This document shows, piece by piece, positions 1 through 31,589 of a stretch of DNA of 31,589 nucleotides. Origin of the DNA: a virus; the IMG/VR virus record IMGVR_UViG_3300025120_000296, positions 1-31,589 of that record. One strand, given 5' to 3'. Below the pieces are notes generated by a model. That model saw only the letters and a program-made list of their open reading frames with translations. It did no database searches and was not told the DNA's origin. The translations under genes were made by a program, and so were the position numbers. How positions within the stretch are numbered: position 1 is the stretch's first letter; each line of letters opens with the position of its first letter.

Positions 1-321
1 GTTAATACTCTTCGTGAACAGTTGGAAGATCTCAATTTATTCAATGCAAAGCTTTTGTATGTTAACAAATTGTTGCAAAACAAAAGCCTGAACGAGAGTC
101 AGAAAAAGTCTGTTATTAAGGCTTTGGATGAAGCACAATCTTTGACTGAAGCAAAATCTTTGTATAAGTCACTAACTGAAACGTTTAGTCGTAGTGGAAA
201 GAAAACAATCTCAGAATCTCGTGTTCTTGGTAGTTCTTCTCGACCAACTACTTCTTCTCAGTCAAACGCAACATCATCTAACAATGAGTTAGGTAGATGG
301 CAACGTTTGGCCGGTTTATAA
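1..321 (+). CDS. 22: Prohead core scaffold protein, gp22-like (3' part only)
   Basis: The reading frame is open from base 1 and ends at TAA 319-321, so only the last 106 codons are present; a TTG at 22 is not a convincing start. The visible part is helical and charged. It contains the stretch NLFNAKLLYVNKLLQ, which resembles the C-terminal region of gp22-type scaffolds of marine T4-like phages, and a low-complexity Ser/Thr tail. Several L-x-E triplets (LRE, LNE, LTE twice) fit a protein destroyed by the gp21 prohead protease, which cuts after (I/L)-x-E. It sits immediately upstream of the major capsid gene, the T4 order 21-22-23. Family assignment is from pattern recognition plus position. 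The N-terminal part lies outside the window. Confidence 0.75.
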   Translation, partial: VNTLREQLEDLNLFNAKLLYVNKLLQNKSLNESQKKSVIKALDEAQSLTEAKSLYKSLTETFSRSGKKTISESRVLGSSSRPTTSSQSNATSSNNELGRWQRLAGL

Positions 322-325
322 AATA
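317..325 (+). promoter_or_regulatory. Possible late promoter of the major capsid gene
   Basis: TATAAAATA overlaps the stop of the scaffold gene, 39 bases before the capsid ATG. It is one base longer than the T4 late promoter core TATAAATA, and the same nine bases recur at 3112. T4 gene 23 also has its own strong late promoter. AT-rich background makes chance occurrence possible. Confidence 0.35.
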
Positions 326-363
326 AATAAGAAACTCAAGCTATTCAAAAAAGGAGAATTAAT

Positions 364-2292
364 ATGAGTAAGTCATTTACATTGGGTCAGTTGACTGAAG
401 GAATTCGTGATCGTCACGTAGGCCAAGAGTCATCTAGAATTCAAGAAAAGTGGACCAGAACAGGTCTTCTTCGTGGCCTTCAAAGTCACAATCGTGAAAC
501 CATGTCACGTCTACTTGAGAACCAAGCAGCTCAAGTACTTCGTGAAGCAAACACTTTAGGATCTGGTGGTTCTGATAGTGGACAAATCGATGGATTTTCT
601 AACATCGCATTTCCAATCGTTCGTCGTGTATTCGGTGGATTGGTTGCTAATGAACTAGTTTCCATTCAACCCATGTCTCTTCCAAGTGGACTTCTTTTCT
701 ACTTAGACTATACATACGGTCAAGACGTTGGTGGTGATTCTTCTAACGGTGCAGGAACAAATGTAACGTATGAGCAAGGACAATCACTTTACGGTAACCC
801 AGCTGGTGCTTCTGTTCGAACTGGTGCAAATGCAACCGGTGGTCAGTACGACTTAGTTGGTACTTCATACAGTCAAGTTCACGGATCAAGATATATGCGT
901 GGTGCAAGATCTGCTGCAGACGCTGCTGGTACTTCTACACTATTAGCTTCTGGTGCTTTTGGTGGAGGTAATACACAATCTTACGCTGTGAGTGCTGCAG
1001 TTACAACTTCAGGTTCTGATGGTCGATTGCTTCAATTTGACCCACAGATTGTCTCTGATATTGAAAACAATGGTGGACGATATCAATTCCTTATTCTGTC
1101 AGCTAGTGAATTTACATCAGAAACATCTGGTCACGGTGGCGCTAGATTAGATCCAACACAAATCAAGTCACTTGCTCTTGTAACTGATCAACTTAGCAGT
1201 CAATTAGGTCTTAACGATATTCCATCTACAATTCAAGCTGGTAACGGTGTCAAGAACATTAGACGCCTTAATCAGTTAGGAACTTTTGCTAATAACGTTT
1301 TTACTCCTGATGCACTTAAGGAACTTTCTGATGCTAACGCAGCTATTTTAGTTGTAGTATCTGGTTCTCACAAACAAACAGCAGCAAGAAGACCTGGTTT
1401 AACCGGTTCATTTGTAATTCAAGATTCAGTTTCATCAGCTGGTGGTACTGGTGGTACGTTGACTATCCCAACTTTCGAGTCGAATTTCGCATCAACACCG
1501 ACTCCGATCATCCCAGAAATTGATATTAAGATTGAGTCGATTGCTGTGACAGCTACGACACGTAAGTTAAGAGCACGTTGGTCTCCAGAACTTGCTCAAG
1601 ATCTTAACGCATATCACTCAATGGATGCCGAAGTTGAATTGACTCAGATCCTTTCTGAACAAATTGCACTTGAAATCGATCGTGAGATTCTAAATGATCT
1701 TCTTACAGAAGCAAAAGGTGCTAACTTCTTCTGGTCACGTTCACCTGGTAAGTTTGTTAACAAGCAAAACGGTAATGCAGTAAATCTCGTGAGCACATTA
1801 TCAACTGGACCTCAGTTTACTGGTACAGTTCGTGAGTGGTATGAAACTCTTGTTGAAACCATTATCGATGTTGCTAATGAGATTCACAGAAAGACTCTTC
1901 GTGGTTCTGCTAACTTTATCGTGGTTTCACCTGAAGTTGCTACTATCTTCGAAGCTTCTGTATTGTACAAGCCTTCAATTAAGATTGATGGTCAAGGTCA
2001 AGTTGCAATGTCAAGCATTGGTGCTGAGTCTATTGGTACTCTTTCTAACAGGTTTACTGTTTACAAGGATCCTTACTTCCCACGCAACAAGATTCTTGTA
2101 GGTTACAAAGGTGGTTCATATCTTGAGTCTGGATACGTCTATGCTCCATATGTACCGTTGATTGTAACACCAACAATCTTCGCACCAGAAGACTTTACAC
2201 CAAGAAAAGGTGTAATGACTCGTTACGGAAAGAAAATGGTTCGCGCCGATTTCTACGGAACAGTTACTTGTATGGATATGGATATTATCTAA
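364..2292 (+). CDS. 23: Major capsid protein, gp23-like
   Basis: This 642-residue protein builds the T4-type capsid shell. An AAGGAG ribosome binding site lies 8 bases before the ATG. Conserved gp23 features include the N-terminal propeptide with a predicted gp21 cut at L59-R60-E61|A62 (T4 cuts at E65), the segment TTRKLRARWSPELAQDL near residue 395, MDAEVELTQILSEQIALEIDRE after it, and near the C-terminus YKGG followed by YVYAPYVPL and TRYGKKM. The mature form would be about 581 residues, against about 456 in T4. The extra length lies between about residues 125 and 390, in Gly/Ser/Thr-rich sequence where T4 gp23 carries its insertion domain. No gp24-type vertex gene follows in the window. 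Confidence 0.96.
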   Translation: MSKSFTLGQLTEGIRDRHVGQESSRIQEKWTRTGLLRGLQSHNRETMSRLLENQAAQVLREANTLGSGGSDSGQIDGFSNIAFPIVRRVFGGLVANELVSIQPMSLPSGLLFYLDYTYGQDVGGDSSNGAGTNVTYEQGQSLYGNPAGASVRTGANATGGQYDLVGTSYSQVHGSRYMRGARSAADAAGTSTLLASGAFGGGNTQSYAVSAAVTTSGSDGRLLQFDPQIVSDIENNGGRYQFLILSASEFTSETSGHGGARLDPTQIKSLALVTDQLSSQLGLNDIPSTIQAGNGVKNIRRLNQLGTFANNVFTPDALKELSDANAAILVVVSGSHKQTAARRPGLTGSFVIQDSVSSAGGTGGTLTIPTFESNFASTPTPIIPEIDIKIESIAVTATTRKLRARWSPELAQDLNAYHSMDAEVELTQILSEQIALEIDREILNDLLTEAKGANFFWSRSPGKFVNKQNGNAVNLVSTLSTGPQFTGTVREWYETLVETIIDVANEIHRKTLRGSANFIVVSPEVATIFEASVLYKPSIKIDGQGQVAMSSIGAESIGTLSNRFTVYKDPYFPRNKILVGYKGGSYLESGYVYAPYVPLIVTPTIFAPEDFTPRKGVMTRYGKKMVRADFYGTVTCMDMDII

Positions 2293-2318
2293 TCCAGACA
2301 CCTTTTGGTGAGTCTTAC

Positions 2319-2351
2319 AAGAGGCGTCTTCTTCGGGAGGCGTCTTTTTTT
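2319..2351 (+). terminator. Rho-independent terminator after the capsid gene
   Basis: A 13-bp stem (5' arm 2319-2331, 3' arm 2336-2348, with G-U pairs) closes on a UUCG tetraloop and runs into a T tract. The two arms also look like a direct repeat of GAGGCGTC because G-U wobble allows the near-same sequence to pair. It would separate capsid mRNA from the accessory genes. Confidence 0.9.
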
Positions 2352-2415
2352 GTATTTTTTATATGTTTGGAAAAACAAGACATAATTAATAAAGATAACA
2401 ACTTTTGGAGATAGA

Positions 2416-2808
2416 ATGAAATTAAATAGAAAACAAATTAGGTCGCTAATTATGGAAGAGTTAACAACGTCAAATAGAAGAAAACCGTTAAACGAAGGCA
2501 TATTTTCAACTGTTGCACTTGTTGCATTAGGTGCCACTGCAATCGCTGGATATCTAGGCTTATCAATTATACAATTTGAAATCCAACTTGATGCGATGAT
2601 TGAAAACGATACAGAAATGCAAAGATTGCTAGCAGAGATAGGAACTTTAGTAAAAGATAATCCTGACATGTCGCCTACTGACGTCGCTGACATGGCAGCG
2701 AGAAATGATCAAAGAGTAGCTGAAAGAATGCAAGAGCTAATAAACATGCTGAATAGAAGCCGTGCTCAAGCAGAGCGAGAGTTCAACCGTGATCACCCTG
2801 GTTTTTAA
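2416..2808 (+). CDS. Tagged membrane-segment protein, putative internal head protein
   Basis: No family recognised. The 130-residue protein starts at an ATG preceded by TTTTGGAG. Its first 14 residues, MKLNRKQIRSLIME, match the tag shared by the genes at 6546, 6845, 8224, 8638 and 8941 and end in the gp21-type site I12-M13-E14|E15. A second site, L25-N26-E27|G28, lies just before a hydrophobic segment (about 29-52) that looks like one transmembrane helix. The remainder is a charged, Gln/Glu/Arg-rich helix (about 60-125). I infer that it enters the prohead, is clipped at one or both sites, and may reach the host membrane on injection; that last step is speculation. It overlaps the convergent gene at 2805-3035 by 4 bases. 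Confidence 0.8.
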   Translation: MKLNRKQIRSLIMEELTTSNRRKPLNEGIFSTVALVALGATAIAGYLGLSIIQFEIQLDAMIENDTEMQRLLAEIGTLVKDNPDMSPTDVADMAARNDQRVAERMQELINMLNRSRAQAEREFNRDHPGF

Positions 2809-3035
2809 ACAGAAAACTTATTAATAAAGTCTTTTGTTTGTAGCGAAATTCTACCGTCATCAGCCCATTTTACTTTGTAGCATCTAGATTTGTAGTCTGA
2901 TGTAATAATTTCTATTTGTGTTCTATTGCCGTATAGGTTTAAGTTAACTATTTGACCCACAGTAAATTTGTTTCTTTTGTAAATTTTAATCGCTACTGAA
3001 AAGAAGTTAGTAACGTATTGGATGAAGTTTTGCAT
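2805..3035 (-). CDS. Small basic hypothetical protein
   Basis: A 76-residue reverse-strand protein with an AAGGA-type ribosome binding site (AAGGAAATAAAT then ATG). Residues 24-70 (FTVGQIVNLNLYGNRTQ onward, then YKVKWADDG) alternate polar and hydrophobic residues around Gly turns, as in small SH3-like beta barrels. No family is recognised. It is convergent with the tagged membrane protein and overlaps it at the stop codons. Reverse orientation in a late module suggests an independently acquired small gene (moron). Confidence 0.6.
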   Translation of the reverse strand: MQNFIQYVTNFFSVAIKIYKRNKFTVGQIVNLNLYGNRTQIEIITSDYKSRCYKVKWADDGRISLQTKDFINKFSV

Positions 3036-3111
3036 ATTTATTTCCTTGTGTTGTTCTATTATATTATAATACAGTTATCCATCAGTTGCACTTTACATAA
3101 AAAACATACAT

Positions 3112-3120
3112 TATAAAATA
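3112..3120 (+). promoter_or_regulatory. Possible late promoter
   Basis: TATAAAATA repeats the motif found before the capsid gene, 53 bases ahead of the next ATG. A stem-loop at 3122-3140 begins right after it, so a transcript would start with that hairpin. The region 3036-3173 holds no gene. Confidence 0.35.
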
Positions 3121-3121
3121 T

Positions 3122-3140
3122 ATTGTGCCTAACGCACAAT
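3122..3140 (+). repeat. 7-bp inverted repeat (5' leader hairpin or operator)
   Basis: ATTGTGC, a 5-base loop CTAAC, then GCACAAT: a perfect 7-bp inverted repeat. It lies between the TATAAAATA motif and the AAGGAG site of the 3174 gene. No T run follows, so it is not a terminator. It could be a 5'-end mRNA stabiliser or a protein site. Confidence 0.5.
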
Positions 3141-3173
3141 TTACACACATTACATACACGAAAAGGAGAAAAT

Positions 3174-3386
3174 ATGAGTAGTAAACCATTTGAACTTAGA
3201 GCCGGACTGCTAGGGCAAGCGCAAACAATTTTACAAAACAAATATCATCAAGAATATGAAAAGCTTCGTTATCTTTGTGACAAAGACCTGCTTGACGCAA
3301 CAAAAGCCACTTGGCCAAAAATGCCAACTTCTGATGAGATTATTGCTGAGGCAGAAAAATTATATAAGTTTGTACAAACTAAGTAA
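3174..3386 (+). CDS. Conserved short phage protein of the head region
   Basis: A 70-residue protein. I chose the ATG at 3174 because AAAAGGAG lies 6 bases before it; an earlier in-frame ATG at 3123 would put the ribosome site inside the gene. The start (MSSKPFELRAGLLGQAQ) and end (DEIIAEAEKLYKFVQ) are of a kind I recall as common in small ORFs near capsid genes of marine T4-like phages, of unknown function. It is predicted as two or three helices. There is no tag, membrane segment or metal motif. Confidence 0.85.
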   Translation: MSSKPFELRAGLLGQAQTILQNKYHQEYEKLRYLCDKDLLDATKATWPKMPTSDEIIAEAEKLYKFVQTK

Positions 3387-3434
3387 TTTTATTATATGCT
3401 TAATAGAGAGTATAGTTACTAATAGGAGGTAGCT

Positions 3435-4085
3435 ATGCTCTTTTTATATTTTTTATTAACTTTTGCGCTAGGGCAAGAATCTGAAATAGTCGTGGAAGCT
3501 GACGAAAGTATTGTTGTCGAGGCACACAAAGATTTAGAACTATATGTTGCACCAATAACAATGGAAATACATTCAACTGAAGTTGAGGCGATCATCAATA
3601 AACAATCGACGTTTAGGTACGCTTCTACTTACTGGCGAAATGCTAAGTTTAAGAATGAAAGAGGCATATACGAGCCAGTCACAATGCACTCAGATATAAA
3701 AGTATATAACATCGATACTATCGAGTACGTTTGGGACAACTGCAATTATAAGCGTGATGCTAAAAAGTGCGCGTACTTAAACAACCACATGCTACTTGAA
3801 ACTCACATAACAGTCGATGATCATCAAATTGTTGTTAATATGATGTTGTACCGGTCAGACTTGACTGTGATAAGCGCATCAACATACACTAGTCAATCAA
3901 AAATTAGATGGATTAAACAACAAGAGCAGACTGTTATTATGCAATCTGGTCTTATGGGCAATCAGACTATAGTGCACACACCTAAAGAAGAATTACCACT
4001 TAAGTGGTTAATACCCACAAACTTAATGGAAAAACATATTTCTCAGGCAGCAATAAGAATATTTGCCGGAGCAAAGCTTAATTAA
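3435..4085 (+). CDS. Predicted exported protein of unknown function
   Basis: A 216-residue protein with a strong site (AGGAGGT) 5 bases from the ATG. The first 13 residues (MLFLYFLLTFALG) are hydrophobic and end in small residues, like a signal peptide cleaved before Gln14, although the usual positive N-terminal charge is missing. Acidic repeats follow (EIVVEADESIVVEAHKDLEL). The rest looks beta-rich (residues about 40-210), with two Cys (in DNCNYKRDAKKCAY) that could form a disulfide after export. No family is recognised. Phage-coded exported proteins often act at the host envelope during late infection (lysis, exclusion), but nothing here shows which. It overlaps the convergent HExxH gene by 8 bases. 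Confidence 0.75.
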   Translation: MLFLYFLLTFALGQESEIVVEADESIVVEAHKDLELYVAPITMEIHSTEVEAIINKQSTFRYASTYWRNAKFKNERGIYEPVTMHSDIKVYNIDTIEYVWDNCNYKRDAKKCAYLNNHMLLETHITVDDHQIVVNMMLYRSDLTVISASTYTSQSKIRWIKQQEQTVIMQSGLMGNQTIVHTPKEELPLKWLIPTNLMEKHISQAAIRIFAGAKLN

Positions 4086-4419
4086 TATATTGGCGCCAAG
4101 CGTGACGCTCTCTTTTAATAAGATAATCCTCATCATACATTTTTCTGTATGCTTCTTGTTCAAACGGTATGTTCATGTAAGCTTCGTCATTAGTCATTCC
4201 TTTAACTTTACCTTTTAACCAATACCATACATAGAGAATATAAAAGAATATCACCAGAAGCTCTCTCTGCTGCTCTATGTGTATTATTTCATGTCTTATC
4301 GTCACGTCTGACATTTTATTACGTGATATGATAAAAGGAAAAAGAGTAATCGCACTGATACTGATAAAAAGTGAAAGATATTTTGGAATGTTGCTGTTTT
4401 GTATGATAATAGGTTTCAT
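4078..4419 (-). CDS. Small membrane-associated HExxH protein (putative zinc metallopeptidase)
   Basis: A 113-residue reverse-strand protein with AGGAG 8 bases before the ATG. It has two hydrophobic segments (about 13-32 and 54-69) flanking H43-E44-I-I-H47, the zinc-binding signature of metallopeptidases. A downstream Glu (E87 or E89 in IPFEQEAY) could be the third ligand. I recall similar short proteins with a hydrophobic N-terminus, HExxH and FExEAY in bacterial genomes, usually without assigned function, so activity is not shown. Its orientation and its place between two forward genes suggest a moron gene. The ends of this gene and the exported protein overlap tail to tail. Confidence 0.8.
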   Translation of the reverse strand: MKPIIIQNSNIPKYLSLFISISAITLFPFIISRNKMSDVTIRHEIIHIEQQRELLVIFFYILYVWYWLKGKVKGMTNDEAYMNIPFEQEAYRKMYDEDYLIKRERHAWRQYIN

Positions 4420-4490
4420 TGTATTTCTCCTGTAAACTTTGACTCACTACTGTATAATTATTAACGTCATACAAAAATACGGAGGTTATG

Positions 4491-4697
4491 ATGCCAATAA
4501 AAAAGACAGCAGCAGAAGAATGTTGCGCAAAATGTGAAAAAGATATTGCAGCGCTTAGAAAAGAAGTTGCTGCTCTAAAGAAAGAGCTTTCAAAGAATTC
4601 AGCAAGTGGTGCAGACCCTAGAGTGGATATGTTAATTGAGGCTTTAAAATCACAACACCCAAGAACACAAAAACATTTAGAAAACAAAGGTTTATAA
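4491..4697 (+). CDS. Small Cys-rich coiled-coil protein
   Basis: A 68-residue protein. ATG 4488 lies only 2 bases after GGAGG, whereas ATG 4491 has 5 bases, so 4491 is preferred. The N-terminus has a Cys cluster (E-C-C-A-K-C), followed by a heptad-type coiled coil (about 16-38: DIAALRKEVAALKKEL) and a short tail. The cluster could bind a metal or link subunits, but three Cys alone do not define a site. Short Cys plus coiled-coil ORFs are seen in other marine phage structural regions. The function is unknown. It is divergent from the HExxH gene across 71 bases. Confidence 0.8.
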   Translation: MPIKKTAAEECCAKCEKDIAALRKEVAALKKELSKNSASGADPRVDMLIEALKSQHPRTQKHLENKGL

Positions 4698-4704
4698 GGA
4701 TATA

Positions 4705-4712
4705 TATAAACA
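4705..4712 (+). promoter_or_regulatory. Possible late promoter before the paralog pair
   Basis: TATAAACA, one base from the T4 late core TATAAATA, is followed within 4 bases by the stem at 4716-4754 and then by the gene at 4789. Weak on its own. Confidence 0.3.
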
Positions 4713-4715
4713 GGC

Positions 4716-4754
4716 CCGACACAAAGCATAAAGACGACCCCACCGTCGTGTCGG
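4716..4754 (+). promoter_or_regulatory. Structured 5' leader: nested hairpin
   Basis: CCGACAC (4716-4722) pairs with GTGTCGG (4748-4754), and GACG (4733-4736) pairs with CGTC (4744-4747). The two 3' arms are contiguous; the 5' arms are split by a 10-base bulge. No T tract follows, so this is a leader structure and not a simple terminator. It is clearly GC-richer than its surroundings. Confidence 0.6.
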
Positions 4755-4788
4755 AATCTTGTGGACAAGTATCTCAATGGAGGAAATT

Positions 4789-5334
4789 ATGCCAAAAGTA
4801 AGTTATACGGCCGCAAAGGGTCTTATTCAAGAAACTGGGGCCGGCTTTGACGTTAACGGTTCAAAAAATTCAAACGTATTAGTTCGCTCAGCAGTAACTG
4901 CTCATGATCTATCATCTGTAAATGAAGATTTAACTGTTATCTACACGGGAACAATGGACGGTGCAGTTACACTGCCACAAGCAACAGCAGCAAATACTGG
5001 GATGGTAATCAAGCTATTGCATTCTGTTGATGGTGGTAATTCTGCAGTATCGATTGGTTTTCTAAATTCTGGTTCTACTGTTATGTTTGGAACAATTTTA
5101 TTGTTATCAGATAATGCTGCAGCCGCACCCGATGCTGTTGCTTTGGCTAACAATGCAAAAGTAATTACACGTGATGCGAATGCTACCGACAAAGCAGGAG
5201 GAGCACAAGGGTCACAATATACATTTACGTACTTAGGTGCAAATTTAGTTCATTGCGAAGCGATTGGTGTTGGTGCTGGTGGTCTTACACCTGCAGCTGC
5301 CGCCGGTGCTTCATCTGCAACAGGTATTTCATAA
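4789..5334 (+). CDS. Beta-rich virion-type protein, paralog 1
   Basis: A 181-residue protein. ATG 4789 follows GGAGG with good spacing; an in-frame ATG at 4759 has no site. It is a close paralog of the next gene: by eye about 80% of the first 80 residues match (MPKVSY, GSKNSNV, SSVNED, YTGTMDG-VTLP, NTGMVIKLLHSVD), the middle diverges, and the end matches again (YTFTYLGA, AAGASSATGI). The Thr/Gly-rich, beta-like sequence with a TLP-(Q/N)-AT segment is typical of phage surface, decoration or fibre-type proteins. I infer a capsid decoration or accessory virion protein. The GC-rich structured leader and strong site suggest high expression. Confidence 0.85.
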   Translation: MPKVSYTAAKGLIQETGAGFDVNGSKNSNVLVRSAVTAHDLSSVNEDLTVIYTGTMDGAVTLPQATAANTGMVIKLLHSVDGGNSAVSIGFLNSGSTVMFGTILLLSDNAAAAPDAVALANNAKVITRDANATDKAGGAQGSQYTFTYLGANLVHCEAIGVGAGGLTPAAAAGASSATGIS

Positions 5335-5349
5335 TTAGAGGAGTAAATT

Positions 5350-5895
5350 ATGCCAAAAGTAAGCTATAACGCTAGTCAAGGTCTAATCCAGCAAAACGGT
5401 TCCGGATTCGATCTTAACGGTTCAAAAAATTCTAATGTCATTGTACGTTCTGCAACAACAGATCATAATCTATCATCTGTAAATGAAGATACAACCGTTG
5501 TTTATACAGGAACAATGGACGGTGTAGTTACACTTCCTAATGCGACTGCTAGTAACACAGGAATGGTGATTAAGTTATTGCATTCTGTCGACAGCTCTAA
5601 CACTGAAAGAAAAGTTGGGGTTGCAAATGGAACGCCCCAAACAACTATTTCCGGAACGATTACTTTAATATCTGCAGATGCAACGGATTTGCATGATCAA
5701 GAGGCGTTACTTAACAATGCTGAATGTATTTTGCGCGATGCTAATGCAGTTAATCGAGCGGGTGGCGGGCAAGGAACTTCCTATACTTTTACCTATCTTG
5801 GCGCCCAAAAAATACATTGTAAAGCGCTAGGTGTTGTTAACGGTAGTCAGACACCAAACTTGGCCGCTGGTGCTTCATCTGCAACAGGTATATAA
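5350..5895 (+). CDS. Beta-rich virion-type protein, paralog 2
   Basis: A 181-residue tandem copy of the preceding gene, 15 bases downstream, with its own GGAG site. The N-terminal 80 residues and the last 40 are similar to copy 1. Residues about 82-125 are divergent (SSNTERKVGVANG region), as expected if the centre is an exposed variable face. No catalytic motif is visible. The two genes share one leader and end at the terminator at 5923, so they form a two-gene transcription unit. The role as a decoration or fibre-like structural protein is inferred from composition and position only. Confidence 0.85.
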   Translation: MPKVSYNASQGLIQQNGSGFDLNGSKNSNVIVRSATTDHNLSSVNEDTTVVYTGTMDGVVTLPNATASNTGMVIKLLHSVDSSNTERKVGVANGTPQTTISGTITLISADATDLHDQEALLNNAECILRDANAVNRAGGGQGTSYTFTYLGAQKIHCKALGVVNGSQTPNLAAGASSATGI

Positions 5896-5922
5896 TCGTT
5901 AATTAAAAGTTTAATTGTTATT

Positions 5923-5953
5923 AAAAGCACTCTTTTGAGTGCTTTTTTATTTT
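5923..5953 (+). terminator. Rho-independent terminator after the paralog pair
   Basis: A perfect 10-bp stem (AAAAGCACTC, loop TTTT, GAGTGCTTTT) runs into further T residues. It ends the 4789-5895 unit. Confidence 0.93.
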
Positions 5954-5962
5954 ATATTAAAT

Positions 5963-5974
5963 CAGACCGGTCTG
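5963..5974. repeat. 12-bp perfect palindrome
   Basis: CAGACCGGTCTG reads the same on both strands and has no loop. It lies 10 bases after the terminator and about 44 bases before the membrane protein gene. The form suits a dimeric DNA-binding protein. No repressor is encoded in the window. Confidence 0.45.
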
Positions 5975-6017
5975 GCTTTTCAGGGTAAAATAACCTACTT
6001 ATATACATCACTCGGAT

Positions 6018-6440
6018 ATGATTATGAAGATTGTTTTTGCTATCGCACTTTTGTTTACATGTCACATACTAGCATGGCTACAAGTTAACGGCCCTATTTT
6101 TAATGACTGGTGGAAGGATAATATGCTAATTAGTGCGTTTATTGTATCACCAATAATATTTTGGTGTAGCATTACATACTGGACGATAACATACGAATGG
6201 CTCCAAGCTGTTTGGTCAGTAAAATTTATAGCATACGGCGTAAATATTGTAGTTTTTTCAATTTGTGCCTACTATTTTCTTGGTGAGTCGTTATTTACTA
6301 TTAGGAACGTTGTTAGTATCATATTTGCAACGTTAATGATATTATCACAAGCATATCTACCAAAAACGAGCATATTTAGTGTCGAACAAAAAGCCCCAGA
6401 AAACATCAATAATGACAATGTTACTAGTCGTACTGATTAG
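6018..6440 (+). CDS. Integral membrane protein, four predicted helices
   Basis: A 140-residue protein with hydrophobic segments near residues 4-22, 36-56, 68-88 and 94-112, and a polar tail. Neither ATG 6018 nor ATG 6024 has a clear ribosome site; 6018 is the longer choice. Small proteins with a Trp-rich first loop (VNGPIFNDWW) and a YFLGE motif before the last helix resemble a DMT/EamA-like half-transporter type that I recall from marine phages and bacteria. Its role in infection is unknown. It follows a terminator and palindrome, so it may have its own promoter. It overlaps the next small ORF. Confidence 0.8.
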   Translation: MIMKIVFAIALLFTCHILAWLQVNGPIFNDWWKDNMLISAFIVSPIIFWCSITYWTITYEWLQAVWSVKFIAYGVNIVVFSICAYYFLGESLFTIRNVVSIIFATLMILSQAYLPKTSIFSVEQKAPENINNDNVTSRTD

Positions 6441-6582
6441 TATTTGGCTTGGCTACGAGTTTTTACGATACGATATTGAATGTTTCTGGAGAAAATACAG
6501 GATTGATGAGATAATTAATAACATCTATAATAAAGGAGTAGAGCTATGTCGTCGATTAATAGAGATAAAATCAGAAAATTAA
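6412..6582 (+). CDS. Possible small single-pass membrane protein
   Basis: Starting at ATG 6412 (the more upstream GTG 6379 is possible), this gives 57 residues: a hydrophobic segment at about 2-17 and a charged, Arg/Lys/Glu-rich tail. It overlaps the previous gene by 29 bases and the next by 37. There is no good ribosome site, but translational coupling to the gene ending at 6440 is possible. The membrane-helix-then-charged-tail layout is found in small phage proteins such as holin and spanin partners. It has no specific motif, so it may not be a real gene. Confidence 0.4.
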   Translation: MTMLLVVLISIWLGYEFLRYDIECFWRKYRIDEIINNIYNKGVELCRRLIEIKSEN

Positions 6583-6845
6583 TTTTAAAAGAGTTTAAAA
6601 TGATAGGAATGACCGATATGGGTCATGGTGGAATGAAGCCTATGGGTATGCCTAGCCACAACCCTATGCCAGAAATGGAAATGGGTCACGGACACTCAGC
6701 AATGAAGTCGTCTAAAAGTTGTGTGTCACGTGAAGATTGCTGTGCTGCAATTATGTGCTTGGTTGAATGCTGTGAGTGCCCAATCACAAAGCAAGTAATT
6801 ATGGAATGCTGCCAAGAAATCATGTCTGGCCAACACGATCATTAA
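6546..6845 (+). CDS. Tagged Met/His/Cys-rich protein, putative metal-binding internal protein
   Basis: A 99-residue protein with AAAGGAG 9 bases before the ATG. Residues 4-16 (INRDKIRKLILKE) are a variant of the shared tag and end in L14-K15-E16|F17, a possible gp21 site. Residues 19-53 carry 10 Met and 4 His in MxxM and HxH patterns. The C-terminal part (59-89) has nine Cys: 59, 65, 66, 71, 75, 76, 78, 88 and 89. Met/His-rich segments bind copper in bacterial copper proteins, and Cys clusters bind zinc or copper, so metal binding is a reasonable inference, not a demonstrated one. The stop overlaps the next start (TAATG), so the two genes are translationally coupled. Confidence 0.85.
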   Translation: MSSINRDKIRKLILKEFKMIGMTDMGHGGMKPMGMPSHNPMPEMEMGHGHSAMKSSKSCVSREDCCAAIMCLVECCECPITKQVIMECCQEIMSGQHDH

Positions 6846-8227
6846 TGAAAATAACGAGGCGCCAACTCCAAATGTTAATACAAGAGGAGATACGCAAGGT
6901 GAAGCCGGGTTGCTATAAAGTATACCCGAAAAAACCTAAGCGTGGCAAGAAGCGTCGCAAAGCGTTGTCTAAGAAGTGTAAAACATTACCAGCAGCAAAA
7001 AAGCACTTGGCAGCTATTGAAATTAGTAAGTCAATGAATGAAAAAGATAATCCGTGTTGGGATGGTTATCGACCGGGTGCTAAATCTGGCAAAAAAACAA
7101 AAACTGGAAAATCCGGAAAGACAGTTGCAAATTGCGAAAAGATAAATGAGTCTCTTCTTTTAGAATCCAAGTATGATCAACTCATGGTACAGTTACCAGA
7201 CTTATCTTTATCTGTTTCCTTTGACCAATCTAGCTCTGGCGCGCTAGATCTTCATGATGGAGGTTACTTAATTGCTTCTGCTGTATTACAACATCTGACA
7301 ATTCCTAGTAATCCTTGTATCCCTAATACATTGTCAATTAGTAATATTCACGTCGCGGCTTCCCATCAAAATTTAGGGATAGGGGATCTTTTACTTGACT
7401 TGATCTTTTATCATGCTAGTACATTAGATGGTGGGAAAGGTTACGGGATTACAACTGATTTTGAAGGTGGTAACACACCAATAATCAATTATATGATTCA
7501 GAGAGCGCTCCAAGATCCAGCATATTACAAACAACGTACTAGCGCTGGTAATGACAAGATGGACTTTTTTGAAAAAACTGCAGATCCAAATGATGATTGT
7601 TACGCGGAAGTTTTTGACGAAGCAGGTGTGTATGAACTAATGGATGTTTACGGTTATAGTGAAGAAGAAGCATATAAAGAAGCGGGATTTTCTGATGAAA
7701 ATTTTCCTCTAGGAACAACTAGCTCTTGGCGAAAAAGAGGTATTGAGTCTATGAAGCCTGTGTGGGAAATGCTTACACAAAGACAGAGTCCAGACATACT
7801 TTATCGACCGGTAGCTAGAATGAAGGGGTTTAGACAAGAGTATGATAACACACCCACACCTGAAGAAATACGTGCATTTCAAAGAGATAAAAAACTAAAA
7901 GAAGACAAAGAGCCAAGAAAAGGCACGGGTAAAAAACCAAAAGGCAGTAGTAGGCGATTATATACTGATGAGAATCCTAAGGATACTGTCTCTGTTAAGT
8001 TTCGAACTAAGTCTGATATACAGGACACCCTTTCAAAAAAAAGCTTTAAGAGTAAGCCTCATAATAGACAGTCACAGATAATTAATCTTATACACCAGCG
8101 CGTTCGCGCGGCTTATAAGAACGCAAAAGATCCTGCAACAAAAAAACGTTTAAAGCGTGCATATGATTATGCAAAAGAAAGAAAAGAAGCGAGTAAGCGT
8201 AAGACTCAAAAAATGAGAAAGAAATGA
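6845..8227 (+). CDS. Tagged lysine-rich protein with GNAT acetyltransferase-like domain
   Basis: A 460-residue protein. The start at 6845 is chosen because it begins with the tag (MKITRRQLQMLIQE) and forms TAATG with the previous stop. Modules: tag 1-14 with cut site I12-Q13-E14|E15; Lys/Arg-rich 18-97 including PGCYKVYPKKPKRG and PCWDGY; a second cut site pair, I100-N101-E102|S and L105-L106-E107|S; a GNAT-like domain at about 112-235 with the acetyl-CoA loop pattern Q175-N-L-G178-I-G180 after the strand ISNIHVAA; an acidic stretch 240-290; and a very basic C-terminus 345-460. I infer a protein packaged with DNA and possibly split by the prohead protease into a basic peptide and an enzyme. 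The T4 parallel is the packaged enzyme Alt, though its chemistry differs. No acetyl-transfer activity is shown. Confidence 0.85.
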   Translation: MKITRRQLQMLIQEEIRKVKPGCYKVYPKKPKRGKKRRKALSKKCKTLPAAKKHLAAIEISKSMNEKDNPCWDGYRPGAKSGKKTKTGKSGKTVANCEKINESLLLESKYDQLMVQLPDLSLSVSFDQSSSGALDLHDGGYLIASAVLQHLTIPSNPCIPNTLSISNIHVAASHQNLGIGDLLLDLIFYHASTLDGGKGYGITTDFEGGNTPIINYMIQRALQDPAYYKQRTSAGNDKMDFFEKTADPNDDCYAEVFDEAGVYELMDVYGYSEEEAYKEAGFSDENFPLGTTSSWRKRGIESMKPVWEMLTQRQSPDILYRPVARMKGFRQEYDNTPTPEEIRAFQRDKKLKEDKEPRKGTGKKPKGSSRRLYTDENPKDTVSVKFRTKSDIQDTLSKKSFKSKPHNRQSQIINLIHQRVRAAYKNAKDPATKKRLKRAYDYAKERKEASKRKTQKMRKK

Positions 8228-8925
8228 AAATAACAAGAAAAGAATTGCAAGCGTTGAATGCAAGCGCTATGAGTGAAGGTTTTTTCGATAGATTCTTTGG
8301 TAAGAAAAAAGAAGAAGAAGAAAGTACTAGAGAACTATTGCTTAAGAAAAGGTTTAAAGCGTTGAAGGATGTACATTCAAGACTCGCACGTGGTGAAATA
8401 ACACATGCACAAGCAGAAGAAATTAGGCAAACAATTAACAATCCGATGTCTAGCGAATACAGAACGCCAGAACAACAGTTAGCTGCGATGGATACGGATA
8501 TATCGAAGACTATAATGGACTTTGAGGCATCGCAAAGCGCACATAATAAAAAGCAAAAGCTCAATGCTTTAAAACAAAAAATCAAAGATAAAGAAAGAAA
8601 AAGAATGTCAGAAAAACAAAATTTCAAAGGAGACAAAATGAAAATAACAAGAATACAACTTAGAAAACTAATAAATGAAGCAATCGAAGATTTAGACTAC
8701 TTTGATCAAGGAAAAGTTTTTGCCGCACTAAAAATGCTCCCGGCAGATCACAAGGCAAAAGTAGAAGATTTTTTAAACAATGTTTTAAAAATTACTGCAG
8801 ATGAATTTAACAAAATTGAAGATGACGAGTCGATCACAGCAAAAATTAAAGATTTTGTTAAGGAATATAAATCTAACAATAATATCGAAGCTCTTTTGAC
8901 AAAAATTAAGAATTTGTTACGTTAG
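8224..8925 (+). CDS. Double-tag protein: two tagged proteins in one reading frame
   Basis: A 233-residue frame. Its ATG overlaps the previous TGA (ATGA), so it is translationally coupled. The first half begins MKITRKELQALNASAMSE: tag-like at the start, but the expected I-x-E is degraded (M-S-E). A Lys/Glu-rich coiled region follows (about 22-135). At residue 139 a complete second tag begins (MKITRIQLRKLINE|A), preceded in DNA by a full ribosome site, AAAGGAG, 5 bases before ATG 8638. No stop codon separates the halves. The simplest reading is that two neighbouring tagged genes have lost the stop between them, so the phage may make both the 233-residue fusion and the separate C-terminal protein. 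Confidence 0.75.
   Translation: MKITRKELQALNASAMSEGFFDRFFGKKKEEEESTRELLLKKRFKALKDVHSRLARGEITHAQAEEIRQTINNPMSSEYRTPEQQLAAMDTDISKTIMDFEASQSAHNKKQKLNALKQKIKDKERKRMSEKQNFKGDKMKITRIQLRKLINEAIEDLDYFDQGKVFAALKMLPADHKAKVEDFLNNVLKITADEFNKIEDDESITAKIKDFVKEYKSNNNIEALLTKIKNLLR
8638..8925 (+). CDS. Tagged small helical protein from an internal start
   Basis: In-frame start inside the 8224 gene, giving 95 residues. It has its own AAAGGAG site, ATG 8638 and an intact tag ending I12-N13-E14|A15, the best match in the window to the T4 internal-protein form I-x-E|A. The mature part (15-95) is acidic and helical, with a second half (TADEFNKIEDDESITAKI) lacking any known motif. The strong ribosome site and the N-terminal position needed for a tag argue that this start is used. 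Whether it also occurs as the C-terminal half of a fusion is open. Confidence 0.65.
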   Translation: MKITRIQLRKLINEAIEDLDYFDQGKVFAALKMLPADHKAKVEDFLNNVLKITADEFNKIEDDESITAKIKDFVKEYKSNNNIEALLTKIKNLLR

Positions 8926-8940
8926 ACATAGGCAGGTTAT

Positions 8941-9234
8941 ATGTTAATCACAGAAAGTCAATTAAGAAAATTAGTGCATAAAATTATGTTAACTGAAAAC
9001 AAACTAAAAGATTTTGTTGGCAATGTTAAAGTTTATGATTTCGATAAAGATAGAACTAAAAAACCAGAAGAGACTGAAATAATTGTGAAGGTAGATATTA
9101 AGTCGACAGTAGAAAATGCAGAAGGTATTGCACGAGGATTTGGCGCGGATAATGGTTACAAATATAAATTTAAAAAACATTTAAGCCCAGATCCAATTAA
9201 TCCGGAAGAAGGATACTTTCTTTTTTCTAGATAA
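8941..9234 (+). CDS. Tagged small protein
   Basis: A 97-residue protein of no recognised family. The start MLITESQLRKLVHKIMLTE keeps the tag pattern (QLRKL) with a longer spacer and ends in L17-T18-E19|N20. The mature part looks like a small alpha/beta domain: a strand near NVKVYDFD, a strand ETEIIVKVDI, a helix TVENAEGIARGFGA and a basic end with YKYKFKKH. The ribosome site is weak (GGCAGG). It is the last gene of the tagged cluster and lies 15 bases after the double-tag gene. Confidence 0.8.
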   Translation: MLITESQLRKLVHKIMLTENKLKDFVGNVKVYDFDKDRTKKPEETEIIVKVDIKSTVENAEGIARGFGADNGYKYKFKKHLSPDPINPEEGYFLFSR

Positions 9235-9307
9235 AAAAGTTTAAAACATTGTCTTTAAAGAAGATATATGTAAATGGTCCGTAAAGTTGTAGTTGAGTTA
9301 GCCTATA

Positions 9308-9315
9308 TATAAATA
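9308..9315 (+). promoter_or_regulatory. T4-type late promoter core before the neck genes
   Basis: Exact TATAAATA, 17 bases before the GTG start of the 9333 gene, at the boundary between the tagged cluster and the tail genes. The T4 late promoter is this sequence at -10, recognised by gp55/gp33. The 98-base gap 9235-9332 holds no gene or terminator. Confidence 0.55.
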
Positions 9316-9332
9316 AATAGCGAGGTAACGAC

Positions 9333-10484
9333 GTGGCTACATTTGCAAACACAACAAACCCTACTCCTTTTGGAATCTACGATGCAGAATCTGATTTTCA
9401 GACTGATGCAGACAGTATGGTGACCTACGTTAAAAGAAAACTAGGTGACGACATTTTATCAGTGGAGTTAACAAAGAAACAGATATTTGGAAATTTTGAG
9501 GAAGCGACACTTGAGTACAGTTCAATATTAAATCAGTATCAAGCAAAGTCTCAACTAGTAAATTTTCTTGGATTTGCTACTGGTAGTATCTTGAGCGGTA
9601 GTGAAGAAAAGTTTATTAGAGAGAATTTGGAGTTTTTAGGTAGATTTGCAGAACCCTATGCACAAGAGGCCGGTATTGGAGGTTCATATGATTCTGTCTC
9701 TGGCTCAATAACTTTGCAGCAAGGCCAGCAAGATTATAACATATATACGTCTTTAAGTGGCACGTCAGGAGGGCTTTTTGATAATACAAAAGGTAAAATT
9801 AAAATAGACGAAGTTTTTCACTACAATCCCCAGGCAGCCTATCGATTTTTTGATACAACATCTGCGATAAACTATCTTAATAATGAGTTTTCTTTTGAAT
9901 CATTTACTCCTGAAACTGTATTTTATATACTTCCTGTATACGAAGACTTACTACGCGGTGGACAGTTAGATTTATCTAATAGAGTAAGAAGATCAAATTT
10001 TTCTTATAAGATTATGGGTACAAATCTAAGAATTTACCCGATACCTACAAGTGATTCAAAAATATTTTTAAGAATTAGACAATATCCAGACCCAACATCT
10101 CCGTCATACCATGACAGTACAATTCACGGTGTGTCAAACATGAGCAATCTGCCTTTTGGAAACGTGAGATACAATCGTATTAATAGCATTGGTCGACAGT
10201 GGGTCAGAAGTTATACTCTAGCAATTTCAATGGAACAATTAGGTTATATTAGGGGCAAGTTTGGAAGTATACCTGTACCTAATTCTGAGGTCACATTAAA
10301 TAGCTCTGACCTTATTAGTAATGGTAGAACAGACAGAGACGGACTCAAAGAAAAACTAAGAGAAATGCTGGAGTCCATGACATATGACAAATTAATGGAG
10401 GTTCAGTCGCTAAGAGCTGAACAAATAAATAAGCAACTTAAATATGTGCCCATCCCTAATGGCAAAGCAATTTTTTACGGATAA
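9333..10484 (+). CDS. 13: Neck protein, gp13-like
   Basis: A 383-residue protein starting at GTG 9333, with GAGGTAA upstream. It begins a gp13-gp14-gp15 type order and precedes the sheath genes, as in T4. The text (FQTDADSMVTYVKRKLGDD, EYSSILNQYQAKSQ, FHYNPQAAYRFFDTTSA, FTPETVFYILPVYEDLLRGG, LDLSNRVRRSN) is of a type I recall from marine T4-like neck proteins. T4 gp13 is 309 residues, so this copy is longer. It would sit at the portal and connect head to tail. The assignment rests on order and recalled similarity, not on a search. Confidence 0.7.
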   Translation: MATFANTTNPTPFGIYDAESDFQTDADSMVTYVKRKLGDDILSVELTKKQIFGNFEEATLEYSSILNQYQAKSQLVNFLGFATGSILSGSEEKFIRENLEFLGRFAEPYAQEAGIGGSYDSVSGSITLQQGQQDYNIYTSLSGTSGGLFDNTKGKIKIDEVFHYNPQAAYRFFDTTSAINYLNNEFSFESFTPETVFYILPVYEDLLRGGQLDLSNRVRRSNFSYKIMGTNLRIYPIPTSDSKIFLRIRQYPDPTSPSYHDSTIHGVSNMSNLPFGNVRYNRINSIGRQWVRSYTLAISMEQLGYIRGKFGSIPVPNSEVTLNSSDLISNGRTDRDGLKEKLREMLESMTYDKLMEVQSLRAEQINKQLKYVPIPNGKAIFYG

Positions 10485-10487
10485 TAT

Positions 10488-11153
10488 ATGTCTAGACTTT
10501 TTATAACACCACGCGAAATTAACTTTATTAACGACATAGCTAAGGAAGTTGTTAAGGATGTAATTGGCCAAAAAATATATTTGTTCCAAATTTCAGAAAT
10601 TAAATCAAAAGTTCATGACATATATGAAGAAAGTCCGGACAAGGTTTTTGATTCACCACTAGAATTAGATTGCTTAGTTAAGTACAATGAACAAGAAATA
10701 AGAACAAATCGTTTTGGTTCAGAAGAGTATTATACTATAGAAGCATATGTACAATCTCGTGATCTTCTTGATAAAGGTATTGAAATATTAGAAGGTGACT
10801 TTTTCTCATACGGGTCGACCTTCTTTGAAGTTATAAAAGCGCCACTTACGCAAACAATTATGGGACAAATAGAGCACAAACGTTTTATTACTATAACTGG
10901 ACGACAGTCAAGAAAAGATCAGTTTTTGTCAAAAGTTTTTGGACCTACTTCAGAAGAGTATACAGATAAAGACGCAGTACAAACAGAATTTGTACAGCAA
11001 AGAGGGTTTAAAAATAACAGACTGGGCCCGACAGGCGACGTGAGAGACTTGCAAAAAAATGGTGTGTTAGATAAACCAATAACAGGACCTAAAGAAGTTT
11101 CACCTACAGGTGATACTACAAATGCAGGTTCTTCTTTCTACGATGAAGAGTAA
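10488..11153 (+). CDS. 14: Neck protein, gp14-like
   Basis: A 221-residue protein starting 3 bases after the previous stop, with only a weak ribosome site, so probably translationally coupled. A helical N-terminus (FITPREINFINDIAKEVVKDVIG) precedes a beta-rich centre with IEAYVQSRDLLDKG and GDFFSYGSTFFEV, then FITITGRQSRKDQF and a Gly/Pro/Thr-rich tail. The position between the gp13-like and gp15-like genes is the main argument for gp14, which in T4 (256 residues) joins gp13 in the neck. Confidence in the exact name is moderate. Confidence 0.6.
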   Translation: MSRLFITPREINFINDIAKEVVKDVIGQKIYLFQISEIKSKVHDIYEESPDKVFDSPLELDCLVKYNEQEIRTNRFGSEEYYTIEAYVQSRDLLDKGIEILEGDFFSYGSTFFEVIKAPLTQTIMGQIEHKRFITITGRQSRKDQFLSKVFGPTSEEYTDKDAVQTEFVQQRGFKNNRLGPTGDVRDLQKNGVLDKPITGPKEVSPTGDTTNAGSSFYDEE

Positions 11154-11156
11154 TTT

Positions 11157-12359
11157 ATGTCAAAAGTACAAATTCCAAGACAAAAAATAGTAATAAAGGA
11201 TTTCGATGGTGATAACGTACCTGTTGACTTCGATTTTCCAAGTATAGGAATTGAAGACATCGATCGATCTGTTTTTGAACTGTTCAATAAGACACTACAG
11301 TTTGAAGTTGAAAGCAAGGGTGTTTCTACTAGAGTTCCTGTTATTTTTGCTACCGGAGAAAGATTTGCCTTGACCCGAAGAAAAAACCCTATTAGAGATC
11401 GTAACAATACAAACATACTTCCGCTAATATCAATTGTTAGAAAAGATTTAGACATAGGTTCTGAACAAGGTGGCAAAAAAACACCAATCTCATTTCGATC
11501 GCAACCTAATTACACTATTAAGAAAAGGTTGTCTGAAAAAGATAGAACGTTTCAAAACTTATTAAATAAAGACGGCCTTCGAAATCAAGATAATGTCGCG
11601 ACTAACAATAATTTTTTAGACACATCAAACAACCTAACAGCACAGCCAGGTAAAACAGCCTCGCGCAGAGATAAGTCAAACTTAAAATTCTCTAGTGCAG
11701 CAACAATTAGTTTGAAGCCTCAAATTAATTCAAATGTTTATGAAATAATTCAAGTACCCTACCCTTATTTTATTGCAATGACCTATGATGTTACATTCTG
11801 GTGTCAGTACATGCAGCAAGGTAACCAAATGATTGAGTACCTTTTAAATAAACTTGACGTGCCAGGCGGAGAATTCTCTATAAAAACTGACAGTGGTTTT
11901 GAACTAGTTGCATTTATTGGTAGTAGCATAACATTTAATAATAATTTTGATAGTATGACAGATGATGAAAGAATTATTAAGTATAATTTTTCACTGACAG
12001 TTCCGGGTTACCTTTTAAATTCTGACGTGCCAGGCCTAGCAAATCAAACGCGCACATATCTCTCGGCGCCTATGATTGATTTTTCATACGAGCAAAGCAA
12101 CAGTCAAGTATACAAAGATTATCAACCTGAAACTGATAAGGAAAAGTTTGACAAGCACGTCTTATCTGATATTACTAATGCAGACCAGTTTAAACTTAAA
12201 AGAGGAGAGAGTAATGGTTCTATCGAACAACTCATAAAAAACCCATTTTCAGGTGAAGAGAATACAGAATATTTAAGGGTAAAAAACGTTAACGCTAGGA
12301 CAGGTGAAACGATTGTTTCTTCAACAATTGTTAAGGAAATTGATAGGCAACATGAATGA
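11157..12359 (+). CDS. 15: Tail sheath stabiliser / tail completion protein, gp15-like
   Basis: A 400-residue protein. Landmarks in the T4 gp15 order are: VPVIFATGERFALTRR followed by ILPLISIVRKDLDIG (T4: VPITYASKEHF and ILPRINLHLVDF), a PYPYFIAMTYDVTFWCQY segment with MIEYLLNKLD (T4: PIKMIYELSIFTRYED), then FIGSSITFNNNFDSMTDDERIIKYNFSLTV ahead of GYLL (T4: VLMSAAIDEAIDGDN then WSLTFEVNGWMY). T4 gp15 is 272 residues. The excess is in a charged linker (about 100-185) and a C-terminal tail. It caps the tail and links it to the neck, and it directly precedes the sheath genes. Confidence 0.8.
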   Translation: MSKVQIPRQKIVIKDFDGDNVPVDFDFPSIGIEDIDRSVFELFNKTLQFEVESKGVSTRVPVIFATGERFALTRRKNPIRDRNNTNILPLISIVRKDLDIGSEQGGKKTPISFRSQPNYTIKKRLSEKDRTFQNLLNKDGLRNQDNVATNNNFLDTSNNLTAQPGKTASRRDKSNLKFSSAATISLKPQINSNVYEIIQVPYPYFIAMTYDVTFWCQYMQQGNQMIEYLLNKLDVPGGEFSIKTDSGFELVAFIGSSITFNNNFDSMTDDERIIKYNFSLTVPGYLLNSDVPGLANQTRTYLSAPMIDFSYEQSNSQVYKDYQPETDKEKFDKHVLSDITNADQFKLKRGESNGSIEQLIKNPFSGEENTEYLRVKNVNARTGETIVSSTIVKEIDRQHE

Positions 12360-12420
12360 TTAAAAAAAAGATATTACAAACACAATTGAATACTTATATT
12401 TGTAAGTTTAGGAGAGATTA

Positions 12421-15400
12421 ATGGCAGAGCAAACATTTAGATCTCCGGGTTTTTTCGAAAGAGAAGTTGATTTAACTCAGAGAACAGTAGAAATCGAAGG
12501 TGTACCTGCAGGAATTATTGGGACAGCTGTGCAAGGGCCAGCATTTGTACCCGTTACCCTAGGGTCTTTTGTAGATTTTGAAAGAAAATTTGGAACGCTA
12601 AACAAAGATCGTTTTGGGCCTTATGCTGTTAACGAGTGGCTAAAGAATAGAACAGCTGTTACTTACGTGAGAGTTTTAGGCGCCGGAGCGGCAAATTCCA
12701 CAGGTGACATACAGACGACACTATCACAAGGTACCGTTAAAAATGCAGGTTTTAGAATAAAAGGAACAGAAGTAGGTAGTGTTGCTGGCGCAAACGATAA
12801 AAGACATAAAGGTGGTGTACAGTTTATTGTTGCTGCACACGACACAAATGAGCTAGAACCGGCAGGATATCCACTTTTTACTGATAGCGATTCTTTTAAC
12901 ACTGCAACGTCGATAAGATTAATTCGTGCAATGTTGTTTACAGCAACTGGTTCGCGTCTTCAGATTCTTGATCATGACGCGTCATATTCAACGGCCAATG
13001 TCGCTGATGACTTAAGCAAGGTTAAAGATTACGACGGGACAAAAGAAGGCGGTACTTTTAAGTTAGTACTTTCTAGCGCATTAGGTGAATCTTACGGTAA
13101 CGACGATTCTAATCCAGGTATTAGAATATATACAGCCTCGTTAGATCCGAATAACAAATACTATATTTCTAGATTTTTAAACACAGACCCAGATAAATTT
13201 CACGAAGAACAGCATTTGTTGTACGCAGACTTTTCTGTTGAGAGTGAACTCGCGAGAGTAACATATAACGCGACAAAAGGTACAGTTGGTATTGCATCTG
13301 GATCTGCTGGTACAAGTTTAGCTAGCGGCGACACTAGCTTAACGTTTAGAGACGTATTTGGTAGGTTTGACACGCGTTATAAATCAGCAAAAACAACTGC
13401 TTTCATAACACAGCCTTTTGGTAGTAAAGAATACAACTTATTTCACTTTGAATCTTTAGATGACGGTGAAGTAAGCAATACAAGAGTAAAAATATCAATT
13501 GCAAACCTTAGAAGATCAACTAACGTAAAATCAAGTTACGGTACATTTTCTGTTTTAGTAAGGGACTACAACGATACAGATACTGATATGAAAATTCTTG
13601 AACAGTTTTCTTTGTGTACACTGGATCCAAGATCAGAAAATTATGTAGCTAACAAAATTGGCGATATGAAAGTTTACTTTAACTTTGATGCCGAGTCTGA
13701 GTCTGAAAGACGCATAAACGTTGAAGGTAAAAGACCAAATCGCTCTAGCTTTATAAGAATCGTTATGGATCGAAATGTTGAAGATCGATTAATACCAGAA
13801 GATTCTTTACCTTTCGGTTTCAGAGGACTTCCTTTATTAAAAACAAACGAAAGTTTGACTGATGATGACACTGTTTTGGAAGGTGGTAGTCGAAGACAAA
13901 GATTAGCACTAGAAGAAGGAACTGTTGGCGTTGCAAATGAATGCTTAACAGGATCGATTTTACCTCCTGTACCTTTTAGATTTAAAGTGACACGTGGCGC
14001 AGTTAACAAGGATTCAACACCAACATTTACTGGTGAACCGGGTTCTCTAGAATTAACAGACAGTAGATTCTTTTGGGGTGTAAAATTAGAAAGCTTACCT
14101 GTGACAGGAACAATAGGTGATGCAGTATTGCAATCGAATGCGTCATCAAACAAAAATAAGCTTGTTGAGAGTTATTCAAAGCTGCTAGGCATACAAAAGC
14201 TAGATGCACTGGTAACAGGTTCTGGTGCTGATAGTTTTAATAATAATAAGTTTACTTTAGCAAAAGTAGCACTTCACAATCAAATAGCACTTACTTCAAC
14301 AATTGAAGGTTCTATCGCTACTGCTATTACAGGAACAGCGTCGGAGCATATGAGAGAAGCAGCATACATTAGAAATGGTGTTAACGAAACCAAGAACTAT
14401 ACAATCACAGATGATGGTTCCACAGTTCACCAAAGAGTAACACTAGCGACTTTAGCTGCTGCACGAAGCGCAAAATACTTTAATAGATTTACTGACTTTG
14501 CAAAGTTTACAAATGTTTTCTACGGCGGCTTTGATGGGCTGAATATTCTTGATAAAGATAATAGGCTGATGAATGATCGAGCTAGCTCTGTTGCCGCAAA
14601 TGGAAAAGCAGACGTAAGTAATGGTACATATACACACCAAAATTTGCATGCAGACTCAAATGCAGGAAGTGGTAAAGATAATAATATTATTAACTCATAT
14701 AGAACAGCTGCTAGAATCATAACTGACCCTTTGGCATCTCGCGTCAATATCGTTGCTATACCTGGTATACGTGAGCCATTTGTTACTGATTTTGTTTCAG
14801 ACTTGACACGCGATTATAGCAAGGCAATATACTTAATGGATATTCCTTCGTTTACAGATCCTAACGCTAGTGGTGTCTCGACAAGAATATTTTCAAAAAC
14901 ACAAAGACCTAATGTTCAAGAAACAGTAGAAACATTTGAGGGGCGTGCCCTGGATAACAGTTATGTTTCCACATATTTTCCTGATGTTGTTTTTGCTGAT
15001 GATGAAAATAATACATCAGTTACTTTACCTTCATCAATTGCAGCTATAAAAGCTCTCGGCTTCAACGATGCAGTTGCATATCCTTGGTTTGCCCCAGCCG
15101 GCTTTAATCGTGGTGCGCTTAGTAATGTTCTAAATTCTAAAGTCAGACTAAATGCGGAAGATAGAAACATCTTATATGAGGCAAGAATAAATCCAATTGC
15201 AAACTTTCCAAATGGTGGGTTTGTGATATTTGGACAAAAAACATTACAACAGGATCGCTCAGCATTAGATAGAGTAAATGTAAGAAGAATGCTTTTAGAA
15301 GTAAAGCGAATCGTTTCAGAAATTGCCAACAGGTTAATTTTTGAGCAAAATACACCACAAACCCGTGCAAGATTTGTTGCTGAGGTAACACCACAACTAG

Positions 15401-15582
15401 CCACAATACAAGCACAACAAGGGGTTGACCAGTTTAAGGTAGTAATGGATTCTACGAATAACTCCTCACTAGACATCGAATCAAATCGTCTTAATGGGAG
15501 AATCGTCTTGGTTCCAACTCGTGCAGTAGAATTTATTGCAATCGATTTCATTATTACAAATTCAGGTGTAAGTTTCGAATAA
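12421..15582 (+). CDS. 18: Tail sheath protein, gp18-like, copy 1
   Basis: A 1053-residue contractile sheath subunit, against 659 in T4. ATG 12421 follows AGGAGAG. The N-terminal signature (FRSPGFFEREVDLTQR, VEGVPAGIIGTA-like, GPAFVPVTLGS, FGTLNKDRFGPYAVNEWL, TYVRVLGAGAA) and the C-terminal core (AYPWFAPAGFNRGAL, LYEARINPIANFPNGG, VIFGQKTLQ, ALDRVNVRRMLLEVKR, VPTRAVEFIAIDF) are those of phage sheaths; the C-terminal strands hook neighbouring subunits. The middle (about 120-750) is expanded and would form outer domains. It is followed after 22 bases by a second sheath gene. No sign of decay is seen. Confidence 0.95.
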   Translation: MAEQTFRSPGFFEREVDLTQRTVEIEGVPAGIIGTAVQGPAFVPVTLGSFVDFERKFGTLNKDRFGPYAVNEWLKNRTAVTYVRVLGAGAANSTGDIQTTLSQGTVKNAGFRIKGTEVGSVAGANDKRHKGGVQFIVAAHDTNELEPAGYPLFTDSDSFNTATSIRLIRAMLFTATGSRLQILDHDASYSTANVADDLSKVKDYDGTKEGGTFKLVLSSALGESYGNDDSNPGIRIYTASLDPNNKYYISRFLNTDPDKFHEEQHLLYADFSVESELARVTYNATKGTVGIASGSAGTSLASGDTSLTFRDVFGRFDTRYKSAKTTAFITQPFGSKEYNLFHFESLDDGEVSNTRVKISIANLRRSTNVKSSYGTFSVLVRDYNDTDTDMKILEQFSLCTLDPRSENYVANKIGDMKVYFNFDAESESERRINVEGKRPNRSSFIRIVMDRNVEDRLIPEDSLPFGFRGLPLLKTNESLTDDDTVLEGGSRRQRLALEEGTVGVANECLTGSILPPVPFRFKVTRGAVNKDSTPTFTGEPGSLELTDSRFFWGVKLESLPVTGTIGDAVLQSNASSNKNKLVESYSKLLGIQKLDALVTGSGADSFNNNKFTLAKVALHNQIALTSTIEGSIATAITGTASEHMREAAYIRNGVNETKNYTITDDGSTVHQRVTLATLAAARSAKYFNRFTDFAKFTNVFYGGFDGLNILDKDNRLMNDRASSVAANGKADVSNGTYTHQNLHADSNAGSGKDNNIINSYRTAARIITDPLASRVNIVAIPGIREPFVTDFVSDLTRDYSKAIYLMDIPSFTDPNASGVSTRIFSKTQRPNVQETVETFEGRALDNSYVSTYFPDVVFADDENNTSVTLPSSIAAIKALGFNDAVAYPWFAPAGFNRGALSNVLNSKVRLNAEDRNILYEARINPIANFPNGGFVIFGQKTLQQDRSALDRVNVRRMLLEVKRIVSEIANRLIFEQNTPQTRARFVAEVTPQLATIQAQQGVDQFKVVMDSTNNSSLDIESNRLNGRIVLVPTRAVEFIAIDFIITNSGVSFE

Positions 15583-15604
15583 TTAAGATAAACGGAGAAA
15601 TTTT

Positions 15605-18600
15605 ATGGCAGAAATAACATTTAAATCAGCTGGTGTAAAGACAAGAGAAATAGACCTTTCTCAACCAACCCGTGTTGGACCGGTTGGAGTACCTGCTGGT
15701 ATTGTTGGAACTTCAAACGAAGGTCCTGCTTTTGTTCCTTTAACGTTTGCAAACTATAGAGATTTTGTGACGACATTTGGCAGGTCTGATGGTGAAAAAT
15801 TTGGACCTATTGCTGTTAATCAATGGTTAGCTAACGCACAGGCAGTATCTTATATTCGTGTATTAGGAGCTGGTAATGGAAAACAAAGAAATACATCAAC
15901 AGGCAAAGTAACTAATGCAGGTTTTGTCGTAGGTGATAGAATAATTCAAGACAACGGAATTATTGGTAACAACTTTTACGCGACTGGCTCTATCGAAGGA
16001 AGAACTTACTTTCTTGGCTGCTTTATGTCAGAGTCAAACGGATCTACAATTTTTAGTGATGCAGGAATACAGAAAACGACAACAATAAGCGGTAAAAGAG
16101 CTACTGCAACCATAACAGTGACAGACGCGGGAGAGATTACTACAGGTAACCAGATATCGTTAGTTACAACTGCTGGTAATACAGTAACAATAACAGGACA
16201 TGCTGACACCAATGCCATGGCTGACACAACAGGCGCATCTACAAACGGAACTTTTGCAGCAAATACAACACTTTCTGGTGGTAGTTCGAACAATATTACC
16301 CAGGCTGCAGCCATTGCAGCTACTATTAATCTACATGATGATTTTACTGCGACTAACGGGGGCACTGCAACTGTAACAATAACACAAAACACTGGTGGGA
16401 CAGCAGGAAATGGTCGCGCAATTACTGTTGCTAAAAACGGTGGTGATGGAGATATTGAAGCACCTGGTGACTTAACTATAGTAAATTTCTCCGGAGGTAG
16501 TGACGGTAACCACGCTGTACCTATCCTTAGGGGTGTTTTACTTGCACCGAGCGGTGTAATTTTGCACTTAAGTGGTAATGCTACTGCTAACGGAAGCAAC
16601 GCGCCAACAAAAGGTATTTCTTCAATAGTAGCATCACCACAAGTTATGGGTCGTGAAGGTGCATTGACCGGTTCTGTCTCGTTGGCGTCACAAGAATTTG
16701 TAATGCTCTTAAATGGCTATAACAACACAGATGTCGCAAAAAAGACACACATTACGGCTTCTTTTGATATCACAGCACCAAATTATTTTGCAAATGTTTT
16801 CAACACAAACCCATTAAAAATAGAAGAAGAAGGTCATTTGTTGTATGGACACTATGATATACATCCTGACATAGCTGCTGTAACTGGTAGCGGTGCTGTT
16901 ACAGCGGGTGGTTTTTCTAAAGGTTGTGCTAACGGCAAAGACAAAGAAGATATCGCGTTGTTACTGACTTCTTCTGTGACTAGAGGTACAACAACTGCTA
17001 ACAAGCCAGTATATGAAGATTTTGAGGATCGTTTTAGTCATGCAAAGTCTCCTTTTGTTATATCACAAGATAATAAGAGTCTTTTTAGAGTCCATTTACT
17101 TTCTGCAGGTGCAGGTGTTTCAAGTAAGTACAAATTCTCAATTGAAAACTTAAGAAGATCGAATTCTTCCATAAACAAATATGGTACTTTTGATTTAATT
17201 GTTAGAGACTTTAACGATACAGATCAAGAACCTAAGTCACTCGAGTCATTTAGGGGTTTAAGTTTAGATCCTGCTTCAGATCGCTACATCGGTCGTGTTA
17301 TTGGTGACCAGCATACATTCTTTAATTTTGACGTAAATCAATCCAGTCAAAAAATAATCGTCGATGGATCGCATCCTGTTAGGTCAAGGTTTATAAGAGT
17401 TGAACTATCTGATGAAGTTGCAAATGGTACTGTTGAGAAAACTTCTTTACCTTTTGGTTTCAGAGGGCCGGATCATCTATTGACAAGTGGTGCTCTATTG
17501 TCGAACGAGGGTGACAACTATTACATAGCACCTGTTTTACAACTTGTGGAACCTCCTATTCCATACCGCGATACAGTTGCTCAAGGCGTTGGTATACAAA
17601 AACGATCAGATGGTAGACTATTTTGGGGTGTACAAACAACTAGAAAAACAAGTACAACTCAACCAAACTTAAACGGCCTTCAAGATAAATCTTTTAATAC
17701 TTTTGTCAAGCATTTTCCAAATCACAGAATTGATTTTCCTAGTTTCTCTGTAGGTAATAACCCAGGTGTCTCTGACGTCGCAGGTACAGTATTAGATTGC
17801 GACAGGTTTAATAATAATAAATTTACACTTAAGAACATCCTGGTAAGAACAGGATCAGATGGGAAAGCTGATCCGGAACAATGGTTAAGTGCGTCATACA
17901 AAAGAGCTGGAGGTATAGGCAGAAATGCTACAGATAAGACTCGTGCTTTTGAGATCACAGACTTAGATAAAGTTGCAAACGTTAAATTTGCCAAGTTTAC
18001 TTTTATTGCACAAGGTGGTTTTGATGGTATAAACATTTTTGATGAAGAAAAGTCCAAACTATCTAATACTGCGATACTTCGTGAAGTTGGTAATGATGAA
18101 AATAGTGCCGGGACAGGAAACAATACAGTTGGTGCTTATAGAAAAGCTATTGACATTATGAGTTCAAAAACTGATGTCGACATTCAAGTTCTTGCCGCAC
18201 CAGGTATTAGACACGCTTCTGTGACAGACTTTGCTACTCAAAAAATCGAAGATCGCTTTGACGCAATCTACTTAATGGATGTTGAAGAACGAGACCAACT
18301 TAATACTGTCATTACATCTTCAGTACAAAAACCTCACGTTCTTAATACAGTAACATCCTTTAAGGGACGTGCGCTTGATTCATCATTTGCAGCTGCATAT
18401 TTTCCAGACGTTATCTTAAATGATCCGGATACTAACACGCTTGTACAGGTACCACCATCAGTCGCAGTATTGGGTGCGTATTCACTTAACGATCGTGTCG
18501 CACATCCCTGGTTTGCACCAGCAGGTTTCGCAAGAGGAGCTTTAAATGCTGTAGAAATGGCATCTGTTCGACTTAATCGTACTAACTTAGACGACTTGTA

Positions 18601-19003
18601 TGAGGCAGATATCAATCCAATAACAGCTTTCCCGGGTACCGGTGTTACTATATGGGGGCAGAAAACTTTACAAGCAGCTAACTCTGCGCTTGATAGAATT
18701 AATGTAAGAAGATTGCTGATTGATGTAAGAAGGAAAGTAAAGAATGTTGCAAATTCTTTGTTATTTGAACCTAACAGAGAAGAAACACTCGAGAGGTTCA
18801 CTGCTTTAGTTAATCCAATTTTACAGAGAGTTCAAGAACAAAGTGGTATTGACAGGTATAAAGCAGTGATTGATACATCAACTACAACGCAAGCTGATGT
18901 AGAAAACAATACCATACGTGGAAAGATATTCTTGCAGCCCACACGTTCAGTTGAGTTTGTAGCACTAGATTTTGTTGTAACAAATGCTGGTTCAAATATT
19001 TAG
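15605..19003 (+). CDS. 18: Tail sheath protein, gp18-like, copy 2 with inserted domain
   Basis: A 1132-residue sheath paralog with a CGGAGAA ribosome site. Both terminal cores match copy 1: GVPAGIVGTSNEGPAFVPLT and YIRVLGAGN at the N-terminus; HPWFAPAGFARGAL, WGQKTLQ, ALDRINVRRLLIDVRRK and PTRSVEFVALDFVVTNAG at the C-terminus. Residues about 158-300 are a Thr/Ala/Gly-rich module absent at the matching place in copy 1, where FTDSDSFN runs straight into TSIRLIRAML. The module looks like a repeated beta domain known from marine phage virion proteins. Both copies are full length, so both may enter the sheath, or each may be used in a different part of it. Confidence 0.95.
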   Translation: MAEITFKSAGVKTREIDLSQPTRVGPVGVPAGIVGTSNEGPAFVPLTFANYRDFVTTFGRSDGEKFGPIAVNQWLANAQAVSYIRVLGAGNGKQRNTSTGKVTNAGFVVGDRIIQDNGIIGNNFYATGSIEGRTYFLGCFMSESNGSTIFSDAGIQKTTTISGKRATATITVTDAGEITTGNQISLVTTAGNTVTITGHADTNAMADTTGASTNGTFAANTTLSGGSSNNITQAAAIAATINLHDDFTATNGGTATVTITQNTGGTAGNGRAITVAKNGGDGDIEAPGDLTIVNFSGGSDGNHAVPILRGVLLAPSGVILHLSGNATANGSNAPTKGISSIVASPQVMGREGALTGSVSLASQEFVMLLNGYNNTDVAKKTHITASFDITAPNYFANVFNTNPLKIEEEGHLLYGHYDIHPDIAAVTGSGAVTAGGFSKGCANGKDKEDIALLLTSSVTRGTTTANKPVYEDFEDRFSHAKSPFVISQDNKSLFRVHLLSAGAGVSSKYKFSIENLRRSNSSINKYGTFDLIVRDFNDTDQEPKSLESFRGLSLDPASDRYIGRVIGDQHTFFNFDVNQSSQKIIVDGSHPVRSRFIRVELSDEVANGTVEKTSLPFGFRGPDHLLTSGALLSNEGDNYYIAPVLQLVEPPIPYRDTVAQGVGIQKRSDGRLFWGVQTTRKTSTTQPNLNGLQDKSFNTFVKHFPNHRIDFPSFSVGNNPGVSDVAGTVLDCDRFNNNKFTLKNILVRTGSDGKADPEQWLSASYKRAGGIGRNATDKTRAFEITDLDKVANVKFAKFTFIAQGGFDGINIFDEEKSKLSNTAILREVGNDENSAGTGNNTVGAYRKAIDIMSSKTDVDIQVLAAPGIRHASVTDFATQKIEDRFDAIYLMDVEERDQLNTVITSSVQKPHVLNTVTSFKGRALDSSFAAAYFPDVILNDPDTNTLVQVPPSVAVLGAYSLNDRVAHPWFAPAGFARGALNAVEMASVRLNRTNLDDLYEADINPITAFPGTGVTIWGQKTLQAANSALDRINVRRLLIDVRRKVKNVANSLLFEPNREETLERFTALVNPILQRVQEQSGIDRYKAVIDTSTTTQADVENNTIRGKIFLQPTRSVEFVALDFVVTNAGSNI

Positions 19004-19038
19004 TGAATAGATATATAATATAGATTAAGGAGAAAAAA

Positions 19039-19527
19039 ATGGCAGAAACACTTTCAGTCACAGATATGTTACCAAACAAGTTTGAGCCTAAAAGAAATTA
19101 TAGGTGGGTCCTTGCAATTGAAGGTATCGATGCTTTCTTGGTATCAGAAACACAAAGACCTACAATTACGATTGGAGACAAAAAAATTGACTTCATTAAC
19201 AGTTATCGTAACATTGCAGGTAAGCTAAGTTTTAGTGACATTACTGTAAAATTACATGACCCTATCGCCCCATCTGGCGCTCAGCAAGTCATGGAATGGA
19301 TTAGAACACATTACGAATCAGTCTCTGGCCGCGCAGGTTACGCTGACTTTTATAAGCGTGATTTACAATTAAAAATGCTGGATCCAGTGGGTACAGTTGT
19401 AGAACTTTGGGATATCAAAGGCGCATTTATTACATCAGCAAACTATGGTTCCTTAACTTATAGTGGCGATGATATTATGACAATTGACTTGACACTTAAA
19501 ATTGATAATTGTGTACTTCAATTCTAA
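19039..19527 (+). CDS. 19: Tail tube protein, gp19-like
   Basis: A 162-residue protein, against 163 in T4 gp19. AAGGAG lies 7 bases before ATG 19039. Typical features are LPNKFEPKRNYRWVLAIEGIDAF, the IDFINSYRNIAGK strand, DITVKLHDPIAPSGAQQVMEW and the C-terminal GDDIMTIDLTLKIDNCVL strand. It forms the rigid inner tube that the sheath drives through the host envelope. It follows the two sheath genes as gp19 follows gp18 in T4, and it ends at a strong terminator, fitting its high copy number. Confidence 0.95.
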   Translation: MAETLSVTDMLPNKFEPKRNYRWVLAIEGIDAFLVSETQRPTITIGDKKIDFINSYRNIAGKLSFSDITVKLHDPIAPSGAQQVMEWIRTHYESVSGRAGYADFYKRDLQLKMLDPVGTVVELWDIKGAFITSANYGSLTYSGDDIMTIDLTLKIDNCVLQF

Positions 19528-19553
19528 AAAACATATTTTTTTACATTGATGTG

Positions 19554-19585
19554 AAGCTCCTGTAGAATATGCAGGAGCTTTTTTA
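19554..19585 (+). terminator. Rho-independent terminator after the tail tube gene
   Basis: AAGCTCCTG (19554-19562), a 9-base loop, then CAGGAGCTT (19572-19580) and a T run. It separates the tube from the assembly-chaperone gene, whose ribosome site starts 5 bases further on. Confidence 0.93.
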
Positions 19586-19601
19586 TTGTGAGGTACTAAC
19601 A

Positions 19602-20402
19602 ATGAGCAACAATGCGCCAACAAAAAATGTGATGAAAGAGGACTTTGGATGGGAAATACCTGTTGAAACTGTGCCTTTACCATCGAAAGGAATTATATAT
19701 TCACCAGATTCAACACTGTATAATAGAGAAACTTTACAGATTAAGGCAATGACTGCACAAGAAGAAGATATCTTAGCCAGTCAAGCTTACATTAAAGAAG
19801 GTACAGTTGTACTAAATTTAATTAAATCATGTATAACTGACAAATCAATAGATGTTGACTCATTAATCGCAGGTGACAGAAATGCATTAATGGTTTCAAT
19901 TAGAATTACTGGATATGGACCGGAATACAATGTAGGCCATACATGTGTTAATTGTGGCAAGTCTAATCAAGTAACTGCTGATTTGTCACAACTTAGAATT
20001 AAAAGACTTAAAGAACCTCCAACTAAACTTGGCGAAAATATATTTTCTTTTAAACTACCTGTGACAGGTAAGACAGTAGACTTTAAATTTTTAAATGGTT
20101 ACGATAAAAAAGAATTAGCTATCAAAGAGAAAAGACTTAAAAGCATGGGTATTTACAGAGAACAACCTGTAACCTCTTACTTAGAAAATGTAATAGTATC
20201 AATTGATGGTGTCACAGACAAAAATAAAATAACACATTTTGTTAAAAATATGCCTGCACGGGATAGTAAAAAACTTAGAGATTATATGAAAGACCTCGAA
20301 CCTGGAATCGACATGTCTTGGAAGTACATCTGTGAAAGTTGTAATTCTGAAAACAACTTTAATATTCCAGTAACCCCCGAGTTTTTTTGGCCCAGTACAT
20401 AG
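19602..20402 (+). CDS. 26: Baseplate hub / tail assembly protein, gp26-like, with zinc-ribbon cysteines
   Basis: A 266-residue protein. ATG 19602 follows GAGGT; an in-frame ATG at 19569 lies inside the terminator. It has the T4 gp26-type pattern: PLPSKGIIYSPDS, IKAMTAQEEDIL, IKSCITDKSIDVDSLIAGDRNALMVSIRI. A four-Cys set, C115-x2-C118 and C244-x2-C247, could hold one zinc ion. The gene ends TPEFFWPST-stop over a run of seven T (20382-20388), which may move some ribosomes to the next frame (see 20382). The place between tail tube and tape measure is where many tailed phages code a frameshifted tail assembly chaperone, which suggests this protein has that role as well as, or instead of, a hub role. 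Confidence 0.85.
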   Translation: MSNNAPTKNVMKEDFGWEIPVETVPLPSKGIIYSPDSTLYNRETLQIKAMTAQEEDILASQAYIKEGTVVLNLIKSCITDKSIDVDSLIAGDRNALMVSIRITGYGPEYNVGHTCVNCGKSNQVTADLSQLRIKRLKEPPTKLGENIFSFKLPVTGKTVDFKFLNGYDKKELAIKEKRLKSMGIYREQPVTSYLENVIVSIDGVTDKNKITHFVKNMPARDSKKLRDYMKDLEPGIDMSWKYICESCNSENNFNIPVTPEFFWPST

Positions 20403-20454
20403 CTGGAGAGAAGAAATCCTAGAGGAATTCTTCGCCCTGCAGCTCCACCTCAAT
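20382..20454 (+). other. Candidate frameshift site joining the gp26-like gene to the downstream ORF
   Basis: In the gp26-like frame the codons are GAG TTT TTT TGG CCC AGT ACA TAG. Moving +1 (or -2) at the T7 run reads GGC CCA GTA CAT AGC TGG AGA GAA and continues openly to 20643. The bridge, GPVHSWREEILEEFFALQLHLN in parts, looks like real protein. No ATG, GTG or TTG occurs in that frame before ATG 20455. Confidence 0.6.
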
Positions 20455-20643
20455 ATGTCATACTCAGAGGTTCACCGGTTACCGATACGATACAGGCGTT
20501 GGTATCTGCGCCGTCTTGTCAAACATTTTGAAGTTCAAAATGAAAAAATCGGTAACAGTAACACCGACAACACAACTGTAAATAAACACGACGCGTCAAA
20601 CTTTGATCAGTTTCAAAAACAAGTAAAAAGTAAGTTTAGATAG
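20455..20643 (+). CDS. Downstream half of a probable frameshifted tail assembly chaperone
   Basis: The ATG-bounded part is 62 residues, starting MSYSEVHRLPIRYRRWYLRRL. There is no ribosome site before ATG 20455 (the upstream bases are CTCCACCTCAAT), and the same frame is open back to 20374. With the upstream 22 residues the reading becomes WREEILEEFFALQLHL then SYSEVHRLPIRYRRWYLRRL, the pattern (helix, Y-x-E/D-V-x-x-L/M-P-I, aromatic/basic helix) that I recall from ORFs following gp26-type genes in T4-like phages. I therefore infer production as a C-terminal extension: 262 + 84 residues, about 346 in all. A separate weakly started small protein is the alternative. Confidence 0.75.
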   Translation: MSYSEVHRLPIRYRRWYLRRLVKHFEVQNEKIGNSNTDNTTVNKHDASNFDQFQKQVKSKFR

Positions 20644-20673
20644 TTATATTTATATAGTAGTGGTGGAGAATAA

Positions 20674-22521
20674 ATGACAGATGAAGATATCATAAAGGCA
20701 ATTACAGAAGGTTTTGCCACAGTGGCGCGTGCTGAAAAAGAACGAGAAATTGATGTTTCTGATGACGGTAGTGAGCCGACATTCCGGAGGGCAGAGCCTC
20801 AACGAAAAGGCGAATCGAATGAAGATTACGCTAAACGAGTTAAGGAAGTATCAAACTCCCTCACCGGTATTGCAGGTGGCTTAGCTGGTGTAATGGCAAA
20901 GTCTACAAAAGCAGGGCTTAATTATATAGTTAAGCAAAATAAATTTCTTGAAACACAATTAAGCTTTGTTCGAACATCCCAGGAAGCATATGGTGGTCTT
21001 ACAGATGAATATTTACGGAGTGGAGAGGCAATTGAGGGCTTGGTAGGTCACTCGATAACAGCAAAGAAGGAATTAATGCTTTCTGCAGCTGGAGGTAAAG
21101 AAGCAGCATTGCAAATTGCTGATGGTGCATTCCAAGGTCAAAACGTAATGGCCATTGTGTTTGATGACATCGCTAGAGGTGCTAATTTATATGAGGAAAC
21201 TCTTTCCGCTGCTGCAAGTCAAAACTCTAATTTAGCTAATTCAATGAAGACTTTAGGCGATGAAGAGATGGTCAGAGTTGCCGCTTTACGAGAAAGAATG
21301 GACATTGATACACTAGAGATGCAAAATATGTTAGAACGACAATATGCATTCACTGGTGAGGCCTCGTCAAAAATATTTGAAGACATTGGTGCAGTCTCGG
21401 TAGAACTGTCAAAAACAACAGGTGTCTCAGCGATGGACTTAAAAGACGGCATTGTTGAGATCATGGAGGATGTTGACAATTTTGGTAACATAGGTGTTGA
21501 TTCAGCTGCTAGGATAGCTGCTTCATTAAAACAGTTAGGCGTTGATTTTAGAACTTTTCAAGGCATGACTAGTCAATTTATGAACTTTGAAACCGCAGCC
21601 GGTAAAATGGGTGAATTGTCTGCATTATTTGGTGTTCAGATGGATGCTATGGAAATGACATATCTCGCCAATGAAGATCAAGAAGAATTCTTATTTAGAA
21701 TGCGAGAAAACTTACTAGACTCCGGTGTTGATGTTGAGAATATGTCAAAAACCAGACAAAGATATCTTGCTGACCAGATTGGCATTGACGTCAAACAGCT
21801 GCAAACTTTTATGCGTGGTGATGAGGTAACAGACCAAGCGGACATGTTTTCAGCAACAGAGTCAGCAGAAGGCCTGGATGGTTTTTCAACGTCAATTGAG
21901 AATTTTGGTGGCGCAATGAAAGGTTTAAATAAAGATATGGCACAAATAGCAAAAGCCGCCAACGCTCAAATGTTTATACCTATGCAAACTGGAATGATGA
22001 ATTTAAAGAAAGCAGGTGAGGACGCAAATGCAGCAATGCAGCCGAAAATTTCTCAAGAAAACATAGATCTTTTGCAAACATCTATAGACGCAGAAATTAA
22101 AATTTTTGAAGAAATGGTGATACCTCCTTTAGAGATTTCGATGGATTTTGTAGAAGGAAAATCTGGTGATATCGGCGGCATGTTAAATAAAATGTTAAGT
22201 GGCGGAGGTCAAGCTGATGTATTTCTTGATGCCCACGTTAATGTTAGTGCATTAAAACTTGCAGCTGATGATGTGTCGAATCTAACCATTGAGCTAAGAA
22301 AGCTTGCGGATGCAAATACTGAAAAAAACCAAAAAGATATAAAAGAATTACTAGAAAATGCAAAAGTTCAACAAACGACATTAGAAAGAGTAATAACGTC
22401 AATGGATTCTAATCAGCCTATTTCAATTAGAATAGACACTGATATGGATGGATTGGCTGACAAAGTATTTACCATTAAAGAAACGCAACAAGGCGGTAAG
22501 TTTGTGATCGTAAAGGATTGA
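20674..22521 (+). CDS. 29: Tape measure protein, gp29-like
   Basis: A 615-residue protein, near the 590 of T4 gp29, with GGTGGAG before the ATG. It is mainly alpha-helical and Ala/Met/Glu-rich. It has an N-terminal charged region (1-55), a hydrophobic Gly/Ala segment near 58-80 (LTGIAGGLAGVMAKS) and long helices with many Phe and Met residues (about 200-420). A short beta-type end (PISIRIDTDMDGLADKVF) follows. It lies after the gp26-like gene and its frameshift ORF, the usual place for a tape measure. At roughly 0.15 nm per residue it would set a tail near 90 nm; that is a rule of thumb. Confidence 0.85.
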   Translation: MTDEDIIKAITEGFATVARAEKEREIDVSDDGSEPTFRRAEPQRKGESNEDYAKRVKEVSNSLTGIAGGLAGVMAKSTKAGLNYIVKQNKFLETQLSFVRTSQEAYGGLTDEYLRSGEAIEGLVGHSITAKKELMLSAAGGKEAALQIADGAFQGQNVMAIVFDDIARGANLYEETLSAAASQNSNLANSMKTLGDEEMVRVAALRERMDIDTLEMQNMLERQYAFTGEASSKIFEDIGAVSVELSKTTGVSAMDLKDGIVEIMEDVDNFGNIGVDSAARIAASLKQLGVDFRTFQGMTSQFMNFETAAGKMGELSALFGVQMDAMEMTYLANEDQEEFLFRMRENLLDSGVDVENMSKTRQRYLADQIGIDVKQLQTFMRGDEVTDQADMFSATESAEGLDGFSTSIENFGGAMKGLNKDMAQIAKAANAQMFIPMQTGMMNLKKAGEDANAAMQPKISQENIDLLQTSIDAEIKIFEEMVIPPLEISMDFVEGKSGDIGGMLNKMLSGGGQADVFLDAHVNVSALKLAADDVSNLTIELRKLADANTEKNQKDIKELLENAKVQQTTLERVITSMDSNQPISIRIDTDMDGLADKVFTIKETQQGGKFVIVKD

Positions 22522-22528
22522 ATAAATT

Positions 22529-22735
22529 ATGGAAGAATTAAAAGAACAAATATATAAGTTAATATGTGACTACGATTTAAATGAAGATGAAATAGCTGTG
22601 ATTGATACTTATGTTAATAAGCTATTAGAAAACTTTACAAAAATAGAAGCAACACATCAAAAGATTATTAGTGATCAAGATGAATTGAGAAAATTTAAAG
22701 AACTTTTATTAGAAAGCTTAGTATCGGAGGATTAA
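22529..22735 (+). CDS. Small acidic helical protein
   Basis: A 68-residue protein, Glu/Lys/Leu-rich and predicted as two or three helices (LKEQIYKLICDYDLN, IDTYVNKLLENFTKIEA, DELRKFKELLLE). It starts 7 bases after the tape measure stop, with AAGGA upstream, and is followed after one base by the next gene. No family is recognised. Its place between tape measure and baseplate genes suggests an assembly partner, such as a chaperone for one neighbour, but nothing in the sequence proves it. Confidence 0.8.
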   Translation: MEELKEQIYKLICDYDLNEDEIAVIDTYVNKLLENFTKIEATHQKIISDQDELRKFKELLLESLVSED

Positions 22736-22736
22736 C

Positions 22737-25700
22737 TTGTCTAGAGAAACTTTAAAAGACTTTTTAACATCAAAAGGGTCAGTAGATGATAAAATCAGCT
22801 ATACACTCAAAGAAGGACCAGACGGTCTCGGCAAAGATCCTAGTACAGATCAGGAGTTACTAGACTTAATTGATGACACCCGCGGACTATTAGGTGATTA
22901 TGTTAAGTTTCTCGTTGACAATAGTTCTAATCATTTTAAGATTAAAGGTTCTAACGAGCAAGCTGCCAGTTCAAACAAAGGTGATGATTTAGTTCTTGCA
23001 GACCTGCAGGGTGCTGAGAAAGTTTTTGTAGAGCAAGGCACGGAACTTAAGTCAAAACTAAACGAATATAGTGATAGTGGCCAATTCACAAACTCCGGTG
23101 TTCCTATATCTGATATTGTCGACAAGGTTGGTAAGAATTTTTCAAACCATGAGTCTCTTAAGAATGTAACAGGGCGATCTTTAGATGTTTCTGGAAAAAC
23201 ATTGACTTCACCTAACGGTGAAGAGAATGATATAGTTCAAGCAACGCACAGTGTGTTTTTAAAGAACAATCGATTTGCAAATGTAGGTAACAGTGAAAAA
23301 AGAAGTTTTACTGAAAAACCTCAGTCGCCTGATAATTTTGAGTCGTCAGATAAAATAGATAACTCAGGCACACTTACTTTGCAAAATAAGTTTGGTGAAT
23401 ACGATCAAAATATAAACATAGTTAGTTTTAATGAACTAAAAAAGCTAGCAGCCTCTTTATTGTTAAAATCTACCGGGTTTGATCTAGGTAGTGCACCTGG
23501 TGTGTCTGGGGATGTCGCAGATACATCTGAAGCTATCTCCTCTGGAGATTTAGGTAGTAACATAGATAAATCCTCCGGGTTAACAAAAGTTAACTTTAGC
23601 AACCTGAGATCAAAGAATGCAAAAGACTTTCCAGATGTATTAGGTGAATCTGTCAGGTCTGGGCGTGGAGAGTTAATTGAAGAAGACGGAAGCGCTGATA
23701 GTGTCAAGACGTTTGGAGCAACATACAATCCTACATTTCAATTCTTAGGCAAGTCAACAAAACTGCATAAGCTGCAAGCATCAATTGCGCTCATTGCTGT
23801 TAAAAATTTAACAAAAAACTTTTTTGACTCTTTTATGGAGCTTTTGAGGTCTCAAGACGCAGTGTCTCTTGAGTCTGATACTACATCGTATGTACAAGAG
23901 AATAGTAAAGTAGACCCTGTTGTTTATATGTTAGGACAGTCTAGAAAACTTGCATCTTTAAAAATTGATAATAACGTTTTTAGATCTTTGTTAGCAAGTA
24001 CAACATATCCTTTTTCTGACTGTGTTGAACGTGGTTTGAACGTGGTTCTAGGAAAAGACTATAAACTAGATAATGAAAATTTGACGATAAATCACAAAGT
24101 TCTGGCACAAAGTCCCGGTTACTGGTTAGCAGTCGCAAAATCTGTACTAAAAACTTTTGATAATGAAATTTCAAAATACACAGATGTTGTTTCAGAGACT
24201 CTTGAGACTGATGATCTATTTACTGTATATAGAAATATAATATTAAGTAACAAGTTTATTCAATTCTACAATGTCATGGCAACAATAGGTGATATTAGTT
24301 TACAGTCTACAGACGGTTCGTCAGTAAATCTAGCGCAGCATCACAACTACAAGAATCATAGAGATATTGATGCTATCCCTGATAATAAAGCGGTTCACAA
24401 ATCAAGAAAAAAGGACGGATTGTATAAGAATGAGTTAGCCTGGAACAATGATGAGACACCATCAATGTACCTGTTGCCTGCAAACATAATCAGAGCAGCT
24501 GGTCGTCTTAATAATTCTAACTTTGGCGCGAGTCCCGTTAGAGGAATGTTTGGATCTAAATTAGCAAAAAATACATATACTGGTATAGACGTAGACGGCT
24601 CTTTCAATAGAATACCAAACGAAGTTGTAAAAATACTAGAAGATCAACTCGATGCTGAATATGTGCCTTTTTATATACAAGATCTTAGAACAAATGAAAT
24701 TATTTCTTTTCATGCATTTTTGAATTCATTGACTGATACAATAGCTCCAACATTCAATGAAACTACTGGTTATGGTCGTATGGATCCTGTACAGACTTAT
24801 AAAAGTACTAAAAGAAATCTAAGCGTTGGTTTTACTATGATTGCCACTAGCAGAGAAGACTTTGATTCGATGTGGTATAAGATAAATAAGTTAACAACAT
24901 TACTTTACCCACAGTGGACACCTGGATCTTTAGTTTCTAATTCTGATGATCCTACAAACGGATCAAAATTCTATATGCCATTTAGTCAAGTCATTGGAGC
25001 ATCGCCTATTGTCAGGCTTCGAGTAGGTGATGTAATTAAGTCTAACTATTCAAAGTTTGCGTTAGCTAGAACTTTCGGTATTGGTGATACAAATGTAAGC
25101 GCGCGCACACGTGATTCGAATAAAGGTATGCTGGCGTCAGCATTGAATACTGGTGGCGTTTATGACGCTTTTACAGATGTTGTATTGAAAATATGGTTAG
25201 GTGTTTTTGGAAGTCCTCATTCTATAATTACTTCATTGTTTAACATGTCAGGCATGGGATCAAGTAAAGGAAATTTAGCAAAAATATCAATGAAACAAGC
25301 AAGAGGAGCTAGTCTTTCTGTAGTATCTAACTTTCTAGTCAATGGCTTTGCAAATCCTTTAGCAGTTGATGAAATAATAACGCAACTTAGAGATCCAAAT
25401 CTTAGCGATGATGTTGCATCAATAAGTTCAGCAAACGTTGGCAACTTTAGACGCAACATAAATAGTGGAAGATCATTTACAACAGCAGTAGGTATTAAAT
25501 CTGGTTATAGTAACGTAACCGGTCCATTTAAAAAGATGCTATTGAAACCTAATGTTAACACAGGCTACTATTGTGAAGAGACTGGTATGAAATATTTGAT
25601 ACCGCGTGCTCTAAAAGTAATCGTTATTGATAAGCGCAAAAACTTACCAGGTTTACCTAACAACATGATTGGTTATAAGGTAAAAGTAATCGACCCATCA

Positions 25701-26303
25701 GCACCTTCAGAGATTGGTGAGATTGGCAGTGAAAACCATCTTATTGTTACACACAGTGACATATATCCAGATCCAAAAGCTATGTTTAATAATAGTATTA
25801 TGGGAATGGCACTATTACTCCAAGACCCAGTAGCAGGCGTGATAGATAGTCTTATTTCTCTTGCTGATGACTATGCCCTGTCAATAGGTGCACCAAATGA
25901 AGCACTTGATCTATTAAGAGCATTTTATCAACGTGATGAAGCTTTATTTATGCGTTCAGAATTAAATCCGTTTACAAGAGCTTTTGAAACAACGCGTGGT
26001 CGAGGTTTAGCAGGGGTCATGGGATCAATTAATTTTGACTGGCTGTCTGACTTTCCTTGGGAAATTGATTTTAATTCTCGGGCGCCGATGGGTTGTAAAA
26101 TTTCTTTTAATTTTAATGTTATTCACGATATACCTCCTGGTCTCGATCACTCAGGATATAATAGAGCACCCATCTATAATGTCGGTAATATAATGAAGAA
26201 TGTAGCAGGAGATGTTTATAATGATGACGGTAGAGAAGCTGAGTTTAGATACAAAAATCAAGGTGGGTTTGCTACTAGGATTAAGGGTAAAAATAACAAG
26301 TAG
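22737..26303 (+). CDS. Large baseplate structural protein
   Basis: An 1188-residue protein starting at TTG 22737, 6 bases after GGAGG. The N-terminal third (about 1-330) is Ser/Asp/Asn-rich with low predicted order. A conserved-looking core at about 642-730 reads YVPFYIQDLRTNEIISFHAF, then YGRMDPVQTYKSTKRNLSVG and FDSMWYKINKLTTLLYPQW, followed by VIGASPIVRLRVGDVI. The end carries PMGCKISFNFNVIHDIPPGL and GYNRAPIYNVGN. I recall these as features of large tail/baseplate proteins in marine T4-like phages; a precise T4 counterpart (gp48 or gp54 region) is not secure. It lies between the tape measure and gp53-like genes, so it is probably a hub or tube-baseplate junction protein. Confidence 0.75.
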   Translation: MSRETLKDFLTSKGSVDDKISYTLKEGPDGLGKDPSTDQELLDLIDDTRGLLGDYVKFLVDNSSNHFKIKGSNEQAASSNKGDDLVLADLQGAEKVFVEQGTELKSKLNEYSDSGQFTNSGVPISDIVDKVGKNFSNHESLKNVTGRSLDVSGKTLTSPNGEENDIVQATHSVFLKNNRFANVGNSEKRSFTEKPQSPDNFESSDKIDNSGTLTLQNKFGEYDQNINIVSFNELKKLAASLLLKSTGFDLGSAPGVSGDVADTSEAISSGDLGSNIDKSSGLTKVNFSNLRSKNAKDFPDVLGESVRSGRGELIEEDGSADSVKTFGATYNPTFQFLGKSTKLHKLQASIALIAVKNLTKNFFDSFMELLRSQDAVSLESDTTSYVQENSKVDPVVYMLGQSRKLASLKIDNNVFRSLLASTTYPFSDCVERGLNVVLGKDYKLDNENLTINHKVLAQSPGYWLAVAKSVLKTFDNEISKYTDVVSETLETDDLFTVYRNIILSNKFIQFYNVMATIGDISLQSTDGSSVNLAQHHNYKNHRDIDAIPDNKAVHKSRKKDGLYKNELAWNNDETPSMYLLPANIIRAAGRLNNSNFGASPVRGMFGSKLAKNTYTGIDVDGSFNRIPNEVVKILEDQLDAEYVPFYIQDLRTNEIISFHAFLNSLTDTIAPTFNETTGYGRMDPVQTYKSTKRNLSVGFTMIATSREDFDSMWYKINKLTTLLYPQWTPGSLVSNSDDPTNGSKFYMPFSQVIGASPIVRLRVGDVIKSNYSKFALARTFGIGDTNVSARTRDSNKGMLASALNTGGVYDAFTDVVLKIWLGVFGSPHSIITSLFNMSGMGSSKGNLAKISMKQARGASLSVVSNFLVNGFANPLAVDEIITQLRDPNLSDDVASISSANVGNFRRNINSGRSFTTAVGIKSGYSNVTGPFKKMLLKPNVNTGYYCEETGMKYLIPRALKVIVIDKRKNLPGLPNNMIGYKVKVIDPSAPSEIGEIGSENHLIVTHSDIYPDPKAMFNNSIMGMALLLQDPVAGVIDSLISLADDYALSIGAPNEALDLLRAFYQRDEALFMRSELNPFTRAFETTRGRGLAGVMGSINFDWLSDFPWEIDFNSRAPMGCKISFNFNVIHDIPPGLDHSGYNRAPIYNVGNIMKNVAGDVYNDDGREAEFRYKNQGGFATRIKGKNNK

Positions 26304-26311
26304 GGGTAATT

Positions 26312-26617
26312 ATGGCACTAAGTAGATATTCTTTTAGTACTAAAAGTATTGATTCAAACGGGAAGAGATACGTATCAAGCTCTGATGCATCCCGAAAAAT
26401 TTTTAATGCAGTTGACAATCAAACAATTAACTATACAGTTCATATCTTAGAAGAAGGTGAAAGGCTTGATTATCTTGCAGGTGTTTTTTACGGAAAGTCT
26501 GAATTGTGGTGGGTTTTAGCGGCGGCTAGTGGAATAGGTTATGCCTTGCAAGTCCCGCCAGGCACTATTGTTAGAGTACCTAACAGTCTAAGTGAAGTGT
26601 TTGGAGTGATACTTTGA
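26312..26617 (+). CDS. 53: LysM-like baseplate wedge protein, gp53-like
   Basis: A 101-residue protein. The segment YTVHILEEGERLDYLAGVF then YGKSELWWVLAAASG and a PPGTIVRVPN end is the LysM-type fold found in T4 gp53 (YYIKG, RPEELANAIYGNPQLYWVLL) and in the P2 gpX family. T4 gp53 has 196 residues, so this is a core-domain version. In T4, gp53 clamps neighbouring wedges around the hub; here the protein lies between two large baseplate genes. Its last bases overlap the TTG start of the next gene. Confidence 0.85.
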   Translation: MALSRYSFSTKSIDSNGKRYVSSSDASRKIFNAVDNQTINYTVHILEEGERLDYLAGVFYGKSELWWVLAAASGIGYALQVPPGTIVRVPNSLSEVFGVIL

Positions 26618-29600
26618 GCAGCAAATACGATAAAATAACCAATTACAATTTAAGTTATGAGATATTAAGAGATGCTGTCAATGAATTTAACGGTTACGTG
26701 TTAGGATTGTCACAAAACGACATATGGCTTTTTCTAGACAGCGTTAATGCTCCTAGTGTAGGCACTAAAGATGCTGCGCTTGATTCTTTCTTAAATGATA
26801 CTGCAGTTACGCTTTTAGATAGAACAGCAGGTGCTTTTTTTTGCAATGATCTAATTACAAATAAAAAAGTTAATATTCCCGCGCAAAACTTTAATGACGA
26901 ACCCTTAAAGGCAAAAGCATTATTTACTTTTGTACCACCTAACTTCTCTGAAAACTTTTTAGAAAATGACTTTATTCAAGCGACTCGAACACATAGTAAT
27001 GCAATAATTACAACAAAGGATATGCTCAAGTATTATGAAGGTGAAATTTCAGAGGAAATAGCACAAGACAAGGACGGTAATGCTTTAAAAGATAGTGACG
27101 GTAATGAAAAAATGTTTGTTTCCGGGATTGTTAGGGGAGGTGACCTTAAAGATTCAGGACTTAATAATAAGTCGAAACCTGACAGGTTTAATTCTCCTTC
27201 ACTGGGGTCCATTGTTATTCAGCATCCAAAAGCAAGTATTGCATCTCGAGGCAAGGAACACTTACCAATTTTTTTTAACGCAGTGACGCCAATTGAGATG
27301 TCTCGATGTGTTCCTTATATTGACTTGAGAGTTGTTTCATTAAACTATAGAGTTGACGAAACTGGTGAAAAGATTGGTGCTAGCAAATTAAATAACGTTT
27401 CTTTTATGAGATTTTTGAAGGGTGATAGTAGGAAATTTGAGCTTGATGATGCTGTTGGCTTTGGAAATCTTAAACCGGTAAATAATTCTACAACTGATGC
27501 TGAGAGAAAAGCATCTGTGTTTAACGATATATCTTTCATGGATCTTTTTACAGCCCCGCAAACATTAGCTAATGCGAACATTAACAGTAATGGGAAAAAT
27601 GGCTTTGCCACTATCGACAATGTGAACAATCCAATCTTAGAACCCATCGCGCCTTTTTTAACTTTAGAGAGTTTAATTGTCAATGTTACAGGTACAGGTT
27701 ATGGTGCACTATCTTCAAAAAAAGGTGTCTTAAAGTTAAAACTTCACGATCGATCTAGACTAAAAGACATGTCGCCTTTACTTTCTAGTTCACGTTTTGC
27801 GACTAACAAAATAATAATTGAGTTTGGGTGGAACCACCCGGATGGTGGTCCTTTTTCTGACAATCCTCTAGGTAAATATTTAAACGCATTGAAGGAAAGA
27901 TCTGTGTTTCAAGTTACAAAAGCAGATTTTTCATTTGGAGACGGTGGTGTCGTTGATATTACTATAGGGTTAGCTGCTTATGGCTTTAGACAGACAGAGA
28001 GGGTGCACGCAGGTGCAGGCCCTGATGTTCCTATGAATTTTTTAAGTGATATCATTGATGCAAGTTTTGACGATTTACTTGAAGAAGATAACAAATTAAC
28101 AAAAGCACCAGAAATCAGACAAAAAGTCAAATTAAATCAAAGGTCAGCAAGAAGTGATAGCAGCAGCATTAGTTGGGAAACTTATAAAATTCTTATGACA
28201 AAGACTGGCAACTTAAAAAACATGAAAGAAGCTGCAATAATTGTAGATGCTATGTTAACGCTGGACATGGCAAAAGATCAAGAAAGACCGGCAAAAGAAC
28301 AAGAACTAAAAAACTTATTAGCAGCTGATCCAGGTAAAGTAGACGCGGCTGAGTTGCAAAATATAATTGATAATGCTATTGGGCAGAATAAAAGCAATAT
28401 GATTGGTCGAGTTTACGGTAAACTAGAGGCTATTAAAGACAAACAAATACCAGATCCTTTTATTAGTTCACTTGTCTACCCACTCCCTTTACTTTTAGGT
28501 GAAAATTTTCATACCCAGAATGCTGAGACTCAAAATAAGCAACTTTTCTTAAACTGTGGATTTAGTGAATCAGATCTAAATCCAACCACCGGAATTGGTG
28601 AACTAACTACACTAGGAAAGCTGATAAACTATTTTATAGGCATGCCATTAGCAGCTTCTTGTCTTTACGATGAAGTACAATTAGTCTTCTATCCTATGAA
28701 CCATCAAGCAGCAGGAGGAAGAAAACATACAACTGCAAGTTTTCCAATACAAATTAACAAACTTGAAGAAGCGATTAAAGCATCAATAAAGAGAAGCCCA
28801 AATCTATCAGTCACAAGAATGTTTTCGCTTCTTGAAAAACTTGTTGCAGATAGAAATTGTCCTGCTTACGGTATTTCCGGAGTTTTCGCTGAGTCTGAAA
28901 ATATGAGAAATAGTTCTTCAGCAGACCAAGCTGTAGTAACATTAAACAGTCTTGACGATTTAGATAAGAGTGGTATTGATGAAGATATCCAACAGCAAAT
29001 AACAGAATTATCTAAATCTGGTGAGGCTGGAATACGTGATAAAATTAAAGGATTTAGTGAATCTGCTGGTAGTACAGAAGAAGTCAAATTAAAAAAAGCT
29101 CTAACTTCACTCATTAAACAAAAAAAGAGTTTACTAAATGAAGCAACAAAGGCAGCCCTTCCAAAGAAACTAAGAAGTATATACAGATCCGACGGTCTCC
29201 AAGCAGAATTTACTAACATGGACCGCTTTGTCAGGCCAAATATTGCTATGGACTTTGAAGTTATTGATGCAATTGATGCACAAACTTTTGACACTGATGA
29301 TAAGCCCGGTTTTTTTAAAAAGTTATATCGACTGACAACACCTTCAAGCTCCCAGAAAGACGGTCTTTACTTAGATAAGACAATACTTAGAATTCACGTT
29401 TATGATGAAGAGTGTGTGCAATCTCCTTCTGAACATACACTCATCAATTCAATGACGCAGGGTGTAAATAACAAGGTTTCTGGTGGTGCTGGTAGTATTG
29501 CTCAAAAGCTCTCAAATAAAGATCAGTTAACATATCAACAAGTGAAAGAATTTGTAAAGAGAGCTTATCCAACAATTATTTATGGCGCTGCTGGTTCTAC

Positions 29601-29979
29601 TATTAGTAATATTTCAATCGATTCCAACACTTCAGGTGGGCTAGCTAATGTTACTATGATTGAGAGTTATGCAAATGCACGAAATGGTGATGTAAAGGCG
29701 CACAGATTTGATAATAATTTTGAATCTATTGAAATGTTCCCTCAGACTATTAACATTTCAATGATGGGTATACCCACAATAGGTATAGGTAATTCAATAT
29801 TTATAGACTTTGGAACAAACACGAGTTTAGATAACATTTATACAGTAACAAGTGTCACACACAATATCAGTGCTGGAAACTTTACGACAACACTAGCATT
29901 AGTCCCATCCAACATCGGCGCTGTTTCTAACTTTAATGAAAATTTAATAATGACATTAGAAAATATTGCCAAATCATAA
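26614..29979 (+). CDS. Large baseplate hub-type structural protein
   Basis: A 1121-residue protein. TTG 26614 overlaps the previous TGA, with GGAG 8 bases ahead. Recognisable segments are TPIEMSRCVPYIDLRVVS, FMDLFTAPQTLANANIN, FLTLESLIVNVTGTGYG, LKLKLHDRSRLKDMSPLL, IIIEFGWNHPDGG and, near the end, IGIGNSIFIDFGTNTSLDN followed by YTVTSVTHNISAGNFTTTL. The last part resembles the beta domains of gp27/gpD-type hub proteins, where a V-T-x-V-x-H-x-I-x-x-G-x-F-x-T strand pair is common. A helical Lys/Glu-rich middle (about 530-600 and 780-860) interrupts it. I infer a hub or inner baseplate component and do not assign a T4 gene number. Confidence 0.75.
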   Translation: MSSKYDKITNYNLSYEILRDAVNEFNGYVLGLSQNDIWLFLDSVNAPSVGTKDAALDSFLNDTAVTLLDRTAGAFFCNDLITNKKVNIPAQNFNDEPLKAKALFTFVPPNFSENFLENDFIQATRTHSNAIITTKDMLKYYEGEISEEIAQDKDGNALKDSDGNEKMFVSGIVRGGDLKDSGLNNKSKPDRFNSPSLGSIVIQHPKASIASRGKEHLPIFFNAVTPIEMSRCVPYIDLRVVSLNYRVDETGEKIGASKLNNVSFMRFLKGDSRKFELDDAVGFGNLKPVNNSTTDAERKASVFNDISFMDLFTAPQTLANANINSNGKNGFATIDNVNNPILEPIAPFLTLESLIVNVTGTGYGALSSKKGVLKLKLHDRSRLKDMSPLLSSSRFATNKIIIEFGWNHPDGGPFSDNPLGKYLNALKERSVFQVTKADFSFGDGGVVDITIGLAAYGFRQTERVHAGAGPDVPMNFLSDIIDASFDDLLEEDNKLTKAPEIRQKVKLNQRSARSDSSSISWETYKILMTKTGNLKNMKEAAIIVDAMLTLDMAKDQERPAKEQELKNLLAADPGKVDAAELQNIIDNAIGQNKSNMIGRVYGKLEAIKDKQIPDPFISSLVYPLPLLLGENFHTQNAETQNKQLFLNCGFSESDLNPTTGIGELTTLGKLINYFIGMPLAASCLYDEVQLVFYPMNHQAAGGRKHTTASFPIQINKLEEAIKASIKRSPNLSVTRMFSLLEKLVADRNCPAYGISGVFAESENMRNSSSADQAVVTLNSLDDLDKSGIDEDIQQQITELSKSGEAGIRDKIKGFSESAGSTEEVKLKKALTSLIKQKKSLLNEATKAALPKKLRSIYRSDGLQAEFTNMDRFVRPNIAMDFEVIDAIDAQTFDTDDKPGFFKKLYRLTTPSSSQKDGLYLDKTILRIHVYDEECVQSPSEHTLINSMTQGVNNKVSGGAGSIAQKLSNKDQLTYQQVKEFVKRAYPTIIYGAAGSTISNISIDSNTSGGLANVTMIESYANARNGDVKAHRFDNNFESIEMFPQTINISMMGIPTIGIGNSIFIDFGTNTSLDNIYTVTSVTHNISAGNFTTTLALVPSNIGAVSNFNENLIMTLENIAKS

Positions 29980-30002
29980 TTGTAAATTAAGCCTAAATTA
30001 TC

Positions 30003-30010
30003 TATAAATA
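30003..30010 (+). promoter_or_regulatory. Exact late promoter core just before the polymerase gene
   Basis: TATAAATA ends only 4 bases before ATG 30015. If used as a T4 late promoter, transcription would start at or after the ATG, giving a leaderless message. It may instead be chance, with the gene read from the upstream operon. There is no Shine-Dalgarno site before the ATG. Confidence 0.35.
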
Positions 30011-30014
30011 ATAC

Positions 30015-31061
30015 ATGGAATCAATTACAATACATAAAGTAAAGCTTAATAAAGAATATTCACTGGAAAGAAAACAAGGTGAAATAATACTAAGTAATGA
30101 AGGGCTAACAGTATCAATAGATACTGTATCTAAGATTAGACAATTGTCAAATCTAACTAAGATTAAAAATGTACTTGAGTATTATCCAGGATTAGTTTCT
30201 CTTAACATAACTGGTTCCCAAGAATACAGTAAAATATTAGGTAAGAAGAAGTCAATTGAATATAATGACTACATTTTAAAAGAATTAAACTTCACAAAAC
30301 CTATGATTACTTCATATCACACAAAAATATTTCCAGTTAGAAAAAAATGTTATAGTAATCTATCACAAGTATTTCTAAAAGACAGTGCTTTAGAATTACC
30401 AATTTATGATCACTCTGGTGTTACTGGCAGGACTAGTATAAAGAAAGGCTTTAATTTTCTCACAATGAAAAAGTCTGAAAGGGTGCAATTAACACACCCA
30501 AATAAAAATCTAGTAGAAGTTGACTTTAAATCTTGCGAGCCTTTCTTCTTTTTAAAAAGCCAGGGTGTGGAAATAGAAAGTGATGACGTTTATAGCTGGT
30601 TAATGGAAAAATATAACATACACAACGTTGCTAGAGATAAATTTAAAAGAGGTATGTTGTCAATCATCTACGGCGCAAATACAAAAACAACATCAAGGAT
30701 TATGCAAGTACCTCATAAAAAAGTAGTTTCTGTCAAAGAGGACTTAGGTATAAATAATTTAGAAAAAAAGTTAAGAAGTGAGTATGATGAGAACGGGTTT
30801 ATTTTAAATTATTACGGAAGACCCATTACTAGTGATTCTAACTTAGTAAACTACTGGATACAATCATCAACAGTTGATTTTTGCTCATTAGCTTTTAAAA
30901 GCTTTTGTGATAAAAACAATTTAAAAGCATGCTTTTTTGTCCATGACAGTATGACTTTTTGCGTCGATAGTAAAAATTTGCCAAAAATAACAGCAATAAC
31001 AGAAATCAAAGAATGTATTTCAGAAATAAGTGTGCCTGTTAAATTTACAGTTTTTTCTTGA
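30015..31061 (+). CDS. Miniature family A DNA polymerase
   Basis: A 348-residue protein with the ordered motifs of a Pol I-type palm/fingers. They are TGRTSIKKGFNFLTM (Pol I: TGRLSS...NLQNIP) at 138-151, motif A VEVDFKSCEP with D170 and E175 (Pol I D705/E710), motif B R207-x3-K211-x7-Y219-G (Pol I R754, K758, Y766), then YYGRPI, NYWIQSSTVDF (Pol I: IQGTAADI) and motif C FFVHDS with H310-D311. Pol I has HDE; the change to Ser is the main oddity. No 3'-5' exonuclease fits in the 130 N-terminal residues, and the A-to-B spacing (37) is shorter than in Pol I (49). T4-like phages normally use a family B polymerase, so this would be an extra enzyme. It adjoins baseplate genes and lacks a ribosome site. 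Activity is inferred from motifs. Confidence 0.85.
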   Translation: MESITIHKVKLNKEYSLERKQGEIILSNEGLTVSIDTVSKIRQLSNLTKIKNVLEYYPGLVSLNITGSQEYSKILGKKKSIEYNDYILKELNFTKPMITSYHTKIFPVRKKCYSNLSQVFLKDSALELPIYDHSGVTGRTSIKKGFNFLTMKKSERVQLTHPNKNLVEVDFKSCEPFFFLKSQGVEIESDDVYSWLMEKYNIHNVARDKFKRGMLSIIYGANTKTTSRIMQVPHKKVVSVKEDLGINNLEKKLRSEYDENGFILNYYGRPITSDSNLVNYWIQSSTVDFCSLAFKSFCDKNNLKACFFVHDSMTFCVDSKNLPKITAITEIKECISEISVPVKFTVFS

Positions 31062-31072
31062 TATATATTAAT

Positions 31073-31589
31073 ATGAAGAAGATTAGTGAAATAGGGATGA
31101 GAGCGTTTGCACCTGATGACAACACTTTTAACTACGGTGGTCACAAACCAATTACCAATCTTGGCGCGCCATCTTCATCAGCTGACTCTTGGTATAGTAG
31201 AATTTCACAACAGTCAGTTCCATTAGATGCATATTTTCAAGAAGACGAGGATGAAATGTACACAGATGACCCAAATGATATTTTAGAATACAGATACATA
31301 GAAATAGAAGAATCAAAGTTCGCTATTGTAGAGATCAACAAAAGTGTTATAAGGAATTTGATCATGGAAAATCAGCCGCAAGGTTCTGTAGCTGATAAAG
31401 ATGCATTAGACAAATTAGCATTGATTGCTCAACAGGCAGACGGTCTTAGAAAAAATCGTGCGTATAGAAAATTGTATAAAAGTTTGGCTCCTAGAGACCT
31501 GGCCACCATTAAAAACGCAGTTAAAAACTCAGCGCATATAAATCCAAAAACTGGAAAAGTCTTTAGGAATGAATTAGAAGTATTAAAAC
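31073..31589 (+). CDS. Hypothetical protein with an internal tag-like site (5' part, runs off the window)
   Basis: ATG 31073 opens a frame with no stop to the window end (172 codons seen). The start is MKKISEIGMRAFAPDDN, then a Ser/Gln/Asp-rich stretch and a very acidic part (55-80). Residues 88-99 (INKSVIRNLIME|N) closely resemble the N-terminal tag of the 2416 gene (RKQIRSLIME|E) and end in I97-M98-E99. The part after it is basic and helical (LRKNRAYRKLYKSLAPRD). I infer a gp21-processed head or internal protein whose propeptide is about 99 residues. There is no Shine-Dalgarno site at the ATG, 11 bases after the polymerase stop, so the true start could differ. Confidence 0.7.
   Translation, partial: MKKISEIGMRAFAPDDNTFNYGGHKPITNLGAPSSSADSWYSRISQQSVPLDAYFQEDEDEMYTDDPNDILEYRYIEIEESKFAIVEINKSVIRNLIMENQPQGSVADKDALDKLALIAQQADGLRKNRAYRKLYKSLAPRDLATIKNAVKNSAHINPKTGKVFRNELEVLK

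Follow-up and report, generated by a model that had tools for sequence, protein, structure and literature searches.

Background

The head of bacteriophage T4 holds injected proteins of about four kinds. The capsid-targeting concept itself is already known from this phage, whose internal proteins form a highly diverse set in which only the capsid-targeting sequence (CTS) is conserved (PMC3012670). In T4 IPIII, which begins MKTYQEFIAE, residues 4 and 7 matter most for targeting and residues 8 and 10 for processing, and the T4 protease gp21 cleaves after L/I-x-E (PMC9026906). A common N-terminus has also been reported for gp53 and gp54 of phage SPN3US (PMC5694885).

In this study we describe an N-terminal tag, with the consensus MKITRRQLRKLIxE followed by A, E or S, in proteins of a T4-like phage and its relatives. 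The window is the entire IMG/VR record IMGVR_UViG_3300025120_000296, 31,589 bases in length. As in T4 IPI-IPIII and Alt (PMC9026906, PMC3012670), a short N-terminal tag stands on otherwise unrelated proteins and is ended by L/I-x-E, a gp21-type protease, a gp22-like scaffold and gp23 are present, and residues 8, 11, 12 and 14 of the tag profile have the same spacing as the targeting and processing residues 4/7/8/10 of the T4 CTS. The tag differs from MKTYQEFIAE (read from L247) in sequence and in being four residues longer, and the cargo here, unlike that of T4, is in part modular with sites at domain borders. The inner-head and ejection proteins of the giant phages phiKZ and SPN3US (PMC5694885) also have a shared start on diverged proteins that ends at prohead-protease sites, and several such sites per protein, but their sites are A-x-E or S-x-E, whereas here the motif is [IL]xE with P3 conserved as I/L/V; most propeptides of their processed head proteins exceed 100 residues, against about 14-19 here, and the capsid here is of the gp23 type with a gp22-like scaffold.

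The shared N-terminal tag is firmly established. Several lines of sequence evidence agree in strongly supporting targeting and cleavage, and it is likely that the tag is a capsid-targeting sequence of the T4 type, with a sequence of its own and a far larger set of cargo, part of it apparently polyprotein. From this support we infer that the tagged proteins are docked, cleaved, packaged and ejected.

Capsid genes and tagged starts of the window

The window opens with the C-terminal end of a gp22-like scaffold (1..321, plus strand) that shares 92% identity with its L008 counterpart; the 106 residues present in the window hold 6 [IL]xE sites where 1.4 are expected. It is followed by the gene for the major capsid protein gp23 (364..2292, plus strand; Pfam Gp23, 3.3e-78), for which the predicted propeptide cut is LRE61/A (the slash marks the cut); L-[RK]-E near residue 61, the expected end of the propeptide, is invariant in 60/60 aligned relatives. 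Between gp23 and the tagged cluster lie two adjoining paralogs (4759-5334 and 5350-5895; MPKVSY...), and similar pairs are seen in relatives. A search of 50,697 phage records with the first 20,000 bases of the window turned up nothing closely similar, and a cultured isolate of the tag-bearing clade, or its virion proteomics, was looked for and none found.

The original prediction named six start codons, at 2416, 6546, 6845, 8224, 8638 and 8941, as the beginnings of six separate proteins with a common tag, five of them closing it with (I/L)xE. All six start codons are present at these coordinates and five tags do end in this way (IME14, LKE16, IQE14, INE14 and LTE19). A position profile built on residues 2-15 recovers the common beginning clearly at four of them, with scores of 32.9 (2416), 39.0 (6845), 39.7 (8638) and 25.0 (8941), while the consensus is a poor fit to 6546 and 8224, and the number of separate proteins has to be qualified, as 8224 and 8638 share one frame without an intervening stop.

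All six starts are on the plus strand. The protein at 2416..2808 (MKLNRKQIRSLIME14/E) has a second site, LNE27/G, directly ahead of a hydrophobic stretch. At 6546..6845 (MSSINRDKIRKLILKEF) the tag is displaced by one residue, giving the L-K-E/F variant LILKE16/F ahead of a body rich in His, Cys and Met, and homologs of this protein occur in L008, L019, L052 and L059. The frame at 6845..8227 (IQE14/E) encodes a modular protein with module swaps in relatives and a GNAT-like model, discussed below. The start at 8224 (MKITRKELQALNASAMSEGFF; MKITRKELQALNASAMSE18/G) carries a weak tag that agrees with the others over roughly 8 initial residues only and has M-S-E/G as its site, and it opens a stop-free frame of 233 residues (8224..8925) that contains the strong tag of 8638 (8638..8925; MKITRIQLRKLINE14/A) internally. 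Because 8638 has a ribosome-binding site of its own, a strong Shine-Dalgarno sequence (AAAGGAGACAAAATG), its product is perhaps made separately, and the frame may yield either this separate product or one double-tagged protein. The last tagged protein (MLITESQLRKLVHKIMLTE19/N) is encoded at 8941..9234.

Distribution of the tag and its conservation as protein

A profile search for further carriers, suggested with the original prediction, found many genome-wide in the relatives. Across the window and relatives, 111 of 28,564 start codons score at least 8, compared with 1 for shuffled N-termini, and the same score is reached at 16 of 455,949 non-start positions. By the profile, the tagged proteins of six long contigs number 23, 17, 27, 11, 9 and 6; a DNA pattern that tolerates one mismatch yields as many as 36 tagged starts in a contig and, when reversed, 0, and controls for the per-contig tag counts give 0-1. 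There are thus up to dozens of carriers here as against about four in T4. One contig has a close cluster of about 30 tagged genes with mostly short and differing bodies, and tagged genes are dispersed across the genome, beyond the neighbourhood of the head genes. A strict DNA pattern, run over 2.9 million viral contigs, matches 87 stretches (0 when reversed), and it matches one contig in a bacterial and archaeal collection of 257 billion bases. Contig L234 (NHDW01000006.1; 306 kb, five tags) is filed under Methylococcaceae bacterium TMED69, and because gp21 and gp23 are found together on one contig of this genome, it is probably a phage contig binned with the bacterium. Neither tblastn with a concatenated tag as query nor a literature text search for the string MKITKRQLR gave a match.

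The bodies behind the tag are unrelated, with a mean column identity of 4% over 101 aligned tagged proteins. Tags of one genome agree at 0.71-0.83 of second codon positions but at only 0.49-0.57 of third positions, and the 30 bases upstream of tagged genes are no more alike than those of other genes; on this codon pattern the tag is a protein-level signal, kept as protein rather than as DNA. Were it a DNA-level relic, that is, a 5' cassette copied by recombination whose peptide has no function, neither the low identity of third positions nor the ordinary upstream bases would be expected, and a DNA-level repeat origin is contradicted by the codon pattern. The use of the same codon in different tags is somewhat over expectation (for example 0.58 vs 0.41 expected in G002), an excess that does speak for copying and shows some tags to have been copied recently, but as an account of the tag as a whole we regard the relic as extremely improbable.

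The T4 late promoter TATAAATA is absent upstream of tagged genes, which is uninformative. In G002 the motif AAAAGTGTAAC is found 5' of about a dozen mainly untagged genes, in the sense direction only, and is possibly a promoter element.

A predicted protease site closing the tag

To examine the predicted cleavage site without letting it select itself, tagged N-termini were chosen by residues 2-10 alone. The pattern [ILVM]12-x-E14 is present in 139 of 166, with the next residue most often E, A or S, and in the remaining 27/27 an [ILVM]xE stands elsewhere, its P3 falling within residues 11-22, a feature of 23% of untagged genes (p 5e-18); [ILVM]xE near residue 14 is therefore found in 166/166 of the N-termini examined. 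The tag profile was seeded from tags that mostly already bore the site, which does not explain replacement sites at other positions. The site fits the published L/I-x-E rule of T4 gp21 (PMC9026906), as had been predicted from the window. Mature gp23 also contains several [IL]xE motifs, at or above chance, so the motif alone is no proof of cutting, and since mature gp23 retains them, accessibility must matter.

The constant presence of a site also bears on the idea that the tag docks proteins to a different phage assembly (the membrane or a replication site, for example) and that [IL]xE is merely part of a helix. Such a role would agree with the dispersal of tagged genes over the genome rather than in the vicinity of the head genes alone, but helix packing accounts neither for the replacement of every missing site (27/27) nor for the sites at module borders, and gp21 and gp23 co-occur in tag-bearing records. 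We consider it improbable.

Prohead protease, scaffold and core gene

Capsid targeting of the T4 type, the reading we prefer, calls for a prohead protease. The window begins inside the scaffold gene, downstream of the place expected for gp21, and the protease was read from the relatives: a gp21-type protease is present upstream, as anticipated, and the order gp21, gp22-like scaffold, gp23 is kept, in 42/42 relatives with at least 5 kb of sequence upstream of gp23. The protease of L008 matches Pfam Peptidase_S77 with an E of 4.7e-28. The scaffolds contain 24-27 [IL]xE motifs where 9-13 are expected. A small core gene is also present in 42/42 relatives, between gp21 and the scaffold in L008, and in many of them its start is tag-like (e.g. 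MKMTRQDLKSIVKECLVEILSEGL), several scoring low on the profile. The C-terminal motif [RK]WxxLA is common to the gp22-like scaffold (window 1-321) and the core gene beside gp21 (L008 6552-7088).

Of the 41 records that bear the tag, the bacterial-bin genome apart, 11 have a gp21, and exactly these 11 also have a gp23; among tag-bearing viral contigs of at least 120 kb both are present in 9/10. In G016, a tag-bearing contig of 134,713 bases that may be a fragment, neither gp21 nor gp23 was found.

Proposed pathway and the tagged proteins

In the pathway we propose, an amphipathic N-terminal helix would dock the tagged protein on the gp22-like scaffold core during prohead assembly, mainly through hydrophobic residues 8 and 11. 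Once the gp23 shell has closed, the gp21-type protease would cut after [I/L]-x-E (12-14) or a nearby replacement site and free the mature cargo protein inside the head, where it would be packed along with the DNA and from which it would pass into the next host on ejection. Modular proteins like that of 6845-8227 would be split into separate products at extra [IL]xE sites on their domain borders. Taken to its full extent, this would mean that at least a tenth of the gene products are addressed to the head by one tag, that part of them are shuffled polyproteins cut at module borders in the capsid, and that dozens of different ones are delivered per virion, a picture that is quite possible but tentative.

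If the tag works as suggested, large uncultivated phages load dozens of proteins, and a 14-residue profile would list candidate injected takeover or counter-defence proteins directly from genome sequence. The tag would also give predictions of prohead-protease sites, including those in the interiors of multi-domain proteins, and is a possible cargo-loading label for gp23-type capsids.

Pfam and PHROGs searches on 101 tagged proteins identified LysM, phage lysozyme, 5'-3' deoxyribonucleotidase, HNH endonuclease and, weakly, GNAT, with most of the proteins receiving no assignment from either. Some carriers, such as the lysozyme and the deoxyribonucleotidase, could also act late inside the producing cell, a point against head loading. 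These bodies enter into the question of whether, even with targeting to the prohead core granted, most tagged proteins are instead core fillers or size-setters that are destroyed or expelled at maturation. In favour of fillers, this motif is also where gp22, gp67 and gp68 of the T4 core are cut up (PMC9026906), and the start of the conserved core gene resembles the tag. The tagged bodies are short in many cases, and in some another [IL]xE follows closely on the tag. Several bodies, however, are enzymes (lysozyme, nucleotidase, GNAT-like, HNH), and the bodies differ widely among relatives, which fits accessory cargo better than structural parts; we therefore hold a filler role for most of them to be rather unlikely and delivered cargo the better reading.

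The data do not support basic, DNA-condensing cargo, and here an expectation drawn from T4 fails: T4 internal proteins are basic, whereas the bodies behind the tag do not exceed other proteins in basicity (median pI 4.75 vs 5.96 in G002), basicity being outside the working of the tag. Two further assignments were considered and dropped. An ADP-ribosyltransferase for a G003 tagged protein (L111:8327-10051) is not claimed, the single-sequence model having a pLDDT of 31, and a kinase for L115:1891-2697 was set aside, its motifs having been seen by eye and a homolog scan having matched only the query's own contig.

Modular proteins

The 6845..8227 protein consists, in order, of the tag, a basic module (KVYPKKP), the sites INE102/S and LLE107/S, a GNAT-like domain, the site LKE353/D and a DENP module. 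An AlphaFold model of the GNAT-like domain has a mean pLDDT of 59.5 and a core of 70-87 (moderate confidence); the Foldseek matches listed are acetyltransferases, with a best E of 1.3e-3, and VIA-align gives a best Z of 8.7. We name the domain GNAT-like only, because the sequence match of the 6845 protein to Acetyltransf_1 (E 0.2, 12.4 bits) is under the Pfam cut-off of 20.7; one tagged relative matches Acetyltransf_1 at E 0.0043. The counterparts in L052 and L240 are without the GNAT-like domain, that in L019 has a LysM-lysozyme between similar flanks, and in G003 the GNAT-like domain directly follows a different tag.

In proteins of this type [IL]xE stands at the module borders. It immediately precedes the C-terminal DENP module in 40/64 distinct upstream contexts against 2.2 expected, a statistic that overstates independence as the DENP-module homologs share ancestry. 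Where the DENP module is at the protein start (e.g. MAKDPKVGTG), no site precedes it among the versions listed, and the single contig of this kind that was searched (58.6 kb) has no gp21 match.

Other tags and other features of the window

Other phage groups (L248-L308; L082) seem to have N-terminal tags of their own ending in [IL]xE, such as MISLxxILNEVLSE, MNLQENIxRIKEMMGxIxE, MSLVNELIKDLLPE and MENFDLKKFLVE. In L085 (LR756508, a 484-kb phage), most of about seven genes 3' of gp23 (20787-26666) carry a different short tag, MKLKxLLxE, and several genes of this region have a common body with an invariant YRG arginine. A protein of G002, the contig of L008, resembles a GroEL-type chaperonin by eye (132626-134224). 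In the window, two large related neighbours (12421-15582 and 15605-19003) look like tail sheath paralogs. A 348-residue frame at 30015-31061 has a C-terminal half resembling, by eye, a DNA polymerase A fragment, beside which an obvious full-length DNA polymerase was not seen in the window. The frame at 31058-31588 is open at the window end, and some 95 residues into it there is a tag-like stretch, VEINKSVIRNLIMEN.

Follow-up and report, generated by a model that had tools for sequence, protein, structure and literature searches.

Phage enzymes that enter the host together with the genome are known from few systems, namely T4 Alt, the N4 virion RNA polymerase and P1 Dar/Ddr. Alt is a host-modifying enzyme with a short N-terminal propeptide; the enzyme is cut at both ends after (L/I)xE by the S77 prohead protease gp21, packaged and injected (PMC5694885, PMC9026906), the cuts lying at ITE-6 and LTE-619 (PMC5694885). 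The small basic internal proteins IPI-IPIII of T4, which are ejected with the DNA, also start with a short capsid-targeting sequence (CTS), and in the case of IPIII the first 10 residues are enough for packaging (PMC9026906). The gene described here probably encodes a packaged polyprotein of a T4-like marine phage, which would be cut in the prohead and whose acetyltransferase would be injected with the DNA.

The window, that is the whole stretch of DNA analysed (31,589 nucleotides, record IMGVR_UViG_3300025120_000296 of IMG/VR), is a 31.6-kb virus record that belongs to a T4-like phage. It carries gp23 at 364-2292 (Pfam Gp23, E 3e-78), with the closest isolate gp23 in Flavobacterium phage immuto and Microcystis phage Mel-JY01, a head-tail adaptor-like gene at 9333 and gp15 at 11157, followed by sheath-like genes. 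Between gp23 and the adaptor gene there is a run of small genes, several of which start with MKITRxQLRxLIxE. The gene of interest has the open reading frame given in a preliminary description of this DNA (ATG at 6845, stop at 8227, 460 aa), and its ATG shares bases with the stop codon of the tagged gene before it (TAATG). Its parts are the following (an arrow marks a candidate cut):

6845..8227, plus strand: whole gene, coding for the 460-aa tagged fusion protein (open reading frame and translation; fused homologue at 5695-7071 of relative L014)
6845..6886, plus strand: N-terminal tag MKITRRQLQMLIQE, residues 1-14, a candidate capsid-targeting propeptide ending in I-Q-E↓E (recurrence of the tag)
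6887..7150, plus strand: basic module 1, residues 15-102, pI 10.2, ending in I-N-E↓S (composition; relatives at the same locus with other C-terminal parts)
7142..7165, plus strand: candidate prohead-protease sites INE-102↓S103 and LLE-107↓S108 at the junction of module 1 and the GNAT part (residues also found in the tag of a standalone GNAT, L001 MKITRRQLNSLISE↓SLLLE↓S)
7166..7894, plus strand: GNAT domain with C-terminal extension, residues 108-350, 27.3 kDa, pI 4.6 (AF2, PDB, profile and Pfam)
7367..7384, plus strand: putative acetyl-CoA loop QNLGIG, residues 175-180 (sequence; alignment of 39 relatives)
7895..7903, plus strand: candidate cut site L-K-E353↓D at the junction of the GNAT part and module 2 (LKE also in L014; relic at the C terminus of L001)
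7904..8224, plus strand: basic module 2, residues 354-460, 12.6 kDa, pI 10.7 (found alone with a short tag in L005, L007, L008 and L010)

The protein is under purifying selection, with dN/dS values between 0.05 and 0.21 over its parts (~0.2 for the GNAT part, 0.05-0.07 for the basic modules), which rules out a chance reading frame. A frameshift or an assembly fusion is ruled out by the presence of the same fusion on an independent 202-kb contig (L014). No second known conflict domain was found in the 460 residues with Pfam, PHROGs, NCBIfam and PADLOC, and the chain consists of one enzyme domain and two basic modules. The second basic tail seen at the outset is borne out (residues 354-460, pI 10.7); that the basic modules are “DNA-binding-like” is only a reading from their composition.

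The middle part of the protein had been called GNAT-like on account of its loop, and a confident AF2 model of this domain, built from an alignment of 39 sequences (pLDDT 84.3, pTM 0.83), does match GNAT enzymes in fold; the model from an alignment of only 3 sequences reached a pLDDT of 35 and was discarded. The best PDB matches of the AF2 model in Foldseek are GNATs (E 6e-4, probability ~1). Nearly all the top PDB matches are GNAT, with human GCN5 at the head (Z 9.4, 122 residues, 2.8 A) and the toxins AtaT, TacT (TacT3) and KacT (Z ~8) and RimI close behind. The Z values obtained with the model are equal or almost equal and point to no particular substrate, and the GCN5 match does not point to one either, because GNATs with different substrates have similar folds. 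Two rounds of searching, the first with the conserved loop region as query, gathered a family of ~40 members in which C-I-P-x-T, T-[ST]-D, K-x-T-x-x-G-N-D-x-x-D and D-P-x-D-D-C are near-invariant. The profile of this family matches mainly GNAT-fold chains in the PDB, and Pfam Acetyltransf_1 is matched by 21 of the 40 members (best E 2.3e-5), the window domain alone scoring 15.1 bits, under the gathering cut-off of 20.7 bits. The Q-x-x-G-x-G loop is present at Q175-x-x-G178-x-G180, with G178 kept in 30 of the 38 aligned relatives and G180 in 31; some relatives have a degenerate version of it, and no catalytic base was found. The model and the family support the assignment of residues 108-350 as a GNAT-type acetyltransferase domain, for which catalysis is predicted.

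The tag already seen in the preliminary description (M1-E14, MKITRRQLQMLIQE) is present in the 460-aa protein and has the form of a short N-terminal propeptide with an (L/I)xE end, IQE-14 closing its 14 residues; the site has the same position in the relatives L014, L004 and L070. In 200 kb of the L014 contig the tag stands on 18 of 269 ORFs versus 0.02 in shuffles, which shows that it is not due to chance, and P1 is E in 13 of the 16 strict matches. P1' after the tag of the window protein is E, with A, S or T commoner elsewhere. On the same contig the tag is also carried by genes distant from the head cluster, so it could serve another purpose, and a search of the literature on the tag sequence and on the capsid-targeting sequences of uncultured marine phages yielded no relevant paper. 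Across the GNAT family the N-terminal segments are of the type MKKILNEWRKFLLKE↓G, MNNHKLIMEGWRKFINE↓S and MKITRRQLNSLISE↓S, and [LIFVM]xE[ASGTN] occurs within the first 25 residues of 35 of the 39 members, versus 57 of 256 other plus-strand ORFs of the same loci and 9% of shuffles, the 35 members being related to one another and hence not independent counts. Past residue 25, (L/I)xE sites are rarer in the family than expected (28 versus 45).

The inner sites I100-N-E102 and L105-L-E107 lie, as previously claimed, at the junction of basic module 1 and the GNAT part, and a fourth site, L351-K-E353, was found on the C-terminal side of the GNAT part. The number of (L/I)xE motifs, the cut motif of T4 gp21, is near expectation in the window protein (4 versus 3.4). 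The four sites (14, 102, 107 and 353) are all at most 8 residues from three boundaries, an arrangement equalled by 11 of 20,000 shuffles with boundaries that were picked after the sites had been seen. The fused protein of L014 keeps all four, as IQE-14, IKE-102, LLE-107 and LKE-351, and has two further (L/I)xE sites inside its GNAT part. In the genes of L004 and L003, which are without GNAT, there are only the tag site and a site between modules 1 and 2 (INE-102 in L004, ITE-126 in L003), and therefore the GNAT sits at a position that is a candidate protease site in its absence too.

The comparison of relatives shows that the modules are real units. L014 has the same fusion as the window, L004 has the same gene minus the middle domain (NCEKINE↓RKEPRKGTGKK), and L001 and L015 have only the middle domain, behind a tag of its own. 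At the 5' junction INE-SLLLES of the window corresponds to LISE-SLLLES, the tag end of the standalone protein, so that the inter-module “cut sites” match the tag end in the standalone form; at the 3' junction ERKEP is common to L014, L004 and the extreme C terminus of the standalone L001. The fused window sequence is 77% identical to the standalone L001 and 65% to the fused L014, and the tree, in which the order of the five close relatives is not resolved, needs two fusion/fission changes. The relic LKERKEP at the C terminus of L001 suggests that this protein lost the modules. Most members of the GNAT family are standalone proteins without a lysine-rich partner.

Module 1 was also used as a query, and the carrier that it retrieved lies between gp23 and the adaptor gene wherever the flanks allow a check. 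In some relatives it stands alone; in others it is followed by module 2, by the GNAT together with module 2, by a ~170-residue domain or by a short conserved tail. The ~170-residue domain occurs in L073, L074, L075, L076, L077 and L079, with segments ESG...NPFQL or ETG...GIFQ; by eye it resembles a lytic transglycosylase, and the Pfam search gave no significant match for it, only a weak and unrelated one. Module 2 is found as well as the C-terminal part of large proteins (L006:3697-6414, L009:3-1991), the one in L006 with a cytidylyltransferase-like domain (Pfam E 2.6e-7). With the whole protein as query a single match was obtained, in pelagiphage HTVC033P, which covers module 2 only. No relative of the GNAT part of the window and related loci was found in the phage collection, where the matches were to Streptomyces phages at chance level (E 6), and none of the isolate phage records searched has a member of the wider family. 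Bacterial and archaeal genomes scanned with two peptide patterns contained no relative, NCBIfam and PADLOC gave nothing, and PHROGs gave one weak match, from one relative.

Most members of the family are located in T4-like head gene clusters, often with the gene of the S77 prohead protease directly downstream. Of the 28 loci, most have the order MKHNKK gene, MPIN gene, one to three GNATs, a gene that we take to be DUF1360-like, and S77 protease (E 3e-33). Two cultured relatives, in which no GNAT was found, have the order terL, gp20, MKHNKK gene, ..., protease, ..., gp23, on the basis of which the GNAT slot is assigned to the prohead core cluster. In the clade of the window the protease is not a neighbour of the gene, which is located between gp23 and gp13. 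The window begins downstream of the place expected for the S77 protease, which is seen in relatives and, upstream of gp23, in the L014 contig (E 5e-29). The occurrence of CTS-like N termini within T4-like head clusters lends independent, if circumstantial, support to packaging of the GNAT protein.

From the computed fold, family, tag, site positions, modularity, purifying selection and head-cluster location of the relatives we infer packaging, cleavage, injection, catalysis and a target, in the following way. The N-terminal tag would work like the T4 capsid-targeting sequence and dock the protein in the prohead core, where the S77 protease would cut after each (L/I)xE. The tag would be lost in this way and three products set free: basic module 1 (~10 kDa), the acidic GNAT (~27 kDa) and basic module 2 (~13 kDa). 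The two basic products resemble the T4 internal proteins and may sit on the packaged DNA, and the GNAT would be ejected with it to acyl-modify a host target (a protein, a tRNA or a small molecule) at the start of infection, in parallel to what Alt does with ADP-ribose.

Other explanations concern either the place or the activity of the enzyme. It is unlikely, if still worth weighing, that the tag and the (L/I)xE sites are unrelated to the head and that the protein is an ordinary late or accessory acetyltransferase of the infected cell: tagged genes do occur away from the head genes, and phage GNATs that are not packaged are known, such as Rac (PMC7552054), but the tags recur on non-orthologous proteins of the gp23-gp13 locus and across the head-located GNATs, and the sites are confined to boundaries. 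It appears rather improbable that the GNAT is no injected effector but acts during head assembly in the producing cell, where it would adjust DNA compaction by acetylating polyamines or lysines, the latter in core proteins or in its own lysine-rich modules. Such a role would fit an enzyme fused between two lysine-rich modules, a histone acetyltransferase (GCN5) as the top structural match and a wider family that is found among prohead genes; however, the standalone state of most members leaves them without that partner, the candidate cuts would part the enzyme from the modules, and the resemblance to GCN5 is one that GNATs share irrespective of substrate.

Two further possibilities are given very little probability. 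An injected poison of translation, akin to the tRNA-acetylating AtaT, TacT and KacT, would stop host protein synthesis at entry; the presence of AtaT, TacT3 and KacT among the structural matches (Z ~8), the head location and the tags agree with it, but these toxins are tied with many GNATs of other substrates and a total block of translation would harm the phage as well. Equally doubtful is a domain that kept the GNAT fold, lost catalysis and has a structural or binding role in the head or neck. Some paralogues have a degenerate coenzyme loop (QEFG, GFQ) and the conservation of the family is strongest in an unusual segment after the usual core, GNDxFDY...DPxDDC, which speaks for it, yet the clade of the window keeps the canonical Q-x-x-G-x-G loop and the domain is under purifying selection.

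Besides the packaged and injected acetyltransferase that we favour, the locus as a whole can be given a wider reading. The tags recur at the gp23-gp13 locus on proteins that are not orthologous, and, as far as the sequences go, the locus resembles a constant delivery part with a variable payload. We suggest tentatively that it may be a cargo-swapping site, in which a constant tagged basic carrier is combined with interchangeable polyprotein payloads that the prohead protease would free in the head. It is likewise conceivable, with the same reserve, that the payload is a GNAT, the ~170-residue domain or none, and that strains inject different enzymes. An alternative within this reading is a histone-like system of the virion, with the GNAT acetylating its own lysine-rich partners. 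A swappable carrier at one locus suggests that other injected payloads might be found by their tag and not by their fold.

Several other genes of the window deserve mention. Directly upstream of the fused gene, 6546-6845 codes for a small, possibly metal-binding protein with a tag and many Cys, His and Met residues (MGHGGMKPMGM...CVSREDCCAAIMCLVECCECP); it keeps this position in L001, L004, L014 and L070, in front of the fused gene or what corresponds to it there. Downstream, the single open frame 8224-8925 has one tag at 8224 (MKITRKELQALNASAMSE) and another at 8638 (MKITRIQLRKLINE), the latter preceded by an AAGGAG of its own (8627), and may be either a fusion of two tagged proteins or a frame with an internal start. 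The tandem paralogues at 4759-5334 and 5350-5895, perhaps capsid decoration proteins, start with MPKVSYxAxxGLIQ and vary strongly in number and sequence among the relatives. A small minus-strand gene at 4078-4419 with RHEIIHIEQQ (zinc-peptidase-like HExxH; no Pfam match) is kept on the opposite strand at the same place in relatives. Two successive tail-sheath-like genes, each of more than 1000 aa, lie at 12421-15582 and 15605-19003, and 30015-31061 codes for a 348-aa protein with a weak match to DNA polymerase family A (E 4e-4) and little space for an exonuclease domain.

With Alt the window protein shares the proposed plan of a short propeptide and cuts at both ends of an enzyme; it differs in fold and chemistry (acyl-CoA in place of ADP-ribose) and in the position of the enzyme, since Alt does not lie between basic modules. 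The likeness to IPI-IPIII is in the short targeting sequence followed by basic parts, whereas no sequence relation to them was found and an enzyme is here flanked by two basic modules in one chain. Among the GNATs, those of polyvalent proteins, also predicted to be packaged and injected as parts of multidomain proteins, are RimI-like, belong to phages of the portal type and often stand beside an ADP-ribosyltransferase domain (Iyer et al. 2017, PMC5512222); they are set apart by their description, the window protein having a T4-style architecture of tag and protease sites. Rac of the phiKMV-like phages is a phage GNAT that acts on host physiology and leads to cleavage of the RNA polymerase alpha subunit, but it is made in the infected cell, and the paper reports no virion packaging, tag or basic modules (PMC7552054). 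Enzymes of the phage Mu Mom family also belong to the GNAT superfamily; Mom, however, modifies adenine in DNA, and no specific Mom match was seen among those of the window domain. The earlier suggestion that a packaged acetyltransferase would bring a different chemistry to early host takeover is thus new in part: packaged phage GNATs had already been predicted (PMC5512222) and Rac acts on host transcription (PMC7552054), which makes an injected GNAT a variant of what is known. What is added here is a family of GNATs with head-type tags, encoded within the head gene clusters of uncultured T4-like phages; the isolate phage records searched contain no match to this family, and PHROGs essentially lacks it. 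It leads to the predictions that the 14-residue tag packages cargo, that the S77 protease cuts the four named sites and that the freed domain is an acyltransferase. Acetylation may be one way in which such phages take over the host cell.

Follow-up and report, generated by a model that had tools for sequence, protein, structure and literature searches.

The window, by which we mean the whole 31.6 kb stretch of DNA analysed here, is a virus record with T4-like head and tail genes in the order major head protein, two sheath-like genes, gp19-like tube, gp26-like gene and probable tape measure gene. The two tail sheath-like genes are long and adjoin each other (12421-15582, 1053 aa, and 15605-19003, 1132 aa); both match phrog_23 and phrog_10581. 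The gp19-like tail tube gene (19039-19527, plus strand), which matches phrog_4542 (E = 9e-28) and PF06841 (E = 1e-6), is the upstream neighbour of the gp26-like gene (19602-20402, plus strand). The downstream neighbour (20674-22521, plus strand) matched no family in PHROGs or Pfam; it is probably the tape measure gene, as judged from its position and from the annotation of the gene at the equivalent position in Flavobacterium phage immuto and Bacillus phage SP-15.

The gp26-like gene encodes a protein of 266 aa that matches PF12322 (E = 2e-18; 67.3 bits versus a Pfam gathering score of 24.5) and phrog_150 (E = 2e-22). Its open reading frame reaches back to ATG 19569; we infer that translation starts at ATG 19602, which has GAGG upstream. 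The AlphaFold model of the protein has a pLDDT of 91, and the two domains of the fused product described below were modelled separately. Foldseek alone, used with the gp26-like model, gave no significant PDB match, and a PDB sequence search with a profile of the fused protein found none. The best PDB match of the N-domain model (residues 2-109) was the HK97 tail assembly chaperone 2ob9 (Z 5.7, rmsd 7.3, 90 residues aligned), followed by YqbN 3klu (Z 5.6) and then by a match with Z 3.0. With a Z of 5.7 we have moderate confidence that the first domain has the predicted tail assembly chaperone fold (HK97 gp13 type). These matches to solved chaperones support the sequence-only reading, in which the locus had been taken for a chaperone-type gene pair.

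The gp26 frame ends in GAG TTT TTT TGG CCC AGT ACA TAG, where the TTTTTTT run is at 20382-20388, the candidate slippery site TTT TTT TGG C at 20382-20391 (plus strand) and the zero-frame stop TAG at 20400-20402 (plus strand). It had been noted before that the frame stops soon after the run; the distance is 11 bases rather than the 10 then given. The +1 frame is open from 20374 to 20643 (89 codons), as had also been reported, and it contains no ATG, GTG or TTG upstream of ATG 20455, which itself lacks a Shine-Dalgarno motif. What follows the site in this frame (20389-20643, plus strand, 84 codons and a stop), here called ORF2, would encode the second domain of the chaperone; open frame, pN/pS and a profile match all point to it. 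Taken alone, the window is only modestly unusual in this respect: the +1 frame stays open for 240 nt past the gp26 stop (p about 0.0045, order-1 Markov shuffles).

The gp26-like protein, searched against viral contigs, retrieved 80 loci, in which a homologue of ORF2 in the +1 frame overlaps the gp26 end wherever the 3' end is present, locus L078 being a clear exception. With searches from Flavobacterium phage immuto and P-SSM2 and with annotated phages added, 251 loci were classified under one uniform rule. In the window's group all loci (72/72) have a +1 frame that runs on beyond the stop, and in the immuto group 79 of 81 do (L245 and L247 were scored neither way). In the cyanophage group the -1 frame is open in 80/82, the other two being incomplete loci, and the +1 frame in none. 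Among representative loci of the first two groups, 49/49 and 34/34 have a +1 frame that continues beyond the gp26 stop; the -1 frame does so in 1/49 and 1/34. The openness of the +1 frame across relatives is far beyond chance. The same arrangement occurs in Microcystis phage Mel-JY01, Streptococcus phage vB_SagM-GXN1, Bacillus phage SP-15 and Listeria phage LIS04, and in the Streptomyces phages BRock and Alone3. In a later test with 15 loci from bacterial assemblies, 14 of which reach the junction, in 14/14 the +1 frame continued for 172 nt or more beyond the stop and the -1 frame for 104 nt at most; the site read TTT TTT TGG CCT, TTC TTT TGG, TTT TTT TTC or TTC TTT CGG in 13 of the 14, and for L279, also among them, the sequence examined starts 3' of the site.

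The +1 loci of the lineage number 157, with 119 distinct junctions, isolate genomes included. A sequencing error or a decayed gene, for which nothing speaks beyond the fact that the window by itself is a single contig, has a negligible probability when the same frame break recurs in all these junctions and purifying selection continues after it. The selection is seen in codons 4-25 after the site, the bridge, most of which precedes ATG 20455: in the +1 frame pN/pS is 0.15 (28 close pairs) or 0.18 (204 pairs), as compared with 1.4-4.7 in the other two frames. The first codons of the frame, previously said to read like protein, are thus conserved as protein, the opposite of what had been named as grounds for giving up the idea.

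ORF2 could also be a separate gene translated from an internal start, either from a ribosome site of its own or by coupling to the gp26 stop. Many relatives do have an in-frame ATG about 43-58 nt beyond the gp26 stop, at 20455 in the window, but its position is not conserved and a Shine-Dalgarno motif precedes it in only 5/50 representatives of the window's group and 4/35 of the immuto group. At the gp26 start the motif is found in 25/50 and 8/36, respectively, so that the lack of a start for ORF2 is a strong test in the window's group and a weak one in the immuto group. The consistent ribosome site that the sequence-only reading had asked for as proof of two separate genes did not turn up in the relatives. 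In addition, the first predicted helix of ORF2 (residues 5-21) is encoded upstream of ATG 20455, and initiation there would therefore drop the conserved WREE..LE helix, which is under selection in the +1 frame. An internal start would furthermore leave unexplained the conserved TTT-Y at the gene end, described next. We consider it highly unlikely.

In 156 of the 157 +1 loci the last 12 codons of the gp26 frame include an in-frame TTT with T or C as the next base, versus 4.6% of background windows. In the window's group every representative (50/50) has TTT as the second Phe codon of the site, whereas elsewhere TTT makes up 0.81 and TTC 19% (chance about 2e-5). For the immuto group the site frequently has a Leu codon in second position, with CTT counted 20 times and CTA once; TTA and TTG are absent from the site, yet they account for 58% of Leu codons. 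CTT-T is the sequence on which the ribosome slips in prfB. At the slip, nearly all +1 members have TGG as the A-site codon. Immediately 5' of the first Phe codon a T is uncommon (10/53; 0/36 in the immuto group). Forms of the site include TTCTTTTGG in a relative and TTTCTTTGG in immuto, and the +1 arrangement is kept with TTC-TTT-TGG, TTT-CTT-TGG, TTT-CTA-TGG, TTC-TTT-CGT and CTG-TTT-CGC. The region around WREE is conserved among relatives, as had been expected; the unbroken T run, expected likewise, is missing in some members (TTC-TTT, TTT-CTT), which retain TTT-Y.

Two gene ends of other kinds count against the frameshift proposed below. In L097 (Alishewanella phage Slicko01) the gp26 homologue ends without FFWP or TTT-Y, and the +1 frame is open for 133 nt beyond the stop. 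In L267 (2075-3599), a distant homologue, the second ORF lies in +1, with no clear TTT-Y at the usual place.

The site variants bear on which of two ways of entering the same frame is used. A shift by +1 or by -2 on the T run had been proposed; of the two the evidence favours +1. A Mu-like -2 shift on the seven T, which would give EFFFGP in place of EFFGP, allows perfect re-pairing in the window and in the other members with TTT-TTT-TGG. The five variants just listed, however, keep the +1 arrangement although they do not permit -2 re-pairing, which is accordingly not possible in all members, and the prfB-like preference for CTT-T in the immuto group fits +1. A -2 shift is thus very unlikely. 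The forms TTC-TTT, TTT-CTT and TTT-CTA at the same time argue against slippage of RNA polymerase, by which some mRNAs would be one base shorter and the frames joined without a ribosomal slip. The T7 run of the window and of most of its group would be suited to it, but the arrangement persists where the run is broken (TTCTTTT, TTTCTTT, TTTCTAT) and the codon phase matters, TTT being in frame. We give polymerase slippage a very small probability, below that of an internal start.

Downstream of the site, at a spacing of 12 nt, lies a candidate stimulator, an RNA stem-loop at 20401-20444 (plus strand) with a folding z of -2.65. Among 23 relatives its covariation score is 0.307, as compared with 0.203 ± 0.014 for shuffled alignments (0/500) and at most 0.172 when the stem is slid. 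RNAalifold recovered the inner stem with 4 compensated pairs from 14 near relatives; from the broader alignment of 23 sequences, the one on which the covariation score was obtained, it gave no consensus fold. Downstream RNA structure is also scant in the immuto group, so at best the stem is specific to a lineage. In the P-SSM2-group loci, predicted RNA structure 6-66 nt past the -1 site is above expectation (mean z -2.4). Scans of the window found no Rfam family and no tRNA.

We propose that a programmed +1 frameshift joins a T4-gp26-type tail assembly chaperone to a C-terminal domain, so that, as with lambda G/GT, the chaperone would be made in two lengths; from the sequence comparisons we put the probability at about 0.88. 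Most ribosomes would terminate at TAG 20400 and yield the short form of 266 aa. With UUU (20385-20387) in the P site and UGG waiting, tRNA-Phe, for which a forward move of one base from UUU to UUY still allows pairing, would in some cases re-pair on UUU (20386-20388). The next codon would then be GGC (20389-20391), and reading on to 20643 would give a long form of 346 aa, counted from ATG 19602, with an extra helical domain. The stem-loop probably aids the slip. The short part may bind the tape measure protein, and the added domain may recruit tube subunits.

Searches with ORF2 in Pfam and PHROGs gave nothing usable, including no direct match to phrog_634 (the C-domain of T4 gp51), and its model had no convincing match in the PDB. 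By profile-profile comparison ORF2 matches the short gp51 of cyanophages with 92% probability, and this protein in turn matches the C-end of T4 gp51 with 93% probability. The short gp51 of P-SSM2 and KVP40 match phrog_634.

The gp26 genes of KVP40, cyanophages and Rhizobium phages (L093, L094, L095, L098, L102 and the P-SSM2-group loci L106-L185) end in T TTT TTY, and the ORF of the short gp51 extends back across the gp26 stop in the -1 frame; the two are annotated as separate genes. It is likely from these sequences that here gp26 and short gp51 are joined by a -1 frameshift. The jumbo phages Atu_ph07, PA5oct, XacN1 and RAS14 and one uncultured phage (L091, L092, L096, L100, L090) share this -1 arrangement, again with T TTT TTY. 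Nearly all -1 members carry T TTT TTY, Pseudomonas phage Cygsa01 being an exception. These arrangements suggest that the wider gp26 family commonly uses frameshifting, be it +1 or -1. A single origin of the split into +1 and -1 was not rejected (p-AU 0.177), and we therefore do not claim repeated switches of direction.

In L078 (2674-4468), the exception named above, gp26-like copies stand in tandem. The first ends in TTC TTC TGG and has lost the slippery TTT, and the second, directly after it, continues in frame into an ORF2-like domain. The pair presumably arose by duplication, copy B having diverged; when the L078 fusion and both domains were aligned together, the first domain aligned poorly, and this alignment was left out. 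In T4, gp51 consists of PF12322 (residues 1-201) followed by the short-gp51 domain, and the adjoining gp26 of PF12322 alone, which suggests that the two T4 genes are an alternative to frameshifting by duplication and fusion. Both cases fit a need for a short and a long chaperone, frameshifting being one route to it. As a general rule, which we hold to be reasonably probable, U-rich slips would run both ways by lineage (-1 on U UUU UUY, +1 on UUU-Y), the +1 slip with the sense codon UGG in the A site and in some members with the aid of a 3' stem-loop, and at least two lineages (T4, L078) would instead carry two copies of the gene, one of them fused in frame.

What is new is that +1 frameshifting at a defined site appears to be kept across a T4-related phage lineage that is both large and diverse; it had earlier been suspected in one archaeal virus. 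In the literature searched we found no report of +1 in the gp26-type chaperone family. The annotation can also be corrected: Microcystis phage Mel-JY01 has ORF2 listed as a hypothetical protein in its own right, and in other phages it is overlooked or put in the wrong place.

In textbooks, the frameshifts of tail assembly chaperone genes are -1 events, or -2 as in Mu. With lambda G/GT and its -1 analogues the locus shares a start-less second ORF that overlaps the end of the first in another frame, is conserved in relatives and would be joined to it by slippage at conserved codons in the overlap; it also shares the predicted chaperone fold of the first domain and probably the place between tube and tape measure, the tape measure gene being assigned here by position and by annotation in relatives. 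It differs in the family, T4 gp26 (PF12322), and in the direction: the canonical X XXY YYZ heptamer, which leads into the -1 frame, is not required, the base ahead of the first Phe codon usually being other than T, and the second ORF lies in +1 in 157 loci. The cyanophages, KVP40 and the jumbo phages have a homologous gp26 (97% profile probability) and a homologous second ORF (92%, see above), but in -1 with T TTT TTY; in some of them an ATG lies close to the gp26 stop. In Pseudomonas phage Adele and its relatives short and long chaperones likewise come from a single locus with a poly-T site, but by a -1 frameshift, at GTTTTT; poly-T -1 sites are also cited there for T4-like phages (PMC12846349).

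Different tailed phages use -1, -2 or +1, and for the tail-assembly frameshift of the haloarchaeal myovirus HSTV-2, a single case, +1 was judged "very likely" in a review (PMC5009743). At the +1 sites of prfB and of Listeria phage PSA the P-site tRNA slips on CUU-U or on a repetitive codon, and PSA cps has a 3' pseudoknot together with a sense codon (PMC10885494, PMC5009743). Unlike prfB and Listeria tsh, which have a stop codon in the A site, the sites described here have UGG, and the Listeria products are structural proteins.

T4 gp26 and gp51 belong to the same protein family, and T4 gp51 carries PF12322 together with the C-domain. To judge from the title of a 2022 paper by Vladimirov et al., T4-like phages reportedly make two tail assembly chaperones by a mechanism other than frameshifting. 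In T4 the two are separate genes on opposite strands, whereas in the window one gene with a frameshift would supply both.
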